A stretch of 64,000 nt of DNA, from positions 18,771,513 through 18,835,512 of the forward strand of contig CAIIXF020000004.1 in NCBI GenBank assembly GCA_903813345.2. Direction: 5' to 3'. A model generated the notes under the pieces. The model was given only the letters and a program-made list of their open reading frames with translations, ran no database searches and was not told where the DNA came from. The stretch comes from Owenia fusiformis (lineage: Eukaryota > Annelida > Polychaeta > Sabellida > Oweniidae). Shown here piece after piece: positions 1-64,000 of this stretch (position 1 is the stretch's first letter; each line of letters starts with the position of its first letter). A program made the translations under genes and the position numbers.

Positions 1-418
1 GGATAAATTGCTCTGAATTTTTTGATATTGAGAATGAGAACCCTCACCAACCGTTTGTACATTTTGTTTATTTACAGGCTGTGGCAAATTGATAGGAGTG
101 AAATGTGGCGGTTACACTTCAAAAACTTAAGCGCAAACGATGCATTATATCCAAAAAACAAATGATGAAAAATACAGATCTTAAACTGATTATGGATATT
201 GAAGTTTGAAGGACTGTAGAGGGAGACAGTGACGATATATGACAAAGTTATGAACTGAGAAATGATGAATCCTCAACTTGATATAATCTGATTGAAGTCT
301 GTGATTCATCCCGTTCTAACTGCCATATCTACAAAATTGATCTTCAAATAATTTCACTTTCATATTTTCAGAATAAATTAATAATGAAAGGGAATTTGTG
401 ATATTAACTTTTAAAATA

Positions 419-888
419 CTGTAGATTGGGTTAATTTGGCGCTACTTAATTTGGCGATTTTGCCATTTTTGGCATATTGGCGGCTATTTAATTTGGCGGA
501 TATGCAAGAAAATTAACTTACGCACTGTTTGCGAATTACCATGTAAATGGATAAGTTTGGCTATGTCCATTTTTCTTTTGAGGACCACTGGCGATCATCC
601 TTTACATTTTGCACCTCGATCGATGCTGCTACTATACCACGCTTTTCCTTTCTAGTTTTTCCCTGAATATTAATGAGTGACTGACCAGGTATGAGCCAAA
701 TTATGAGAGACATTTTTCATATTTTTGAAAGAAACTAAACCGGAAGTGACCTAAATACACTGGAGGAAATACTCTAGATAATTCCTGGGGATTCATTTTA
801 AATTTTGGCAAAGATTTATATTGGCGAATTTTTCAATTTCGCCAAATTCGCCAAATTAAAGCGGGCGCCAAATTAACCCAATCTACAG
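419..888. mobile_element. MITE with TA target duplication (Tc1/mariner-like)
   Basis: Ends are inverted copies of CTGTAGATTGGGTTAATTTG (continuing GCGC), each flanked by TA (417-418, 889-890). Subterminal TTTGGCG motifs recur on both strands. 470 bp, no transposase frame. Confidence 0.85.
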
Positions 889-1115
889 TAACAGTTGATT
901 CTACTGTATACAAATAGAAAAAACGATACTTTTAGTTTGAATAAATATATTTAAATATAATATCATTGAAATATTTCTTTTGTTTAGCAATCCATTTTAA
1001 TGCATTGCACGATAGAATCATACAGATTACAGTCCTCTTATAGCACATCCACATGACATTTAGTTAGCTGAAAGACTATTATATCATGAGTTCATGATTT
1101 TACTGTATACAAGTA

Positions 1116-2220
1116 CAGGGTGACCAAAAAACATGTTACTCTAAGTAAATGTGTATTGTTCAATTCATGAAACAATGATGTACTACATAGCATCATCGAC
1201 TTTGAAATTTAGAGATATGTTTTTTAAAAACTTATACGTATACTTATACTTATAAACCCAATAAACAAGGTGTTTCATAATTTCCTAATTCGTCGGGAAA
1301 TATCTTCTAGGACGGTAATAAAAAGGGCCAATGGCATACCATCCGTACCCCCTTGATGTAAAGCATGTTTAGTTGTGTCATATGTGTTTTCTAGAATCAA
1401 ATAGGCTGATATAGCACACAGGTTTTACAGATTTATCTACTCTCAAATATATTTTTTGTAGATGATCGTTTTGAATCACCTTGTAAAAATAACGAAGGGA
1501 GAATTAGTTCAGCTAATGAATGAGTCGAGCTGTTTGATTGGATACTATGCCTATTCAGCCGATTAATTTTAATAAGCCATTCTGGTCAGTAGGTCCACAC
1601 ATATACTATGCGGAGATCCAACTCTGTAAGTTTATAATCTGCGTATAAAGGCCCTTTTATACGTAAAAACTTAAAATTGACCTTATAATTTCATGAGAAC
1701 TTTGAAATGATCGACTCGTTCGTGTAGTGATTCACTTTAAAGGGTCTTGTTTATCGTACACTACAAGGACCCGTCAACTAGCGTTTAGTTTATCGTGTTC
1801 ATAATTGACACTAGCAAAGGACATTGTATTCGCAGTCCCTAGTTGATGATGGAGCTTGACTATATCGGGAATAGTTATGCCCCACTTGGTACAGATTATG
1901 AAAATCAATTTGAATTGATTTTAGTTCGACAAGACCCTTTAAACTATAAGTATACGTATACGTTTTTGAAACAACTTATAACGAAAATTCTTTAATATTT
2001 GGAAAAATACTTTGTTAAAATCCCAATCTCAGAAAATTGCATTTATGAACATTTTGGACCTGAGAGCACACCTGGATGGAAATGTGATTACTCTCAAAAT
2101 CATAGATGCAATACAACACTGATTTCTCCATTGAACATGATCTAACATAAAAAGTTGTAAAGATTCCAGCATATTTGAGTTATTCCATAAAAGAGGGTAA
2201 CGCTTTTTATGGTCACCCTG
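1116..2220. mobile_element. Non-autonomous mariner-like element, 1.1 kb
   Basis: Terminal inverted repeat CAGGGTGACCA with TA on both sides (1114-1115, 2221-2222). A second inverted pair of TATACGTATA-rich sequence lies inside (about 1220-1255 and 1940-1970). No transposase-like frame is readable. Confidence 0.75.
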
Positions 2221-2534
2221 TACAAGAAACAATACTCAATACTATTGTTAGTTTGAATAAGTGAGTGGTCCCCATAGTGAGATTTCAAAATGCTCTTAAG
2301 GTAGACCCAAGTATTGTGTCCTTGATCTTGGAGATAACAATGAATTGATTGCCCAGGTATAAATAACAAAAAATATTTTTATATCTATTTTCAATTCATT
2401 TATTTAAATTAAATATTTTAATCCAAATGATTGTGTTCTAGCCCTACAATCCTCTTATTCAATTTAAAATGAGGATATTTCATTGAACTATCCAACATGA
2501 GCCAAAAATAATGCCGTTCAGTTCTGGAGATAAT

Positions 2535-3667
2535 GGAGAGGTTAAGCTTTGCATATATAATCGAAACTGAACCTGTACGTATCACTCGACCATATACAAA
2601 TTCATGTAGCCTTCTCATATAAATAGCCGTTCAAATCCAGTGTTTGTTTAGACTACACCATAGCGTGTAATGATTCTATAGTATGTCATTGATGCGGTTT
2701 TATAGCTGGTTTTCTAATACATATTTTAAACGAGCTTGTTTCGTAAGATTTTTGGCGCTAAATCATGCATGACATACATCATCGTGTTCAGCAAGAATTC
2801 AACTGTGCATCGAAATCAAAATTGACAGCATAGTGTTCAATAGACACGAGTAAAATGGTTCCTGTTGACCCAACGTCAAATTTCAAATCTCCCGTTCTAA
2901 ACCCGAAACTCTGAAGCTGAGAGTATCTGAAGTAGACTAAGCGCGCATAAAACTATGAGCGCTCGATACATTCCTTTGTTAATTTTTGTACTTTGCGTTC
3001 ACGGTTACGTTGTGAAAAACATTGTTAGCTTAACCCTAGAAGCCCTAAGGTAAAAATAGTCACACGAACACCCCCCTTGTAACTTTTTTATTAGTAGAGC
3101 TAGGATGTTCAAACTTTTTCCACATATACTTCATTCAATTATCTAGAACTTGGTGTAATTACTTTAACAACTACAATGATGAAAGATTGCGTAATTTTAT
3201 TCTCAAGACAACACGTATGGTAGAATTAGTGCTAGCCTTTTTCTAATTTTGTCTATTGGAGCTGATGATTACATCATAATAGATTAATAACAAATTAGTA
3301 AAGCTAGGATGTTCAAACTTTCCCAAAATATACTTCATTCAATTATCTACAATTTGGTGTAATTACTTTAACAACTATGATCATGAAAGAATGTGTAATC
3401 TTATTCTAAAGATAGCATGTATGGTAGAAATAGTGCTAGTCTTTTCCGATTTTGTCTATTGCAGCTGATGATTACATCATAATAAATCAATTACCCTATG
3501 TACAATTTTGCTGATTTTTTTCAGAAAACATTTGTTATATCTGTAGCTTCAGCTACTGAAAATTTGAAGACCTTACCATATGGCAGTAAAAAGTTATGGG
3601 GAAAAAACTTAACAGGGGGGGGGGGTCATTTTGACCCCCCCTTAGGGCTTCTAGGGTTAACCTCTCC
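2535..3667. mobile_element. MITE of the GAGAGGTTAAGCT family, interrupted by a piggyBac-like element
   Basis: Left end GGAGAGGTTAAGCT at 2535. The right end is its inverse once the TTAA-flanked insertion 3034-3660 is removed: TTAGC|TTAA|CCTCTCC. Net length is about 506 bp. Confidence 0.7.
3034..3656. mobile_element. piggyBac-like MITE in TTAA
   Basis: Ends are CCCTAGAAGCCCTAAGG and its inverse, flanked by TTAA at 3030-3033 and 3657-3660. The CCCTAGAA start resembles known piggyBac ends. An internal 204-bp unit is repeated (3099-3302, 3303-3490), and C- and G-homopolymers lie near the ends. Confidence 0.8.
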
Positions 3668-3728
3668 AATACTTACAATTTCCTAAATGCCTATACCTCA
3701 TCTGGGCAATCAAAAAAGGAAATGAATA

Positions 3729-4046
3729 GAGAGGTTAAGCTGCCAAAATGTGATTGGAAAGATTAAGAAGTTGCATACATATATTTTTGTACCACTCCAA
3801 TACCTACATAGGAAATATGGGAGACATATTTTAGCTCCAAATATTTTATTTTACAAACTTCTTTAAAAATGTATTTGAAAACCAGCTATATATTTGCCAA
3901 CGGCTTTCCCTATATTCAAAAATCATCCCTTATGTCATTAGCACATGTCATCCTAAACACAAATACTGAAGTGAACACTGAACAGATATTCAAGTGATTC
4001 AACAATATGCATTTTGGTATTGGTTTATGTGCAAGCTTAACCTCTC
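3729..4046. mobile_element. MITE of the GAGAGGTTAAGCT family
   Basis: 13-bp terminal inverted repeat GAGAGGTTAAGCT with TA at 3727-3728 and 4047-4048. 318 bp, noncoding. Second family member within 1.5 kb. Confidence 0.78.
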
Positions 4047-4649
4047 TAGTACCTTACTATTCCATATGTAAGGTCTCGGCCATAGTGCTATTGAGAATTA
4101 ACATTTGTGTGTTATTTTTATTAGCACTCTCAAACTGAGTAAGACTTGTAACTCTTCTTTTATTTATATATACATTACATTGAAATATTAGTCAGTATAG
4201 TATACAATATTTTGTAACTGTCACCTCCAAGCCTTGGAGGAAGGGGTTGGTGACTAACACTTGGCATCCAACATTTGTTACATTTTATAACAATTTTCAG
4301 TAATCTTAAAAGCCACATTGATTTAATACATTAAGACATGTTTCCTATTGGCAACATACAGAAAGGGTCTGTATGACATGAAACACTCTGTAACAGTCTT
4401 ATGACACTCACAATGGAGAAGTTCAGGTTAGATTGCTTTCAAATACATATACAGAGGATCTTTAAAGACGTTACAAAGGTGTTAAGGTGGCAACAAAGTA
4501 CCAGTATATTAACCATTTTCTGTTATCATGACTCTGATTTATGAAACATTTGTAATGTAAGTGAGAACTTTCAAATACTGCACACCCATGTGTGCCCATT
4601 GACATGATAATAGACAAAAGAAAATAAACTAAATAATTAAGACATTACA

Positions 4650-5213
4650 CAGCGCTTGCATTAGGTTAGAAAATTTGTGAGTCCCAAGGATGCAATTTTT
4701 TTTAAAAAAAGTGTGTCCTTTGAAAAAAAAAGTGTGTCCCCTATTTCTAGCCTGTTTTGAGATATAACTTTATTTTAAAAGCATTTTTTACCAAAACACC
4801 TTTCAGTTTTTGATTTCTTGCCGCGAATTTAAAACGGAAGTAAACGTTAAGTACGGACTGAATAAATGCATGTTTGTTCATTCGACAATGAATACATTTT
4901 ATTTCATGTATAACCTAATATTTGTTTCTGAATAGGAAAAACTGTGGCATGTCATGGTTTCAAAAATAAAAGTCGAAAAAATTCGAGAGAATCATGATTA
5001 TTTGTAAATATTCAACATGTTGAGCCTTATTTACGATTCAAATAAAGGTGAGAGATCATAATTATTTGTTTTTGTTAGGTATTGTGTAAACACATTGTAG
5101 TATTGACCTAAATAAAATTTGCGTCCAAAAAACGGAAATATTTTCAATTTTTGCGTCCTTCAAATTATTTTTGAGTCCTTAACATGTACGGGACGCCGTT
5201 AATGCAAGCCCTG
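4650..5213. mobile_element. hAT-like MITE
   Basis: Ends CAGCGCTTGCATTA and (inverse) CAGGGCTTGCATTA, with CATTACA repeated flush on both sides (4643-4649, 5214-5220). Inner inverted similarity continues with GAGTCC and AAGGATGCAA/AAGGACGCAA. Confidence 0.7.
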
Positions 5214-5220
5214 CATTACA

Positions 5221-5858
5221 GCTCCAAATCTGCCTTAGTTTAGCAAAAACATAATTGCAATCATGCACATACCAGAAACTAAATAAATCCACAATGCACC
5301 AATCTGAATATTGTCTTGCACATTGTATTACATCACATTGTGTTACATGTACAATACTTACAATGTAAGAGGTCTACAATATAGTTACACATTAAACAAA
5401 GCCATTAAATAGTATAACTAGGTTCAATTTATGGATCAATTATATAGAGAGATTCCAAACGTCATTTTTGGCCAACATTAATAATGCATAGACCAGATGT
5501 ATGTATGTAATGTAATTAATGTACAGTAAGACATTATTATGTGCAGCCAGTACAATGAATTCGCAGCTTTATGGCAATCATGGAAAATTAGTTTTTTATG
5601 TTGGTCATTCACTTATCTATACTTTTATCATTCAAATCAATTATTTGTTTCCATACACTTGTAGAAGAATGGTTTATTGCACCATATAAATCAAGTTCAT
5701 TCAAATCATATAACTGTATGGCACGTATGTAGTGAGAGTTGTAATTAAACACTGAGAATAACATCCAAATTAAGTACACAAAATACCAATTGATAATGTA
5801 GATCCACTTATACAATTTACCTCATGCAAAACCTCTCTAGTTACAAAGGAGAAACTCC
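5221..5858. other. 3' flank of gene A
   Basis: AT-rich; probably 3' untranslated and intergenic sequence. No AATAAA signal on the minus strand could be placed with confidence. Confidence 0.4.
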
Positions 5859-6247
5859 CTATACTTTGGTCTCAGAAAATTGAGAGCATCTAGACACATC
5901 TAAATCAGAGTTTTTGGAATTGTCCTCCAATTCTCCTCGTTCTGGCGTCATTTTTTCCCGCCGTGCTTCTAATCGGCTCCGTAACTCAACATTGAGTCCA
6001 TATTCATCTGCACTGTTGTCATGGCGACCCTCAGTGAGATTCTCACAGTGGTAGACCATCTTTACATTAATATGCTGCTTAAGTTTTAGAAAGTAGAATG
6101 TGACAGTCCCCACAAGATGGAATATGATGACACAACATAGCACTACTAGGAAGAGACAGGCTGTCTTAAACACTATGGTCCTTGCAGCATCCACACAGGG
6201 TTGGAAATCACTCTTTAATTCATTGCTATGTTCTATATGATTGAACC
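5859..6247 (-). CDS. Gene A last exon: TM5 and cytoplasmic tail
   Basis: Starts GFNHIEHSNELKSDF after TTGCAG. TM5 is near VFKTACLFLVVLCCVIIFHL. A charged, Ser-rich tail of about 75 residues ends CSQFSETKV before TAA. No PDZ or kinase motif can be asserted. Confidence 0.9.
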
Positions 6248-9200
6248 CTGCAAGTAGAGTGAAATATTAAGGCTAATCGGGGATTTGTTATCATTTATTT
6301 AAGACACTGAATGATATGGCATCACTGATACCATAATGTGGAACATTCTTGAGAATTGAGATCTATAATGAAGTGTTCTACTTAGAATGTGTTCCACTTA
6401 CAGGGGCTGTGGATTCAGGGATTTTAATTTCGTTTTATATTTTTAGGATTACAACATGAGAGTTATTTATGTAACTTGATTTATTCTCAAGCTATTCTAT
6501 ATCTTTTACTGAGAACGCAATCTCCATTGTTATAAATTACAACTTACCTGTAAAAAAGTGTGGTGTGATTGGCATGAAGTTGCATGGCAACAGAGTAAGC
6601 TCTAGTCTCTTATTGGCTGGTGATAGGTCACATGACTGGCCAGGATTGATTTTGCTGCTGATGGAGCAAGTCTCCACAATATACTTTTGAAAATCTAAAC
6701 GCTGGAAAATAAAACAGTTAAGTGCTTATGATGATTCCTTTGCACGTCTTATGTATGAAACAGTCTTCATCTAAAATTGGGAAATTAGATTTTACTATGA
6801 ATGTATTTCTGTATTGAAGATATTTTACCCATTATGTTCCAATATAACTTATCATTATATCACAAGTATGCTATTATCATCTACTTGTCTGTCCATCCAT
6901 TGGGGACAAAATTTTTGTTCAGATAGTTTCAGTTACTGGACACTAAAACAACTTGTTTTTTTCCAATACAAAAAATAGTAAACCATGTTCAAGTTTGCCA
7001 AATTAACTTTTTCTGCTCTGGTGTGTGTCTGAAAATATAATAAAGTATCTCATTGTTACTTACCTGGAAATGATTAAACTGAAGCATGACCCTATTTAAT
7101 GTATACAACTCCTGGAACATGTTGTATGTAAATGTCTCCATGGCAACAGTGTTTAAATAATTTGCATATTGTGCAATATATGAGTTTGTTGCATTGAGGG
7201 CAATCTTTAGATCAGCAGTATAAGCATCTGTTATTCCATAACTACCAATCATTGTCATGGTTACAACATAATCTGTTGCTACAACTACCAAATAAATACA
7301 TAATCCTGCAATGCACAGCAATGCAAATTTTGGCAATGCATCGGATTGCAATATCCTTTTTACAATCCCAAATAGGGATTTATTTTTATATAAAGTGCAA
7401 CCTGTTGTCTGGTTCTTGTAATGTTGTTCCTGGTTGTGTGATCCCCTGTTGCCCCTTGCAACTGAATGAGGATTCTGGGTATTATTTATGAGCATGCTCC
7501 GCTTACTATCCATTGTACTATCCTCTACACCTATATCTGATAGAGTTGTGTCATCATGTGGTTTATGGAGTTTGTTTTCAGTAATTGTAATCCGACCTTC
7601 ACTCGGAGTGACCTTCACCTTCTCTGGTATCCCATGTTGCATCTGGTGCACATATTTATACATCCGTGAAAATCTGTAGACCAATAGAAGAACATCTAAT
7701 ACCAGGAACACATACTGGATATACGTTAAATCTAAATTGAAATGGAAGAAATTATCGAGTTGCATGAAATCATTGGAAGCTTGTAATGGCGTATCTTCTG
7801 GTGAATATTCCTCATCTGTTCCATCTTCATCCCCCTGGAATGACTCAAAGTCTACACTTGGATGCAGTAGTTGGTTGCCATAGAAACGATGTGTGTCCAG
7901 TGTTTCCATGTCAACAGATTGTGCATCAAAGAACTCTATGCTGGATTTAAGACTAGGGTTAGATATTGTGTTAACTGTGGGGTAATCCTGCTGGAACCTG
8001 AAAGGAAATGAATATTCTAATAATATTTGTACAATATTTGGAATATTTTTAAATTAAGGTAGTGCACACTTGCAAAGTTGAAAAGTATTTTGGAGAAACA
8101 TCAACAGCTCAATCCCATTCAATCAAAATATTTGGATATTGATCTATGTGTTCTATCATACTTTGTAAATGTCCAAAGTAAAATTTGCAAAATATCAACC
8201 AGGGCAATTTGTTTCTATGGATTTTGTCCTAATATATTTGTGTATGACAGACTTTAATTATTAATTATTAAACCTTTCTCAGCCTTTTGAGATGCTCTGC
8301 TTGTATACATCACTTTAACCATTTATAAAGTATTGATTAGTGAACTTTGTGTGAATCTTGCTTGATCCTTACCTTAGATTGAACTCAGTCTGGTGATTCA
8401 TAATATCCTCAGCTATACCTTCATCAAGAAATTCCATCCAGTCAGTATAATTGTACCACCAGATGGCATCATCATTGAATACTCGCCATGTTGTTTTTGT
8501 AATATTATAATATCGCCTTGGAAAATCCAACCAAGATGTTTTATATATTTTTTCCATGAAAGCACGGAATGCTATAAAAACAGGGTCAAAATTCTCAATA
8601 ATACTTTTATTATACCCTGTCATATAGTCAGCTAAGTCCATATCATATTTTTTCAAGCCAAAGTTGATAAGTTTCTCCATGTATGCAGACACAGATTTTG
8701 AATCATTGGATAATAGCTGGTGATTCTCACTGATGAAGTTCTTCATTGCGACATTGATATGTTCAGTTAGATTCTGCACATAGTTGTTACATCCAGTGAA
8801 CATATTATGCGCAAGCATTTCTTGACGATCAATTTCATTTCCTTTGTAGAGGTTAATCTCTGTTGCAATTTTACGACTTTTCTCATGGTTATTAAACTGC
8901 TTCTTCTGAAGTTGCTCAAGACTATGTTTGTCGGTTCGCACTGTTAGCAGTAGGATTGCACTCAGGGCTGTGAACGTAAATAGGAACGAGTAAAGAATTT
9001 GGATGAAAACGTACAAAGTAATAATTGTGGCTCGTTTTTTATTTCTTTTTGTTCCAGATTCACTGAAATCAACCTCATCTTTCTCTTCATTCTCATTGGC
9101 TGCACGGAATTCAAACAAAGGCTTCGATTGCTGATTGGCCACTGCACATTGAATACATAGATATATCACTAGGAGAGTCACTAAAACAAATGATGTTGCT

Positions 9201-12200
9201 ATAGTAATCATGATTGCAGCGCTCCAAGGTGGTCGAACATTCACTTCCTCTTTGGTGTCAATAGAGATTCCAGGATATACATGGCCATCACGGAAGTGTA
9301 CAGATGTCAGAAATATACTGTATGTCTTCACAGGGTCTGTTAATTGAATCTCAAACAGTTTATCCATGCGAATAGGAGTAAATGGTACTGTGATGTGAAG
9401 TGTAAAGTCTGCTGGGCAATCAATAATAACATCATACTTGAGTAATTCAATGATGTAATTACCATCATTGACAACAACTCCTAGGTAGCCAGGGCAACCA
9501 GACATTTCACCTGAAATAAAGAAAAACAAACGTCCAATACAATTATTTCTTTATCAATAATGGGGAAATGAGATGGACCAGTGTGAAATGTGATCATGGT
9601 TAAGATTGAACAGTTCATATGACAATTTATAATGAATATTTCATTTGACAAACTCAGACTCAGTCATCTTTAACCTCTTAAAGGCCCACTATACTTAATT
9701 TCAAAGAAAAAAGAAAAAAAATCATTGAAACATGTTACTCACACACTCAAATATGAAACAAAGTTTGATTTGCTCTAATATTTGACCAAGAAAAACAACT
9801 TTGCCATCTTTCAATGAAATTGACAAAAACTTGATATATAAAGCTTGACAGATTGAAAATATTTTTTGATAATTTATTGTAAGCTTTGATGTGATCCGCT
9901 TGAGCTGTTGTTGGTGTCAAATGAAAGATAATATTCTTATCAATACACTGGACATACTTTGAAATTTAAATGTAAGTCTTAATTTTGCCCAAAAATGTTA
10001 AAAATTCGCAAAGTGGGCCTTTAAGATACAACAATCTTTTCATCCTAAAAAGATGGAATTACTTGTGATATTACTTAAGGTGTTTATAAACATCAGCAAT
10101 GCAACATAAACAATATTGGTATGAGTATCAACACTTCTAACACATTTTACTCAGTTTTGTCATAAAAGTGGTGAAAATATTATATCTTGCAGTTACATGA
10201 GAAAAAAACTTTGTTTCATTTGAACCTTTGCAAAATCATCCAATCTTGATAAGATTTGATTTATAAAAGATGACAAGATGGAGAACATACAATAATGGAC
10301 TAAATTGCCAATACACTCATTGAGGAACCACTTCATCATTCATGAAAGCAGGAATTGCAATATGTTCAGGATTCAAGATTCCAACCCACCTTCAATGGTG
10401 ATCTTCCATACACCCTTCTCCTCATCCCTGGCCAAGTCAGAGTGCAATTGATCATCAGTGAACAACCAGGGGCCTGGCTTGTTTTTAAAGTAGTGCCACA
10501 AGACTGAAGCATTCTCTGGAAATACAACGAGCATTATTGCTCAAGTCAGAGTGCAATTGATCATCAGTGAACAACCAAGGGCCTGGCTTGTTTTTAAAGT
10601 AGTGCCACAAGACTGAAGCATTCTCTGGAAATACAACGAGCATTATTGCTCAAGTCAGAGTGCAATTGATCATCAGTGAACAACCAAGGGCCTGGCTTGT
10701 TTTTAAAGTAGTGCCACAAGACTGATTGAGTAATATAATGAGGAGATGCAAGAATGTCAGGAGTCAGGAACTACAGAGAAGTGGATGTAGATGTTGATTA
10801 AGTCAACATTTTTCAGAAGTGATTCTTGTCTGCCCCTATAACATGGGAAGTGTAACACTTCCTTCTTAAATTCTGTAGCCTATATTTTGATATAGAGAAT
10901 ATAAGAGAGGGGATGACTTACTCCCCCGATGCCCTAAAACGATCAAAGTCATAAAAATGCTATATGTGAATGGTACATGACAGCATGTGTGTTCAAAGTA
11001 TTTTACCTTGTAGAATATATATATATATATTTCTAACTACCAGAAAAGTGCTTTTATGAAACTTAACAGTATATCAGAACATTATACTCATCAAACATAC
11101 ATACATGTAGCTGAATACAACCATGAAAGATTTGAATCCTTTCCCAATCATTCCAGGAAAATTCTTTATGACAATATATGGTTTTAACAAGTAAATGATA
11201 TTGCCCTTATGTTTTCTTTTATGAACTTTACAATAGATTTGATACATATACTCTTTTAACAGCTGACATGCTTGAAAACATCTATGAAATTCACACATTC
11301 TGTTAGTAAATCACATGCCTAGAAAACACATTCTGAATGTAAAATAATAGAAATTAGTGAATATAAGGCCACACAGAAAGAAACATTCCCAAAAATGGGA
11401 CAAACATATAAAAAGAATATACTGTACCAAAATATTAAGTAAAAATGTTTGTTTATAATAACCTTATATATGTTACCTAAGTCACAGTGGGGCAATTCTT
11501 ATATTCATTGTAACATTTATCGTAAATTCTGTCATCTTCACAACTTTAAGATGGTAGAAGAGGTAAGTTTTTATATTTTGCTTTCTGTCACTTGGTCAGT
11601 TTGATGATAATCTAATTAATTCATAACTGCCCAAATCTCTGGATTTATTTTAATATCGGAACTTTCATGATAAACATACAAATTACTGCCTTGCTACAGT
11701 ATATAAGCAACAACTCATAGATTGGGGCTGTGAGGGATTTACAAGATTATTATCTTTACTACCGATTGACCAAGAAACTGATAGGATTTGCAAAAGTGTT
11801 TCTTTTTCCACCATTTTGGAAAATGTTATGAAGAATATCATATATATCTTTATAATCATTACCCCACCTTGAATGAGAGAAAGCATGAAACTGCAAGAAT
11901 TAAGCACAAAGAATATATAAGTAGTGAACTCAATAAAGTTCTGGGATTTGCAAATATACTCAAGAGTGAACACCTTCCCTGAAAAATGAACATTTGAAAT
12001 CCAAAGATCCTAACACTTGCCAGAATATGAGCTTCTTGGAAACATTTAAATTATGAGAACACTTTTAATATAAAAAATATGGTGTGTTAAAAGTTTGACC
12101 TTCAAACATGAACACTTTGAAATCAAATTTGAAGATATGACCTTGATATGTGAACCATTTGAAATACACACATTATGACATTATATCTGAAATTGAAATG

Positions 12201-15200
12201 TGAGCACTTTAAGAGATGAACACTTTGGAATATTATCATATGACCTTGAAATATGAACACTTGCAATAAAGCAGTATATCTAGAAGGCTTTGCTCTGTAG
12301 GGATTCATTATAAGAGCTATCTCACTACAGGCCTACCTGGCACTGTGAGTCGCACATTGAATGGTATAATGGCATCAAATTTTCCACTCTCTAAACAAAG
12401 AATTATTACCAATAAGACATAACTTAGGAAATAGTCACATTTCATGCCTATTCAACATTCAATTATTACTGCTTCATAGCCTTTGAGTATTGGTGTTAAA
12501 TTAAATCAGTAAAGTTTCAGAATAGTATTAATATCAGATTAAAACAATTAAAATGTATTAGTTTTGAAAAAATGTATGAAACAAAAATCATTTAAATAAA
12601 AATAATAAAATTGTGAATGTATTTTAGTTCTATCTAAATAACATGCTTCATTATATCATTAGAATGTTTCCCATTCTCACTGTATAAGAACTGAACATAA
12701 TATGATTGAGAGAAAACAGTGTTTTTTCACCTGCATCCCAATCAAGCATATCCTCAATGTATTTGAACTGACACTTTCACTCTTATGAATTGAAATATGT
12801 CAGGAACAATGGTGTAGAAGGATTGTGTTGATCACTGAAATATCACAACAGCTCTAACTGGCTTATAACAAATGAAAGAAATAAACAAATGAAATGAATA
12901 AACATATGTGCTATAAAATGTTGTTATGTGCAGTGCAAACACAATCCATGTGAAAACAGGAGATATCCCATCATGCATTGTAACAACAGGAGATATCCCA
13001 TCACACCTTGTACCTACAAGAGGTATCCTATTGTGCTGTGAACTTACCAGGTATATTAAACGAAATCTCTGGGCGCCACTTATCCTTATCCTTATCCTTG
13101 GCACGTAGCTGGAATGTGAAGTCATCGTTGCTCATGACCTTTTCACTTTCTGTAGCATCATCATCATCTTCATAAGGATTACGTATCTCCCGTCTTTTCT
13201 GTTTGTTATACATTGGTTGTTTCTCATGGAATCGTGACGTGTTTCGCTCACATCCTGAGGAGGACAGCCAACTAGATGTGCTGATCTCAAATGGTTTCTC
13301 AACCTGAATGTAAAAGTCAATTACAATATGTTCATGTGAGAAACATAACAAAACTACATACACTTTTAAATGCTAACTACATGATATCTACTTTATATCT
13401 TTCAGATTCCATCTCTTATTTCTATTTTGCATTTGACTTCATTGACTTCATGACTTCCTTGTTAAAAGTTGTATTTCCTAGAACAAATCTGACCAACTTA
13501 TTCTCATTGAAGTCTGCTGATTATCTGCCTTACACAGCAAAGAGTGTGCAACAATGAGCACACTGAGCTAGACTCTCTTTCCTAGCTCATTCACAAAGAA
13601 AATGGAACTTATAATGTACCTGAATAGATGTCACCAGCACATTATTATTCACATGGAACACTTCCACGGGTTTCTTAGTAAATTCCTCTGGCTTCTTCAA
13701 TGGGAATGCTGAGTAGTCAACATGTTGGGATCCTATATCTGCGGTATCATCCTTCTGGAACTGGCCAAGCAGTATAATGTCCTCCTCAAAGTTCAGCTTG
13801 GTTTTGTGATGAATCTCAAGAAAGTCAACATATGAGGTTCCTTCATTGTGGAACTTGAGGTTGGGAGAATGTATTGGTTGGCGTCTAGTTCCAGGGTAGA
13901 AGGTAATACCATTTGGAAGACTAATGGAATACCACACCTGCAACATGCATATACACTGATTAATTGTAACTGCCTACCATACACTTTACTCTGCTCAATA
14001 ACATATAACGTGTTCTGATACGACTAAATCTAGGAAAAGCTGATAATATCCTGTTTATTAATTGTTAATAATAATATGAATTAATGTACTTCTTTCATTT
14101 TATTAGTATATATGATTGAATAAACTTTTCAATTTATACAAACGTATATGTAAAGTAAAACTGTTTAGTGAATCCCTGCTAAGAGATACCATCTCATTTT
14201 TCGTCCCAAGAACCCTTATGTTTTGTTTTGCTCCCTTAAAATAGACCCTCATGTTTTGTTTTGCTCCCTTAAAATTGACCCTCATGTTTTGTTTTGCTCC
14301 CTTAAAATAGACCCTCATGTTTTGTTTTGCTCCCTTAAAATTGACCCTCATGTTTTGTTTTGCTCCCTTAAAATTGACCCTCATGTTTTGTTTTGCTCCA
14401 TTAGAATTGACCCTCATGTTTTGTTTTGCTCACTTAGAATTGACCCTCATGTTTTGCATTGCTTTTTAGAACTGACCCTCATGTTTTCTCCCTTGAAAAT
14501 GACTTAGAATTGAACCTCATGTTTTGTTTTGCTCCCTTAAAATTGACCATCATGTTTTGCTCCCTTAGAACTGACCCTCATGTTTTCTCCCTTGAAAATG
14601 ACTTAGAATTGAACCTCATGTTTTGTTTTGCTCCCTTAAAATTGACCATCATGTTTTGCTCCCTTAGAACTGACCCTCATGTTTTGCTCCCTCAGAATTG
14701 GCCCTCATGTATTGCTCCCTTCGGACTGACCCTCTTGTTTTGCTCCCTCAGAATTGACCCTCATGTTTTGCTCCCTTAGAATTGACCCCTATGTTTTGCT
14801 CCCTTATAATTGACCCTCATGTTTTGCTCTCTCAGAATTGACCCTCATGTTTTGCTCTCTTAGAATTGACCCTCATGTTTTGCTCCCTTAGAATTGGCCC
14901 TCATGTTTTGCTCCCTTAGAATTGACCTTAGTCCCTAGACTCTTATGTTTTGCTCCCTCAAAATTGACCCTCATGTCTTGCTCCCTCCTGTTTTGCTCCC
15001 TAAGAATTGGCCCTCATATTTTGATCCCTTTAACATTGACCCTCAACTATTGCATTCGAAGAGTTGACCCTCATGTTTTGTTTTGCTCCCTTAGCATTGA
15101 CCCTAATGTTTTGCTCCCTCAAAATTGACCCTAATGTCTTGCTCCCTCACGTTTTGTTCCCTGAGAATTGACCCTCATATTTCGATCCCTCTAACATTGA

Positions 15201-16983
15201 CCCTCATGTGTTGCATCCAAAGAGCTGACCCTCTTGTTTTGCTCATCTAGAATTGCTACTGGCTTTGTAAATTAAAGTTTTGCCTATGCTCTTATCTTAC
15301 TTGGAATAGTGAGTCAGGTGGTACATAGCGTTTGTGACACTGGAACTCCTGACGTATATTCTCAAATACTGGTTGAAGAGTATAGAGATACGCATCACCT
15401 AAACACATAATTTGTAGAATTTACAACATTTTTAATTCGAAAAAAATATATCTAGATTTAAATCAAGTGATTTGTTATTATAGGAACTTTGTACGAGCAC
15501 CATGGCACATATTATTTGATTTGAAATCAAAACGAAAACACTTGTTCTTGATACTACATTAATGTTTTGCAGTTTTCATAAGTGTGTGTTCTTTACTTTG
15601 CTCGATGCAACAGAAGATACGAATTACAATATGAAAGGAAGTGAGCTTTGCCACTTTCGTTTATTAAAGAATCATGGTGTTACGAACATTATGGTACAAT
15701 ATACGTGATGTACAAATATTGGTCACAATGCCTCAATAATGTTGTCTACAATATGTTGTTTTGAAAAAGTCTTAAATACATGAAAGAGATCATGAAGGCT
15801 TAAATATTACATTTAGCGAAATTGATCGATCCCGGCCATTAATAAAAACCCCAAACAAATGAGGAAAAGGTACGCGATCGATCAAAGACATGTAAATGTT
15901 TTAGAATTATAAAAAACACTTGCACCCTGATACAATAACGTTTAATAAAGTAAATGTTTCTCAACTTGACAAAAAATAAACAATCAATTAAAAGATCAAA
16001 TGTCTAACGATACAAATTACAAATTTTATATTGTGTTTAAAAATGTGTTGAGTGTTTATGTCGTGGCAAGAACTCAAAATGACTATACAACCGACGTTCT
16101 ATCCTTCGAACCGTATCACTCACTCACTAAGCTAGCATCGACCAATCACCTCTTATCCCTACACAACAAATTGTTCCATTTACGCAAGGCACAAAGAAAT
16201 CATTTATTTGCTAATGTCGCTTTGCTCAAATGCAAATAAATGTGAATTATTTGAACAGAACATGATTTTTACCCATGGCACACTCTGTTGGTAGGTTACT
16301 GCATTCTGGCCGTACAGCTTGTTTACAGTTTTTGCCATTCCCAGTGTAACATCGTACTGCACAACACTGCCGATCAAAGATATCAGCTGAAATGAATGAT
16401 ATTCAACAAGATTTAAAACAGATTCGAACATGACTGTATTCATGCATTCTATAAGCTTTGAACAAAGTTAATATTTCACCCTGTATTTATTCGTTGATAC
16501 AATACCTGGTCTTTACTAAGTGTTGTTAAATGTTCAACAGAAAGTAGGAAGTGAAGTGACTATTTGCAAGATTTTGGTGAGTTTTCATATTTGAATTGTA
16601 ATATAAACCTCAGATCAGGTATAATAACGAGTAATAAATACCTTAGGGCCAAGCCCTGTGGTATTTATTCGTTGACATAATACCTGCTCTGTCCATATTT
16701 CCTTTAATAGTACAAAACAGAACACATGCAATAATGGAGACCTGATTTGCTCACCTAATTCACAGTTGTGCTGCTTCAAACACTTATTACAACTTGAGAT
16801 GGCCCTGCTACATTTCTCTGTTAAGAAAGGAACGGGAAAATCCTTTGTGACAGTGCCATTGAAGAGCTTTGTAAGTAGATCTGTGGCATCACTACACACC
16901 ATGCTATTGGCCACAGACACGAGCTTCTCAGGAAATGTAGCCTGTAGCATAAAAAGTAGTCCCAAAAGTAAAGCAAATTTCAT
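5859..16983 (-). CDS. Gene A, downstream part: five-pass membrane protein of unknown family, 11 exons
   Basis: Exons (minus strand, 5' to 3'): 16983-16755, 16386-16273, 15398-15301, 13937-13620, 13303-13048, 12390-12337, 10515-10390, 9510-8373, 7997-7064, 6701-6548, 6247-5859. Every junction is GT-AG and every phase matches, giving about 1269 residues and a TAA stop. The start ATG at 16983 opens a signal-like MKFALLLGLLFML and has an in-frame TGA just upstream. Next come a Cys-rich segment (about 30-115), a beta-rich ectodomain to about 495, and hydrophobic helices near 496-522, 559-588, 867-887, 1002-1025 and 1166-1194. This predicts N outside, C inside and two large N-glycosylated extracellular loops. 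A five-pass layout recalls prominins, but the ectodomain is far longer and the loops do not look alike. The family is not recognised; a cell-surface receptor or adhesion role is inference. It may be the 3' part of a larger gene beginning at 52647. Confidence 0.88.
6548..6701 (-). CDS. Gene A exon 10: second extracellular loop
   Basis: Encodes RLDFQKYIVETCSISSK through ANKRLELTLLPCNFMP. Its three Cys lie on the predicted outside, so they may form disulfides with the next exon. Phase 0-1, donor GTAAGT. Confidence 0.88.
7064..7997 (-). CDS. Gene A exon 9: TM3, cytoplasmic loop, TM4, start of second loop
   Basis: 311 codons. An acidic stretch (DEDGTDEEYSPEDT) precedes TM3 (YIQYVFLVLDVLLLVYRF). 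A Ser/Lys-rich cytoplasmic loop of about 110 residues leads to TM4 (ALLCIAGLCIYLVVVATDYV), and an extracellular segment follows. Phase 2 in, phase 0 out (GTAAGT). Confidence 0.9.
8373..9510 (-). CDS. Gene A exon 8: membrane-proximal ectodomain, TM1, cytoplasmic loop, TM2, first large loop
   Basis: 378 codons. TM1 lies near AAIMITIATSFVLVTLLVIY. It is followed by a basic/acidic cytoplasmic loop with KRNKKR just before TM2 (TLYVFIQILYSFLF region). The roughly 190-residue extracellular stretch after it has a helical start (SLEQLQKKQFNNHEKSRK) and sequons NLT, NDS, NKS, NIT and NYT. Phase 1 in, phase 2 out (GTAAGG). Confidence 0.9.
9682..10020. mobile_element. TTAA-flanked MITE (Kolobok- or piggyBac-like) in a gene A intron
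   Basis: Ends AGGCCCACT and AGTGGGCCT inside TTAA (9678-9681, 10021-10024). 339 bp, AT-rich interior, no frame. Lies between gene A exons 7 and 8. Confidence 0.7.
10390..10515 (-). CDS. Gene A exon 7: ectodomain, acceptor side tandemly duplicated upstream
   Basis: Encodes ENASVLWHYFKNKPGPWLFT and onward to KGVWKITIE, phase 1-1, acceptor TTTCCAG, donor GTGGGT. Contains one N-glycosylation sequon (NAS). Two further copies of its 5' part with the acceptor lie immediately upstream. Confidence 0.87.
10516..10734 (-). repeat. Two extra 109-bp copies of gene A exon 7 acceptor plus 5' exon part
   Basis: Unit boundaries fall at 10433, 10542 and 10651, spacing 109 bp. Each copy repeats the TTTCCAG acceptor region and the first roughly 80 bp of the exon without its donor. 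The copies lie upstream of the intact exon in transcript order. Confidence 0.85.
10735..12336. other. Gene A intron, apparently unique sequence
   Basis: No exon, inverted repeat or array seen apart from a short (AT)n near 11020. Short frames here lack flanking splice sites of matching phase. Confidence 0.5.
12337..12390 (-). CDS. Gene A exon: 54-bp micro-exon
   Basis: Encodes ESGKFDAIIPFNVRLTVP between TTTAG and GTAGGC, phase 1-1. Supported because both neighbours need phase 1 and no stop interrupts. Confidence 0.8.
12950..13055. repeat. Degenerate repeat of about 30 bp at gene A exon 5 donor
   Basis: About 3.5 diverged units related to ACAGGAGATATCCCATCA. The unit at the exon edge includes the real donor. 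Confidence 0.45.
13048..13303 (-). CDS. Gene A exon: charged ectodomain linker
   Basis: 85 codons beginning VEKPFEISTSSWLSSSGCER, with an acidic run (YEDDDDATESEK) and a Lys/Asp run (AKDKDKDKW). Probably a flexible exposed linker. Donor GTAAGT, phase 1. A degenerate short tandem repeat starts at the donor. Confidence 0.88.
13620..13937 (-). CDS. Gene A exon: beta-rich ectodomain
   Basis: 106 codons, phase 0-0, starting VWYSISLPNGITFYPG. Alternating hydrophobic pattern with no Cys and no transmembrane helix, consistent with beta strands. Acceptor TTGCAG, donor GTACAT. Confidence 0.88.
14211..15245. repeat. Minisatellite, 28- and 33-bp units
   Basis: About 35 units of GACCCTCATGTTTTGCTCCC, early ones with a 5-bp TTTTG expansion. 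Lies in a gene A intron. Frames through it are incidental. Confidence 0.9.
15301..15398 (-). CDS. Gene A exon: short ectodomain segment
   Basis: Reads GDAYLYTLQPVFENIRQEFQ then CHKRYVPPDSLFQ. Acceptor TTTAG, donor GTAAGA, phase 1 in and 0 out. The 28-33-bp array at 14211-15245 starts about 55 bp downstream in its 3' intron. Confidence 0.85.
16273..16386 (-). CDS. Gene A exon: Cys-rich module
   Basis: 38 residues with seven Cys (QCCAVRCYTGNGKNC, then PECSNLPTEC). Symmetric phase 1-1 exon, acceptor TTTCAG, donor GTAAAA. Probably a small disulfide-rich module; no named family. Confidence 0.85.
16755..16983 (-). CDS. Gene A downstream part, exon 1: signal-like start and Cys-rich segment
   Basis: Begins MKFALLLGLLFMLQATFPEK, with a TGA directly upstream in frame. 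If instead it is internal, the acceptor is CTACAG and the exon is 16755-16941. It encodes NSMVCSDATDLLTKLF and a CSRAISSCNKC motif, and ends in phase 1 at GTGAGC. Confidence 0.8.
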
Positions 16984-17314
16984 TCATGGAAATTGTTTAA
17001 TATTACAACATGACATATGGTTGAATTTGCTTAACAAATCAATTTGAAATTTATTTCTTTTATATCTTTCCATGTTCATCAAAATATAGGAAAAAGATAA
17101 GCACTTAGCTGAGTTGATTTGAAAACAAGAATCAAATTCTATGCAAAGGGCTGTGGTAAAGGTAAAGGCCAACCTATCACAAACCACCTTTACTTAAAAT
17201 ATCTTCAGGTATAAACAAAGTCAAGTTCACAGTTTTCTGGATTTTTAACACAGCCAAGTTGGCAGTTCTATGGATTTTTAACATAGCCAAGTTGGCACTT
17301 CTATGGGTTTTTAA

Positions 17315-17831
17315 TAGGGATGGGACGGTTCGTTTCGGTTCGGTTCGGTTCGGTTTTTCGGATCATCAGCCGTCGGTTCGGTTTTTTTCGGTTCGGTTCA
17401 TTCATTTTAAGGATTTGTATTTATTGACATGATTAGCTGCTTTGTCTCTGACGTTATAACAATATTTTATAGATGGAATTTTATGTTATAGTATTTCATG
17501 AACAATACATATTATTTAGAATACACGACTAAAGAATATAGTACCAGGGACCACATGATTGATTACCGAGGGATACGAATACGCGGATACGAAACGAATC
17601 TAGTAAACGAGTGAGCTAGCAACAGACAAGACAGACAAGGTAGGGACTAGGAGTATCAAAGATGTTGCTGTAAAACAGTGTTTTTAACTGTTTTATTGAT
17701 ACTTGACCAATGAAATATTAATCCGAAAACGATCCGAAAAGCTGATCCGAAAGTAGGGCCGTGATCCGAAAACCGATCCGAAGGCTATGAACCGCGGTTT
17801 TTCGGTATTTCGGTTATCCGTCCCACCCCTA
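17315..17831. mobile_element. hAT-like MITE inserted in the 33-bp array
   Basis: Ends TAGGGATGGGACGG and (inverse) TAGGGGTGGGACGG, with an exact 8-bp duplication GTTTTTAA at 17307-17314 and 17832-17839. The interior has CGGTTCGGTT-type repeats at both ends. 517 bp, no transposase. Confidence 0.88.
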
Positions 17832-18777
17832 GTTTTTAACATAGCCAAGTTGGCAGTTTTATGGATTTTTAACATAGCAAAGTTGGCAGTTCTATGGTTT
17901 TTTAACATAGCCAAGTTGGCAGTTCTATGGACTTTTAATATTGCCAAGTTGGCAGTTCTATGGATTTTTAACAAAGCTAAGTTGGCAGTTCTATGGATTT
18001 TTAACATAGCCAAGTTGGCAGTTCTATGGATTTTTAACATAGCCAAGTTGGCAGTTCTATGGATTTTTAACAAAGCCAAGTTGGCAGTTCTATGGATTTT
18101 TAACATAGCCAAATTGACAGTTCTATGGGTTTTTAACATAACCAAGTTGGCAGTTCTATGGATTTTTAACATAGTCAAGTTGGCAGTTCTATGGATTCTT
18201 AACACATCCAAGTTGGCAGTTCTATGGATTTTTAACATAGTCAGGTTGGCAGTTCTATGGGTTTTTAACATAGCCAAGTTGGCAGTTTTATGGATTTTTA
18301 ACATAGCAAAGTTGGCAGTTCTATGGGTTTTTAACAGAGCAAAGTTGGCAGTTCTATGGACTTTTAATATTGCCAAGTTGGCAGTTCTATGGATTTTTAA
18401 CAAAGCTAAGTTGGCAGTTCTATGGATTTTTAACATAGCCAAGTTGGCAGTTCTATGGACTTTTAACATAGCCAAGTTGGCAGTTTTATGGATTTTTAAC
18501 ATAGCAAAGTTGGCAGTTCTATGGGTTTTTAACAGAGCAAAGTTGGCAGTTCTATGGATTTTTAACATAGCCAAGTTGGCAGTTCTATGGATTTTTAACA
18601 TAGCCAAGTTGGCAGATCTATGGATTTTTAACACAGCCAAGTTGGCAGATCTATGGATTTTTTAATGTATATTGCCGTTTTGTATAGTTTTATTGATTCA
18701 TGTATTGTTTGTGTTTATGTACTTTGCGTTTATATTTTTTATACAGTTCTATGATTTTTAACATAGCCAAGTTGGCA

Positions 18778-19018
18778 CATCCTCCGATCACAGGGCTTCA
18801 AAATTCAGAATATCTTCTTTCTTTTTACCCCCTGCTATAACCAAGTTAGACGCGCCCGATTAAACTGAATCACGTGATCTAATTATTACGTATACACGAT
18901 TGCTGTCGCAGTGTTGTGACAGGCAATTAAATTGCGAGTTCTTAATCGGGAAATGCTAACTGCTTATAGCAGGGGGGAAGAAGGAGGTACAGATTCTGGA
19001 CACCTGTTTAGGAGGATG
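18778..19018. mobile_element. Small inverted-repeat element in the 33-bp array
   Basis: Ends CATCCTCC and GGAGGATG, with inner inverted CCCCCTGCTATAA. Flanked by AGTTGGCA on both sides; this could be a target duplication or simply array sequence. Confidence 0.5.
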
Positions 19019-19128
19019 AGTTGGCAATTCTATGGATTTTTAACATAGCCAAGTTGGCAGTTCTATGGATTTTTAACATAGCCAAGTTGGTAGTTCTATG
19101 GATTTTTAACATAGCCAAGTTGGCAGCT

Positions 19129-20744
19129 TTTCCAAATTGGCAGCAGAATTTTGACTTTCATCATGCAAAATTTGCAGTTTTTCCATGTAGGGAACTGGAA
19201 TGAATGAGTGGATAAACCCTGGATTAACTCTGAACTGTCATAAAACCATGTTTCAGATAAGAGGAAGGAAAACCCCATGATCAACCCCATGATTGATGAC
19301 ATGCGATTTCCTCTTTCGCGCACCTCCTTTATGTATATTTGTTTACCCTCCATCTTGGTTTTCAATTTTTCAAATTGACCTAGTTTTAAACCAATCAACG
19401 ATCGACTCGCTAAACCAATCAGCGACGATGTCATCTCAATACAGATTTACATTATAAGCATATGTCATCTTTGAACCCTGGGGTTTCTCCCCCTCTTTTT
19501 CAGACTTTGAATTAAGCTTTCGATATATATCTTCACGCATATATAATACAAATAAAAATGACCTTACATAATTTTCAACTCATGAATCTTCTTAATGAAA
19601 ATGTTTTGCAAAAAGTTGATAGCAGTCACCTTGTAAAAATTTGGATCATACAATTTAAGTGAGACATCAGAATTTAGTAATATCATACAAATGCTGATAT
19701 ATCATATTTGAAATGCAATATAATGAAATGCAATATAATGAAAAAAAATTAAGAATGAATAAAAACTGACTAAATGAGTGTATGAGTTAACCAAAAAATG
19801 AAGACATATATTTGGATTAAAAAGAATATGCTATGTTACATTTTTACATAATTTAGGAGTTTTGAAAGATAACTAATAGCAATAATATAGATATGATAAT
19901 ATCACTATATATATGTCACTTATGATTGTAAGTGATATCGTTTTTAAACTAAGATAAATGTATGATACTAATATCTGCAAAGAATTAAGGCAAGATATTC
20001 TATTCATCCGACAGCTGTTATCTAAACAAGGCATGTTAAATCAATTATTCAGAAGACAATGTTATTATCCTTTGTTTAATTTTAAGATTCAAACCACAAT
20101 ACATTGTACATTGTATTTATCAGAAATATGGTTGATTGTGTTAGCTATGATATTGACTGGCATATCATTTTTAGATCCATGCAAATACATCATACATACT
20201 GTATAGTTGTTACAGTTGTATGTTATCACATAGAAATGACTATGGGGAAGAGAAAAGGTAGAATATTTCATCGCTTTGGAAATATTTGTGAAAGAGTGAC
20301 ATCATGCACCTGCTGTCCCATTGGAAAAGGTTTAAAACAAATACAATTTTGACAATTTATGTACATCAGAAATACACATGTAGAGATTAGTAGAGATGTA
20401 CAACCCCTCTTGCCCATGCCATCTCCCCCTTTGTATTCCTTTTAATTTAGACCAAGCCTTCATCTTGGAATTACCAATCAGCCATTATAATCATTGAACT
20501 AATTGGGATCAGGCATCCTTTTTAATTATCAGAGACAGTTTTAGTCTTTTGTGTTTTCAAGTTTTTTTGCACTTTCAAAGTGCAGTAAATACTGAGGGGG
20601 TGTCACATGACTATGTGTAACCTTAGTAACTTGGTCTCATCCACATGAATATTATCTGAATACACCTTCCTTTGGAAAAGTGCAAAATTGTATGTTTTAA
20701 TAAGTATGGTGCTACACACGAGACAAGTGCTTAATTTGGCAATG
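19129..20744. other. Unassigned AT-rich sequence
   Basis: Lies in the one-gene model's 8.5-kb intron, or between the two genes. Frames at 19958-20352 have low-complexity composition and no splice support. Confidence 0.45.
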
Positions 20745-21300
20745 CATCACTGAATTAAAGAATGCATTATCAAATCATATATGTATAACATAATTAAACA
20801 ATGCATTGCTTAATCAAACAAAGCATTGCTTAATTAAACAATGTATTGTTTAATCAAACAATGTATTGCTTAATCAAACAATGCATTGTATAATCTCACA
20901 ATGTAGTTTACAATGTAGTTTAACAATACATTGTATAACATATTAATTAATTGCATTATTAAAACAATGCACAGTCAAACAATTCCCAGTGAAATGATGC
21001 ATTGTATAATACTACAATTCATTACAAAATTGAAAAAGGCAGAGTTCAACAATGCATTGTATAACATAGTATCATTCACTGAATAAAAAACAATGTAATG
21101 CACAATCAAACAATGCATGGTATAATTTTATGATTCATTGCATAATTGAAACAATGCAATCCACAGTCAAACAAAAACTAATGCATTGGAAACTAGAAAT
21201 GCATCATATAATTAATCAATGCATTGCATAATCAAACAATGCATTGTATGATAAAATAATGCATTGATAAATCCACCAATATAATGCAAAATAGAATACA
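20745..21300. repeat. Irregular AATGCATTG-rich repeat
   Basis: Many loosely spaced AACAATGCATTGTATAAT-like words at 20-40-bp spacing, no fixed unit. Confidence 0.65.
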
Positions 21301-21629
21301 TACTAGCTAACAGCTAAATATGAAGAGCAAATGTGTATTGTGGTTTGTGATTCAGCCCTTTTACATATATACATCTGTGTATGTTAAGGAAGTCACAGTT
21401 TGCTGTTTAGCAGGTGCCTGATTATGGGCATGCAACTTATTAATACACAAGTTTCAAGGGAAAATAGATTATGACTGGCTTGTTATTAATTTGAGACCAC
21501 ATTTAAATGTAATGGAACATCTTTCATTTTAATGTGAAGATGTCAGTTCTAATTTCTGTGAATGTGATTTGAATACTTTGAAAATGGGGAGACAAATTGT
21601 TTCTCAATTCTATTGACCATGAACTGTAA

Positions 21630-22535
21630 ATGCACTGACATGTTAACCCATTGGCATGTTAACCCTGTACTGTACACATGCTGACAAGTTCATCCAGCAC
21701 TGTACATGTACTGACATGTTAACACTGCACTGTAAATTTACTGACAAGTTAACACTGTATTTTACATGTACTGACATGTTAACACTGCATTTTACATGTA
21801 CTGACATGTTAACACTGCATTTTACATGTACTGACATGTTAACACTGCACTTTACATGTACTGACATGTTAACACTGCATTTTACATGTACTGATATGTT
21901 AACACTGCACTGTACATGTACTGACATGTTAGCACTGCACTGTACATGTGCTGACATGTTAACCTTGCAAATGTACTGACATGTTAACACTGCAATGTAC
22001 ATGAACTCACATGTTAACCTTGCACTGTACATGTACTGACATGTTAACACTACACTGTACATGTACTGACATGTTCACACTGCACTGTAAATGTACTGGC
22101 ATGTTAACACTGCACTGTACATGTACTGACATGTTAACACTGCAGTTTACAAGTACTGAGATGTTAACACTGCACTGTACATGTACTGACATGTTAACAC
22201 TGCATTTTACATGTACTGACATGTTAACATTGGCACTGTACATGTACTGACATGTTCACACTGCACTGTAAATGTACTGACATGTTAACACTGCACTTTA
22301 CATGTACTGAGATGTTAACACTGCACTGTACATGTACTGACATGTTAACATTGCACTGTACATGTACTGACATGTTAACACTGCATTTTAAATGTACTGA
22401 ATGTTAACACTGCACTGTACATGTACTGACATGTTAACACTGCACTGTAAATGTACTGAGATGTTAACACTGCAGTTTACATGTACTGAGATGTTAACAC
22501 TGCACTGTACATGTACTGATATGTTAATTCTAATA
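21630..22535. repeat. Minisatellite, 30-bp unit
   Basis: About 30 copies of CATGTTAACACTGCACTGTA then CATGTACTGA. Open in both strands because the unit is 10 codons. Confidence 0.92.
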
Positions 22536-24842
22536 CATTGTTCTGAAAACCATTTGACCAAGAGCCTGCAACATATCACTTTTTGGGTGTTCATCCAAGA
22601 AAGTTTTTCAAGCTATTTTAGATTTTGACATCTCAAACTACATTGTATGTTAAGAATTATAAATCAAACATTTCAAAATTCTTAAGTTATAAAAAATTGC
22701 ACATAAGGTTGAAGTTTTATACTACTCTGACATTTAAAATTCATAGAAAGATTCAAGAAATTGCCACATGAAGCATTTCTTCAAATACCGCATTTCATAA
22801 TACATTCCCGTTATTTAGCAGTCATATTGCAGCTACAGAAGCATAATACTTAAAGATGATATGATATCAGAAATTGTCTCTTTTAACTATAAGTTATTCA
22901 ATGATTTCTAGTGAAATACAGAAAATATTCTTCCCTTGAAAGTCTGTATTTCACTCTGCGCAAGCGCCATGTGAAATACAGACCTTCTCGGGCAGAATAT
23001 TTTATTTATTCCATGATCACTCGGATGAAACTCTCAAAATCAAGTCCAATTCCTTGGCCTGGCCGGAGAAAATTCAGACAGATCGACCTTACTCACCCCA
23101 TAAATTTTTTGATCGATGAATTTATTCTCGTTATTTGCTTTTTTGTATTAAACAGTATGTATTTCATCAGTTGAAAGTGCAATGTAGCGAAACGTTTTTT
23201 CGACTTTCTTCTGCCATATTGGATTTTTACTATTATAGTTCATGAAAACAATGTGTATGCTTCAGATTGTTTTCTTATATTCACAGGTCGAGGTTTTTAT
23301 CCTCAAATTATAAATTTTGATGATCACAGTATCATTTCCTGATATCTAAAACAGATTTTTATGGCAAAATGCAAAGATAAGCATGCGTCAGCTTAAACTA
23401 GTCCCCATAGAATTTTTCAGTAACAATCGTATCCTGGATGGAAATCTGGGGCGTATCCCAACAGTGATGTCATTTTTCACTCTGTATCCAACGCTAAGTT
23501 GAGAGTGCGTGCAAATACAGGATATATTTAAGTCGATTGGACCAATCAGATTGCAGAGAATATTACCATCATGGAATAAAGAACTGTACCTTCAACGTAA
23601 TCTTTTAGACGTTGTCTTTAAGTGCAAAAGGTGGAAGTTTGAGAATTTTAAACATATTTCACATTTCTCCTTCGAAATCCTCACAACTCCAGTTTCTGAT
23701 GACAAAATGAAGAAAAAATAATCTCCAAGTATTAAAGTTATTGCCTTGATGGATTGGACAAAACTTTATTATTGGGTATGATAAGAAAAAAGGTTATAGC
23801 TATTTAAGTCATTTGTTTTTAATTTTTTGTATGGGACACCCAAAGTGTTGCAGGTCACAAGTCAAGGTGCAGGTGGAAATTGCCATTTCGATATTATTAA
23901 TCAACCACATAATGTGCTAATGTTTGCCACTTCCAAGTTGTGGCTTGCTCTATATACCAAAATAGTACTTTTTAGTGATGTTAATGTCTATTATGCTATC
24001 ATTAACAAAAAAATGATGGGATATTATTACATTTCATTGAGAATGATTGCATTTCATAAACTAAACTAATAAACAATGAAAATGATCTGAATTGTAAAAT
24101 GGCTAACATATATTCAGCAAAACTAGGAGAATTATTTTAGATGCAAACAAAAACAAGCTGCATGCTAATATAAGGCTACCTTTGTTTTACTCTTTTTCCT
24201 ATATTTTTTCACAGACTAATTTGTTGAAATGAAATTAAAACATGAATTAATGCTAGATCATATGTAGCTGGTTTAGTACAGTTTAGTTATTCGCAATAAG
24301 ATAAAAGCAAAGTCATAAAATAAACATAAGTTGTTAGTTCACATTAGGTCACAGATTTTAAATAGTTACAGCAAAGGTTCATCATATTGGCAAAGAGGAT
24401 TGGAAGCCGTTATTCACACTCGATACTCCGTTGCCCGGCGTAGAACAATTTGGTAACAATATTACTCATATTTTGAAGACTTCAACTGCCAAGGAAGCTT
24501 GAATACTACCAAAATATTTGTAATGACCATCTTTCAATGAAATACTAGGTCCAAAGAGAAAATTATAGAAATATTTTTCCTAAATTGTTCCACTGCAGCC
24601 AATGGAGTATTGAGGTTGATTAATGGCTGCCAATCCTCCTTGTCATATTGGGAACTTAAACATTACTAATGCCATCCTTCACAGCATATGACTGCTTTGG
24701 AAGTATACTAGCCATGCCATTGGCATTTTACTGTTTTCTCAACAGATGGCATATGCATAATGCCACATAATACAAGTATGTATTAAGATATTGCATTGCT
24801 TACTAAATAAAATGAAATGAAGCAGATAATCTATTCAAACTG
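22536..24842. other. Unassigned sequence
   Basis: 22912-23175 has local GTGAAATACAG repeats on both strands and a higher GC content than its surroundings, possibly a mobile-element remnant. The frame at 23509-23721 has no domain or splice support. Confidence 0.4.
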
Positions 24843-24846
24843 TTAA

Positions 24847-25251
24847 AGAGACAGCAAAGGATAGTTAAGTTTGAAGATCAATATTTTCACAATATCTTTT
24901 CCACTTTTGACATATAAAGTACCTAATTTCTAAAATATATAAAGAATTCCAAACTCAATTCATGAATATGCCTTGGTTTTTAAAAGCCCTACTCAAAGTT
25001 CGAAAATACTGTTTAATCATCCACATATTTGTTATGACTCAAAAATTTGTTTGAGACCTTATTGGAAAGAACCTGACTTCCAGAAAATGTTGCCAGTCTT
25101 TAAATTAAAATTTTTTTTTACAAGTTCCCAGTTCATAATATCTGACCTTAGATTTTTAAGTCTAATTTTAATTATATTCTACGTTTATTTACAGTAACTC
25201 TGATGCTCTTTCATTTAAATTAATTTAACATTTTCATCCTTTGCTGTCACT
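24847..25251. mobile_element. TTAA-flanked MITE
   Basis: Ends AGAGACAGCAAAGGAT and (inverse) AGTGACAGCAAAGGAT within TTAA (24843-24846, 25252-25255). 405 bp, noncoding, 3' of the gene A exon at 25441. Confidence 0.72.
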
Positions 25252-25440
25252 TTAAGAATTTAATATAGCAATTTGAAGTTTCATCTTTTGAAGTATTCCC
25301 TTAGGTATAAAAATGAACTAAAACAGAAACATGTCATACAAACATACAGGCTGTAGGACATGTAGAACACTAGCACTCAGATTCTCACTCATATGCACTC
25401 AAACACAAACACTCATGAATGATTTGAAATAAATCTCAAA

Positions 25441-25627
25441 TTAATAACCCACCATTTTTTTGCACGGGTCATTGAGAGTTCTGTGATAAAAGATGTCACC
25501 ATTGTTGTAGCCCTCGGGACATTTGATTTTCTTTGGGTTGCGGCTGTTACATACAATAGGTTCAGTGGCAGTTGTGCGGTCACGATATATCTCCATGGTA
25601 ACACTGTAGTAGTCTGGGATAGGATGT
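25441..25627 (-). CDS. Gene A exon 4: terminal exon, or internal if the 25453 donor is used
   Basis: Starts after TTCTTCAG in phase 2 and reads HPIPDYYSVTMEIYRD onward with three Cys (IVCNS, KIKCP, NDPCKK). An in-frame TAA follows three codons after a plausible donor ATG|GTGGGT at 25453. Whether the stop or the donor is used decides whether gene A is one gene or two. Confidence 0.75.
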
Positions 25628-28600
25628 CTGAAGAAAATGATTTTTAACACATAAATAAGTAACATTAAAAAAGAAAGAAAACATTTTATGATTAGCTCCA
25701 TATTTCTAAGAAGTAGATTCATATGATATAATAATATGTAAAGTTAGACCCAAACATTTTAACATTTTGTAAGGTAATGCAAATACAAAAATAAGGCATT
25801 AACATGTAAAAAGTCACAGCCTGCCATTTTTTACAGATGCCAAATGCCGAACACCAACAGGTGGCTGTCGCAACAACAAAGTTGGAGACTATAACAATAT
25901 GTCACCATTTGTGGTGGTGACATAAAAACTGAAGTAATATGAAAACCAAAGACATTTGCCTTTGAACAGACTTCAGTTATTTTAGATATTGAAATTTATA
26001 ATTTAAAATAATAACAACCACTGTGATTAATTCGACTAGTTCAGGACTAAATAAACAAAAATACACTCCCTTTATTCAAACCATAAATGGAATCTCTAAA
26101 GAACATTGAAATATCTAGTTCTCAACACCTATTGAAACGTTGTGAATAAAAAAAGTAAAATAAACAAGAAAATATTGAGTGAACTAACGATCACAAACAT
26201 TCAGAGTAAGCACACAAATATAGATATATCAATAACAGGGAATTTGCCATGAGGTTTATTTTCTGAAGTTGGCTGTGTGTTTGGACATTTTACTGTATGA
26301 CTGCACACTGCAGAGAGTTCTCAGGTAAGGAATCGCAATTTGGTGTCGGAAAACTCATGTAAAATTGAGCCCATATTTTGATATAATCTAAAGGGACCAT
26401 CACCCAGGAGCCATCAGACCTGGGTGGGGTCCTTACTGCATTGCTACAGTGACAGAAATGGTCACGTCGGTGTGGTGGAAATGGTAGACATCGTGCTGTA
26501 TCTCCATAGGTTTCAGTGATAGCGTTTGTTTTAATTATTGGTAGCATGTCTCTGTCAGCAAGAAGCAACTAACTGACCAACTAATAAAAGTAATCATTCT
26601 GCTTTGGTTAACAGTCAGCGGTAATCCACTCTAATGTCGCTTTATTTTCGCTATATTAGCCGAATTAGAAACAAAATGATCAATCTCTTCCACTCCCTCA
26701 TTTCTACATTATATCTGCGCATGTTCGCATATTTAATTAGCACAACAAAATAAATAAATGGCTCCCGACAGCGAATTGTCAACTCGTGACTAATTTCTAC
26801 ATTTTTCGAAATAAATTTCGTAATATGCATAGTGTCGAGTGATAGAATGATGTTTTAGGATACTGAATGTGTTGTTTTTTTCGAGGGGGATGCACAGGAG
26901 CTTGAATCTGAAGGAAAGACACCAGGTCGTAACATCCTAAAATATGAAAATAAAATAAAAATGGCTATCATCTGTGAAAACGACGTGAAATTGTCGCTGT
27001 TTTCCTTGTGTAAACGTCTCGCTGAAATGACCTGGAGATGAGGCGACAATTTTCTGTCATGTTAGCATGCTACACATCTAGGCTCATCTATGTACATCAT
27101 TATTTGCGACACTTACAGTTCGCATACCAGGCGACACTTGAGTGGATTACCACTGACTGGTTAAAGGGATCAGATCGTCCAGATTTTTCTCCCGAACAAC
27201 CAGTAATGTCCTAATATAACTGCTCATATAACATCATATATGCCTTAGATATATTTTGAGACCATATCATGAACACAGTTTTACCAATATATTGAGAAAA
27301 TCAACAGGACAACCAAAGAACAACCAAATGTCTAGAACACAATAAGTCTCAAACAACATACAATTTTTTAGATTAATTTATATTGCAAAACCCTTTTAAG
27401 TAATTAAAATAACATTCCCAAAGGATAAAAATGTGTTGTAATAAAAAAGAAAAAAGATTGCCCACGCCGGGAATCGAACCCCCCCCCCACATTTGGACAA
27501 AACAATAAGGGTTACAAGATGTCTGATACGTTAACTACTGCGGTACACAATGACAGCATAGGAGTCTTGTCAAATTTTATAACCATATAAATAATTGAAA
27601 AAAAGTAACATAAGTGCGCTTCATTTTATTTTAAAATGATCAATATATAGGACTGATATTGTTGAAATGTATGTTTTTTCATCTGAATTAATAAATAACA
27701 ATGTTTTATTGAGCATCGTACTTCACGTTGTCAGTCTTGGCAAATACAATCAGTTGACGGGATATTGAGCCCAGGCAGCCAATCAAAGATCGGAGCACAT
27801 TGAAGCGGGTTATTTCAATTTTATTTCAAACATTTGTCGAATTACCACTGATAGAAGTGGAAATTATGGCTGAGAACAATCATCAATTTGATACTGTTAA
27901 CGAATTGTCTGAAGCCCCAACATTGGTAAGTCGATAGAAATACTTGTTTTACATAATATAACACGAAAATATCAGAGGGGTTACTCTAATTGTGCTTTTG
28001 GACGACCTGATCCTTTTAAGTAAACCATTATTTAAAATATGTAGATCTAATATTTCATCAAACACATGCTTTGGCATTTTTGGGAATAGAAAGTACAAGT
28101 TCTACATGGCCCAAATATAATGCTGATTGTGTACCTTAATTTATTACTACATAAATGTTTATTTACAGAGGGGGAAATAACAATTATTACTAAATTGTAT
28201 TAATACTACAGTCAATGATGCATTATTGCAGATGTAATGTAAATATTAATTTTTACAATGTACTATACTTCTTTTGGTTCAACATGACATAGAGTATATA
28301 AATTCCTGATTTGGGTTAAAGGATTTTACAACAATTCATGTGTACATTGTGTAACATTTGTGTTACTCAAGACAGAATGGACACAATCCAAATGTGTTTC
28401 TTGGCCCTCAACCTTGTGCTGGACCTAGCCTGTGTTTGGAGTCAATCTACAGTCCATACTTGCTCATCCACAATGTTCTATGGAGAGACATGTGGATCTC
28501 AGCAGCTGGCTAACATGGCAGAGCAAATGACCCAAATACAGGTCAGCCTAACTTTTATATGGATTTGGCAGAGGGGAACAGTTTTTAAAAGCCAATTTAA

Positions 28601-31600
28601 ACTTTAAACTTTTTAGCTTGTATTGTCTTATCCAATGTTATCACAATTCAATTAGTGACTTTTCTATTTCAATATTGATTTAAGAAGTGCTATGTGAACA
28701 ATGTTGTATTTATTGTATTTTTCCTATGTAGAGGTTAATTAGAAAGTTAATACAATAGTATAACTGTTAAATTCTGATTGATAATTTTGATCAGTTTTTG
28801 TTATCATTTTTGTACATGTACATTTTGCACTCGAATATTTTCCCCATACTTGCGATTCCCTTTTTATGCCCTTATTTACATGGAAAATATTGTAATCCCT
28901 TGAGCAGCTATTGTATGATATTCTGTTTCATCTTGTAGCTATTGTATGATATTCTGTTTCATCTTGCAGCTATTGTATGATATTCTGTTTCATCTTGCAG
29001 CTAACGTATGATATTCTGTTTCATTTTGCAGCTATTATATGATATTCCGTTACATCTTGCAGCTATCGTATGATATTCTGTTTCATCTTGCAGCTATTGT
29101 ATGATATTCTGTTTCATCTTGCAGGTAATCAATGCTTTCTGTTTCCAGAGTGTCTTGTCAGAGGTGCTAGTAAAAGTGACTGACCAGTCACATGTGATAG
29201 AGCAACAACATATGAAGATAGAAGAACTAACGAGGAGACTAGATGGACCAGTTAGCACTGAAGGGAGATCATCCTGCGCATGTTAGTCTACTAGACCATA
29301 ATATCACTATACTTTGGAAATGATCTTTACTCTGAATACTCTCAGAAATGAATACTTGATTTCACTAGTTAGGGTAACTAGTAAATGGCAGGTTTGATTG
29401 CGTTGTTATGAAGCATTTTGTCAAAAAATATAAATGTTATAAAGCATTTAGAGATGTGTTACAATTACTAATGTCATATTTTGTTGGTAAAGATGTTATG
29501 CTTGCTCATATTTAACGCCCATTATCTTACAAGTACATTTATCATGTATATACATTTGATGTGTATATTTCAGTGTGTCATTGTATATACATTTGTGTAT
29601 ATTTCAGTGTGCCCAAAGGACTACTATGGGGCTAACTGCACAGTTCACTGTATAGCACAGGATGACTGCCAGGGTCATTTCAATTGTCATTGTATATACA
29701 TTTGTGTATATTTCAGTGTGCCCAAAGGACTACTATGGGCCTAACTGCACAGTTCACTGTATAGCACAGGATGACTGCCAGGGTCATTTCAATTGTCATT
29801 GTATATACATTTGTGTATATTTCAGTGTGCCCAAAGGACTACTATGGGCCTAACTGCACAGTTCACTGTATAGCACAGGATGACTGCCAGGGTCATTTTA
29901 ATTGTCATTGTATATACATTTGTTTATATTTCAGTGTGCCCAAAGAACTACTATGGGCCTAACTGCACAGTTCACTGGATAGCGCAGGATGACTGCCAGG
30001 GTCATTTCAATTGTCATTGTATATACATTTGTGTATATTTCAGTGTGCCCAAAGGACTACTATGGGCCTAACTGCACAGTTCACTGTATAGCACAGGATG
30101 ACTGCCAGGGTCATTTCAATTGTCATTGTATATACATTCGTGTATATTTCAGTGTGCCCAAAGGACTACTATGGGCCTAACTGCACAGTTTACTGTATAG
30201 CACAGGATGACTGCCAGGGTAATTTCAATTGTCATTGTATATACATTTGTGTATATTTCAGTGTGCCCAAAGGACTACTATGGGCCTAACTGCACAGTTC
30301 ACTGTATAGCACAGGATGACTGCCAGGGTCACTACAAATGCCACTGGGCAGATGGATCAAAGGTAAAGCCTTGGCTGCTCTTAGGCAAACCAATTAATTG
30401 TAACATATTAGGAAATGCATGAAACAAAAAATGTTCATGCTCATTATTTCAAAATTGGCCAAGTTGCAGCTTAGTCAAAAACACAATATACGCCTTGCAA
30501 AGGCAAAAGCAGCAATTCTGTGATTTCATTCTTTAAACAAAATAATGAAGACTGATCACTGGTCAGTATCAAGCGAAGGTAATGGCCATCAACTTTGCAT
30601 CAAAGATGACGGACGAGAAGTGTCGATTTCGATATTTTTCGATTTTTTCATCGAATTAGACTTCTTTATAGTTGGCGTAATGCTCATGATGAGTATGATC
30701 ATCTGTTTATATATCATGCGTGAAAAACGCTGTTCAATGGTATCTTCCACCGCTTAAGGGAAGGTAACTAGGATTTTGGTTTCACAGATGATAAGATAAC
30801 TAATATGCAGTGATGCGGTAATGTTATGAGAGTTTATAATAGAGAGCTAAGATGTACCGCATATTGAAAACATGACCTTTACCGTATCTTACATTTCCAG
30901 TTACCTTCCCTTAAGCGGTGGAAGATATCATTGAACTATGCACCTACCCATGATATTCGAACAAATTATCATACTCTGTAGTTCCCATGTCATATAAGTT
31001 AGATTTAGTTCAAATATCAAAGCATAACTTCAACTCTAAAGTAGTTTAATTAGATGAAAATATCAAAATGGACATTTCCTGTCCGCCATCTTTGATTCGA
31101 AGGTGACAGTTGTTACCTTCACTTGTTACTGACCAGTGACAGATGACATGACTAAAATAAATGATTATGATTAAAATGAAACCAAAGAAATAATACTAAG
31201 TACTGAATTGGTTGTAATGACTGAAATGCACGGCACAATCGGGCAATTAAGTCATTGTTCAGTGGATTTGATATCCTTATAGCATTATACCATCGTTTGG
31301 CTAGAATGATCATGACCACAGTGTGCTATAACATAATATGATAATTATTGTAGGTGTGTTTATCTGGCTGGGGAGGAGAGGAGTGTGATGTGTTCACTGG
31401 CAATGATAGCTGCCCTGTAGTGATGAGACATGGGGAGGATTTAGCAGGTAAATAGTCTAGCTTTCATTATAAGCTGTTCAGTAATGATGAGACATATGGA
31501 GAGGATTTAGCAGGTAACCAGTCTAGCTTTCATTATAAGCTGTTCAGTAATGATGAGACATGGGAAGGATTTAGCAGGTAACCAGTCTAGCTTCCATTAT

Positions 31601-34600
31601 AAGCTGTTCAGTAATGATGAGACATGGGGAGGATTTAGCAGGTAACCAGTCTAGCTTTCATTATAAGCTGTTCAGTAATGATGAGACATGAGGAGTATTT
31701 AGCAGGTAACCAGTCTAGCTTTCATTATAAGCTGTTCAGTAATGATGAGACATGGGGAGGATTTAGCAGGTAACCAGTCTAGCTTTCATTATAAGCTGTT
31801 CAGTAATGATGAGACATGTACATGAGGAGGATTTAGCAGGTAACCAGTCTAGCTTTCATTATAAGCTGTTCAGTAATGCTGAGACATGGGGAGGATTTAG
31901 CAGGTAACCAGTCTAGCTTTCATTATAAGCTGTTCAGTAATGATGAGAAATGGGGAGGATTTATCATGTCTAGCTTTCATTATAAGCTGTTCAGTAATGA
32001 TGAGACATGGGAAGGATTTAGCAGGTAACCAGTCTAGCTTCCATTATAAGCTGTTCAGTAATGATGAGACATGGGGAGGATTTAGCAGGTAACCAGTCTA
32101 GCTTTCATTATAAGCTGTTCAGTAATGATGAGACATGAGGAGTATTTAGCAGGTAACCAGTCTAGCTTTCATTATAAGCTGTTCAGTAATGATGAGACAT
32201 GGGGAGGATTTAGCAGGTAACCAGTCTAGCTTTCATTATAAGCTGTTCAGTAATGATGAGACATGTACATGAGGAGGATTTAGCAGGTAACCAGTCTAGC
32301 TTTCATTATAAGCTGTTCAGTAATGCTGAGACATGGGGAGGATTTAGCAGGTAACCAGTCTAGCTTTCATTATAAGATGTTCAGTAATGATGAGACATGG
32401 GGAGGATTTAGCATGTCTAGCTTTCATTATAAGCTGTTCAGTAATGATGAGACATGGGGAGGATTTAGCAGGTAGCCAGTCTAGCTTTCATTATAAGATG
32501 TTCAGTAATGATGAGACATGGGGAGGATTTAGCAGGTGGTTAGCCTATCTTTCATAATTAGCTGCCTAGTAGTGATGAGCCATGGGGAGGATTATATATT
32601 CTTACATGCCTTTAGTTTTAAGGTCTCAATATTTTCATGAAATCTATCTTGGTAGATTTTGTAAATAAAAGTAGTTTATATAAATAGTAGTACATCTATT
32701 GAAGTATTTGCCATCTATTGCCATTCCTTTAGGCTACTGAATATGATATAATTAATCTTCTATACCATGAAGTTTAGTAATGGACTCCTTGAAAAGTAAA
32801 TAGACCATAACTTTGATTTCAGGCATTGCCTCTTCTCTGCTGAATGGTGATGATCCAGTTCCTGACAGTGCATTCACAGCCTCATCGTATGATACGTCAA
32901 ACAGGAAAGGAAGACCAGAATATGCCAGACTGGATAGAGCAGCCACATGGAATACACAGGGAGGCTGGGTTGCAGCTTCAACACATGGAAGTCAGTGGGT
33001 ACAGGTAATAAAACACACAATGGGGTTGGATTGCACCTTAAACAAATGGCAGTCAGTGGGTAGAGGTAATCTAACACAATGGGGTCGGGTCACAGCTTCA
33101 ACATATGGGAATCAGTGGGTACAGTTTATCTAACACACAATGTGGTTGGGTCACAGCTTTGACATATGGGAGTCAGTTGGTACAGGTAACATAACACATA
33201 GTGGGGTTGGGTTGCAGCTTAACACATGGCAGTCAGTGGGTACAGGTAATATAACACATAGTGGGGTTGGGTTGCAGCTTAACACATGGCAGTCAGTGGG
33301 TACAGGTAATATAACACATAGTGGGGTTGGATTGCAGCTTAAACAAATGGCAGTCAGTGGGTAGAGGTAATCTAACACACAATGGGGTTAGGTCGCAGCT
33401 TAAAACATGGCAGTCAGTGGGTACAGGTAATCTAACACACAATAGTGTTTCAACCAATGGCAGTTGATGGTTTCAGTAAATCTGACACACATTGGAATGG
33501 GTGAAAGCTAATATAGTGTTTAATATGCATCAATAATAAAATGTACCAGGAAGGTTTTGGAGAAAGGAAAGGTAAATTGATCTGTTGGCAGTTGTTGGTT
33601 TCAGTAAATCTGACACACATTGGAATGGGTGAAAGCTTAATATAGTGTTTAATATGCATCAATAATAAAATGTACCAGGAAAGGTAAATTGATCTGTTGA
33701 TTGAATGAAGAAACTTTACAAACATATAATTTAATTGAAGGTTGATTTGAACATGCTGAGTAGTGTACATGGGGTAGTGACACAAGGGGTAGATAGCTCA
33801 GCACCCCCTATCACGATGACCTCATACTATGTGGGTTACCACGCACAACTGGGGGCCTCAGCTGATGACATCAAGATATACTCAGACACTGCAGGAGAGC
33901 CAACTGTGAGTGAAATTCAAGTTGACATCCGAAAAAAGTTTATATAAAAGTTCAGATCTTAGAGAGATATAAAAATCTTAGACATTGTTTCTGCATTAGA
34001 CATAGTTCCTTTATATGAGCCAGGGCACAGGAAAGGCCTCTTACATGTATCATAGATGTTTTCAATATTTTGATTATTTGTTTTTCTTAAAAGCACAAAG
34101 AGACCTTTCGAATGAGCCATGGAATATGACTTATGTCAACAAATTTTGCTTGCAGATATAGACCAAAAACAAAAAGATGTATTTGAATTTAGCCCATTTT
34201 CCCCTTAATCTATGGCACATTTTTGGCTCTGTAGCACAATTTTAATTTCTGTGATAAGACCAGTTTTCCTGTGTTGAGGCTCATATGTAAATGTATTTTG
34301 TTTGTGTTCTAAGATACAGTATTTATGTTAATATGCGTTGTAGGTGTTTCAGGGGACAGCTGATACAAGCAGTAAGACAACTCACAACTTCAGGTTTCCA
34401 TTTGTGGCAAGGATCATTAGGATCACAAGCAGAGTATTCCTCAACAAACCTGGACTTAGATTTGATGTCATTGGAGCGCCATTAGGTTTGGGTTTTTTGG
34501 TTTGAAAATTATAGTAACTTCACTCCATAAGTTTTTCCAATTATCAGAATGCCTTTTAAATCATAGAAACATGTTTTATGTAAAGTTATTGTGATGGTCT

Positions 34601-37600
34601 GAACTCATTAGAGTGTGAAGTGAAGTCAAACCTTAATTTGGTGTAATCTTTTATGAATGTATGCTCTTCAGGTCTATCAGGCAATTGGCTGGGTGAGATA
34701 ACATGTGATGGGGTCACCAATGTGGTTCAACTACCAATAGAACACAACACAGAAGGTTAGGGGCAAGACTTAATAGCCCACATTTATATAATCTTGTCAT
34801 CCCCAACCTCCTGTCCAAATTCTCCTTATGCGAGTCATTGATTGAAGTGAGTTTACTTATGAACAAAAATCCCTGGATCACTAGTAAGAGTGACAATAAT
34901 AATACAAACCAGTGAACTTGGATTTTATCCTTGTGTCTTCAAAAGAGTTTAATCATTTTAGATTAACATTCTCACTCCTACTACTTTGCTTTCTTTAAGA
35001 ACCACTTTTACATTGATTTATCAAAGGACCTCTGTACTACATATTTCAGGGTTCTACCACTCGAAGCCTTTCTTGTTCCATTTCACCAAGAAGACTACAG
35101 GCTACAAAGAGGAACTTTTTGGTTACCTTGAAATCCTGGCACCAACTACACTCACTCTACCCACTAAAGGTATGTCACCTCAAGATCATGGCACACACAG
35201 TCTACCCTCAAAAGGTATGTGACCTTAAGATTTGGGCATACGCCACATACACTCTACATACTAAAGGTATGTCACCTCAAGATCATGGCACACACAGTCT
35301 ACCCTCAAAAGGTATGTGACCTTAAGATTTGGGCATACGCCACATACACTCTACATACTAAAGGTATGTCACCTCAAGATCATGGCACACACAGTCTACC
35401 CTCAAAAGGTATGTGACCTTAAGATTTGGGCATACGCCACATACACTCTACATACTAAAGGTATGTCACCTCAAGATCATGGCACACACAGTCTACCCTC
35501 AAAAGGTATGTGACCTTAAGATTTGGGCATACGCCACATACACTCTACATACTAAAGGTATGTCACCTTGAGATCATGGCACACAGTCTAACCTCAAAAG
35601 GTATGTGACCTTAAGATTTGGGCATACGCCACATACACTCTACATACTAAAGGTATGTCACCTTGAGATCATGGCACACACAGTCTAACCTCAAAAGGGA
35701 TGTGACCTCAAGATTTGGGCATATGCCACATACACTCTACATACTAAAGGTATGTCACCTTGAGATCATGGCACACACAGTCTAACCTCAAAAGGTATGT
35801 GACCTTAAGATTTGGGCATACGCCACATACACTCTACATACTACAGGTATGTCACCTTGAGATCACAGCACTGACCACCAAACATTTCAGTTTATTAACA
35901 AATAGATTCTCTGCTATAGTGAGGTGAGGTGAGGATTACTTCATATTTAATAGACTCAAGCATATTTTCTGATTGAAATGTATCTTTGTTTTTCAGGAAG
36001 CCTCCAAGCAAATGGTGAGCTTGAATATGCATTCAATCTTGAACTGTCTCAAGACCAGCAAGGCCTGATTGTCACCAGCAGCATGTGTGACACAGCCACT
36101 TTAGACAGGCATATAGGTAAATATGACACATCCTAGGCAGACACGTAGGTAAATATGACACACTTAAGATAGACACATGGGTAAATATGACATACTTTAG
36201 ATAAACACATGAGTAAATATGACACATCCTAGACAAACACATGGGTAAATATGACACATCCTAGACAGACACTTTGGTAAATATGACAAATCCAAGACAG
36301 ACACTTGGGTAAATATAACACATCCTAGACAGACACTTGGGTAAATATGACACATCCAAGACAGACACTTGGGTAAATATAACACATCCTAGACAGACAC
36401 TTGGGTAAATATGACACATCCTAGATAGACACATGGATATGTATGACACATCCTAGACAGACGCATGGATAAATCATCCTAGATAAACAAAGAGGTAAAT
36501 ATGACACACCCTTGGCAGACATAAAATTGAATATGACACATCCAAGACAAACATTGAGGTAGATATAAAAAATTCAAATCCTCTTCAAATTACCAGAGGA
36601 TCAACATCAGACATTGTGCTTCAGATATAATCTTTTATTGATGTTTAGTGTTTTGTGACAGATAGCAGGATCAGTTCACTTCATCCCCAACAAATGTTCA
36701 ACTTGAGCTTCAGCTTCAGATAAGAGTTAATATCTGACATTGGACTTGATATTTGATCAATTCTAAATCCTTGAAAAAGCCTACAGAGCCTTTATAAGAT
36801 CACACCAAATTTCCCCTTCAGGGGCTTAGTAGTGATGTCACTGAATATGAACTGGCTTTATTTGTATTTGCAGAATTAGGAGGACCCTGTCTGAACAAAG
36901 GAAAATGTATAACTACAGGGGATATGTTGACAAACTGGTACTGCTGCTGCATTAATGGTTTCCAAGGTAACCATTGTGAAACATCCCAAACAAACTGAGG
37001 AGGTCAATGAGACTATAAAAAGCTAACCCGAGGACTTCTAATTTGAGCAAATGTTAAATTCTTTATTTTACAATGGTAATCATATAGACTCATATTTTAG
37101 TCTTTAAGGGTCTAATCATGCTTCTGTATAATAGTGGTCAAATGCATACTGAAACTCATATATTGGCTACCAAGAATTGATGGTGCAACATGTAAACTCA
37201 AAGTGGGAAATGTCTATATGAGTGATATAAAGAACTAACAACATGACAAATGCAATTACAAAAGTGTTACAAATGCCAATGTCCAAGTCAAGTCAGAAAA
37301 AACTGGCTATAACAATGTCACCATCATCATATCACTTTAATTAAAGGTCATTATCTATTACAAGGACCCTGGTGTCCAAACTAGTATACTATGGGGTATA
37401 ACTTTGGCATAAACTGCTTTATTTCATACTTAAGTGGGTTTCGGGTAGATATCACTCGGGAATATATATCATATCTGAGGAGCGGGCAGGATATATTGTA
37501 TATGTCCCGCTCCAGGCCAAATGCGGTCAGGTATAATGTATCCATCCCGCTCCCGGGAAAGTTTAAAAAAGTTTAAAAAAGTATGAGATACACCAGTTAT

Positions 37601-40600
37601 GCACAGTCGGTTTGGATACAGGGAATATCCCTTGGGATATACAATACATCTTCCCTCAGTCCCTCGGGAAGATATATTGTATATCCCTCGGGATATTCCC
37701 TGTATCCAAAACCTCCCAGTGCATAACCCTTATTTATCCTATGCCAAGTAGAGTTTTGGGGAGATAAGTTGGTAAGATATATCCCATATCCTGATTTTGA
37801 GGTTTCCATATCCAGAACCTCCATATCTCCCGCCATATCTCCCGCTTCGGTGCATATCTTCCCGCTTCCGGTGCATATCTTCCCGCTTCGGGTAATGCAA
37901 TAAAATGACTTTACATATGAATGATTTGTTTATTTTTACACCTTGTACTATTGAAATGGCCATATGCCCCTGAAAACTCTACTTGGTATAGCATAAAGCA
38001 GTTATGTATGGTCGGTTTGGATATTGGGTTCATCCCCCGTGAGATATGCACATCTACCTTCGGTCCCTACGGTCCCTCAGGTAGATATGCATATCTCCCT
38101 CTGATAAACCCCATATCCAAAACCTCCCAGTACATAACCCTTATTTATTTTGCTTGTTAGCTGGGAAGATGAGCAAGTTCTGATTTTAGCTCTGATCTCA
38201 TTTCTTAACCTTTCCCATATTAGTCAATACAACATCATTAAATTATCCATGATTATGGCAGACATAATGTATTGAACACAAGACATTTTTAAATAAAGTT
38301 AGCAATCATACTCTTTGTAATTAGCTCATTGAATAGAAAGATATTTTCAACAAGTGGCAGCCGATTTAAAATTTGGTAAAATTAACCTAAAAGTGGTGAC
38401 TAAAATTTTGGGGACCTATAAACTAAGCTACATCTGCATTTTCAACCAAATCATGCAAGACATTTGAGAATAAAATTGGTGACGAATTTGTATTTCTGCA
38501 ACATATATTGAAACTTAGACATTGAGCTTCTTGTAAAACATCAAGCAAGTATTGATATTATGGACTACATTTGAAGTAAAGGCTAAAAATAACCAAAAAT
38601 CTTTCAACAATGATAACAAGAAAACAGCAACTCCACGGAGTAGCAAATCCCACCGAACAAAACATGTTTTGATAAATAGTGGCCAGCTTGAAAATTTCTT
38701 CTTGAACAGAGCTCCTTTGTACCTGGGTATCAGCATATAAAATTTGAACCAACCCAGTCTGCTTGTATTTGATTGATCGAAGATTTTTTTTATGAAAAAT
38801 GACGGCTATTTTGAAATCCAGCCACCAACTTAAAAATTTCTTCTTGACCAGAGCTCCTTTGTCTCTAGGCATCAGCATATAAAATTTAAACCAAATCTGT
38901 CTACTATTTAGTAGGTATTTAGTTCTCAAATATTACGTTTTAGCGAAAAATGGTGGGCATTTTGAAAGAATTTGAGTTTTGAGATTCCACATATTGACAA
39001 AATGACATATGTGCACGTGTACTTACATATACAATTTGGAAGTGAAACTATTTTCAACCGACAAACAGATGAATGGATGGTTGGTTGGATGGATGGTTGG
39101 TTGGTTTTATGGTTGGTTGTTTGGTTAGATGGATGGTTCGTTGGATGGTCATTTGGTTAGTTGGATGGTTGGTTGGTCAGATGGAGGGTTTGTTGGTTTG
39201 ATGGTTGGTTGGATGGATGGTTGGTAGTTTAGTTGGATGGATGGGATGGGATGGGACGGGGGATGGGTGGATGGATGGTTCTTTAGTTGGATATGGATGG
39301 ATGGATGGCGTCTCATTTACTCATTTATATATATATATACACCTTAAAGGTAAACTTTGTAAAATTCCAATCAAATTCTCTACATATGAATTTGAAATTA
39401 CAGTCTACTTACTTGCAATATCTGTCAATGATATTCTGAAACTGCCTCTTATCAATGCCTCCTTTAGGACTCTTCATCATGAAGAGATTGTCAGACTGGT
39501 GCTCCACTCCCCCATACTCTGGCACAAGGTTAGACTTCTCAACACCAAAATTAATACGCAACCTTGACTGTCTCAACCAAAAGGAATCTGTTGATTGACC
39601 ATTGTCTGTGAGGTATGAAGTATGGGTTAGTTGTTCTTCTACATGGAGGTCTTCCATGAATGTGTTGGAAGAGCCACTTAGAGAGAGGCCTCTGGAACCT
39701 GCAAGTACACAATTAAAAATATTTTTCATTAAGTAATAAGTAAGGATGTCACGGGACAAAAATGTTTCGGGATGGGAATCATCCATTTCGGGACGGGACG
39801 GGACATAATCAATAAAATAATCAATTAGTTTAAAACAGTTCAACAACTTATATTTTCTGTCTACTTCCGGTTATCCTTATGCAGCGCGGATCTTTTGAAC
39901 GTCGTAAGAGGGCTGTGCATGTGGCACGAAAACTTGTAATCTGAGATTAATTTTAAGTTGTTACCTTTCTTGCCGATGAAGTTCTTTGTTATTATTTAAA
40001 TTAAAGCATATTTCAAAGGGAAACACTGTTATCAATAAAACTGCATGTTCTGTTCTGAATTTTTGTTTATCATAATCACATATAGCAATTGCCACTAGAT
40101 GGCATTTACGCATGAATATAATCCGGCAGATAAGTTGTAAAAACGAAAGAAAATTCTAGTTTAGATCATATTTATTGTGCATTTGGGATGTTTTAGGGTC
40201 ATATACAGGAAGAATATTATATCCTGAACATGGACCGAAATCTTCGGTCCATGCGGGTTGTCCCATCCCATCCGAGACCAAAGTCCCGAGGGACGGGACA
40301 ATATCGGAAAACCGTAACATCCCTAGTAATAAGTTTGCATGTGTGTTTTTTGGGATATCTTTCGAACCTGAGCAATAGAAACTAGAAAAATAGCAACTCC
40401 ACAGAGTAGTCGATCCCACCAAACAAACAATATTTTATCAAATCAATCATCAATTTGAACATAACAAGATAGAAATAAGTCCCAGTTCCAGTTGGAAGCC
40501 ATTTAGAATTTAGTAGCCATCTTGAAAATTCCTTCTTGAGTAAAGTCCTATGTACATAAGGCAAAGCTCATGAAATTTGAACCAATTTGTCAACTGCTAT

Positions 40601-43600
40601 TTGACTTATCAAAGATTACATTTTTAGAAAAAAAGGCAGCCATTTTGAATAAAGAACCCTTCTCAAAAATTCCATCTTGTGCAAATCCTATGTTCTCAGG
40701 GCTTTGGCATACTAAATTTGAACCAAATCTGTCAACTACATGTAGTTGACTGGTATTTAAGCTATCATAGATTACAGGTTTATAGAGGTTTATTTCTCGA
40801 AGGTTTGTACAGTTGCGAATTAGTAAGTCCATTGTTATTTGTAAAAACCTAACTTGCATTTCTCAAAAGTTAATAACTTTGCAAAAATTTGGCATTTTTT
40901 TCGCAAGTTAGCAAATAAAGATGTCATGTGCAATATGTCATAATATAAGCCAATAATATTTGATAACTGAATCCATGGGCTTTCATGAAACCCCATACTG
41001 AATCTAATAAGTGCTAGGGATTCTTAGTTATCACAGATGGCATCATTTGATGAACACAATTCACATAGTGATTCCCTATTATACTTATTATTGTGACATG
41101 ACGGCAAAAAACAAGTACAAAGCAAGAGTCAGGATTAATTACTAAATTTTTAGTATTGCCTCACAAAAAATGGACATGAGCTTCATTCAGACTATAGTCA
41201 GTTTTCATACATTTGAAAATTGTTAATAGATGGACATACATGCTAGCCGTTTAAGTTCAATTTTGAGTTGCCATATTGGAAATGAATTTGAGTAAATGTC
41301 CTGACAACTCATATTTAAGTTAACAAAAATTACACTTTGTGAAAAATGGCTGCCATTTTGTATTAAGCATCAACGAATTTTCAATATTTATGAAATCCCT
41401 TTGTATAATCATCAAACAAGTGCATCAAAAGCAAAAAAGACTAACATCTTCACAAAGTTAGATAATTTCCTTTGCAATAACATTTGTGACATCAATAATC
41501 TCAATCGCTTGGGGTATAAATGCCTAAAAGAGATCTCCCACAGACACCCAAAAACTAAAATATTCTAATAAAAGCAAGCAAAGAAAACAAGACAGGAAAT
41601 TATTTCAGTTGGGATCAATAGGGGATAATGTTCTACTTGAAACACAACAAATCAAAGTTGGCCATCACAGCTGTAATTATTTCAGGCAACCACAAATCCT
41701 TAAAGATTACAATCAAGATTTTCTAGCCTCCTCCCTGGAGAGTTCTCCTCTCTTCAAAGAAATAATATAATCATCCATTATTTATTCACACAACTTTAAT
41801 ACTTTGATTAAAGGATCAACAAAAATGTACAATTCACATAATATATAACCTAAATGCTTAACAACAAGCATATAGATTCTCACACATGGTGGAAAAATAA
41901 TATTGAAATTAGAAAACATAATTGGAGATTGTGAGGGTAAGAGAGAAATATTGTCTCTGGATTACAGTAAATCTTCTACCACAGTGAATACAAACTCCTT
42001 CAGCCAATCTTAGTAAACATTTATCATTTCTAAAATGAGCAATTTCACATACAATGAGACAAGGTGCCTATGCCCCACAAACTTATCATGGCATCCTGAG
42101 AAATAAATGTCAGGGTTGTGATTCTCTAGTCAGGTAGCATGGAAATGGGAGATTAATTAATGAGAGCTTTATTGAACAAGTGAAGAATTGAGACTTCAAA
42201 TTTAGGTATATCAATCAGAAAAGGGCTTATCTTATATCATGAAGGGCTGAATTTTAACATTGGGATGAGTATTCTTTCTACTTACATATTATAGAAATGT
42301 GCTGCCAAATGTTTTATATTATATTACTATATATAATTTAGGGTAATAGAGACTTCCAATTAACTGCCAAAACTTCACATATATTCTCATCAAATAACTT
42401 AGTATTGTAAGATTTCTTGTTCATGAAGCAAACAATGTACCATAGTTTCTAATTGAATGTGTCTAGTTGCTCAGAGTTTTATTTTTTATTGATGTCACTA
42501 GATTTTTATTGATGTGCTTTTGGGTTATTTATTATTTCATTTTTGTTGTTTTGTAGACTGCAATTTAGATAGGATTACAGAGGGGATCTTGGTCTCCAGA
42601 ATTTCTTATTATTTTATCTTATTGCATACAAATCACATAAATTAAACATATCTAAGAAAGTAGTCAGACATTTATGGATAGTTAATTAATATTTTCCGAT
42701 CTAGATATGATGTTTCAGCAAGTGGGAATAACTTAAGTTGATACCGGTGTCATAGCAAGTATGAATATCTCATGTGATACTAGAATTATAGCTGTGAATA
42801 TCTCATGTGATACTAGAATTATAGCTGTGAATATCTTATGTGATACTAGAATTATAGCAAGTGTGAATATTTCATGTGATACTAGAATTATAGCAAGTGT
42901 TAATATCTCATGTGATACTAGCATTATATCAAGTGTTAATATCTCATGTGATACTAGCATTATAGCAAGTGTTAATATCTCATGTGATACTAGAATTATA
43001 GCAAGTGTGAATATCTCATGTGATACTTGAATTATAGCAAGTGTTAATATCTCATGTGATACTAGAATTATAGCAAGTGTTAATATCTCATGTGATACTA
43101 GCATTATAGCAAGTGTTAATATCTCATGTGATACTAGAATTATAGCAAGTGTGAATATCTCATGTGATACTAGAATTATAGCAAGTGTGAATATCTCATG
43201 TGATACTAGCATTATAGCAAGTGTTAATATCTCATGTGATACTAGAATTATAGCAAGTGTGAATATTTCATGTGATACTAGAATTATAGCAAGTGTGAAT
43301 ATTTCATGTGATACTAGAATTATAGCAAGTGTGAATATTTCATGTGATACTAGAATTATAGCTGTGAATATTTCATGTGATACTAGCATTATAGCAAGTG
43401 TGAATATTTCATGTGATACTTAAGGAATAAAGACTGAGATTTTATGATTTATGGCGTAATACATGACTGAAACTTTAATTCTGTTCATTGTTGAAAGACC
43501 GAAATTGTGTAGCGATTGAGGTCTTTGGCAATGGCCAGAATAAAATTTGAGGTCATATATTTGACATGAATCATAAAATCGAGGTTTTTGTTACAATTCC

Positions 43601-46600
43601 AATATGATAAACAGACAAGAAACACAACTATTTGTATTTATGAATTTAAGCGGTCATACTACCATAACATGCAGCATGAGATATTCACACTTGCTCTGAT
43701 GGTAGAGCAAGTGTGAATATCTCATGCTGCATGTGATGGTAGAACAAGTGTGAATATCTCATGCTGCATGTGATGGTAGAGCAAGTGTGAATATCTCATG
43801 CTGCATGTGATGGTAGAGCAAATGTGAATATCTCATGCTGCATGTAATGGTAGAGCAAGTGTGAATATCTCATGCTGCATGTGATGGTAGAACAAGTGTG
43901 AATATCTCATGCTGCATGTGATGGTAGAGCAAGTGGGAATATCTCATGCTGCATGTGATGGTAGAGCAAGTGTGAATATCTCGTGCTGCATGTGATGGTT
44001 GAGCAAATGTGAATATCTCATGCTGCATGTAATGGTAGAGCAAGTGTGAATATCTCATGCTGCATGTGATGGTAGAACAAGTGTGAATATCTCATGCTGC
44101 ATGTGATGGTAGAGCAAGTGTGAATATCTCATGCTGCATGTGATGGTTGAGCAAATGTGAATATCTCATGCTGCATGTAATGGTTGAGCAAATGTGAATA
44201 TCTCATGCTGCATGTGATGGTAAAGCAAGTGTGAATACTCATGCTGCATGTGATGGTAGAGCAAGTGTGAATATCTCATGCTGCATGTGATGGTAGAACA
44301 AGTGTGAATATCTCATGATGCATGTGATGGTAGAGCAAATGTGAATATCTCATGCTGCATGTAATGGTAGAGCAAATGTGAATATCTCATGCTGCATGTG
44401 ATGGTAGAGCAAATGTGAATATGTCATGCTGCATGTAATGGTAGAACAAGTGTGAATATCTCATGCTGCATGTGATGGTAGAGCAAATGTGAATATCTCA
44501 TGCTGCATGTAATGGTAGAGCAAATGTGAATATCTCATGCTGTATGTGATGGTAGAGCAAGTGTGAATATCTCATGCTGCATGTGATGGTAGAGCAAATG
44601 TGAATATGTCATGCTGCATGTAATGGTAGAACAAATGTGAATATCTCATGCTGCATGTAATGGTAGAGCAAGTGTGAATATCTCATGCTGCATGTGATGG
44701 TAGAGCAAATGTGAATATCTCATGCTGCATGTGATGGTAGAACAAGTGTGAATATCTCATGCTGCATGTGATGGTAGAGCAAGTGTGAATATCTCATGCT
44801 GCATGTGATGGTAGAGCAAATGTGAATATCTCATGCTGCATGTAATGGTAGAGCAAGTGTGAATATCTCATGCTGCATATGATGGTAGAACAAGTGTGAA
44901 TATCTCATGCTGCATGTGATGGTAGAGCAAGTGTGAATATCTCATGCTGCATGTGATGGTAGAGCAAGTGTGAATACTCATGCTGCATGTAATGGTTGAG
45001 CAAGTGTGAATATCTCATGCTGCATGTAATGGTAGAACAAGTGTGAATACCTCATGCTGTATGTGATGGTAGAGCAAGTGTGACTATCTCATGCTGTATG
45101 TGATGGTAGCGCAAGTGTGAATACTCATGCTGCATGTAATGGTTGAGCAAATGTGAATATCTCATGCTGCATGTAATGGTTGAGCAAATGTGAATATCTC
45201 ATGCTGCATGTAATGGTAGAGCAAATGTGAATATCTCATGCTGCATGTAATGGTAGAACAAGTGTGAATATCTCATGCTGCATGTAATGGTTGAGCAAAT
45301 GTGAATATCTCATGCTGCATGTAATGGTAGAGCAAATGTGAATATCTCATGCTGCATGTGATGGTAGAGCAAATGTGAATATGTCATGCTGCATGTAATG
45401 GTAGAACAAGTGTGAATATCTCATGCTGCATGTGATGGTAGTGCAAGTGTGAATATCTCATGCTGCATGTAATGGTAGAACAAGTGTGAATATCTCATGC
45501 TGCATGTGATGGTAGAGCAAGTGTGAATATCTCATGCTGCATGTAATGGTAGAACAAGTGTGAATATCTCATGCTGCATGTAATGGTAGAGCAAATGTGA
45601 ATATCTCATGCTGCATGTGATGGTAGAGCAAATGTGAATATGTCATGCTGCATGTAATGGTAGAACAAGTGTGAATATCTCATGCTGCATGTGATGGTAG
45701 AGCAAGTGTGAATATCTCATGCTGCATGTAATGGTAGAACAAGTGTGAATATCTCATGCTGCATGTGATGGTAGAGCAAGTGTGAATATCTCATGCTGCA
45801 TGTGATGGTAGAGCAAATGTGAATATCTCATGCTGCATGTAATGGTAGAGCAAGTGTGAATATCTCATGCTGCATGTGATGGTAGAACAAGTGTGAATAC
45901 TCATGCTGCATGTAATGGTTGAGCAAATGTGAATATCTCATGCTGCATGTAATGGTAGAACAAGTGTGAATATCTCATGCTGTATGTGATGGTAGAGCAA
46001 ATGTGAATATCTCATGCTGCATGTAATGGTAGAACAAGTGTGAATATCTCATGCTGCATGTGATGGTAGAACAAGTGTGAATATCTCATGCTGCATGTGA
46101 TGGTAGAGCAAGTGTGAATATCTCATGCTGCATGTAATGGTAGAACAAGTGTGAATATCTCATGCTGTATGTGATGGTAGAGCAAATGTGAATATCTCAT
46201 GCTGCATGTGATGGTAGAGCAAGTGTGAATATCTCATGCTGCATGTAATGGTAGAACAAGTGTGAATATCTCATGCTGTATGTGATGGTAGAGCAAATGT
46301 GAATATCTCATATTGCATGTGATGGTAGAGCAAATGTGAATATCTCATGTTGCATGTGCAAGAATCTCTCAACGTTGACATGCTATGAAAAATGAGCTAT
46401 TAAATTGCAACAGCATAAAACTCATCAACTTTGAAGTATCTATGACTAAGTAATCCAATAAGATATCTCACTCATCAAGTCATATTTATTCATGAGTATC
46501 ATATGAAAAGTTTCCCTTTGCTTTAAAATCAATTCATCCATGTCAAAATTGAGTTCCATCTTATTTTATAGGATTAAACAAAAGCCACTGTTCTTCTAGT

Positions 46601-49600
46601 TGTTTGGTTATCAACTGTATTCTGAATGGCATTTGTGATTTTCTTATGCTTTCTAACCATTACTTAATGCCATAGATATGATTTCACATTTTCTAGATTC
46701 ATTGTTCTAGCAAGTTATCTGCATAATATATATATGTATTACATACCTAGCGAAGCATTTGTATGGAAGTCAATGGAGCTGAAGAACGGCTATATATTCC
46801 TGTATAGCCGCCAAACTTTACACCATGACAATCGTATGACATCACGTTTTATTTCTTACATATTCCAATCGCACACAGACGTGTGACGTCATTGATATAA
46901 CATGAAAACAAAGCATTTTTGTCTTTTTTCACGCATATATTTCTACATATTAAATTCATGAAATGTAATGTAAAATGTACTTTAGGTCTGTCGTCAATAT
47001 AACCCTCGCAAGCTCGGGCTATATTGACGTCAGACCTCAGGCATATATTCAATGATAGGGACATAATGGCTAAATATAGCCTTACAACCATTCACAGATA
47101 AGTTAACACATAAACCCAATAGTCCTTTAACAAATACCCAGGCTAAGAGATCAAAATGTCATATGCTTCTATGGGTTTGTTTGTCATGCTACCACATTGC
47201 AGAGCTTGACTTGCTAATATTCTGATTCAATAAATGAAACCTGAGCCATAAAAATAGATAAGATATAAAACAATTTCCCGAGCAAACAACTAAATGTAAG
47301 GAATTTCTATTACCCAAAACAATAAAAAGGTCAGACAGGCCTATGTCATGTATTCTCTATGAGTTCAATTGTTTGGCATTTATACAATATCTACTGGTTA
47401 AAGTGATTTACAAACTTAATTCTCTGCTAATTTTTCTCTTCATCCTTCCATATGTATAGAACTTTATCCTAATCGAGGTTATATAGAGAGGTGTTCATGG
47501 TACTGATTTGTTCACAGGAGAGAGGTGTTCATGGTACTGATTTTTTAACAGGCGAGAGGTGTTCATGATACTGATTTGTTCACAGGAAAGAGGTGTTCAT
47601 GGTACTAATTTGTTAACAGGCGAGAGGTGTTCATGATACTGATTTGTTCACAGGAGAGAGGTGTTCGTGGTACTGATTGTTGCCTTAGTTAACTAATAAT
47701 ATTACCTAATGTTACCTAATGTCACATGCTTTTATAATTAAGTTGCTGGATTATCATTCATTTTATATGTTGCCATTTGTGATTAAGTTTAACAAATCTC
47801 AAGTCATATTAGTGCAGAAGGCAAAGTATCCCTACGTCATTGCTGAGTCAGAATATTGTGTAACCTTTGTCTAACCATTTGTTTCATTATAACTTCCAAT
47901 CAATGTGCTAGAATACATCCTTGCAAACCCTCTGCCCATATAAGGAAACCCCTGCTGCATAACCACCAAATCACTGTGCAATACATACTATTATCACATC
48001 CCAGCCCATTGCCAGGTATGGTCAGTATATACTGACAGGTATACTTTCAGTCTATACTGACAGGTCAACTTTTAGTCTAGTTTCAGTATACTTTCAGTAT
48101 ATGTCCCATGTTAAAATTCAATTGACAGGTATGTTTCAATTATGGTAATTAGACCTACCAGTATGGTTTCAGTATACTTTCAGTATAAACCAATGGGTAT
48201 ACATTCAGTATACTTTCAGTATATACATACCAGTATGGTTTCAGTATAATTTCAGTATATACCAAGGGGTATACATTTAGTATATACATATGGGTATACT
48301 TTCAGTATGGTATCAGTATATACCTATAGGTGAACATTTAGTCTATACTGACAGTCTTAACATGTCAGTCTGTAGACTGATATAGATGAGTATGACTCTT
48401 ACAATGAGATACCTTGAATTTTAAATCATTCTGCAGATGAGAAAAATTAGTACATGTAATTTGGATAGCAGTCTTATTTTCTAGCATTACATTATCTAAT
48501 TTTTTAGATGCAGGATTATGAAGACTTCTAAAAGACATACCACAAATAAATTAATATTCTTATATTAACTATATTCAAGTTTTATTCATGATGTATTTTT
48601 GATGCAAAGTTTTAATTTTCAAATTTTAACTGTATTTCTTTTTTAAATTTTACTATGACTGTATCTTTCATATCTTTCTCTCATTTTTTGTGTTTTCAAT
48701 GTATAAAACATTCAATGTAATTCTGAGCAGGGATGCTCCCCTGCCACCTAGTCTGGTAGGACAGGTTGTGGAAACAAATGGTCATAAAATAGAACTTACA
48801 TATGAATAATTGTTGACTTATAGTTTTATCATGAATTTTGCATTTGCCGTTTATATTATAAAATGATAAAGTAAAACTGGTATATGTTCAATCTAATCAT
48901 TATTTATCAGAGTTTATTTGGTATGCTTTCAGTATACTATTGAAAATCATAAGTAAAACTGGTATGCTTTCAGTATATTTAGTATTTATCAGAGTTTGTT
49001 TGGTATGCTTTCAGTATACTATTGAAAATCATAAGTAAAACAGGTATACTTTCAGTATATTCAGTATCTTCATACCTATTTACAGATCTATATTCAGTAT
49101 ATATACCTATTAATTGGTATGGTATCAGTCTGGTATCAGTATAGACCTATCAACAAGGTATACTTTTAGTATACTTTTGGTATAGACTGACTATACCTGG
49201 CAATAGGCTGGGATACTATGTAGAAATCTAGTAATTTAATTGGTTGCTTTCTATGACATATTTCCCGTATCACATAAATTTCATGATACGAGCACACGTA
49301 CCACACGTTGTCTATGGTAACGAAATAACATCATACAACTTCATTCTATTCTTTCCTAATTGAAAATGACGTCACATATAGGCTATGTTATTATTATTTC
49401 TTAGAAATAACGAAAATACGCTGTGTTCATGGTACTGATATGTTCACAGGAGAGAGGTGTTCATGGTACTAATGTGTTCACAGGAGAGAGGTGTTCATGG
49501 TACTGACATGTTCACAGGAGAGAGGTGTTCATGGTAGTGATGTGTTCATAAGAGAAAGGTGTTCATGGTATGGATGTGTTCACAGGAGAGAAGTGTTCAT

Positions 49601-52600
49601 GGTACTGATGTATTCACAGGAGAAAGGTGTTCATGGTACTGATGTGTTCACAGGAGAGAAGTGTTCATGGTATTGATGTGTTCACAGGAGAGAGGTGTTC
49701 ATGGTACTGATATGTTCACAGGAGAGAGGTGTTCATGGTACTGACATGTTCACAGGAGAGAGGTGTTCATGGTACTGATATGTTCACAGGAGAGAGGTGT
49801 TCATGGTACTGATATGTTCACAGGAGAGAGGTGTTCATGGTACTGATATGTTCACAGGAGAGAGGTGTTCATGGTACTGACATGTTCACAGGAGAGAGGT
49901 GTTCATGGTAGTGATGTGTTCATAAGAGAAAGGTGTTCATGGTATGGATGTGTTCACAGGAGAGAAGTGTTCATGGTACTGATGTATTCACAGGAGAAAG
50001 GTGTTCATGGTACTGATGTGTTCACAGGAGAGAAGTGTTCATGGTATTGATGTGTTCACAGGAGAGAGGTGTTCATGGTACTGATGTGTTCACAGGAGAG
50101 AGGTGTTCATGGTAGTGATGTGTTCATAAGAGAAAGGTGTTCATGGTACTGATGTGTTCACAGGAGAGAGGTTATCATAGTACTGCTGTCTTCACAGGAG
50201 AGGTGTTCATGGTACTGATGTGTTCATAGGGAGAGAGGTGTTCATGGTACTAATGTATTCACAGGAGAAAGGTGTTCATGGTACTGATGTGTTCATAGGA
50301 GAGAGGTGCTCATGGTACTGATGTGTTCACAGGGGAAAGGTGTTCATGATACTGATATGCTCACAGGAGAGAGGTGTTCATGGTACTGTTGTGCTCACAG
50401 GTACAATGTAGAGGTGCTAGTGTGATTAGACAGGGATTCATACTGCATAGGTGTTCACAGTAGAGAGGTGTTTACAATAGAGAAGTGTTTCCCATATTCA
50501 TGAGATTCTGAGACGGGTATTCATACTACAGAGGTGTTCACTTACACATGTTTTACTGGACATTTAATTTCTGCAGTGCCACTTTAATCAATAAAATATA
50601 AAAGAACTCTACATTTTTCTTATCAAAAATGAGCTGTCAATTTTCTAACATAAATAGTTACTAATCTGACTCCTTCAAAGATATGAAGTATATTGGATCT
50701 CACATGGCTTTACTACTGCATCTCTAACTTGCCAGTTATTACTGGATATGGATTGAACCTTGAAACATTTTTGTTCTCTCAAATGTGGCTTTTTTACTCA
50801 AGTCAATGATTCAAACACCTGGACGAATAAATGTATATTATTAGATAAAAGATGAGATGTTGATGACTGGATGTACTGATACATAATGATATATTCTATA
50901 TTTCTCATACATTTAATAGACAACCTGATTCATTAAATACACATTTTTGATACACATTATAGCTATTGATTTAAACCTGAATCACAAGAACTATTAATTC
51001 ACAATGGCCACTTATCTTATTTAGGAAATATCACCTTTTATCGCATACTTAGTATTGTTATAGGTAAATAACATGCGGGAATATAATCGATATCTGAGGT
51101 GAGTGGGAGATATATATATCACCCACTCATCAGCAATCCCCGGGAATTTCTTTCGGTGCTTTTTTGAATTCCCGGGATATACTTTGGCTCTATTTGATAA
51201 ATATTAATTTCATACACTGTTAAATGTTAAAAGCTGTTGAGGACTTTAAATTGAGATAAAATATTCCTGTTTTGATTGTAATTATCGTTTGTAATTACTA
51301 CATTCTCATAATCTACTAAGTATAGGATAAATCAGTTATTGAATGCTCGATTTTTGATACAGGGTATATCCCTCGGTAAATCTGCATTTCCCTCAGATAT
51401 ACCCTGTATCAAAAACCTCCCATTAAATAACCTCTATTTACTTTTTAGGCCAACACACAGGCAAATAACATTGGACCCCGTACAAGTCCGTACGGAGCTT
51501 GTTGAGTCAACGAGCCCTGTACAACCTTGTACGGGAATCGCTACGAGTCTCTTAATTGGTTGTAATAAAATACAGCATACTTGAGATTTAACATTTTAAT
51601 TATATTGAATTATGAATTAATATGTCTTCAATGATTTCAAAATATTCGCATGTCTGTATCAACATAATAAACAGAATAAAAGCTAGGAAACAAAATAAAC
51701 AGAGTTACCAATGGAAGACACCATATTTCTCTATAAGTGAAGTAAATGCATATAAAAACATTTGCGTGCAGCATTGGAATAAGTTGAAATGTGATGTAAA
51801 TGTTATTATTAGATTGTATATGTGTAGATAATAAAAGCAATCTGAATTGGATGAACATATATAGTGTGCTCTACAAAGATAATTCTCAAGGCTCGTATGA
51901 GCTTGTACGAGATCCGATGTTATTTGCCTATGTAACTACAACAAAATTTCCACGAGAGCTTAAAATAAAATGGTACTTTATATCATCACAAGAAAAAAAA
52001 TTACCCATAGTACTACAAAAGCCTAAAATTCTGACTCAATTTTCACTGTTTCTTACTAGGTTGAACACACTATGAAATATGATTAATATCTTTAAAGCAT
52101 TTGGGGATTTTAAGGAATAACATTTTTGACCGATATTGAACTTAAAAAAAATATGAATGTTGGAGTGCTTTATTTTGTTAAAATTGTTAAGTGCATATTT
52201 TCAAAAAAGTGGTAATATAAATGAAACAAATGCAATTATTATGCCACATTGAAGTGTCTCAAGCAAATATGGGCAAGCACACAACACCAATCAGAATCTG
52301 ATTTAGTCATAGACTTTTCAACACTCATCGATTGTGCCATCCATTTACTGAAAATCAATTTTGCAACAATTAGCTTTATATTAACTTTTCGGGATTGGAA
52401 AAACAATGTGCAAGAAAACTTATTGGAAGACTTGTGAATTATATTCTCTTCCTCAGAGATACAATAGTATTCCAAAAAGATCTATATTGAAAAGGTGTTA
52501 TGTATTGTATTAGAAAATGATCAACTTACCTTTGATGGCAGTGTAGGGGTAGTCGGCTCCATCACCCTCAAGTGGCTGAGACACATCTACGAAGACAAAC

Positions 52601-52647
52601 AACAACAAGACAGTTACCAATAGAAAACTGTTTGAGTTCATTGCCAT
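25441..52647 (-). CDS. Gene A, upstream part: signal peptide and Cys-bearing ectodomain, 4 exons
   Basis: Exons: 52647-52530, 39698-39413, 26551-26294, 25627-25441, with GT-AG introns and agreeing phases (1, 2, 2). Read to the TAA at 25441 it is about 282 residues: signal peptide, a polar stretch, then a Cys-containing globular region, with no membrane segment. Alternatively the last exon uses the donor ATG|GTGGGT (exon end 25453, phase 0). It could then splice to an acceptor after CTACAG at 16942, also phase 0, joining the five-pass protein into one polypeptide of about 1534 residues. In that model the apparent signal peptide of the downstream part is only the polypyrimidine tract. I rate the two models about equal. 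Intron 1 (12.8 kb) holds the 36-, 37- and 34-bp arrays. Intron 2 (12.9 kb) holds gene B on the other strand. Family not recognised. Confidence 0.8.
26294..26551 (-). CDS. Gene A exon 3: Cys-bearing ectodomain segment
   Basis: 85 whole codons, acceptor GACAG, donor GTAAAA, phases 2 and 2 matching both neighbours. It carries the pattern C-x11-C-x-C near FPPHRRDHFCHCSN and two further Cys at the end. No family recognised. Confidence 0.82.
27165..28015. mobile_element. TTAA-flanked element carrying a tRNA-like segment and an exon-like start
   Basis: Ends AGGGATCAGATCGTCC and (inverse) AAGGATCAGGTCGTCC within TTAA (27161-27164, 28016-28019). The interior holds the tRNA-like piece and, at about 27867-27926, ATGGCTGAG...ACATTG|GTAAGT, which looks like a first coding exon with a donor. 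Confidence 0.7.
27459..27560 (-). pseudogene. Degenerate tRNA-like sequence (SINE head or tRNA pseudogene)
   Basis: The minus strand shows a B-box-like GGTTCGATTCCCGG, an A-box-like GCAGTAGTTAACG, a CTTGTAA loop (anticodon TGT, Thr) and a TTTTTT tract just downstream. The anticodon stem does not pair and a G-run expands the variable region, so it is not a working tRNA. It lies inside the TTAA-flanked element at 27165-28015. Confidence 0.4.
28020..28376. other. Gene B upstream region
   Basis: 357 bp between the TTAA element and the start codon, expected to hold the promoter and 5' untranslated region. No clear TATA or initiator motif can be singled out. Confidence 0.4.
28377..28541 (+). CDS. 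Gene B exon 1: signal peptide
   Basis: 55 codons starting MDTIQMCFLALNLVLDLACV. Two Cys follow (HTCSSTMFYGETCG), then a helical start (LANMAEQMTQIQ). Phase 0 donor GTCAGC. Confidence 0.75.
28377..36998 (+). CDS. Gene B: secreted DSL / F5/8C (discoidin) / EGF protein, 11 exons
   Basis: Exons: 28377-28541, 29149-29281, 30262-30362, 31354-31447, 32823-33004, 33741-33905, 34344-34485, 34672-34755, 35050-35169, 35997-36116, 36874-36998. All introns are GT-AG and all phases agree, giving about 476 residues. Order: signal peptide (about 1-23), coiled coil (about 56-95), DSL domain (101-144, full Cys and Gly-Trp-x-Gly spacing), F5/8C domain (about 168-328), an unassigned beta-rich stretch (329-425), and EGF-like Cys pattern (426-470), ending six residues later. 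DSL domains are known from Delta/Serrate Notch ligands. F5/8C domains bind glycans, lipids or collagen. The combination suggests a secreted Notch modulator or matrix/recognition lectin, which is inference. An ATG at 28338 would add 13 residues; 28377 is preferred because it places the hydrophobic core near the N-terminus. The gene lies inside a gene A intron, in antisense. Confidence 0.85.
28905..29124. repeat. 31-bp repeat ending at gene B exon 2 acceptor
   Basis: About seven units of GATATTCTGTTTCATCTTGC then AGCTATTGTAT. Each contains TTTCATCTTGCAG, an acceptor-like string. The last runs into the exon. Confidence 0.85.
29149..29281 (+). CDS. Gene B exon 2: coiled-coil segment
   Basis: Encodes SVLSEVLVKVTDQSHVIEQQ then HMKIEELTRRLDG, with heptad-like spacing of Leu, Val and Ile suggesting an oligomerising coiled coil. 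Acceptor TTTCCAG. An alternative acceptor 24 bp upstream (29125) stays in frame. The donor GTTAGT is acceptable and gives phase 1. Confidence 0.7.
29575..30261 (+). repeat. 109-bp repeat: six partial copies of gene B exon 3 with acceptor
   Basis: Each unit has TATATTTCAG|TGTGCCCAAA and about 75 bp of the exon, then returns to intron sequence without a proper donor. The seventh, intact copy is the real exon at 30262. Confidence 0.9.
30262..30362 (+). CDS. Gene B exon 3: first part of DSL domain
   Basis: Reads CPKDYYGPNC, then CIAQDDCQGHYKC, WADGSK. This matches the DSL pattern, with Cys-x3-Tyr-Tyr-Gly-x2-Cys and the Asp-Asp-x2-Gly-His core. Only this copy of the repeated acceptor leads to a real donor (AAG|GTAAAG). 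Confidence 0.85.
30556..31139. mobile_element. Foldback element in gene B intron 3
   Basis: Outer arms begin TCACTGGTCAGTAT/ACAAG and stay similar for about 90 bp. Inner arms (about 30740-30770, 30895-30930) contain CTTCCACCGCTTAAGGGAAG. No clear target duplication. The 70-codon frame inside is incidental. Confidence 0.65.
31354..31447 (+). CDS. Gene B exon 4: end of DSL domain
   Basis: VCLSGWGGEEC completes the DSL domain (Cys-x2-Gly-Trp-x-Gly-x2-Cys). DVFTGNDSCPVVMRHGEDLA follows and leads to the discoidin domain. Acceptor TTGTAG, donor GTAAAT, phase 0-1. Confidence 0.85.
31448..32545 (+). repeat. 64-bp repeat carrying gene B exon 4 3' edge and donor
   Basis: About 17 units, each with GATGAGACATGGGGAGGATT, TAGCAG|GTAACCAG. 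A block of about 450 bp (with a CATGTACATGAGG variant) is itself repeated, at about 31815 and 32266. Confidence 0.92.
32823..33004 (+). CDS. Gene B exon 5: first part of F5/8C domain
   Basis: Contains the F5/8C signature elements PDSAFTASS, RPEYARLD and ATWNTQGGWVA, ending GSQWVQ. Acceptor ATTTCAG, donor GTAATA, phase 1-0. Confidence 0.88.
33005..33440 (+). repeat. 60-bp repeat carrying gene B exon 5 3' edge and donor
   Basis: About seven units with GGCAGTCAGTGGGTACAG|GT, copied from the exon end GGAAGTCAGTGGGTACAG|GT. Confidence 0.9.
33465..33705. repeat. Two-copy direct repeat of about 127 bp in gene B intron 5
   Basis: TTTCAGTAAATCTGACACAC through AATGTACCAGGAA occurs twice. Confidence 0.75.
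33741..33905 (+). CDS. Gene B exon 6: middle of F5/8C domain
   Basis: VDLNMLSSVHGVVTQGVDSS continues the typical QWVQVDL...V.GV.TQG motif across the intron. It ends DDIKIYSDTAGEPT. Phase 0-0, donor GTGAGT. Confidence 0.9.
34344..34485 (+). CDS. Gene B exon 7: end of F5/8C domain
   Basis: VFQGTADTSSKTTHNFRFPF, then VARIIRITSRVFLN and LRFDVIGA, matches the domain's closing strands (F.G...T......F..P..AR.IRI). The usual final Cys is replaced by Ala. Phase 0-1. Confidence 0.88.
34672..34755 (+). CDS. Gene B exon 8
   Basis: LSGNWLGEITCDGVTNVVQL plus PIEHNTE, phase 1-1. Acceptor CTTCAG, donor GTTAGG (weak). No domain recognised. Confidence 0.75.
35050..35169 (+). CDS. Gene B exon 9
   Basis: FYHSKPFLFHFTKKTTGYKE, then ELFGYLEILAPTTLTLPTK, phase 1-1, acceptor TTTCAG, donor GTATGT. 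Beta-like pattern, no domain recognised. Its 3' edge seeds the 97-bp array. Confidence 0.82.
35170..35865 (+). repeat. 97-bp repeat carrying gene B exon 9 donor
   Basis: About seven units. Each has CACTCTACATACTAAAG|GTA echoing the exon end CACTCTACCCACTAAAG|GTA, plus a second half-unit ending CAAAAG|GTATGT. Confidence 0.92.
35997..36116 (+). CDS. Gene B exon 10
   Basis: SLQANGELEYAFNLELSQDQ, then a Cys in TSSMCDTATLDRHI that is likely the first EGF cysteine. Acceptor TTTTTCAG, donor GTAAAT, phase 1-1. Confidence 0.85.
36117..36500 (+). repeat. 32-bp repeat carrying gene B exon 10 donor
   Basis: About 12 units of AGACACTTGG|GTAAATATGA then CACATCCTAG, matching the exon end AGACAGGCATATAG|GTAAAT. 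Confidence 0.9.
36874..36998 (+). CDS. Gene B exon 11: EGF-like domain and stop
   Basis: ELGGPCLNKGKC, then NWYCCCINGFQGNHC. This gives EGF spacing C-x5-C-x11-C-x-C-x8-C, with an extra Cys between the fourth and fifth. Ends ETSQTN then TGA, so there is no membrane anchor. Confidence 0.88.
37395..37760. repeat. Palindromic element with CGGGAATATA block and 142-nt hairpin
   Basis: The hairpin at 37586-37727 pairs GTTATGCACAGTCGGTTTGG... with ...CCAAAACCTCCCAGTGCATAAC around GGGATATACAAT-type repeats. The left block (CGGGAATATATATCATATCT) recurs at about 51077. Part of a small dispersed family. Confidence 0.6.
37968..38160. repeat. Second hairpin element of the same family
   Basis: 38001-38138 folds on GTTATGTATGGTCGGTTTGG and CCAAAACCTCCCAGTACATA. 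Preceded by ACTCTACTTGGTATAGCATA, which inversely matches the right flank of the first copy (about 37738-37757). Confidence 0.6.
38575..38965. repeat. Diverged interspersed repeat with internal duplication
   Basis: Shares AACTCCAC(G/A)GAGTAG, AAATTTGAACCAA and a TGGC/GGC...CCATTTTGAA motif with 40385-40740 and weakly 41330-41380. Probably an old dispersed element; no frame is intact. Confidence 0.55.
39065..39312. repeat. GGTT/GGAT-rich microsatellite
   Basis: Impure run of TTGG, ATGG and TGGG words, followed by a short (TA)n at 39327-39340. Confidence 0.9.
39413..39698 (-). CDS. Gene A exon 2: polar ectodomain segment
   Basis: 94 whole codons between a TTGCAG acceptor (phase 1) and a GTAAGT donor (phase 2). 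It is rich in Ser, Gln and charged residues, with the readable piece SFWLRQSRLRINFGVEKSNL and a single Cys near the end (DRYCK). No known domain seen. A hAT-like MITE sits 42 bp upstream of its acceptor. Confidence 0.85.
39741..40325. mobile_element. hAT-like MITE in gene A intron 1
   Basis: Ends TAAGGATGTCACGG and (inverse) TAGGGATGTTACGG, with an exact 8-bp duplication GTAATAAG (39733-39740, 40326-40333). GGGACGGGAC motifs sit inside both ends. 585 bp. Confidence 0.86.
40385..40750. repeat. Second copy of the diverged interspersed repeat
   Basis: Carries AGCAACTCCACAGAGTAG and two rounds of CTTGAAAATTCCTTCTTG-type sequence, as at 38575-38965. Confidence 0.55.
40751..42752. other. Gene A intron 1, unique AT-rich part
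   Basis: Only a weak match to the dispersed CCATTTTG repeat near 41345. No exon signal. Confidence 0.45.
42753..43425. repeat. Minisatellite, 36-bp unit
   Basis: About 18 copies of GTGAATATCTCATGTGATAC then TAGAATTATAGCAA plus AA/GT joins. A few units lack 3 bp. The 12-codon unit keeps the minus strand open for 218 codons. Confidence 0.92.
43660..46355. repeat. Minisatellite, 37-bp unit
   Basis: About 72 copies of GTGAATATCTCATGCTGCAT then GTGATGGTAGAGCAA. The first monomer (43660-43696) is inverted relative to the rest, forming a near-perfect palindrome with the second. Confidence 0.93.
46360..47487. other. Gene A intron 1 between arrays
   Basis: Contains the 46984 hairpin and nearby GGCTATATA-type repeats (46785-46810, 47070-47080), perhaps a decayed foldback element. 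No exon. Confidence 0.4.
46984..47036. repeat. Short hairpin
   Basis: GGTCTGTCGTCAATATAACC pairs with GGCTATATTGACGTCAGACC, with a loop of about 10 nt. Confidence 0.6.
47488..47680. repeat. 34-bp minisatellite, first block
   Basis: About 5.5 units of GAGAGGTGTTCATGGTACTG then ATTTGTTCACAGGA, the same family as 49421-50400. Confidence 0.85.
47998..49214. mobile_element. 1.2-kb inverted-repeat element with subterminal TATACTTTCAGTATA repeats
   Basis: Ends are ATCCCAGCCCATTGCCAGGT and the inverse of ATCCCAGCCTATTGCCAGGT. More than ten GTATACTTTCAGTATA-like motifs crowd both subterminal regions. No clear target duplication and no transposase frame. It lies between two blocks of the same 34-bp minisatellite. 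Confidence 0.65.
49421..50400. repeat. 34-bp minisatellite, second block
   Basis: About 28 units of GAGAGGTGTTCATGGTACTG then ATGTGTTCACAGGA. The stretch 49491-49676 recurs at 49865-50050 (374 bp, 11 units), showing segmental duplication within the array. Confidence 0.92.
51057..51440. repeat. Third hairpin element of the same family
   Basis: Contains the CGGGAATATAATCGATATCT block and a shorter 97-nt hairpin (51335-51431) with GATACAGGGTATATCCCTCG paired to its inverse and the ACCTCCCA...ATAACC right end. Confidence 0.55.
51441..52529. other. Gene A intron 1, 5' end
   Basis: Several short frames on both strands, none with a domain or phased splice sites. Confidence 0.45.
52530..52647 (-). 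CDS. Gene A exon 1: start codon and signal peptide
   Basis: It reads MAMNSNSFLLVTVLLLFVFV followed by DVSQPLEGDG, a textbook signal peptide with likely cleavage near Ser-Gln. It ends in phase 1 at a consensus GTAAGT donor. The AAAATGG context favours this ATG. Too short to appear as an isolated long reading frame. Confidence 0.85.
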
Positions 52648-54461
52648 TTTAACATTTTCTAATTGAACAGTACGTATCATCATTTTTAATACATTTTCTG
52701 ACTTCCAATATCCATTTTCATTCAGACGTCATGTTCGTCTTTATTTAAGTCAGCATTATATTATCCTAAATGTATGTCAATGTAATAGACAATGTTTTAA
52801 TGTCTTCTTGGTAAATATAAAAATCCTATTTTCATGAATCCAAACTGTTTTTTTTACTTTTCATTAAATCAATTAGAGTGTTAGCAATCTGCTATCTTAA
52901 CTTATTTAGTTATTAAGTCATTGATAATCATATTAATCCCCATTAACTCTAATTACTTAATCCAAATCTTTGGACGCTCACTTTTGTCCTTCCATATCAT
53001 TCATAGCTCAGAATAACACAGCATTCAACAGAAAAATACAATCTAGTTAAATCAATATCCATGTTCCAGAACCGATTACAGTTAGATAGAGCCAGGCAAC
53101 ATGAATAAGTAATCAAAGTGATGGACCATATTCCAGTTTAGATGTATGAAATTTCTGTGTTGGCTTGTTCTATATTGCCTGTTGGGTGTATTGTCTTCTC
53201 CAGCAGGATGGGTTGCAGCCACATGAACATCACTCAGAGCAGGTACGTACTGTACTTGCCCACATACAATATAACTAACTGACTCTGCTCTTTTCTCCAG
53301 TTAAAAAGAATAAATTGTACAACATCAGTGGAACTCTGTTAGATGTAAAATTAAGTACATTTGTAGCACTTCATGTTGGGATTAAACATGACATCTGGAG
53401 AAACCAGCATGACCAGTTGTGTGAAATACTATAAACAGTTTATTTTAGAGATAGGGAGCTATTTTAAATTATTATGCAATTAACATAACTTTTTCAGATC
53501 TATATTTCTATGCTATAAATTAGTACTTATCAATGAACATAATGTAAGTTAACCAGCAAAAAATATAACATAAAATGCTTTATCAAAAACTATTAAAATG
53601 CATGAAGTAGTAGAGATACATGTTATCTCCGTGAATATGGATTAATGATGTATGTTGGTATCCTTCAATGCAAATAAATAATATTTCTCTTCTTGTAAAA
53701 GATCATCCAAATCCTATGATACCATAATTACATTATATGAAAAGTATCATGATTTAGACAATCATTGAATAAGACAATCATTTGTAAAATTATGCAATAA
53801 CACATTTCAACTTTAACATGAGACAATATATTTTCAAATCACATCTCCTAAACTATTGAGACAAAATTACTGATTGGTTTAACATACCCGTTATAACAAT
53901 GCTCCTGATTGGTCAAGGCAAACCAGTGAAAGGAAACCAAATATGACAGTTCTTAAAAGATGTTTTTTGAATTACCTCTAAACGTGAACTCTTATCTATG
54001 TTCACATTTGTATTGTATTATTCCTATATGTTTTATTTCAATGTAGTGTTATATTCGCCCACATGTTAATTATATTTCTCTTAATTTTGTATCTACATTG
54101 TACTCTATATTAAGACCTACAGCAATGAAAAGGATTTCAGGAACATTCTGCAACCCTTTTGTGACACTTTTACTTTCTACTTCAATGATAGAAATTGTCT
54201 GTTCTAAGTGTTACCTATTCTACTTCAATCATTAACTATTTATTGCCTCTGCAAATATATAACCAGGAATTGATGAAGACAAAATGTCATATTCTTCAAC
54301 TAATCACTCTTTAATCACTCCTGACTAAATGCCAATTGTGTATAATGCCATGCTATTGTTTAATCAATTGCTTTGAGAATAATTGAATCTGGATAGGTTA
54401 ACAGAGGTAACACTGACATTCTTATTCAACTGGAAAAGGTACTCTGACCAATTAACTACAG
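52648..54461. other. Upstream region of gene A
   Basis: Should contain promoter and 5' untranslated sequence. AT-rich, no CpG island and no repeat array. Confidence 0.4.
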
Positions 54462-55100
54462 GCTGTAGCTGTAGGTATGGACAAATTACAAGCAATTTCA
54501 GCTGTAAATGTAGGTATGGTCAAATTACACTCAATTTCAGCTGTAGCTGTAGGTATGGTCAAATTACACTCAATTTCAGTTGTAAATGTAGGTATGGTAA
54601 AATTACACTCAATATCAGCTGTAGGTATGGTCAAATTACACTCAATTTCAGCTGTAAATGTAGGTATGGTCAGATTACAGGCGATGTCAGCTGTAAATGT
54701 AGGTATGGTCAAATTACACTCAATTTCAGCTGTAAATGTAGGTATGGTCAAATTACAGGCAATTTTAGCTAAAAATGTAGGTATGTCAAATTACAGTCAA
54801 TTTCAGCTGTAGATGTGGGTATGGACAAATTACACTCAATTTTAGCTGTAAATGTAGGTATGGACAAATTACACTCAATTCCAGCTGTAGATGTGGGTAT
54901 TGACAAATTACAGACAATTTCAGCTGGTGATGTGGGTATAGAAAAACTACAAGCAATTTCAGTTGTAAATGTAGGTATGGACAAAATACAGTCCTTTCAG
55001 CTGTAAATGTCGGTATGGGTAAAAATACAAGCAATTTCAGCTGTAAATGTAAGTATTGACAAATTAGTCATTTCAGCTGTAGATTTGGGTATGGGTATTT
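54462..55100. repeat. Minisatellite, 39-bp unit
   Basis: About 16 units of GTAGGTATGGTCAAATTACA then CTCAATTTCAGCTGTAAAT. Open in several frames because the unit is 13 codons. Confidence 0.9.
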
Positions 55101-55937
55101 CCCCAAAAAGATCACTGGCAATTTTGGCAGGAAATATGTACTATAATATATAGACCAATTAAGACAATTATTACAGAAATTTAGTGGAGGATGAAATAAA
55201 GGAAATACATTGTATATTCAGTCGTTGATCAATGTAATCTAAATGAGGAATTGAACAATACTATCTGTAAGACAAAGCAAAACCTCCTATATCTGGATTA
55301 ATCTATGATGGCTTCTATAGCTGACATTATGGCCCACAAAGTGAACTGTTTGATTTGATCAAATCAAGCCTGACAGTGACAAAGGCAAAGTCAATGACAA
55401 AGTAAAAAAAGCAATTCAATGCCCTTATTAACTGATTAATTCACTCAATAAAGTCAATCAGAGATCACAAATGATGCTGCAAATAAACTGTAATCCCAGG
55501 CTTAAGATGACATTACAATTAAAATCTATTAGTAATGCTAATTGTTCTCCAAATTATTATATGCAGGCTTCCCCCTAACAATATTATTCAGTTTTGAATC
55601 ATTATTCCTGACAGACATCCCATCTTATCTCATCATTTCCCTCCTTTGGGTATTCAACTCATTAAAAGTGCTAGTATATTGCAAGTCAGATTTGCATTTG
55701 ACTATTCCACAATGACCTTTTCTCATCTAAAATATATCGACTAATGGATTTGATTGATCCACATAAGCAAGAATTGCATTTTATTTTCATCTTATTTGAA
55801 TAAGTAAACCATCATGCATTTGTGGTGAAAGTTTAATTTGTATAGAATTTGAATTCAATTTCAATTACTGATGAACAACTAAAGATTTGAAGGAAAAGGA
55901 ATCATTTGAGATTTGCTTTTAGTTGTTCATCAAACAG

Positions 55938-56002
55938 AGATGGTCAGATGAGTCAGATGAGTCAGGTGAGTCAGGTGAGCCAGGTGAACCAGGTGAACCA
56001 GG
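55938..56002. repeat. Short GAGTCAGGT repeat
   Basis: About seven 9-bp units drifting from GATGAGTCA to GGTGAACCA. Confidence 0.8.
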
Positions 56003-56509
56003 TGTGACATTGCAAATGAATCAAGCAATCCAATCAAGGGAAATGGCAAAATATACAAGGTAATCAACACACAGGTGTTGAAATGCTGTTAATCAAGTCA
56101 TCTGTCATAGAAGAATGATAATTCAAATCAAAATGCAACAATTTTGTAGACAAGAAGTAAAATTAATATATATCTTGGAAAACGGTGACCAGCAGCAATT
56201 ATATGCATTATACTACTAATAAAATAACTGTTTTAGCTGGCAAGCATCTGTAAAATCCTAATAAACTTTAAGAGTAGTCTAATATATATTGGGTTATGGG
56301 CTATATTTACAATATCCATTTTGAATATTTATGAAAGAAATAGGGAGAATGAAATAAACAAGATATATTTGAAATAATCTCTACGCCACATTTCACCTGT
56401 TCTTGCATTTGGGAGGACATTTTGAATTTCATGAAACATGGCTGAGTACATTTGATCTGCATACCTCCTGAAGCAGGTCTTTTACCCTGGTTTTGTTCCC
56501 TCATAGTCT

Positions 56510-56980
56510 AATAATGTTAAAGTGAGTTGACTTGTCAGACTGACAGGTGAGTTGACTTGTCAGGATGAAAGCTGAGTTGACTTGTCAGGCTGACAGATGA
56601 GTTGACTTGTCAGGATGAAAGCTGAGTTGACTTGTCAGGCTGACAGATGAGTTGACTTGTCAGGATGAAAGCTGAGTTGACTTGTCAGGCCGACAGATGA
56701 GTTGACTTGTCAGGATGAAAGCTGAGTTGACTTGTCAGACTGACAGGTGAGTTGACTTGTCAGGATGAAAGCTGAGTTGACTTGTCAGACTGACAGGTGA
56801 GTTGACTTGTCAGGATGAAAGCTGAGTTGACTTGTCAGGCTGACAGATGAGATGACTTGTCAGGATGAAAACTGAGTTGACTTGTCAGGCTGACAGATGA
56901 GTTGACTTGTCAGGATGAAAGCTGAGTTGACTTGTCAGACTGACAGGTGAGTTGACTTGTCAGGCTGACAGGTGAGTTGA
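56510..56980. repeat. Minisatellite, 50-bp unit of two 25-bp halves
   Basis: GAGTTGACTTGTCAGGATGA plus AAGCT alternates with GAGTTGACTTGTCAGGCTGA plus CAGAT, about nine dimers. Confidence 0.9.
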
Positions 56981-57400
56981 TTCATTGTGATGCAATGTCA
57001 TGGAATAATATTGAAGAACTTCAAACATAATATATACATAAGAAAAGAAAGTGAACCAACCAAAATCATAAATGCTGACAGTGCTAAATGACAGGAATTC
57101 CAACTTTCTGAACACTGAACTGACCATTAACTTGTATTTTAAGAATCAAGATTAAAATCATGGCTAACAGACTTGTGTGAGTTTTGTCTAATATGCCGGA
57201 AATGTAGAGAAGTACAAATAAAAATATACTAAAAATGCAATTTTGGGGTTTAAATCATTACATCTGAATTCACCAAAATATTGTATTATGCTATTAGCAT
57301 TGAGCCTTTTGCAAGTAAATAAATAGCTTAATATCTACTGATTCCAAAAGGAGGAGGGAAAGTATCGCAATAGAAAGTCATATGTTGGTTTTTGGCTATT

Positions 57401-57985
57401 CTCTGAGGATTTAAACAGGTGCATATATTAGACCAATGCATTATCTCCAGGAAAAGCACTCATAGAGAAGATAAAATAATTTCGACTTCAAAACAGGGGA
57501 GATGCAAACAACCCAGCCACATGTTTTTTCTGAAATGTTGCCCTGCTTTTCAACCCCTTCCACCCCTGCTTTTTCAATTTTTGTTGCATCAATATTTTGC
57601 GTCTTAACACACAATTAAACCCTTTAAAGGAATAAGTAATTCCTTTAGGGTTTTAAAGATATCCATTATGGGTGACCAAAACTAGCTGAAAGCAATGGAT
57701 CGCATGAGTTTTCCCTATGGGAAAATAACATGGGAAATATTGTTTTCTACTTTATCGAAGAGAAATCACTTATTCCTGTCTTAAAACGCAATATATTGAT
57801 GCAACAAAAATTGAAAAGCTGGGGTGGAAGGGGTTGAAAATCAAGACAACAGTTCAGAAAAAACACGTGGGTGAGTTGTTTGCATCTTCCCTGTCTGAAA
57901 GTCGAAATTATTTTTTCATCTCTACAAGTGCTTTTCCTGGAGATAATGCATTGGCCTAACATATGCACATGTTTAAATCCTGAGA
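57401..57985. mobile_element. Foldback element with arms of about 200 bp
   Basis: 57401-57610 and 57779-57985 are inverted copies (ends TGAGGATTTAAAC / GTTTAAATCCT), roughly 85-90% alike by eye, around a loop of about 170 bp. Frames in the arms are incidental. Confidence 0.7.
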
Positions 57986-58935
57986 AAATATAATATTAGG
58001 GCTAGGAGGAAATTTATATGTTAAGAGAATGTGAAACATCATCACATCTCATACCATTATGTGTACCAAAGTCTATGATACAGTATGATACATTATTCCC
58101 TTGAGAAAACAATGTTAAAGTAAGATGCATTAAGTACCATAGCATGTACAAAATCTGAGCTACAAGACTATGAGAAGTATTTTGATTGATTTGATATAGA
58201 TTTTCAATGAAGCTAGTGCCATATTCACTGTGGGTAATTGAAACTATTGGTGTATGGTTGACTTGCTCATCTATTGTATATATAGTGTGAACTTGGGGGT
58301 TTGGGAATAGGAGAGGGAACAGAGGTTGACAAGTTACATGTAGTTTGTTATAGTCTTGTTTAAAATTGACCAACAATATGAATATATCATTCTACCAGTT
58401 CATCCCATTCACTTATAACTTAAAAGTCCATAGTTCATATAACTCTAGGCAACAATTCTCAATACTGATATGAAATGTTAAGGATATTAATATTGAAAAC
58501 ATGCAATGAAAGCATTTCTCTTACAACATAATAATTACTAGATATTAAGACATATCATCTGGGAAATTGCTTGAGACCATGAAATATGCACTTTACTGAT
58601 CTCCAACATTTATTTTTTGCTATTTGTCCCTCTTGAGGATAAATGCAGATATTATTGATGATTTATCTTCATTGCATCTTTTACAAGAAATGTGATGTAA
58701 ACTCATTAATGCAACACTTGCTCAAGTCATAAATCATGATTTAGTTTAACACAGAACTAATGTATCATCTTGATCTATGGTGCCCATGTTGTTCCAACCT
58801 CACTGAAAGTCATAATACTTGTATAGAATTTGTCATAGATTCTTATCTTAAGTTTTCATTCTGAAGTTCCACTAAATTCAATTTCTAAGATTGGTGACAT
58901 TGATGAAAAAGATGAAAGCACTGATAACTTTAAAT

Positions 58936-61900
58936 ATCGTAACATATGATATTAAACAATTGTCAATGTAAATTGTCTATTGACATGTTACCTTAACAAT
59001 GATTCAATTCATCGCAACATGTGATATTAAACAATTGTCAATGTAAATTGTCTATTGACATGTTACCTTAACAATGATTCAATTCATCGCAACATGTGAT
59101 ATTAAACAATTGTCAATGTAAATTGTTTATTGACAGGTTACCTTAACAATGATTCAATTCATCGCAACATGTGATATTAAACAATTGTCAATGTAAATTG
59201 TCTATTGACATGTTACCTTAACAATGATTCAATTCATCGCAACATGTGATATTAAACAAATGTCAGTGTAAATTGTTTATTGACATGTTACCTTAACAAT
59301 GATTCAATTCATCGCAACATGTGATATTAAACAATTGTCAATGTAAATTGTTTATTGACCAATTCATCACAACATGTGATATTAAACAATTGTCAATGTA
59401 AATTGTCTATTGACATGTTACCTTAACAATGATTCAATTCATCGCAACATGTGATATTAAACAATTGTCAATATAAATTGTCTATTGACATGTTACCTTA
59501 ACAATGATTCAATTCATCGCAACATGTGATATTAAACAATTGTCAGTGTAAATTGTTTATTGACATGTTACCTTAACAATGATTCAATTCATCGCAACAT
59601 GTGATATTAAACAATTGTCAGTGTAAATTGTTTATTGACATGTTACCTTAACAATGATTCAATTCATCGCAACATGTGATATTAAACAATTGTCAATGTA
59701 AATTGTCTATTGACATGTTACCTTAACAATGATTCAATTCATCGCAACATGTGATATTAAACAATTGTCAGTGTAAATTGTCTATTGACATGTTACCTTA
59801 ACAATGATTCAATTCATCGCAACATGTGATATTAAACAATTGTCAGTGTAAATTGTCTATTGACATGTTACCTTAACAATGATTCAATTCATCGCAACAT
59901 GTGATATTAAACAATTGTCAATGTAAATTGTTTATTGACATGTTACCTTAACAATGATTCAATTCATCGCAACATGTGATATTAAACAATTGTCAATGTA
60001 AATTGTCTATTGACATGTAACCTTAACAATGATTCAATTCATCGCAACATGTGATATTAAACAATTGTCAATGTAAATTGTCTATTGACATGTTACCTTA
60101 ACAATGATTCAATTCATCGCAACATGTGATATTAAACAATTGTCAGTGTAAATTGTTTATTGACATGTTACCTTAACAATGATTCAATTCATCGCAACAT
60201 GTGATATTAAACAAATGTCAGTGTAAATTGTTTATTGACATGTAACCTTAACAATGATTCAATTCATCACAGTATGTGATATTAAACAATTGTCAATGTA
60301 AATTGTCTATTGACATGTTACCTTAACAATGATTCAATTCATCGCAACATGTGATATTAAACAAATGTCAGTGTAAATTGTCTATTGACAGGTTACCTTA
60401 ACAATGATTCAATGCATCGCAACATGTGATATTAAACAATTGTCAATGTAAATTGTTTATTGACAGGTTACCTTAACAATGATTCAATTCATTGCAACAT
60501 GTGATATTAAACAATTGTCAATGTAAATTGTCTATTGACATGTTACCTTAACAATGATTCAATTCATCGCAACATGTGATATTAAACAATTGTCAATGTA
60601 AATTGTTTATTGACAGGTTACCTTAACAATGATTCAATTCATCGCAAAATGTGATATTAAACAATTGTCAATACAAATTGTTTATTGACAAGTAACCTTA
60701 ACAATGATTCAATTCATCGCAACATGTGATATTAAACAAATGTCAATGTAAATTGTTTATTGACATGTTACCTTAACAATGATTCAATTCATCGCAAAAT
60801 GTGATATTAAACAAATGTCAGTGTAAATTGTTTATTGACATGTAACCTTAACAATGATTCAAATCATCGCAAAATGTGATATTAAACAAATGTCAGTGTA
60901 AATTGTTTATTGACATGTTACCTTAACAATGATTCAATTCATCGCAACATGTGATATTAAACAATTGTCAGTTTAAATTGTCTATTGACATGTTACCTTA
61001 ACAATGATTCAATTCATCGCAACATGTGATATTAAACAATTGTCAATGTAAATTGTTTATTGACAGGTTACCTTAACAATGATTCAATTCATCGCAACAT
61101 GTGATATTAAACAATTGTCAATGTAAATTGTTTATTGACAGGTTACCTTAACAATGATTCAATTCATCGCAACATGTGATATTAAACAATTGTCAATGTA
61201 AATTGTCTATTGACATGTTACCTTAACAATGATTCAATTCATCGCAACATGTGATATTAAACAATTGTCAATGTAAATTGTCTATTGACATGTTACCTTA
61301 ACAATGATTCAATTCATCGCAACATGTGATATTAAACAATTGTCAATGTAAATTGTCTATTGACATGTTACCTTAACAATGATTCAATTCATCGCAACAT
61401 GTGATATTAAACAATTGTCAATGTAAATTGTTTATTGACAGGTTACCTTAACAATGATTCAATTCATCGCAACATGTGATATTAAACAATTGTCAATGTA
61501 AATTGTCTATTGACATGTTACCTTAACAATGATTCAATTCATCGCAACATGTGATATTAAACAAATGTCAGTGTAAATTGTCTATTGACAGGTTACCTTA
61601 ACAATGATTCAATTCATCGCAACATGTGATATTAAACAATTGTCAATGTAAATTGTCTATTGACATGTTACCTTAACAATGATTCAATTCATCGCAACAT
61701 GTGATATTAAACAATTGTCAATGTAAATTGTCTATTGACATGTTACCTTAACAATGATTCAATTCATCGCAACATGTGATATTAAACAATTGTCAATGTA
61801 AATTGTCTATTGACATGTAACCTTAACAATGATTCAATTCATCGCAACATGTGATATTAAACAATTGTCAATGTAAATTGTCTATTGACATGTTACCTTA

Positions 61901-62272
61901 ACAATGATTCAATTCATCGCAACATGTGATATTAAACAATTGTCAATGTAAATTGTCTATTGACAGGTTACCTTAACAATGATTCAATTCATCGCAAAAT
62001 GTGATATTAAACAATTGTCAATGTAAATTGTCTATTGACATGTTACCTTAACAATGATTCAATTCATCGCAACATGTGATATTAAACAATTGTCAATATA
62101 AATTGTCTATTGACATGTTACCTTAACAATGATTCAATTCATCACAGTATGTGATATAAAACAATTGTCAATGTAAATTGTTTATTGACATGTTACCTTA
62201 ACATTGATTCAATTCATCGCAACATGTGATATTAAACAATTGTCAATGTAAATTGTTTATTGTCATGTCAAT
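58936..62272. repeat. Satellite array, 75-bp monomer, about 44 copies
   Basis: Monomer starts AATTCATCGCAACATGTGAT; each contains TGTCAAT ... ATTGACA, a potential stem. Exact 300-bp periodicity of the text (4 monomers). One monomer near 59360 is truncated. Nearly uniform copies suggest recent homogenisation. Confidence 0.95.
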
Positions 62273-63134
62273 TCATTGGCTTTTCACACTCTCCCATTTT
62301 TCAACTGTTTTCAATTGCTCACCCATTTCAATTCTGCATTGTCCCTTTTGCATTATTTCTTCAGATTGTTTACCAGCAATTAATTGTATGAGTTGAAAGT
62401 GTTGGCTAAATAATAGTTCTGACATTTATGCCTCCCAATGATAGCTGCCCTGGAAGATGCCTATTAGTTGCCAACTCATTCATGGATCATGCACGGTTCA
62501 CTCAACAGATTTATGTCCCAAATATAAGGATATGAACTTATTCATTAATTATCATGTCAGAGTGGCCCAAACTGCAAAGGCTCTGTTTAAATTAATACCA
62601 AGATTCTATGAGTTATGGCATCATATATGAATGTCGATTTTTGACCAATGAAAAGACTGAACCATTGTGGCAAAATGGGGAGAGTTCAATCTAAGATCAT
62701 AATTATTTAGCACAAATAACAGAACTAAGGTTTTCTTTATGATTCTAATATGGAGCCATTTTGGTATGGAAGTTCTTGCTTAAATAGGCGTCATACCTAG
62801 TAATCCATAGCTCCAACTAAATTGTTTTTATTGGGATATCATTTATCAGATTAGAATGTAGATTAGATTGGAAGGTCTTCATAAATTCTTACTTCATGCT
62901 TATTTTGTTACATACAGTATTGCTACATGTATCAGTGCCTGTGTTATTCTTAGTGCTGTCTCTGGTTATATTTTCTGATATTGTTGATGTGTCCTATAAA
63001 AATGTCTCTCCTTGGGAGGGCAAAGCTACATCCTCATTGCTCATTTGTGTTCAGTAGATTTCTAATCTAGATTTCTTTCTTAGGTAGAATGGTAGATTAG
63101 TTGGATGGAAAATGTGAACATTTGGATTTTGGTT
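62273..63134. other. Unique sequence between satellite and possible exon
   Basis: No repeat or coding signal recognised. Confidence 0.4.
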
Positions 63135-63422
63135 TCATACAATTTGTTTTCTTTGTTTTTTCTTCAAATAAGAAAGTAGGGCATTTGATAGTATTTTAAA
63201 ACTGAATATAATAACACAAAAAATTACAGTTGTATTACAAAAACGGGTGTTCATGTGTTTATCATTCACAAATGTTTCAATCTGCCAAGGTTTGAAGCAG
63301 TCTTCTTGATGTGATGTAACAACAAATGTCATATAATATCCTTCCTTTCCTTCAAAAGGTTCAACAAAATTCTCAAACTGAATCTCAAACATTGTTTGCA
63401 GCCTCTTTCCAATTAATTGATA
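63135..63422 (-). CDS. Possible exon of another minus-strand gene
   Basis: After a strong acceptor (TTCCTTGCAG) the frame reads YQLIGKRLQTMFEIQFENFV, EPFEGKEGYYMTFVV and EDCFKPWQIETFVNDKH, which looks like real protein. A donor could be GTAATA near 63200. Otherwise the frame runs on through a hydrophobic stretch to KKKQRKQIV and a stop at 63135. No upstream exon is visible before the window ends. Family unknown. Confidence 0.35.
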   Translation of the reverse strand, partial: YQLIGKRLQTMFEIQFENFVEPFEGKEGYYMTFVVTSHQEDCFKPWQIETFVNDKHMNTRFCNTTVIFCVIIFSFKILSNALLSYLKKKQRKQIV

Positions 63423-63820
63423 CTGCAAGGAACACAGCCAGTTAAAGCCACCATTAAGATAGCAAAATATAATCTCTTGACTAAATGTAGCACATCAAAC
63501 TCGGAACATATTTTCCAAAACTGATGTGATTTGCATTGATCTAACTGCCGAACACTAGGTTTGTCGAATGAAGCACTTCGAAGAATTGCAATGTGGTTAT
63601 GAAAAGAGGTGTTTATCAATTGCAAAATGTTCCAGTGTAAAGCGCCAGTATTTTCATTTGAAGCAATGCCATTTTTCGCTTGAAAGCTTTGAAAGATTAT
63701 GATGTCAAAAAGGTTCATGAATTTGTTGATCCACAAAATATTGCATTTATATGAGATATTTCTAATAATGATTGGACATTTCAAAGCCAGTGGGCAATTT
63801 AGCACCTGTTCAATCATATA

Positions 63821-64000
63821 ACACCAACCACAAGATGCATCACTGCAAGTCGCAATCATGTGTCCCTGCAAAATGTGTCCTTGCAAGTCACAATCATGTG
63901 ACACCAACCACAAGATGCAACACTGCAAGTCACAATCATGTGTCCCTGCAAAATGTGTCCTTGCAAGTCACAATCATGTGACACCAACCACAAGATGCAA
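63821..64000. repeat. 80-bp tandem repeat running off the window end
   Basis: Units start at 63821, 63901 and 63981 with ACACCAACCACAAGATGCA; a half-unit with CAAGTCACAATCATGTG occurs inside. Confidence 0.85.

Follow-up and report, generated by a model that had tools for sequence, protein, structure and literature searches.

Structure of gene B

The window analysed here, a stretch of 64,000 nucleotides (64 kb) of the Owenia fusiformis genome with a GC content of 0.343, contains on its + strand a gene of 11 exons between positions 28377 and 36998, termed gene B. Its 476-residue reading frame was assembled from the sequence, and GT and AG are present at all junctions of this 11-exon frame. Exon 1 (28377..28541), delimited by the open reading frame and a GT donor, carries the start codon and, judged by eye, a signal-peptide-like N terminus. 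The remaining exons were placed from the reading frame, and the domains on them with Pfam: exon 2 (29149..29281), exon 3 (30262..30362), where a DSL domain starts, exon 4 (31354..31447), where it ends, exons 5 (32823..33004), 6 (33741..33905) and 7 (34344..34485), which encode an F5/8 type C domain, exons 8 (34672..34755), 9 (35050..35169) and 10 (35997..36116), and exon 11 (36874..36998), which ends in the stop codon. In the Pfam scan of window ORFs, which covered six proteins, the gene B product matched F5_F8_type_C (9.8e-12) and DSL (1.4e-10), both over the cut-off, and each match covers more than one exon.

Minisatellites in gene B introns

Tandem Repeats Finder (TRF) located minisatellites in 6 of the 10 gene B introns, all described here on the + strand. 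Five of the six, with units of 109, 64, 61, 97 and 32 bp, cross an exon edge, four of them at a donor and one at an acceptor. The arrays comprise 7 to 18 copies with 86-97% matches between copies (TRF). The 109-bp array (7.0 copies, 29567..30331) contains the exon 3 acceptor and the first 70 bp of exon 3, and exon 3 is joined to its last copy. The 64-bp array (approximately 18 copies, 31408/31417..32593) contains the end of exon 4, which it overlaps by 31-40 bp, and the donor; the 61-bp array (approximately 8 copies, 7.9 in TRF, 32966..33443) contains the last 39 bp of exon 5 and the donor. The 97-bp array (7.4 copies, 35153..35865) includes the last 17 bp of exon 9 and the donor, its unit consisting of two halves that each carry a donor, and the 32-bp array (approximately 12-14 copies, 36102..36553; called by TRF at 36102-36474 and then extended) includes the last 15 bp of exon 10 and the donor. 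The units repeat a donor edge or an acceptor edge, never a whole exon. As all five consist of an exon edge plus its splice site, the original prediction that the units were copied from the junctions holds, as do the unit lengths that it gave, apart from one of 60 bp that is corrected to 61 bp.

The sixth array (31-bp unit, 7.8 copies, 28904..29145, TRF) repeats the 3′ end of intron 1 with its pyrimidine tract and AG. It was described as reaching exon 2; it does repeat the acceptor end of the intron, but its last base lies 3 bp short of the exon. It contains intron sequence only and is strictly not a "mirage" (see below), as there is no exon edge in the unit. A search for this array in one assembly gave a single match.

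The position of acceptor arrays 5′ and donor arrays 3′ of their exons had been taken as a sign that duplication starts at the exon edge. This geometry is uninformative, because any tandem duplication that straddles a junction forces it: the exon body stays with the 3′-most acceptor copy or the 5′-most donor copy. A start at the exon edge is not seen in the units either, whose ends lie within the exon, 4 to 127 bp from its edge, and the exonic share of the unit (mean 0.52, 17 arrays) was not distinguishable from uniform (KS P = 0.27).

If every array is reduced to a single unit, the gene B introns that contain arrays measure 228-396 bp. Under a null model in which the founding unit is placed uniformly over the intron plus its edges, the straddling probability per array in these collapsed introns is 0.13 to 0.57; the introns are thus short enough that straddling of a junction is likely anyway. 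Five spanning arrays of six compares with 1.9 expected (P = 0.008), for a gene that was chosen post hoc.

Arrays in kinesin and CCT genes

Intronic arrays were counted against chance at 41 further loci of this genome, 34 of kinesin and 7 of CCT genes, picked blind to repeats, with 161 resolved introns. Among 39 kinesin clusters, 34 were taken; left out were four extending beyond 15 kb and one represented by a single match. CCT-family matches left out were two long near-single-exon ones (C8 at 24.99 Mb, and C3), those on C12 and C222, a 22-kb gene on C11 and a lone match on C7 at 13.37 Mb. Eight of 143 kinesin introns, in which no splice pair could be resolved, were dropped (two arrays lie inside them, neither spanning), and mirage-like arrays at terminal exons whose neighbour was not resolved, at the first exon of K29 and at T47, were not counted.

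Across the 41 loci, an exon edge was crossed by 10 of 36 intronic arrays, versus 4.9 expected under a random founding unit (P = 0.007), a seed-placement null that depends on estimated ancestral intron lengths. The spanning arrays involve five donors and five acceptors, and all 10 were also confirmed by reading the sequence. The count is thus above chance, with the other 26 arrays lying elsewhere in introns, and the arrays are not peculiar to one gene, since kinesin and CCT genes are unrelated to gene B. In the kinesin set, where the median intron is 403 bp, nine arrays were within 10 bp of an edge versus 4.8 expected (P = 0.018), while the spanning excess for kinesins alone gave P = 0.045 to 0.058. 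One array, at K26, overlaps its exon by only 4 bp; when an 8-bp overlap was demanded, 9 spanning arrays remained versus 4.5 expected (P = 0.0135).

Junction arrays were present in 10 of 161 introns, or approximately 1 in 16 (95% interval 3-11%). This rate predicts 0.62 junction arrays for gene B, where there are five (Poisson P = 5e-4, a value that applies to a preselected gene). Random placement alone therefore fits incompletely, in the sample as in gene B, and we infer that the rate of approximately 1 in 16 introns holds across the genome, with gene B in its upper tail.

The excess could mean that a mutational process founds arrays preferentially at exon-intron junctions, a reading that we regard as doubtful; template switching or breaks, associated with co-transcriptional splicing or with the step in base composition at exon edges, are equally tentative candidates for its cause. 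Such a process is favoured by the 10 spanning arrays, by the kinesin arrays close to an edge and by the 5 of 6 in gene B. The two-fold excess comes, however, from only 36 arrays, 26 of which lie elsewhere in introns, and from a null built on estimated intron lengths; it weakens in the kinesins alone, and units do not terminate at the exon edge. Any pull of junctions on arrays is mild at most, approximately two-fold.

That the arrays are assembly artefacts is scarcely credible. Assemblies are generally known to misstate repeat copy number often, and the copy numbers given here may still be off, but the gene B copies have diverged from one another, and separate arrays occur at many loci on different contigs.

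Decoy splice sites

By matching, gene B contains 62 decoy splice sites, with GT or AG intact in 58, in agreement with the dozens predicted. The last copy of the 31-bp array (29125) served as the matching reference for that array, in which 7 of 7 decoys are intact; when this copy is counted in, the totals become 63 and 59. The AGs of eight 31-bp copies precede the real exon 2 acceptor. The 109-bp array has six decoy acceptors and the 64-bp array 15 decoy donors, all intact and all leading to an in-frame stop if used; 6 of 7 decoys are intact in the 61-bp array, 13 of 14 in the 97-bp array and 11 of 13 in the 32-bp array. Use of a decoy would bring in an in-frame stop for 40 of 42 donor decoys and 6 of 6 exon 3 acceptor decoys of gene B (46 of 48 overall). 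Splicing to the last exon 2 decoy acceptor (29125) would meet a stop immediately, and the first decoy of the 97-bp array (35214) would extend exon 9 by 15 stop-free codons. Decoys scoring above the real donor numbered 0 at exon 4, 4 of 8 at exon 5, 13 of 13 at exon 9 and 3 of 10 at exon 10; those above the real acceptor were 5 of 12 at exon 3 and 1 of 7 at exon 2.

Over the 17 arrays with at least one decoy, 107 of 113 decoys keep their dinucleotide, and mutational weakening of decoys was rejected on this count. In the sample, K26 has no decoy under the matching rule, and K16 and T45 each have a single matched decoy without GT. Variable columns made up 3 of 24 decoy GT/AG columns versus 121 of 456 other columns (Fisher P = 0.15), which leaves room for some constraint. 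In the exonic parts of decoys from seven arrays, no pooled codon-position bias was detected (22/133, 16/135 and 24/132 variable columns at positions 1, 2 and 3; chi-square P = 0.33), and the idea that decoys are translated cassettes was rejected for lack of it. In two kinesin arrays, variation in the exonic columns tends to fall on third codon positions (0, 0, 4 in K18; 2, 1, 5 in K21), and both translated decoy copies of K21 reach a stop. Selected tandem alternative exons, that is, copies with a whole exon, both splice sites and coding constraint, were not found. No RNA fold common to the six gene B array stretches was detected, and concealment of decoys by RNA structure was rejected on that basis; the fold z-scores were 1.11, -1.94, -0.28, 0.41, -1.76 and -0.23, so that two stretches fold better than most shuffles.

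It is very improbable that selection keeps the arrays as decoys that tune the splicing or expression of gene B. The intact dinucleotides, in gene B as over the 17 arrays, the somewhat lower variability of GT/AG columns relative to flanking columns and the five junction arrays within a single gene would fit such a role, and the available part of PMC2812944 describes boundary repeats that alter the splicing of some human genes. Equivalent arrays occur, however, in unrelated kinesin and CCT chaperonin genes, the lower variability is not significant, nearly all decoys tested would lead to stops, and the six array stretches share no fold, though two, at z -1.94 and -1.76, differ from the others (-0.28 to 1.11). 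The recurrence in gene B had been taken to suggest a mechanism acting at junctions or selection for splicing control; the roughly two-fold junction excess leaves room for the first, and there is little sign of the second, because of the stops, the missing pooled codon bias and the lack of a shared RNA fold.

Origin of the arrays and comparison with known systems

The arrays are probably the product of near-neutral minisatellite growth, in which the founding unit straddled the junction of a short intron and splicing was held at the exon-proximal site. A tandem duplication would arise at practically any position in a short intron (approximately 200-400 bp) or at its edges, and where it straddles a junction, one copy would stay with the exon body and the additional ones would end up on its intron side. 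Unequal exchange or slippage would then multiply and homogenise the copies. The exon-proximal site would be kept because no other, when paired with the splice site at the far end of the exon, defines an exon of normal length (exon definition), and use of a distal site would nearly always lead to a stop, with loss of the transcripts to nonsense-mediated decay. Extra copies would thus be near neutral and therefore accumulate. For gene B itself, exon-proximal splicing is predicted from the reading frame.

In amphioxus, minisatellite-like arrays that span an exon-intron boundary and repeat the splice signal, on the 5′ or 3′ side, are described as "mirages" in the consulted part of PMC3087553; regular mRNAs are reported there despite the decoys, as in the consulted part of PMC3902484, which also describes similar repeats in lancelet PGBD5 and cites troponin C. 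The gene B arrays are likewise minisatellite-like tandem arrays (TRF), the unit spans a boundary with its splice signal in 5 of 6 arrays of gene B and 10 of 36 of the sample, and either boundary is repeated in the sample. To judge from those parts of the sources, units of tens to approximately 160 bp with an exon edge and a donor or acceptor, intact decoys and a preserved reading frame are shared features, whereas the annelid host, the five arrays in one gene and the per-intron rate set against a null are particular to the present case. We consider it likely that the gene B arrays are junction-spanning minisatellites of the mirage kind in an annelid-like genome.

Human segmental-duplication genes contain variable internal tandem repeats at exon-intron boundaries, with reported changes in splicing (PMC2812944, in part), and by analogy the present arrays may possibly affect isoforms. 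Both systems share tandem repeats across the boundary; the human ones are described in that part as recent, paralog-variable and linked to novel introns and alternative transcripts, whereas the copies here, known from the genome sequence, enlarge an existing intron. A model of intron gain by tandem duplication of AG/GT-bearing sequence, discussed in the consulted part of PMC3087553, likewise begins with a duplication that copies splice-site-like sequence. No new intron made from exonic sequence was found in gene B or the ten sampled spanning arrays, where the copies lie on the intron side and the flanking exons are homologous or in frame. Ordinary intronic minisatellites, to which the 26 non-spanning arrays of the sample belong, are of the same size class and abundance and have units without an exon edge; for the ones reported in intron 1 of earthworm metallothionein genes, the consulted part of PMC12783039 mentions none.

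Work on splice-site choice usually involves one or two competitors, and here up to 17 decoys adjoin the real site. If approximately 1 in 16 introns (10/161) harbours an array of up to 17 near-identical decoys, the lineage would provide thousands of natural experiments on spliceosomal selection among identical sites, the exon-proximal one being taken. With several unrelated genes available, including chaperonin subunits, exon definition and the exon-proximal rule can be tested by RNA-seq, and a rate and a null model are now at hand for testing a junction-linked mutational process. It is unlikely that exon-intron junctions in this annelid genome found tandem duplications at approximately twice the rate of the rest of the introns; if they did, the presence of the same arrays in amphioxus would mean that mutation linked to splicing gives rise to them repeatedly.

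Host lineage

We take the bantam, mir-2 and erythrocruorin linker families to be protostome or annelid markers. For mir-2, four matches lie within approximately 5 kb, three of them over the cut-off, and one control bacterium matched below it. The bantam match scored 53.2 bits, below the 61-bit cut-off, and the same hairpin matched mir-81, of the same clan, at 49.5 bits, below 54.5. The annelid erythrocruorin linker domain gave three matches over the cut-off in the genome. An amphioxus host, suggested by the mirages described there, was rejected on these matches and on the window GC of 0.343; a GFP-family search also gave no match, which counts for little because the control genomes gave none either. 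A search for COX1 did not find it. Junction arrays are already known in amphioxus, and with such markers the annelid-like genome is a further invertebrate lineage that has them. The O. fusiformis genome is reported at 505.8 Mb in 12 chromosome-scale scaffolds in the consulted part of PMC9977687.

A second gene-like stretch of the window contains, on the - strand, another 109-bp array (2.7 copies, 10433..10725, TRF), which includes an acceptor (first exon base 10515) and 83 bp of coding-like exon.

Minisatellites across exon edges in gene B

The window (C4:18771513-18835512) lies within a 498-Mb genome, and gene B (28377-36998, plus strand) was modelled as 11 exons with GT or AG at all junctions and a single 476-codon frame, whose product contains DSL and F5/8 type C domains, both exceeding the Pfam cut-offs. 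Minisatellites are present in 6 of its 10 introns. Five arrays extend into an exon, one across the acceptor of exon 3 and four across the donors of exons 4, 5, 9 and 10, confirming the original prediction that minisatellites of this gene contain splice junctions; the sixth, a 31-bp array upstream of exon 2, copies the 3' end of the intron only and abuts the exon, ending 3 bp short of it. The predicted dozens of decoys (extra splice-site copies inside arrays) were also found, 62 by matching and 58 with intact dinucleotides (7/7, 6/6, 15/15, 6/7, 13/14 and 11/13 for exons 2, 3, 4, 5, 9 and 10), totals that leave out the reference copy at 29125 and become 63 and 59 with it.

Junction arrays in unrelated genes of the same genome

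Loci were chosen blind to repeats by kinesin motor (144 matches) and CCT chaperonin (60 matches), and sequence was fetched for 34 kinesin and 7 CCT loci (~279 kb). Exons were located with purpose-built profiles and splice pairs assigned by frame and score, which resolved 135 of 143 kinesin and 26 of 26 CCT introns (161 in total). Arrays were accepted at a TRF score of at least 80 and a period of at least 10, and counted as crossing when they reached 4 bp or more past an exon edge. The 161 introns held 36 arrays, 10 of which crossed an exon edge, five at donors and five at acceptors; as these comprised 7 of 33 arrays in kinesins and 3 of 3 in CCT genes, junction arrays are not confined to one gene. 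All 10 were inspected in sequence, as was the uncounted T47, a CCT chaperonin gene (L047, G000:C11:35572000-35577400, minus strand) with six 83-bp units including the acceptor before the exon at 478; this array, in the first 518 bases in gene orientation, was excluded from the count, its upstream exon not being resolved. At the kinesin locus K21 (G000:C2:23265700-23280500; L021, L022), the start of an exon and its acceptor are repeated in 18 near-identical units of 159 bp (11313-14156, gene orientation); in translation, the two decoy copies tested hit a stop, and the last copy continues into the gene.

As a null model, the founding unit was placed uniformly over the intron, with arrays collapsed to one unit, plus edges. 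Crossing arrays were about two-fold commoner than random placement gives (10 observed versus 4.9 expected, P = 0.007), with 7 versus 3.9 in kinesins only (P = 0.058), 9 versus 4.5 under an 8-bp overlap rule (P = 0.0135) and 8 versus 4.0 in introns of at most 1 kb (P = 0.012). Gene B, picked after the fact, gave 5 of 6 versus 1.9 (P = 0.008). The sample rate (10/161 introns) corresponds to 0.62 junction arrays per ten introns, against which five in gene B have a Poisson P of 5e-4, a value valid for a gene selected beforehand; if all genes share one rate, some such genes would be expected among an animal's tens of thousands. Arrays thus lie at exon edges somewhat beyond chance in the sampled introns, but short introns and abundant minisatellites account for much of the predicted pattern.

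The placement of acceptor arrays 5' and donor arrays 3' of their exons had been described as what a duplication starting at the exon edge would give. This geometry is forced for any straddling unit, because a single copy remains attached to the body of the exon and the rest land on the intron side. A start at the edge would make unit ends coincide with it; the exonic share of the unit, spread from 0.13 to 0.80 (mean 0.52) over 17 arrays and indistinguishable from uniform (KS P = 0.27), speaks against this.

Decoy splice sites and selection

By a rough position-weight score, several gene B decoys score as high as the real site or higher, among them all 13 close matches at exon 9, but none of the 15 at exon 4 equals or beats the real donor. 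An in-frame stop is added by 40 of 42 gene B donor decoys tested and by all six exon-3 acceptor decoys. GT/AG is intact in 107 of 113 decoys from 17 arrays, and in the 12 arrays that have two or more decoys, 3 of 24 dinucleotide columns vary versus 121 of 456 others (Fisher P = 0.15); decoys therefore escape purging and may be slightly constrained. Since variable columns in their exonic parts fall alike on codon positions 1, 2 and 3 over seven arrays (22/133, 16/135 and 24/132), translation of decoys is probably not the rule, notwithstanding a lean to third positions in the kinesin loci K18 and K21. When six array stretches were folded, those of exons 5 and 3 beat most of their shuffles (7 and 10 of 200 shuffles did equally well), the other four did not, and no RNA fold was common to the six.

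The original prediction offered a mechanism acting at junctions or selection for splicing control, a choice that the data do not force: maintenance of the arrays by such selection is unlikely, and a mild mutational bias towards junctions is possible. The best explanation is near-neutral minisatellites of the mirage type, arising in first approximation at random positions, the apparent two-fold junction excess aside.

Relation to known systems

Tandem repeats of exon-intron boundaries, named 'mirages', have been described in amphioxus, at globin genes and at Adh3, with regular mRNAs, haplotypes differing in length and somatic instability at Adh3 (PMC3087553), and in lancelet PGBD5, where troponin C is cited (PMC3902484). 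In human genes, variable tandem repeats at these boundaries are reported to be accompanied by novel introns and alternative transcripts (PMC2812944). Earthworm metallothionein genes have first-intron minisatellites, for which the accessible text mentions no exon edge (PMC12783039). The present arrays belong to a lineage other than amphioxus; lineage markers in the genome include a bantam-like hairpin (below cut-off), a mir-2 cluster and an annelid linker domain. In a search of the open-access literature, no account of annelid mirages was recognised, which does not prove absence from print.

Among the many sites, the exon-proximal one would be chosen, as it alone makes a normal-length exon together with the splice site at the opposite end. 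When splice sites compete, the intron-proximal site is often favoured; if this preference holds, genes with junction arrays would be informative exceptions.

Other arrays in the window

The minus strand, opposite to gene B, also bears a junction array, 2.7 copies of a 109-bp unit (10433-10725) that combines an acceptor (exon starting at 10515) with 83 bp of coding-like sequence from the exon. Two pairs of arrays 0.3-1.8 kb apart (47485-47678 and 49423-50401; 42752-43420 and 43697-46358) have closely related units, of 34 bp and of 36/37 bp, the 34-bp unit containing the acceptor-like TTGTTCACAGG. The unit of a 39-bp array (54462-55094) includes the donor-like TGTAGGTATGG and open frames. In a 33-bp array (17693-18665), each strand stays open over a long distance (315 and 292 codons); this most likely reflects the unit length, a multiple of three, and not a gene.
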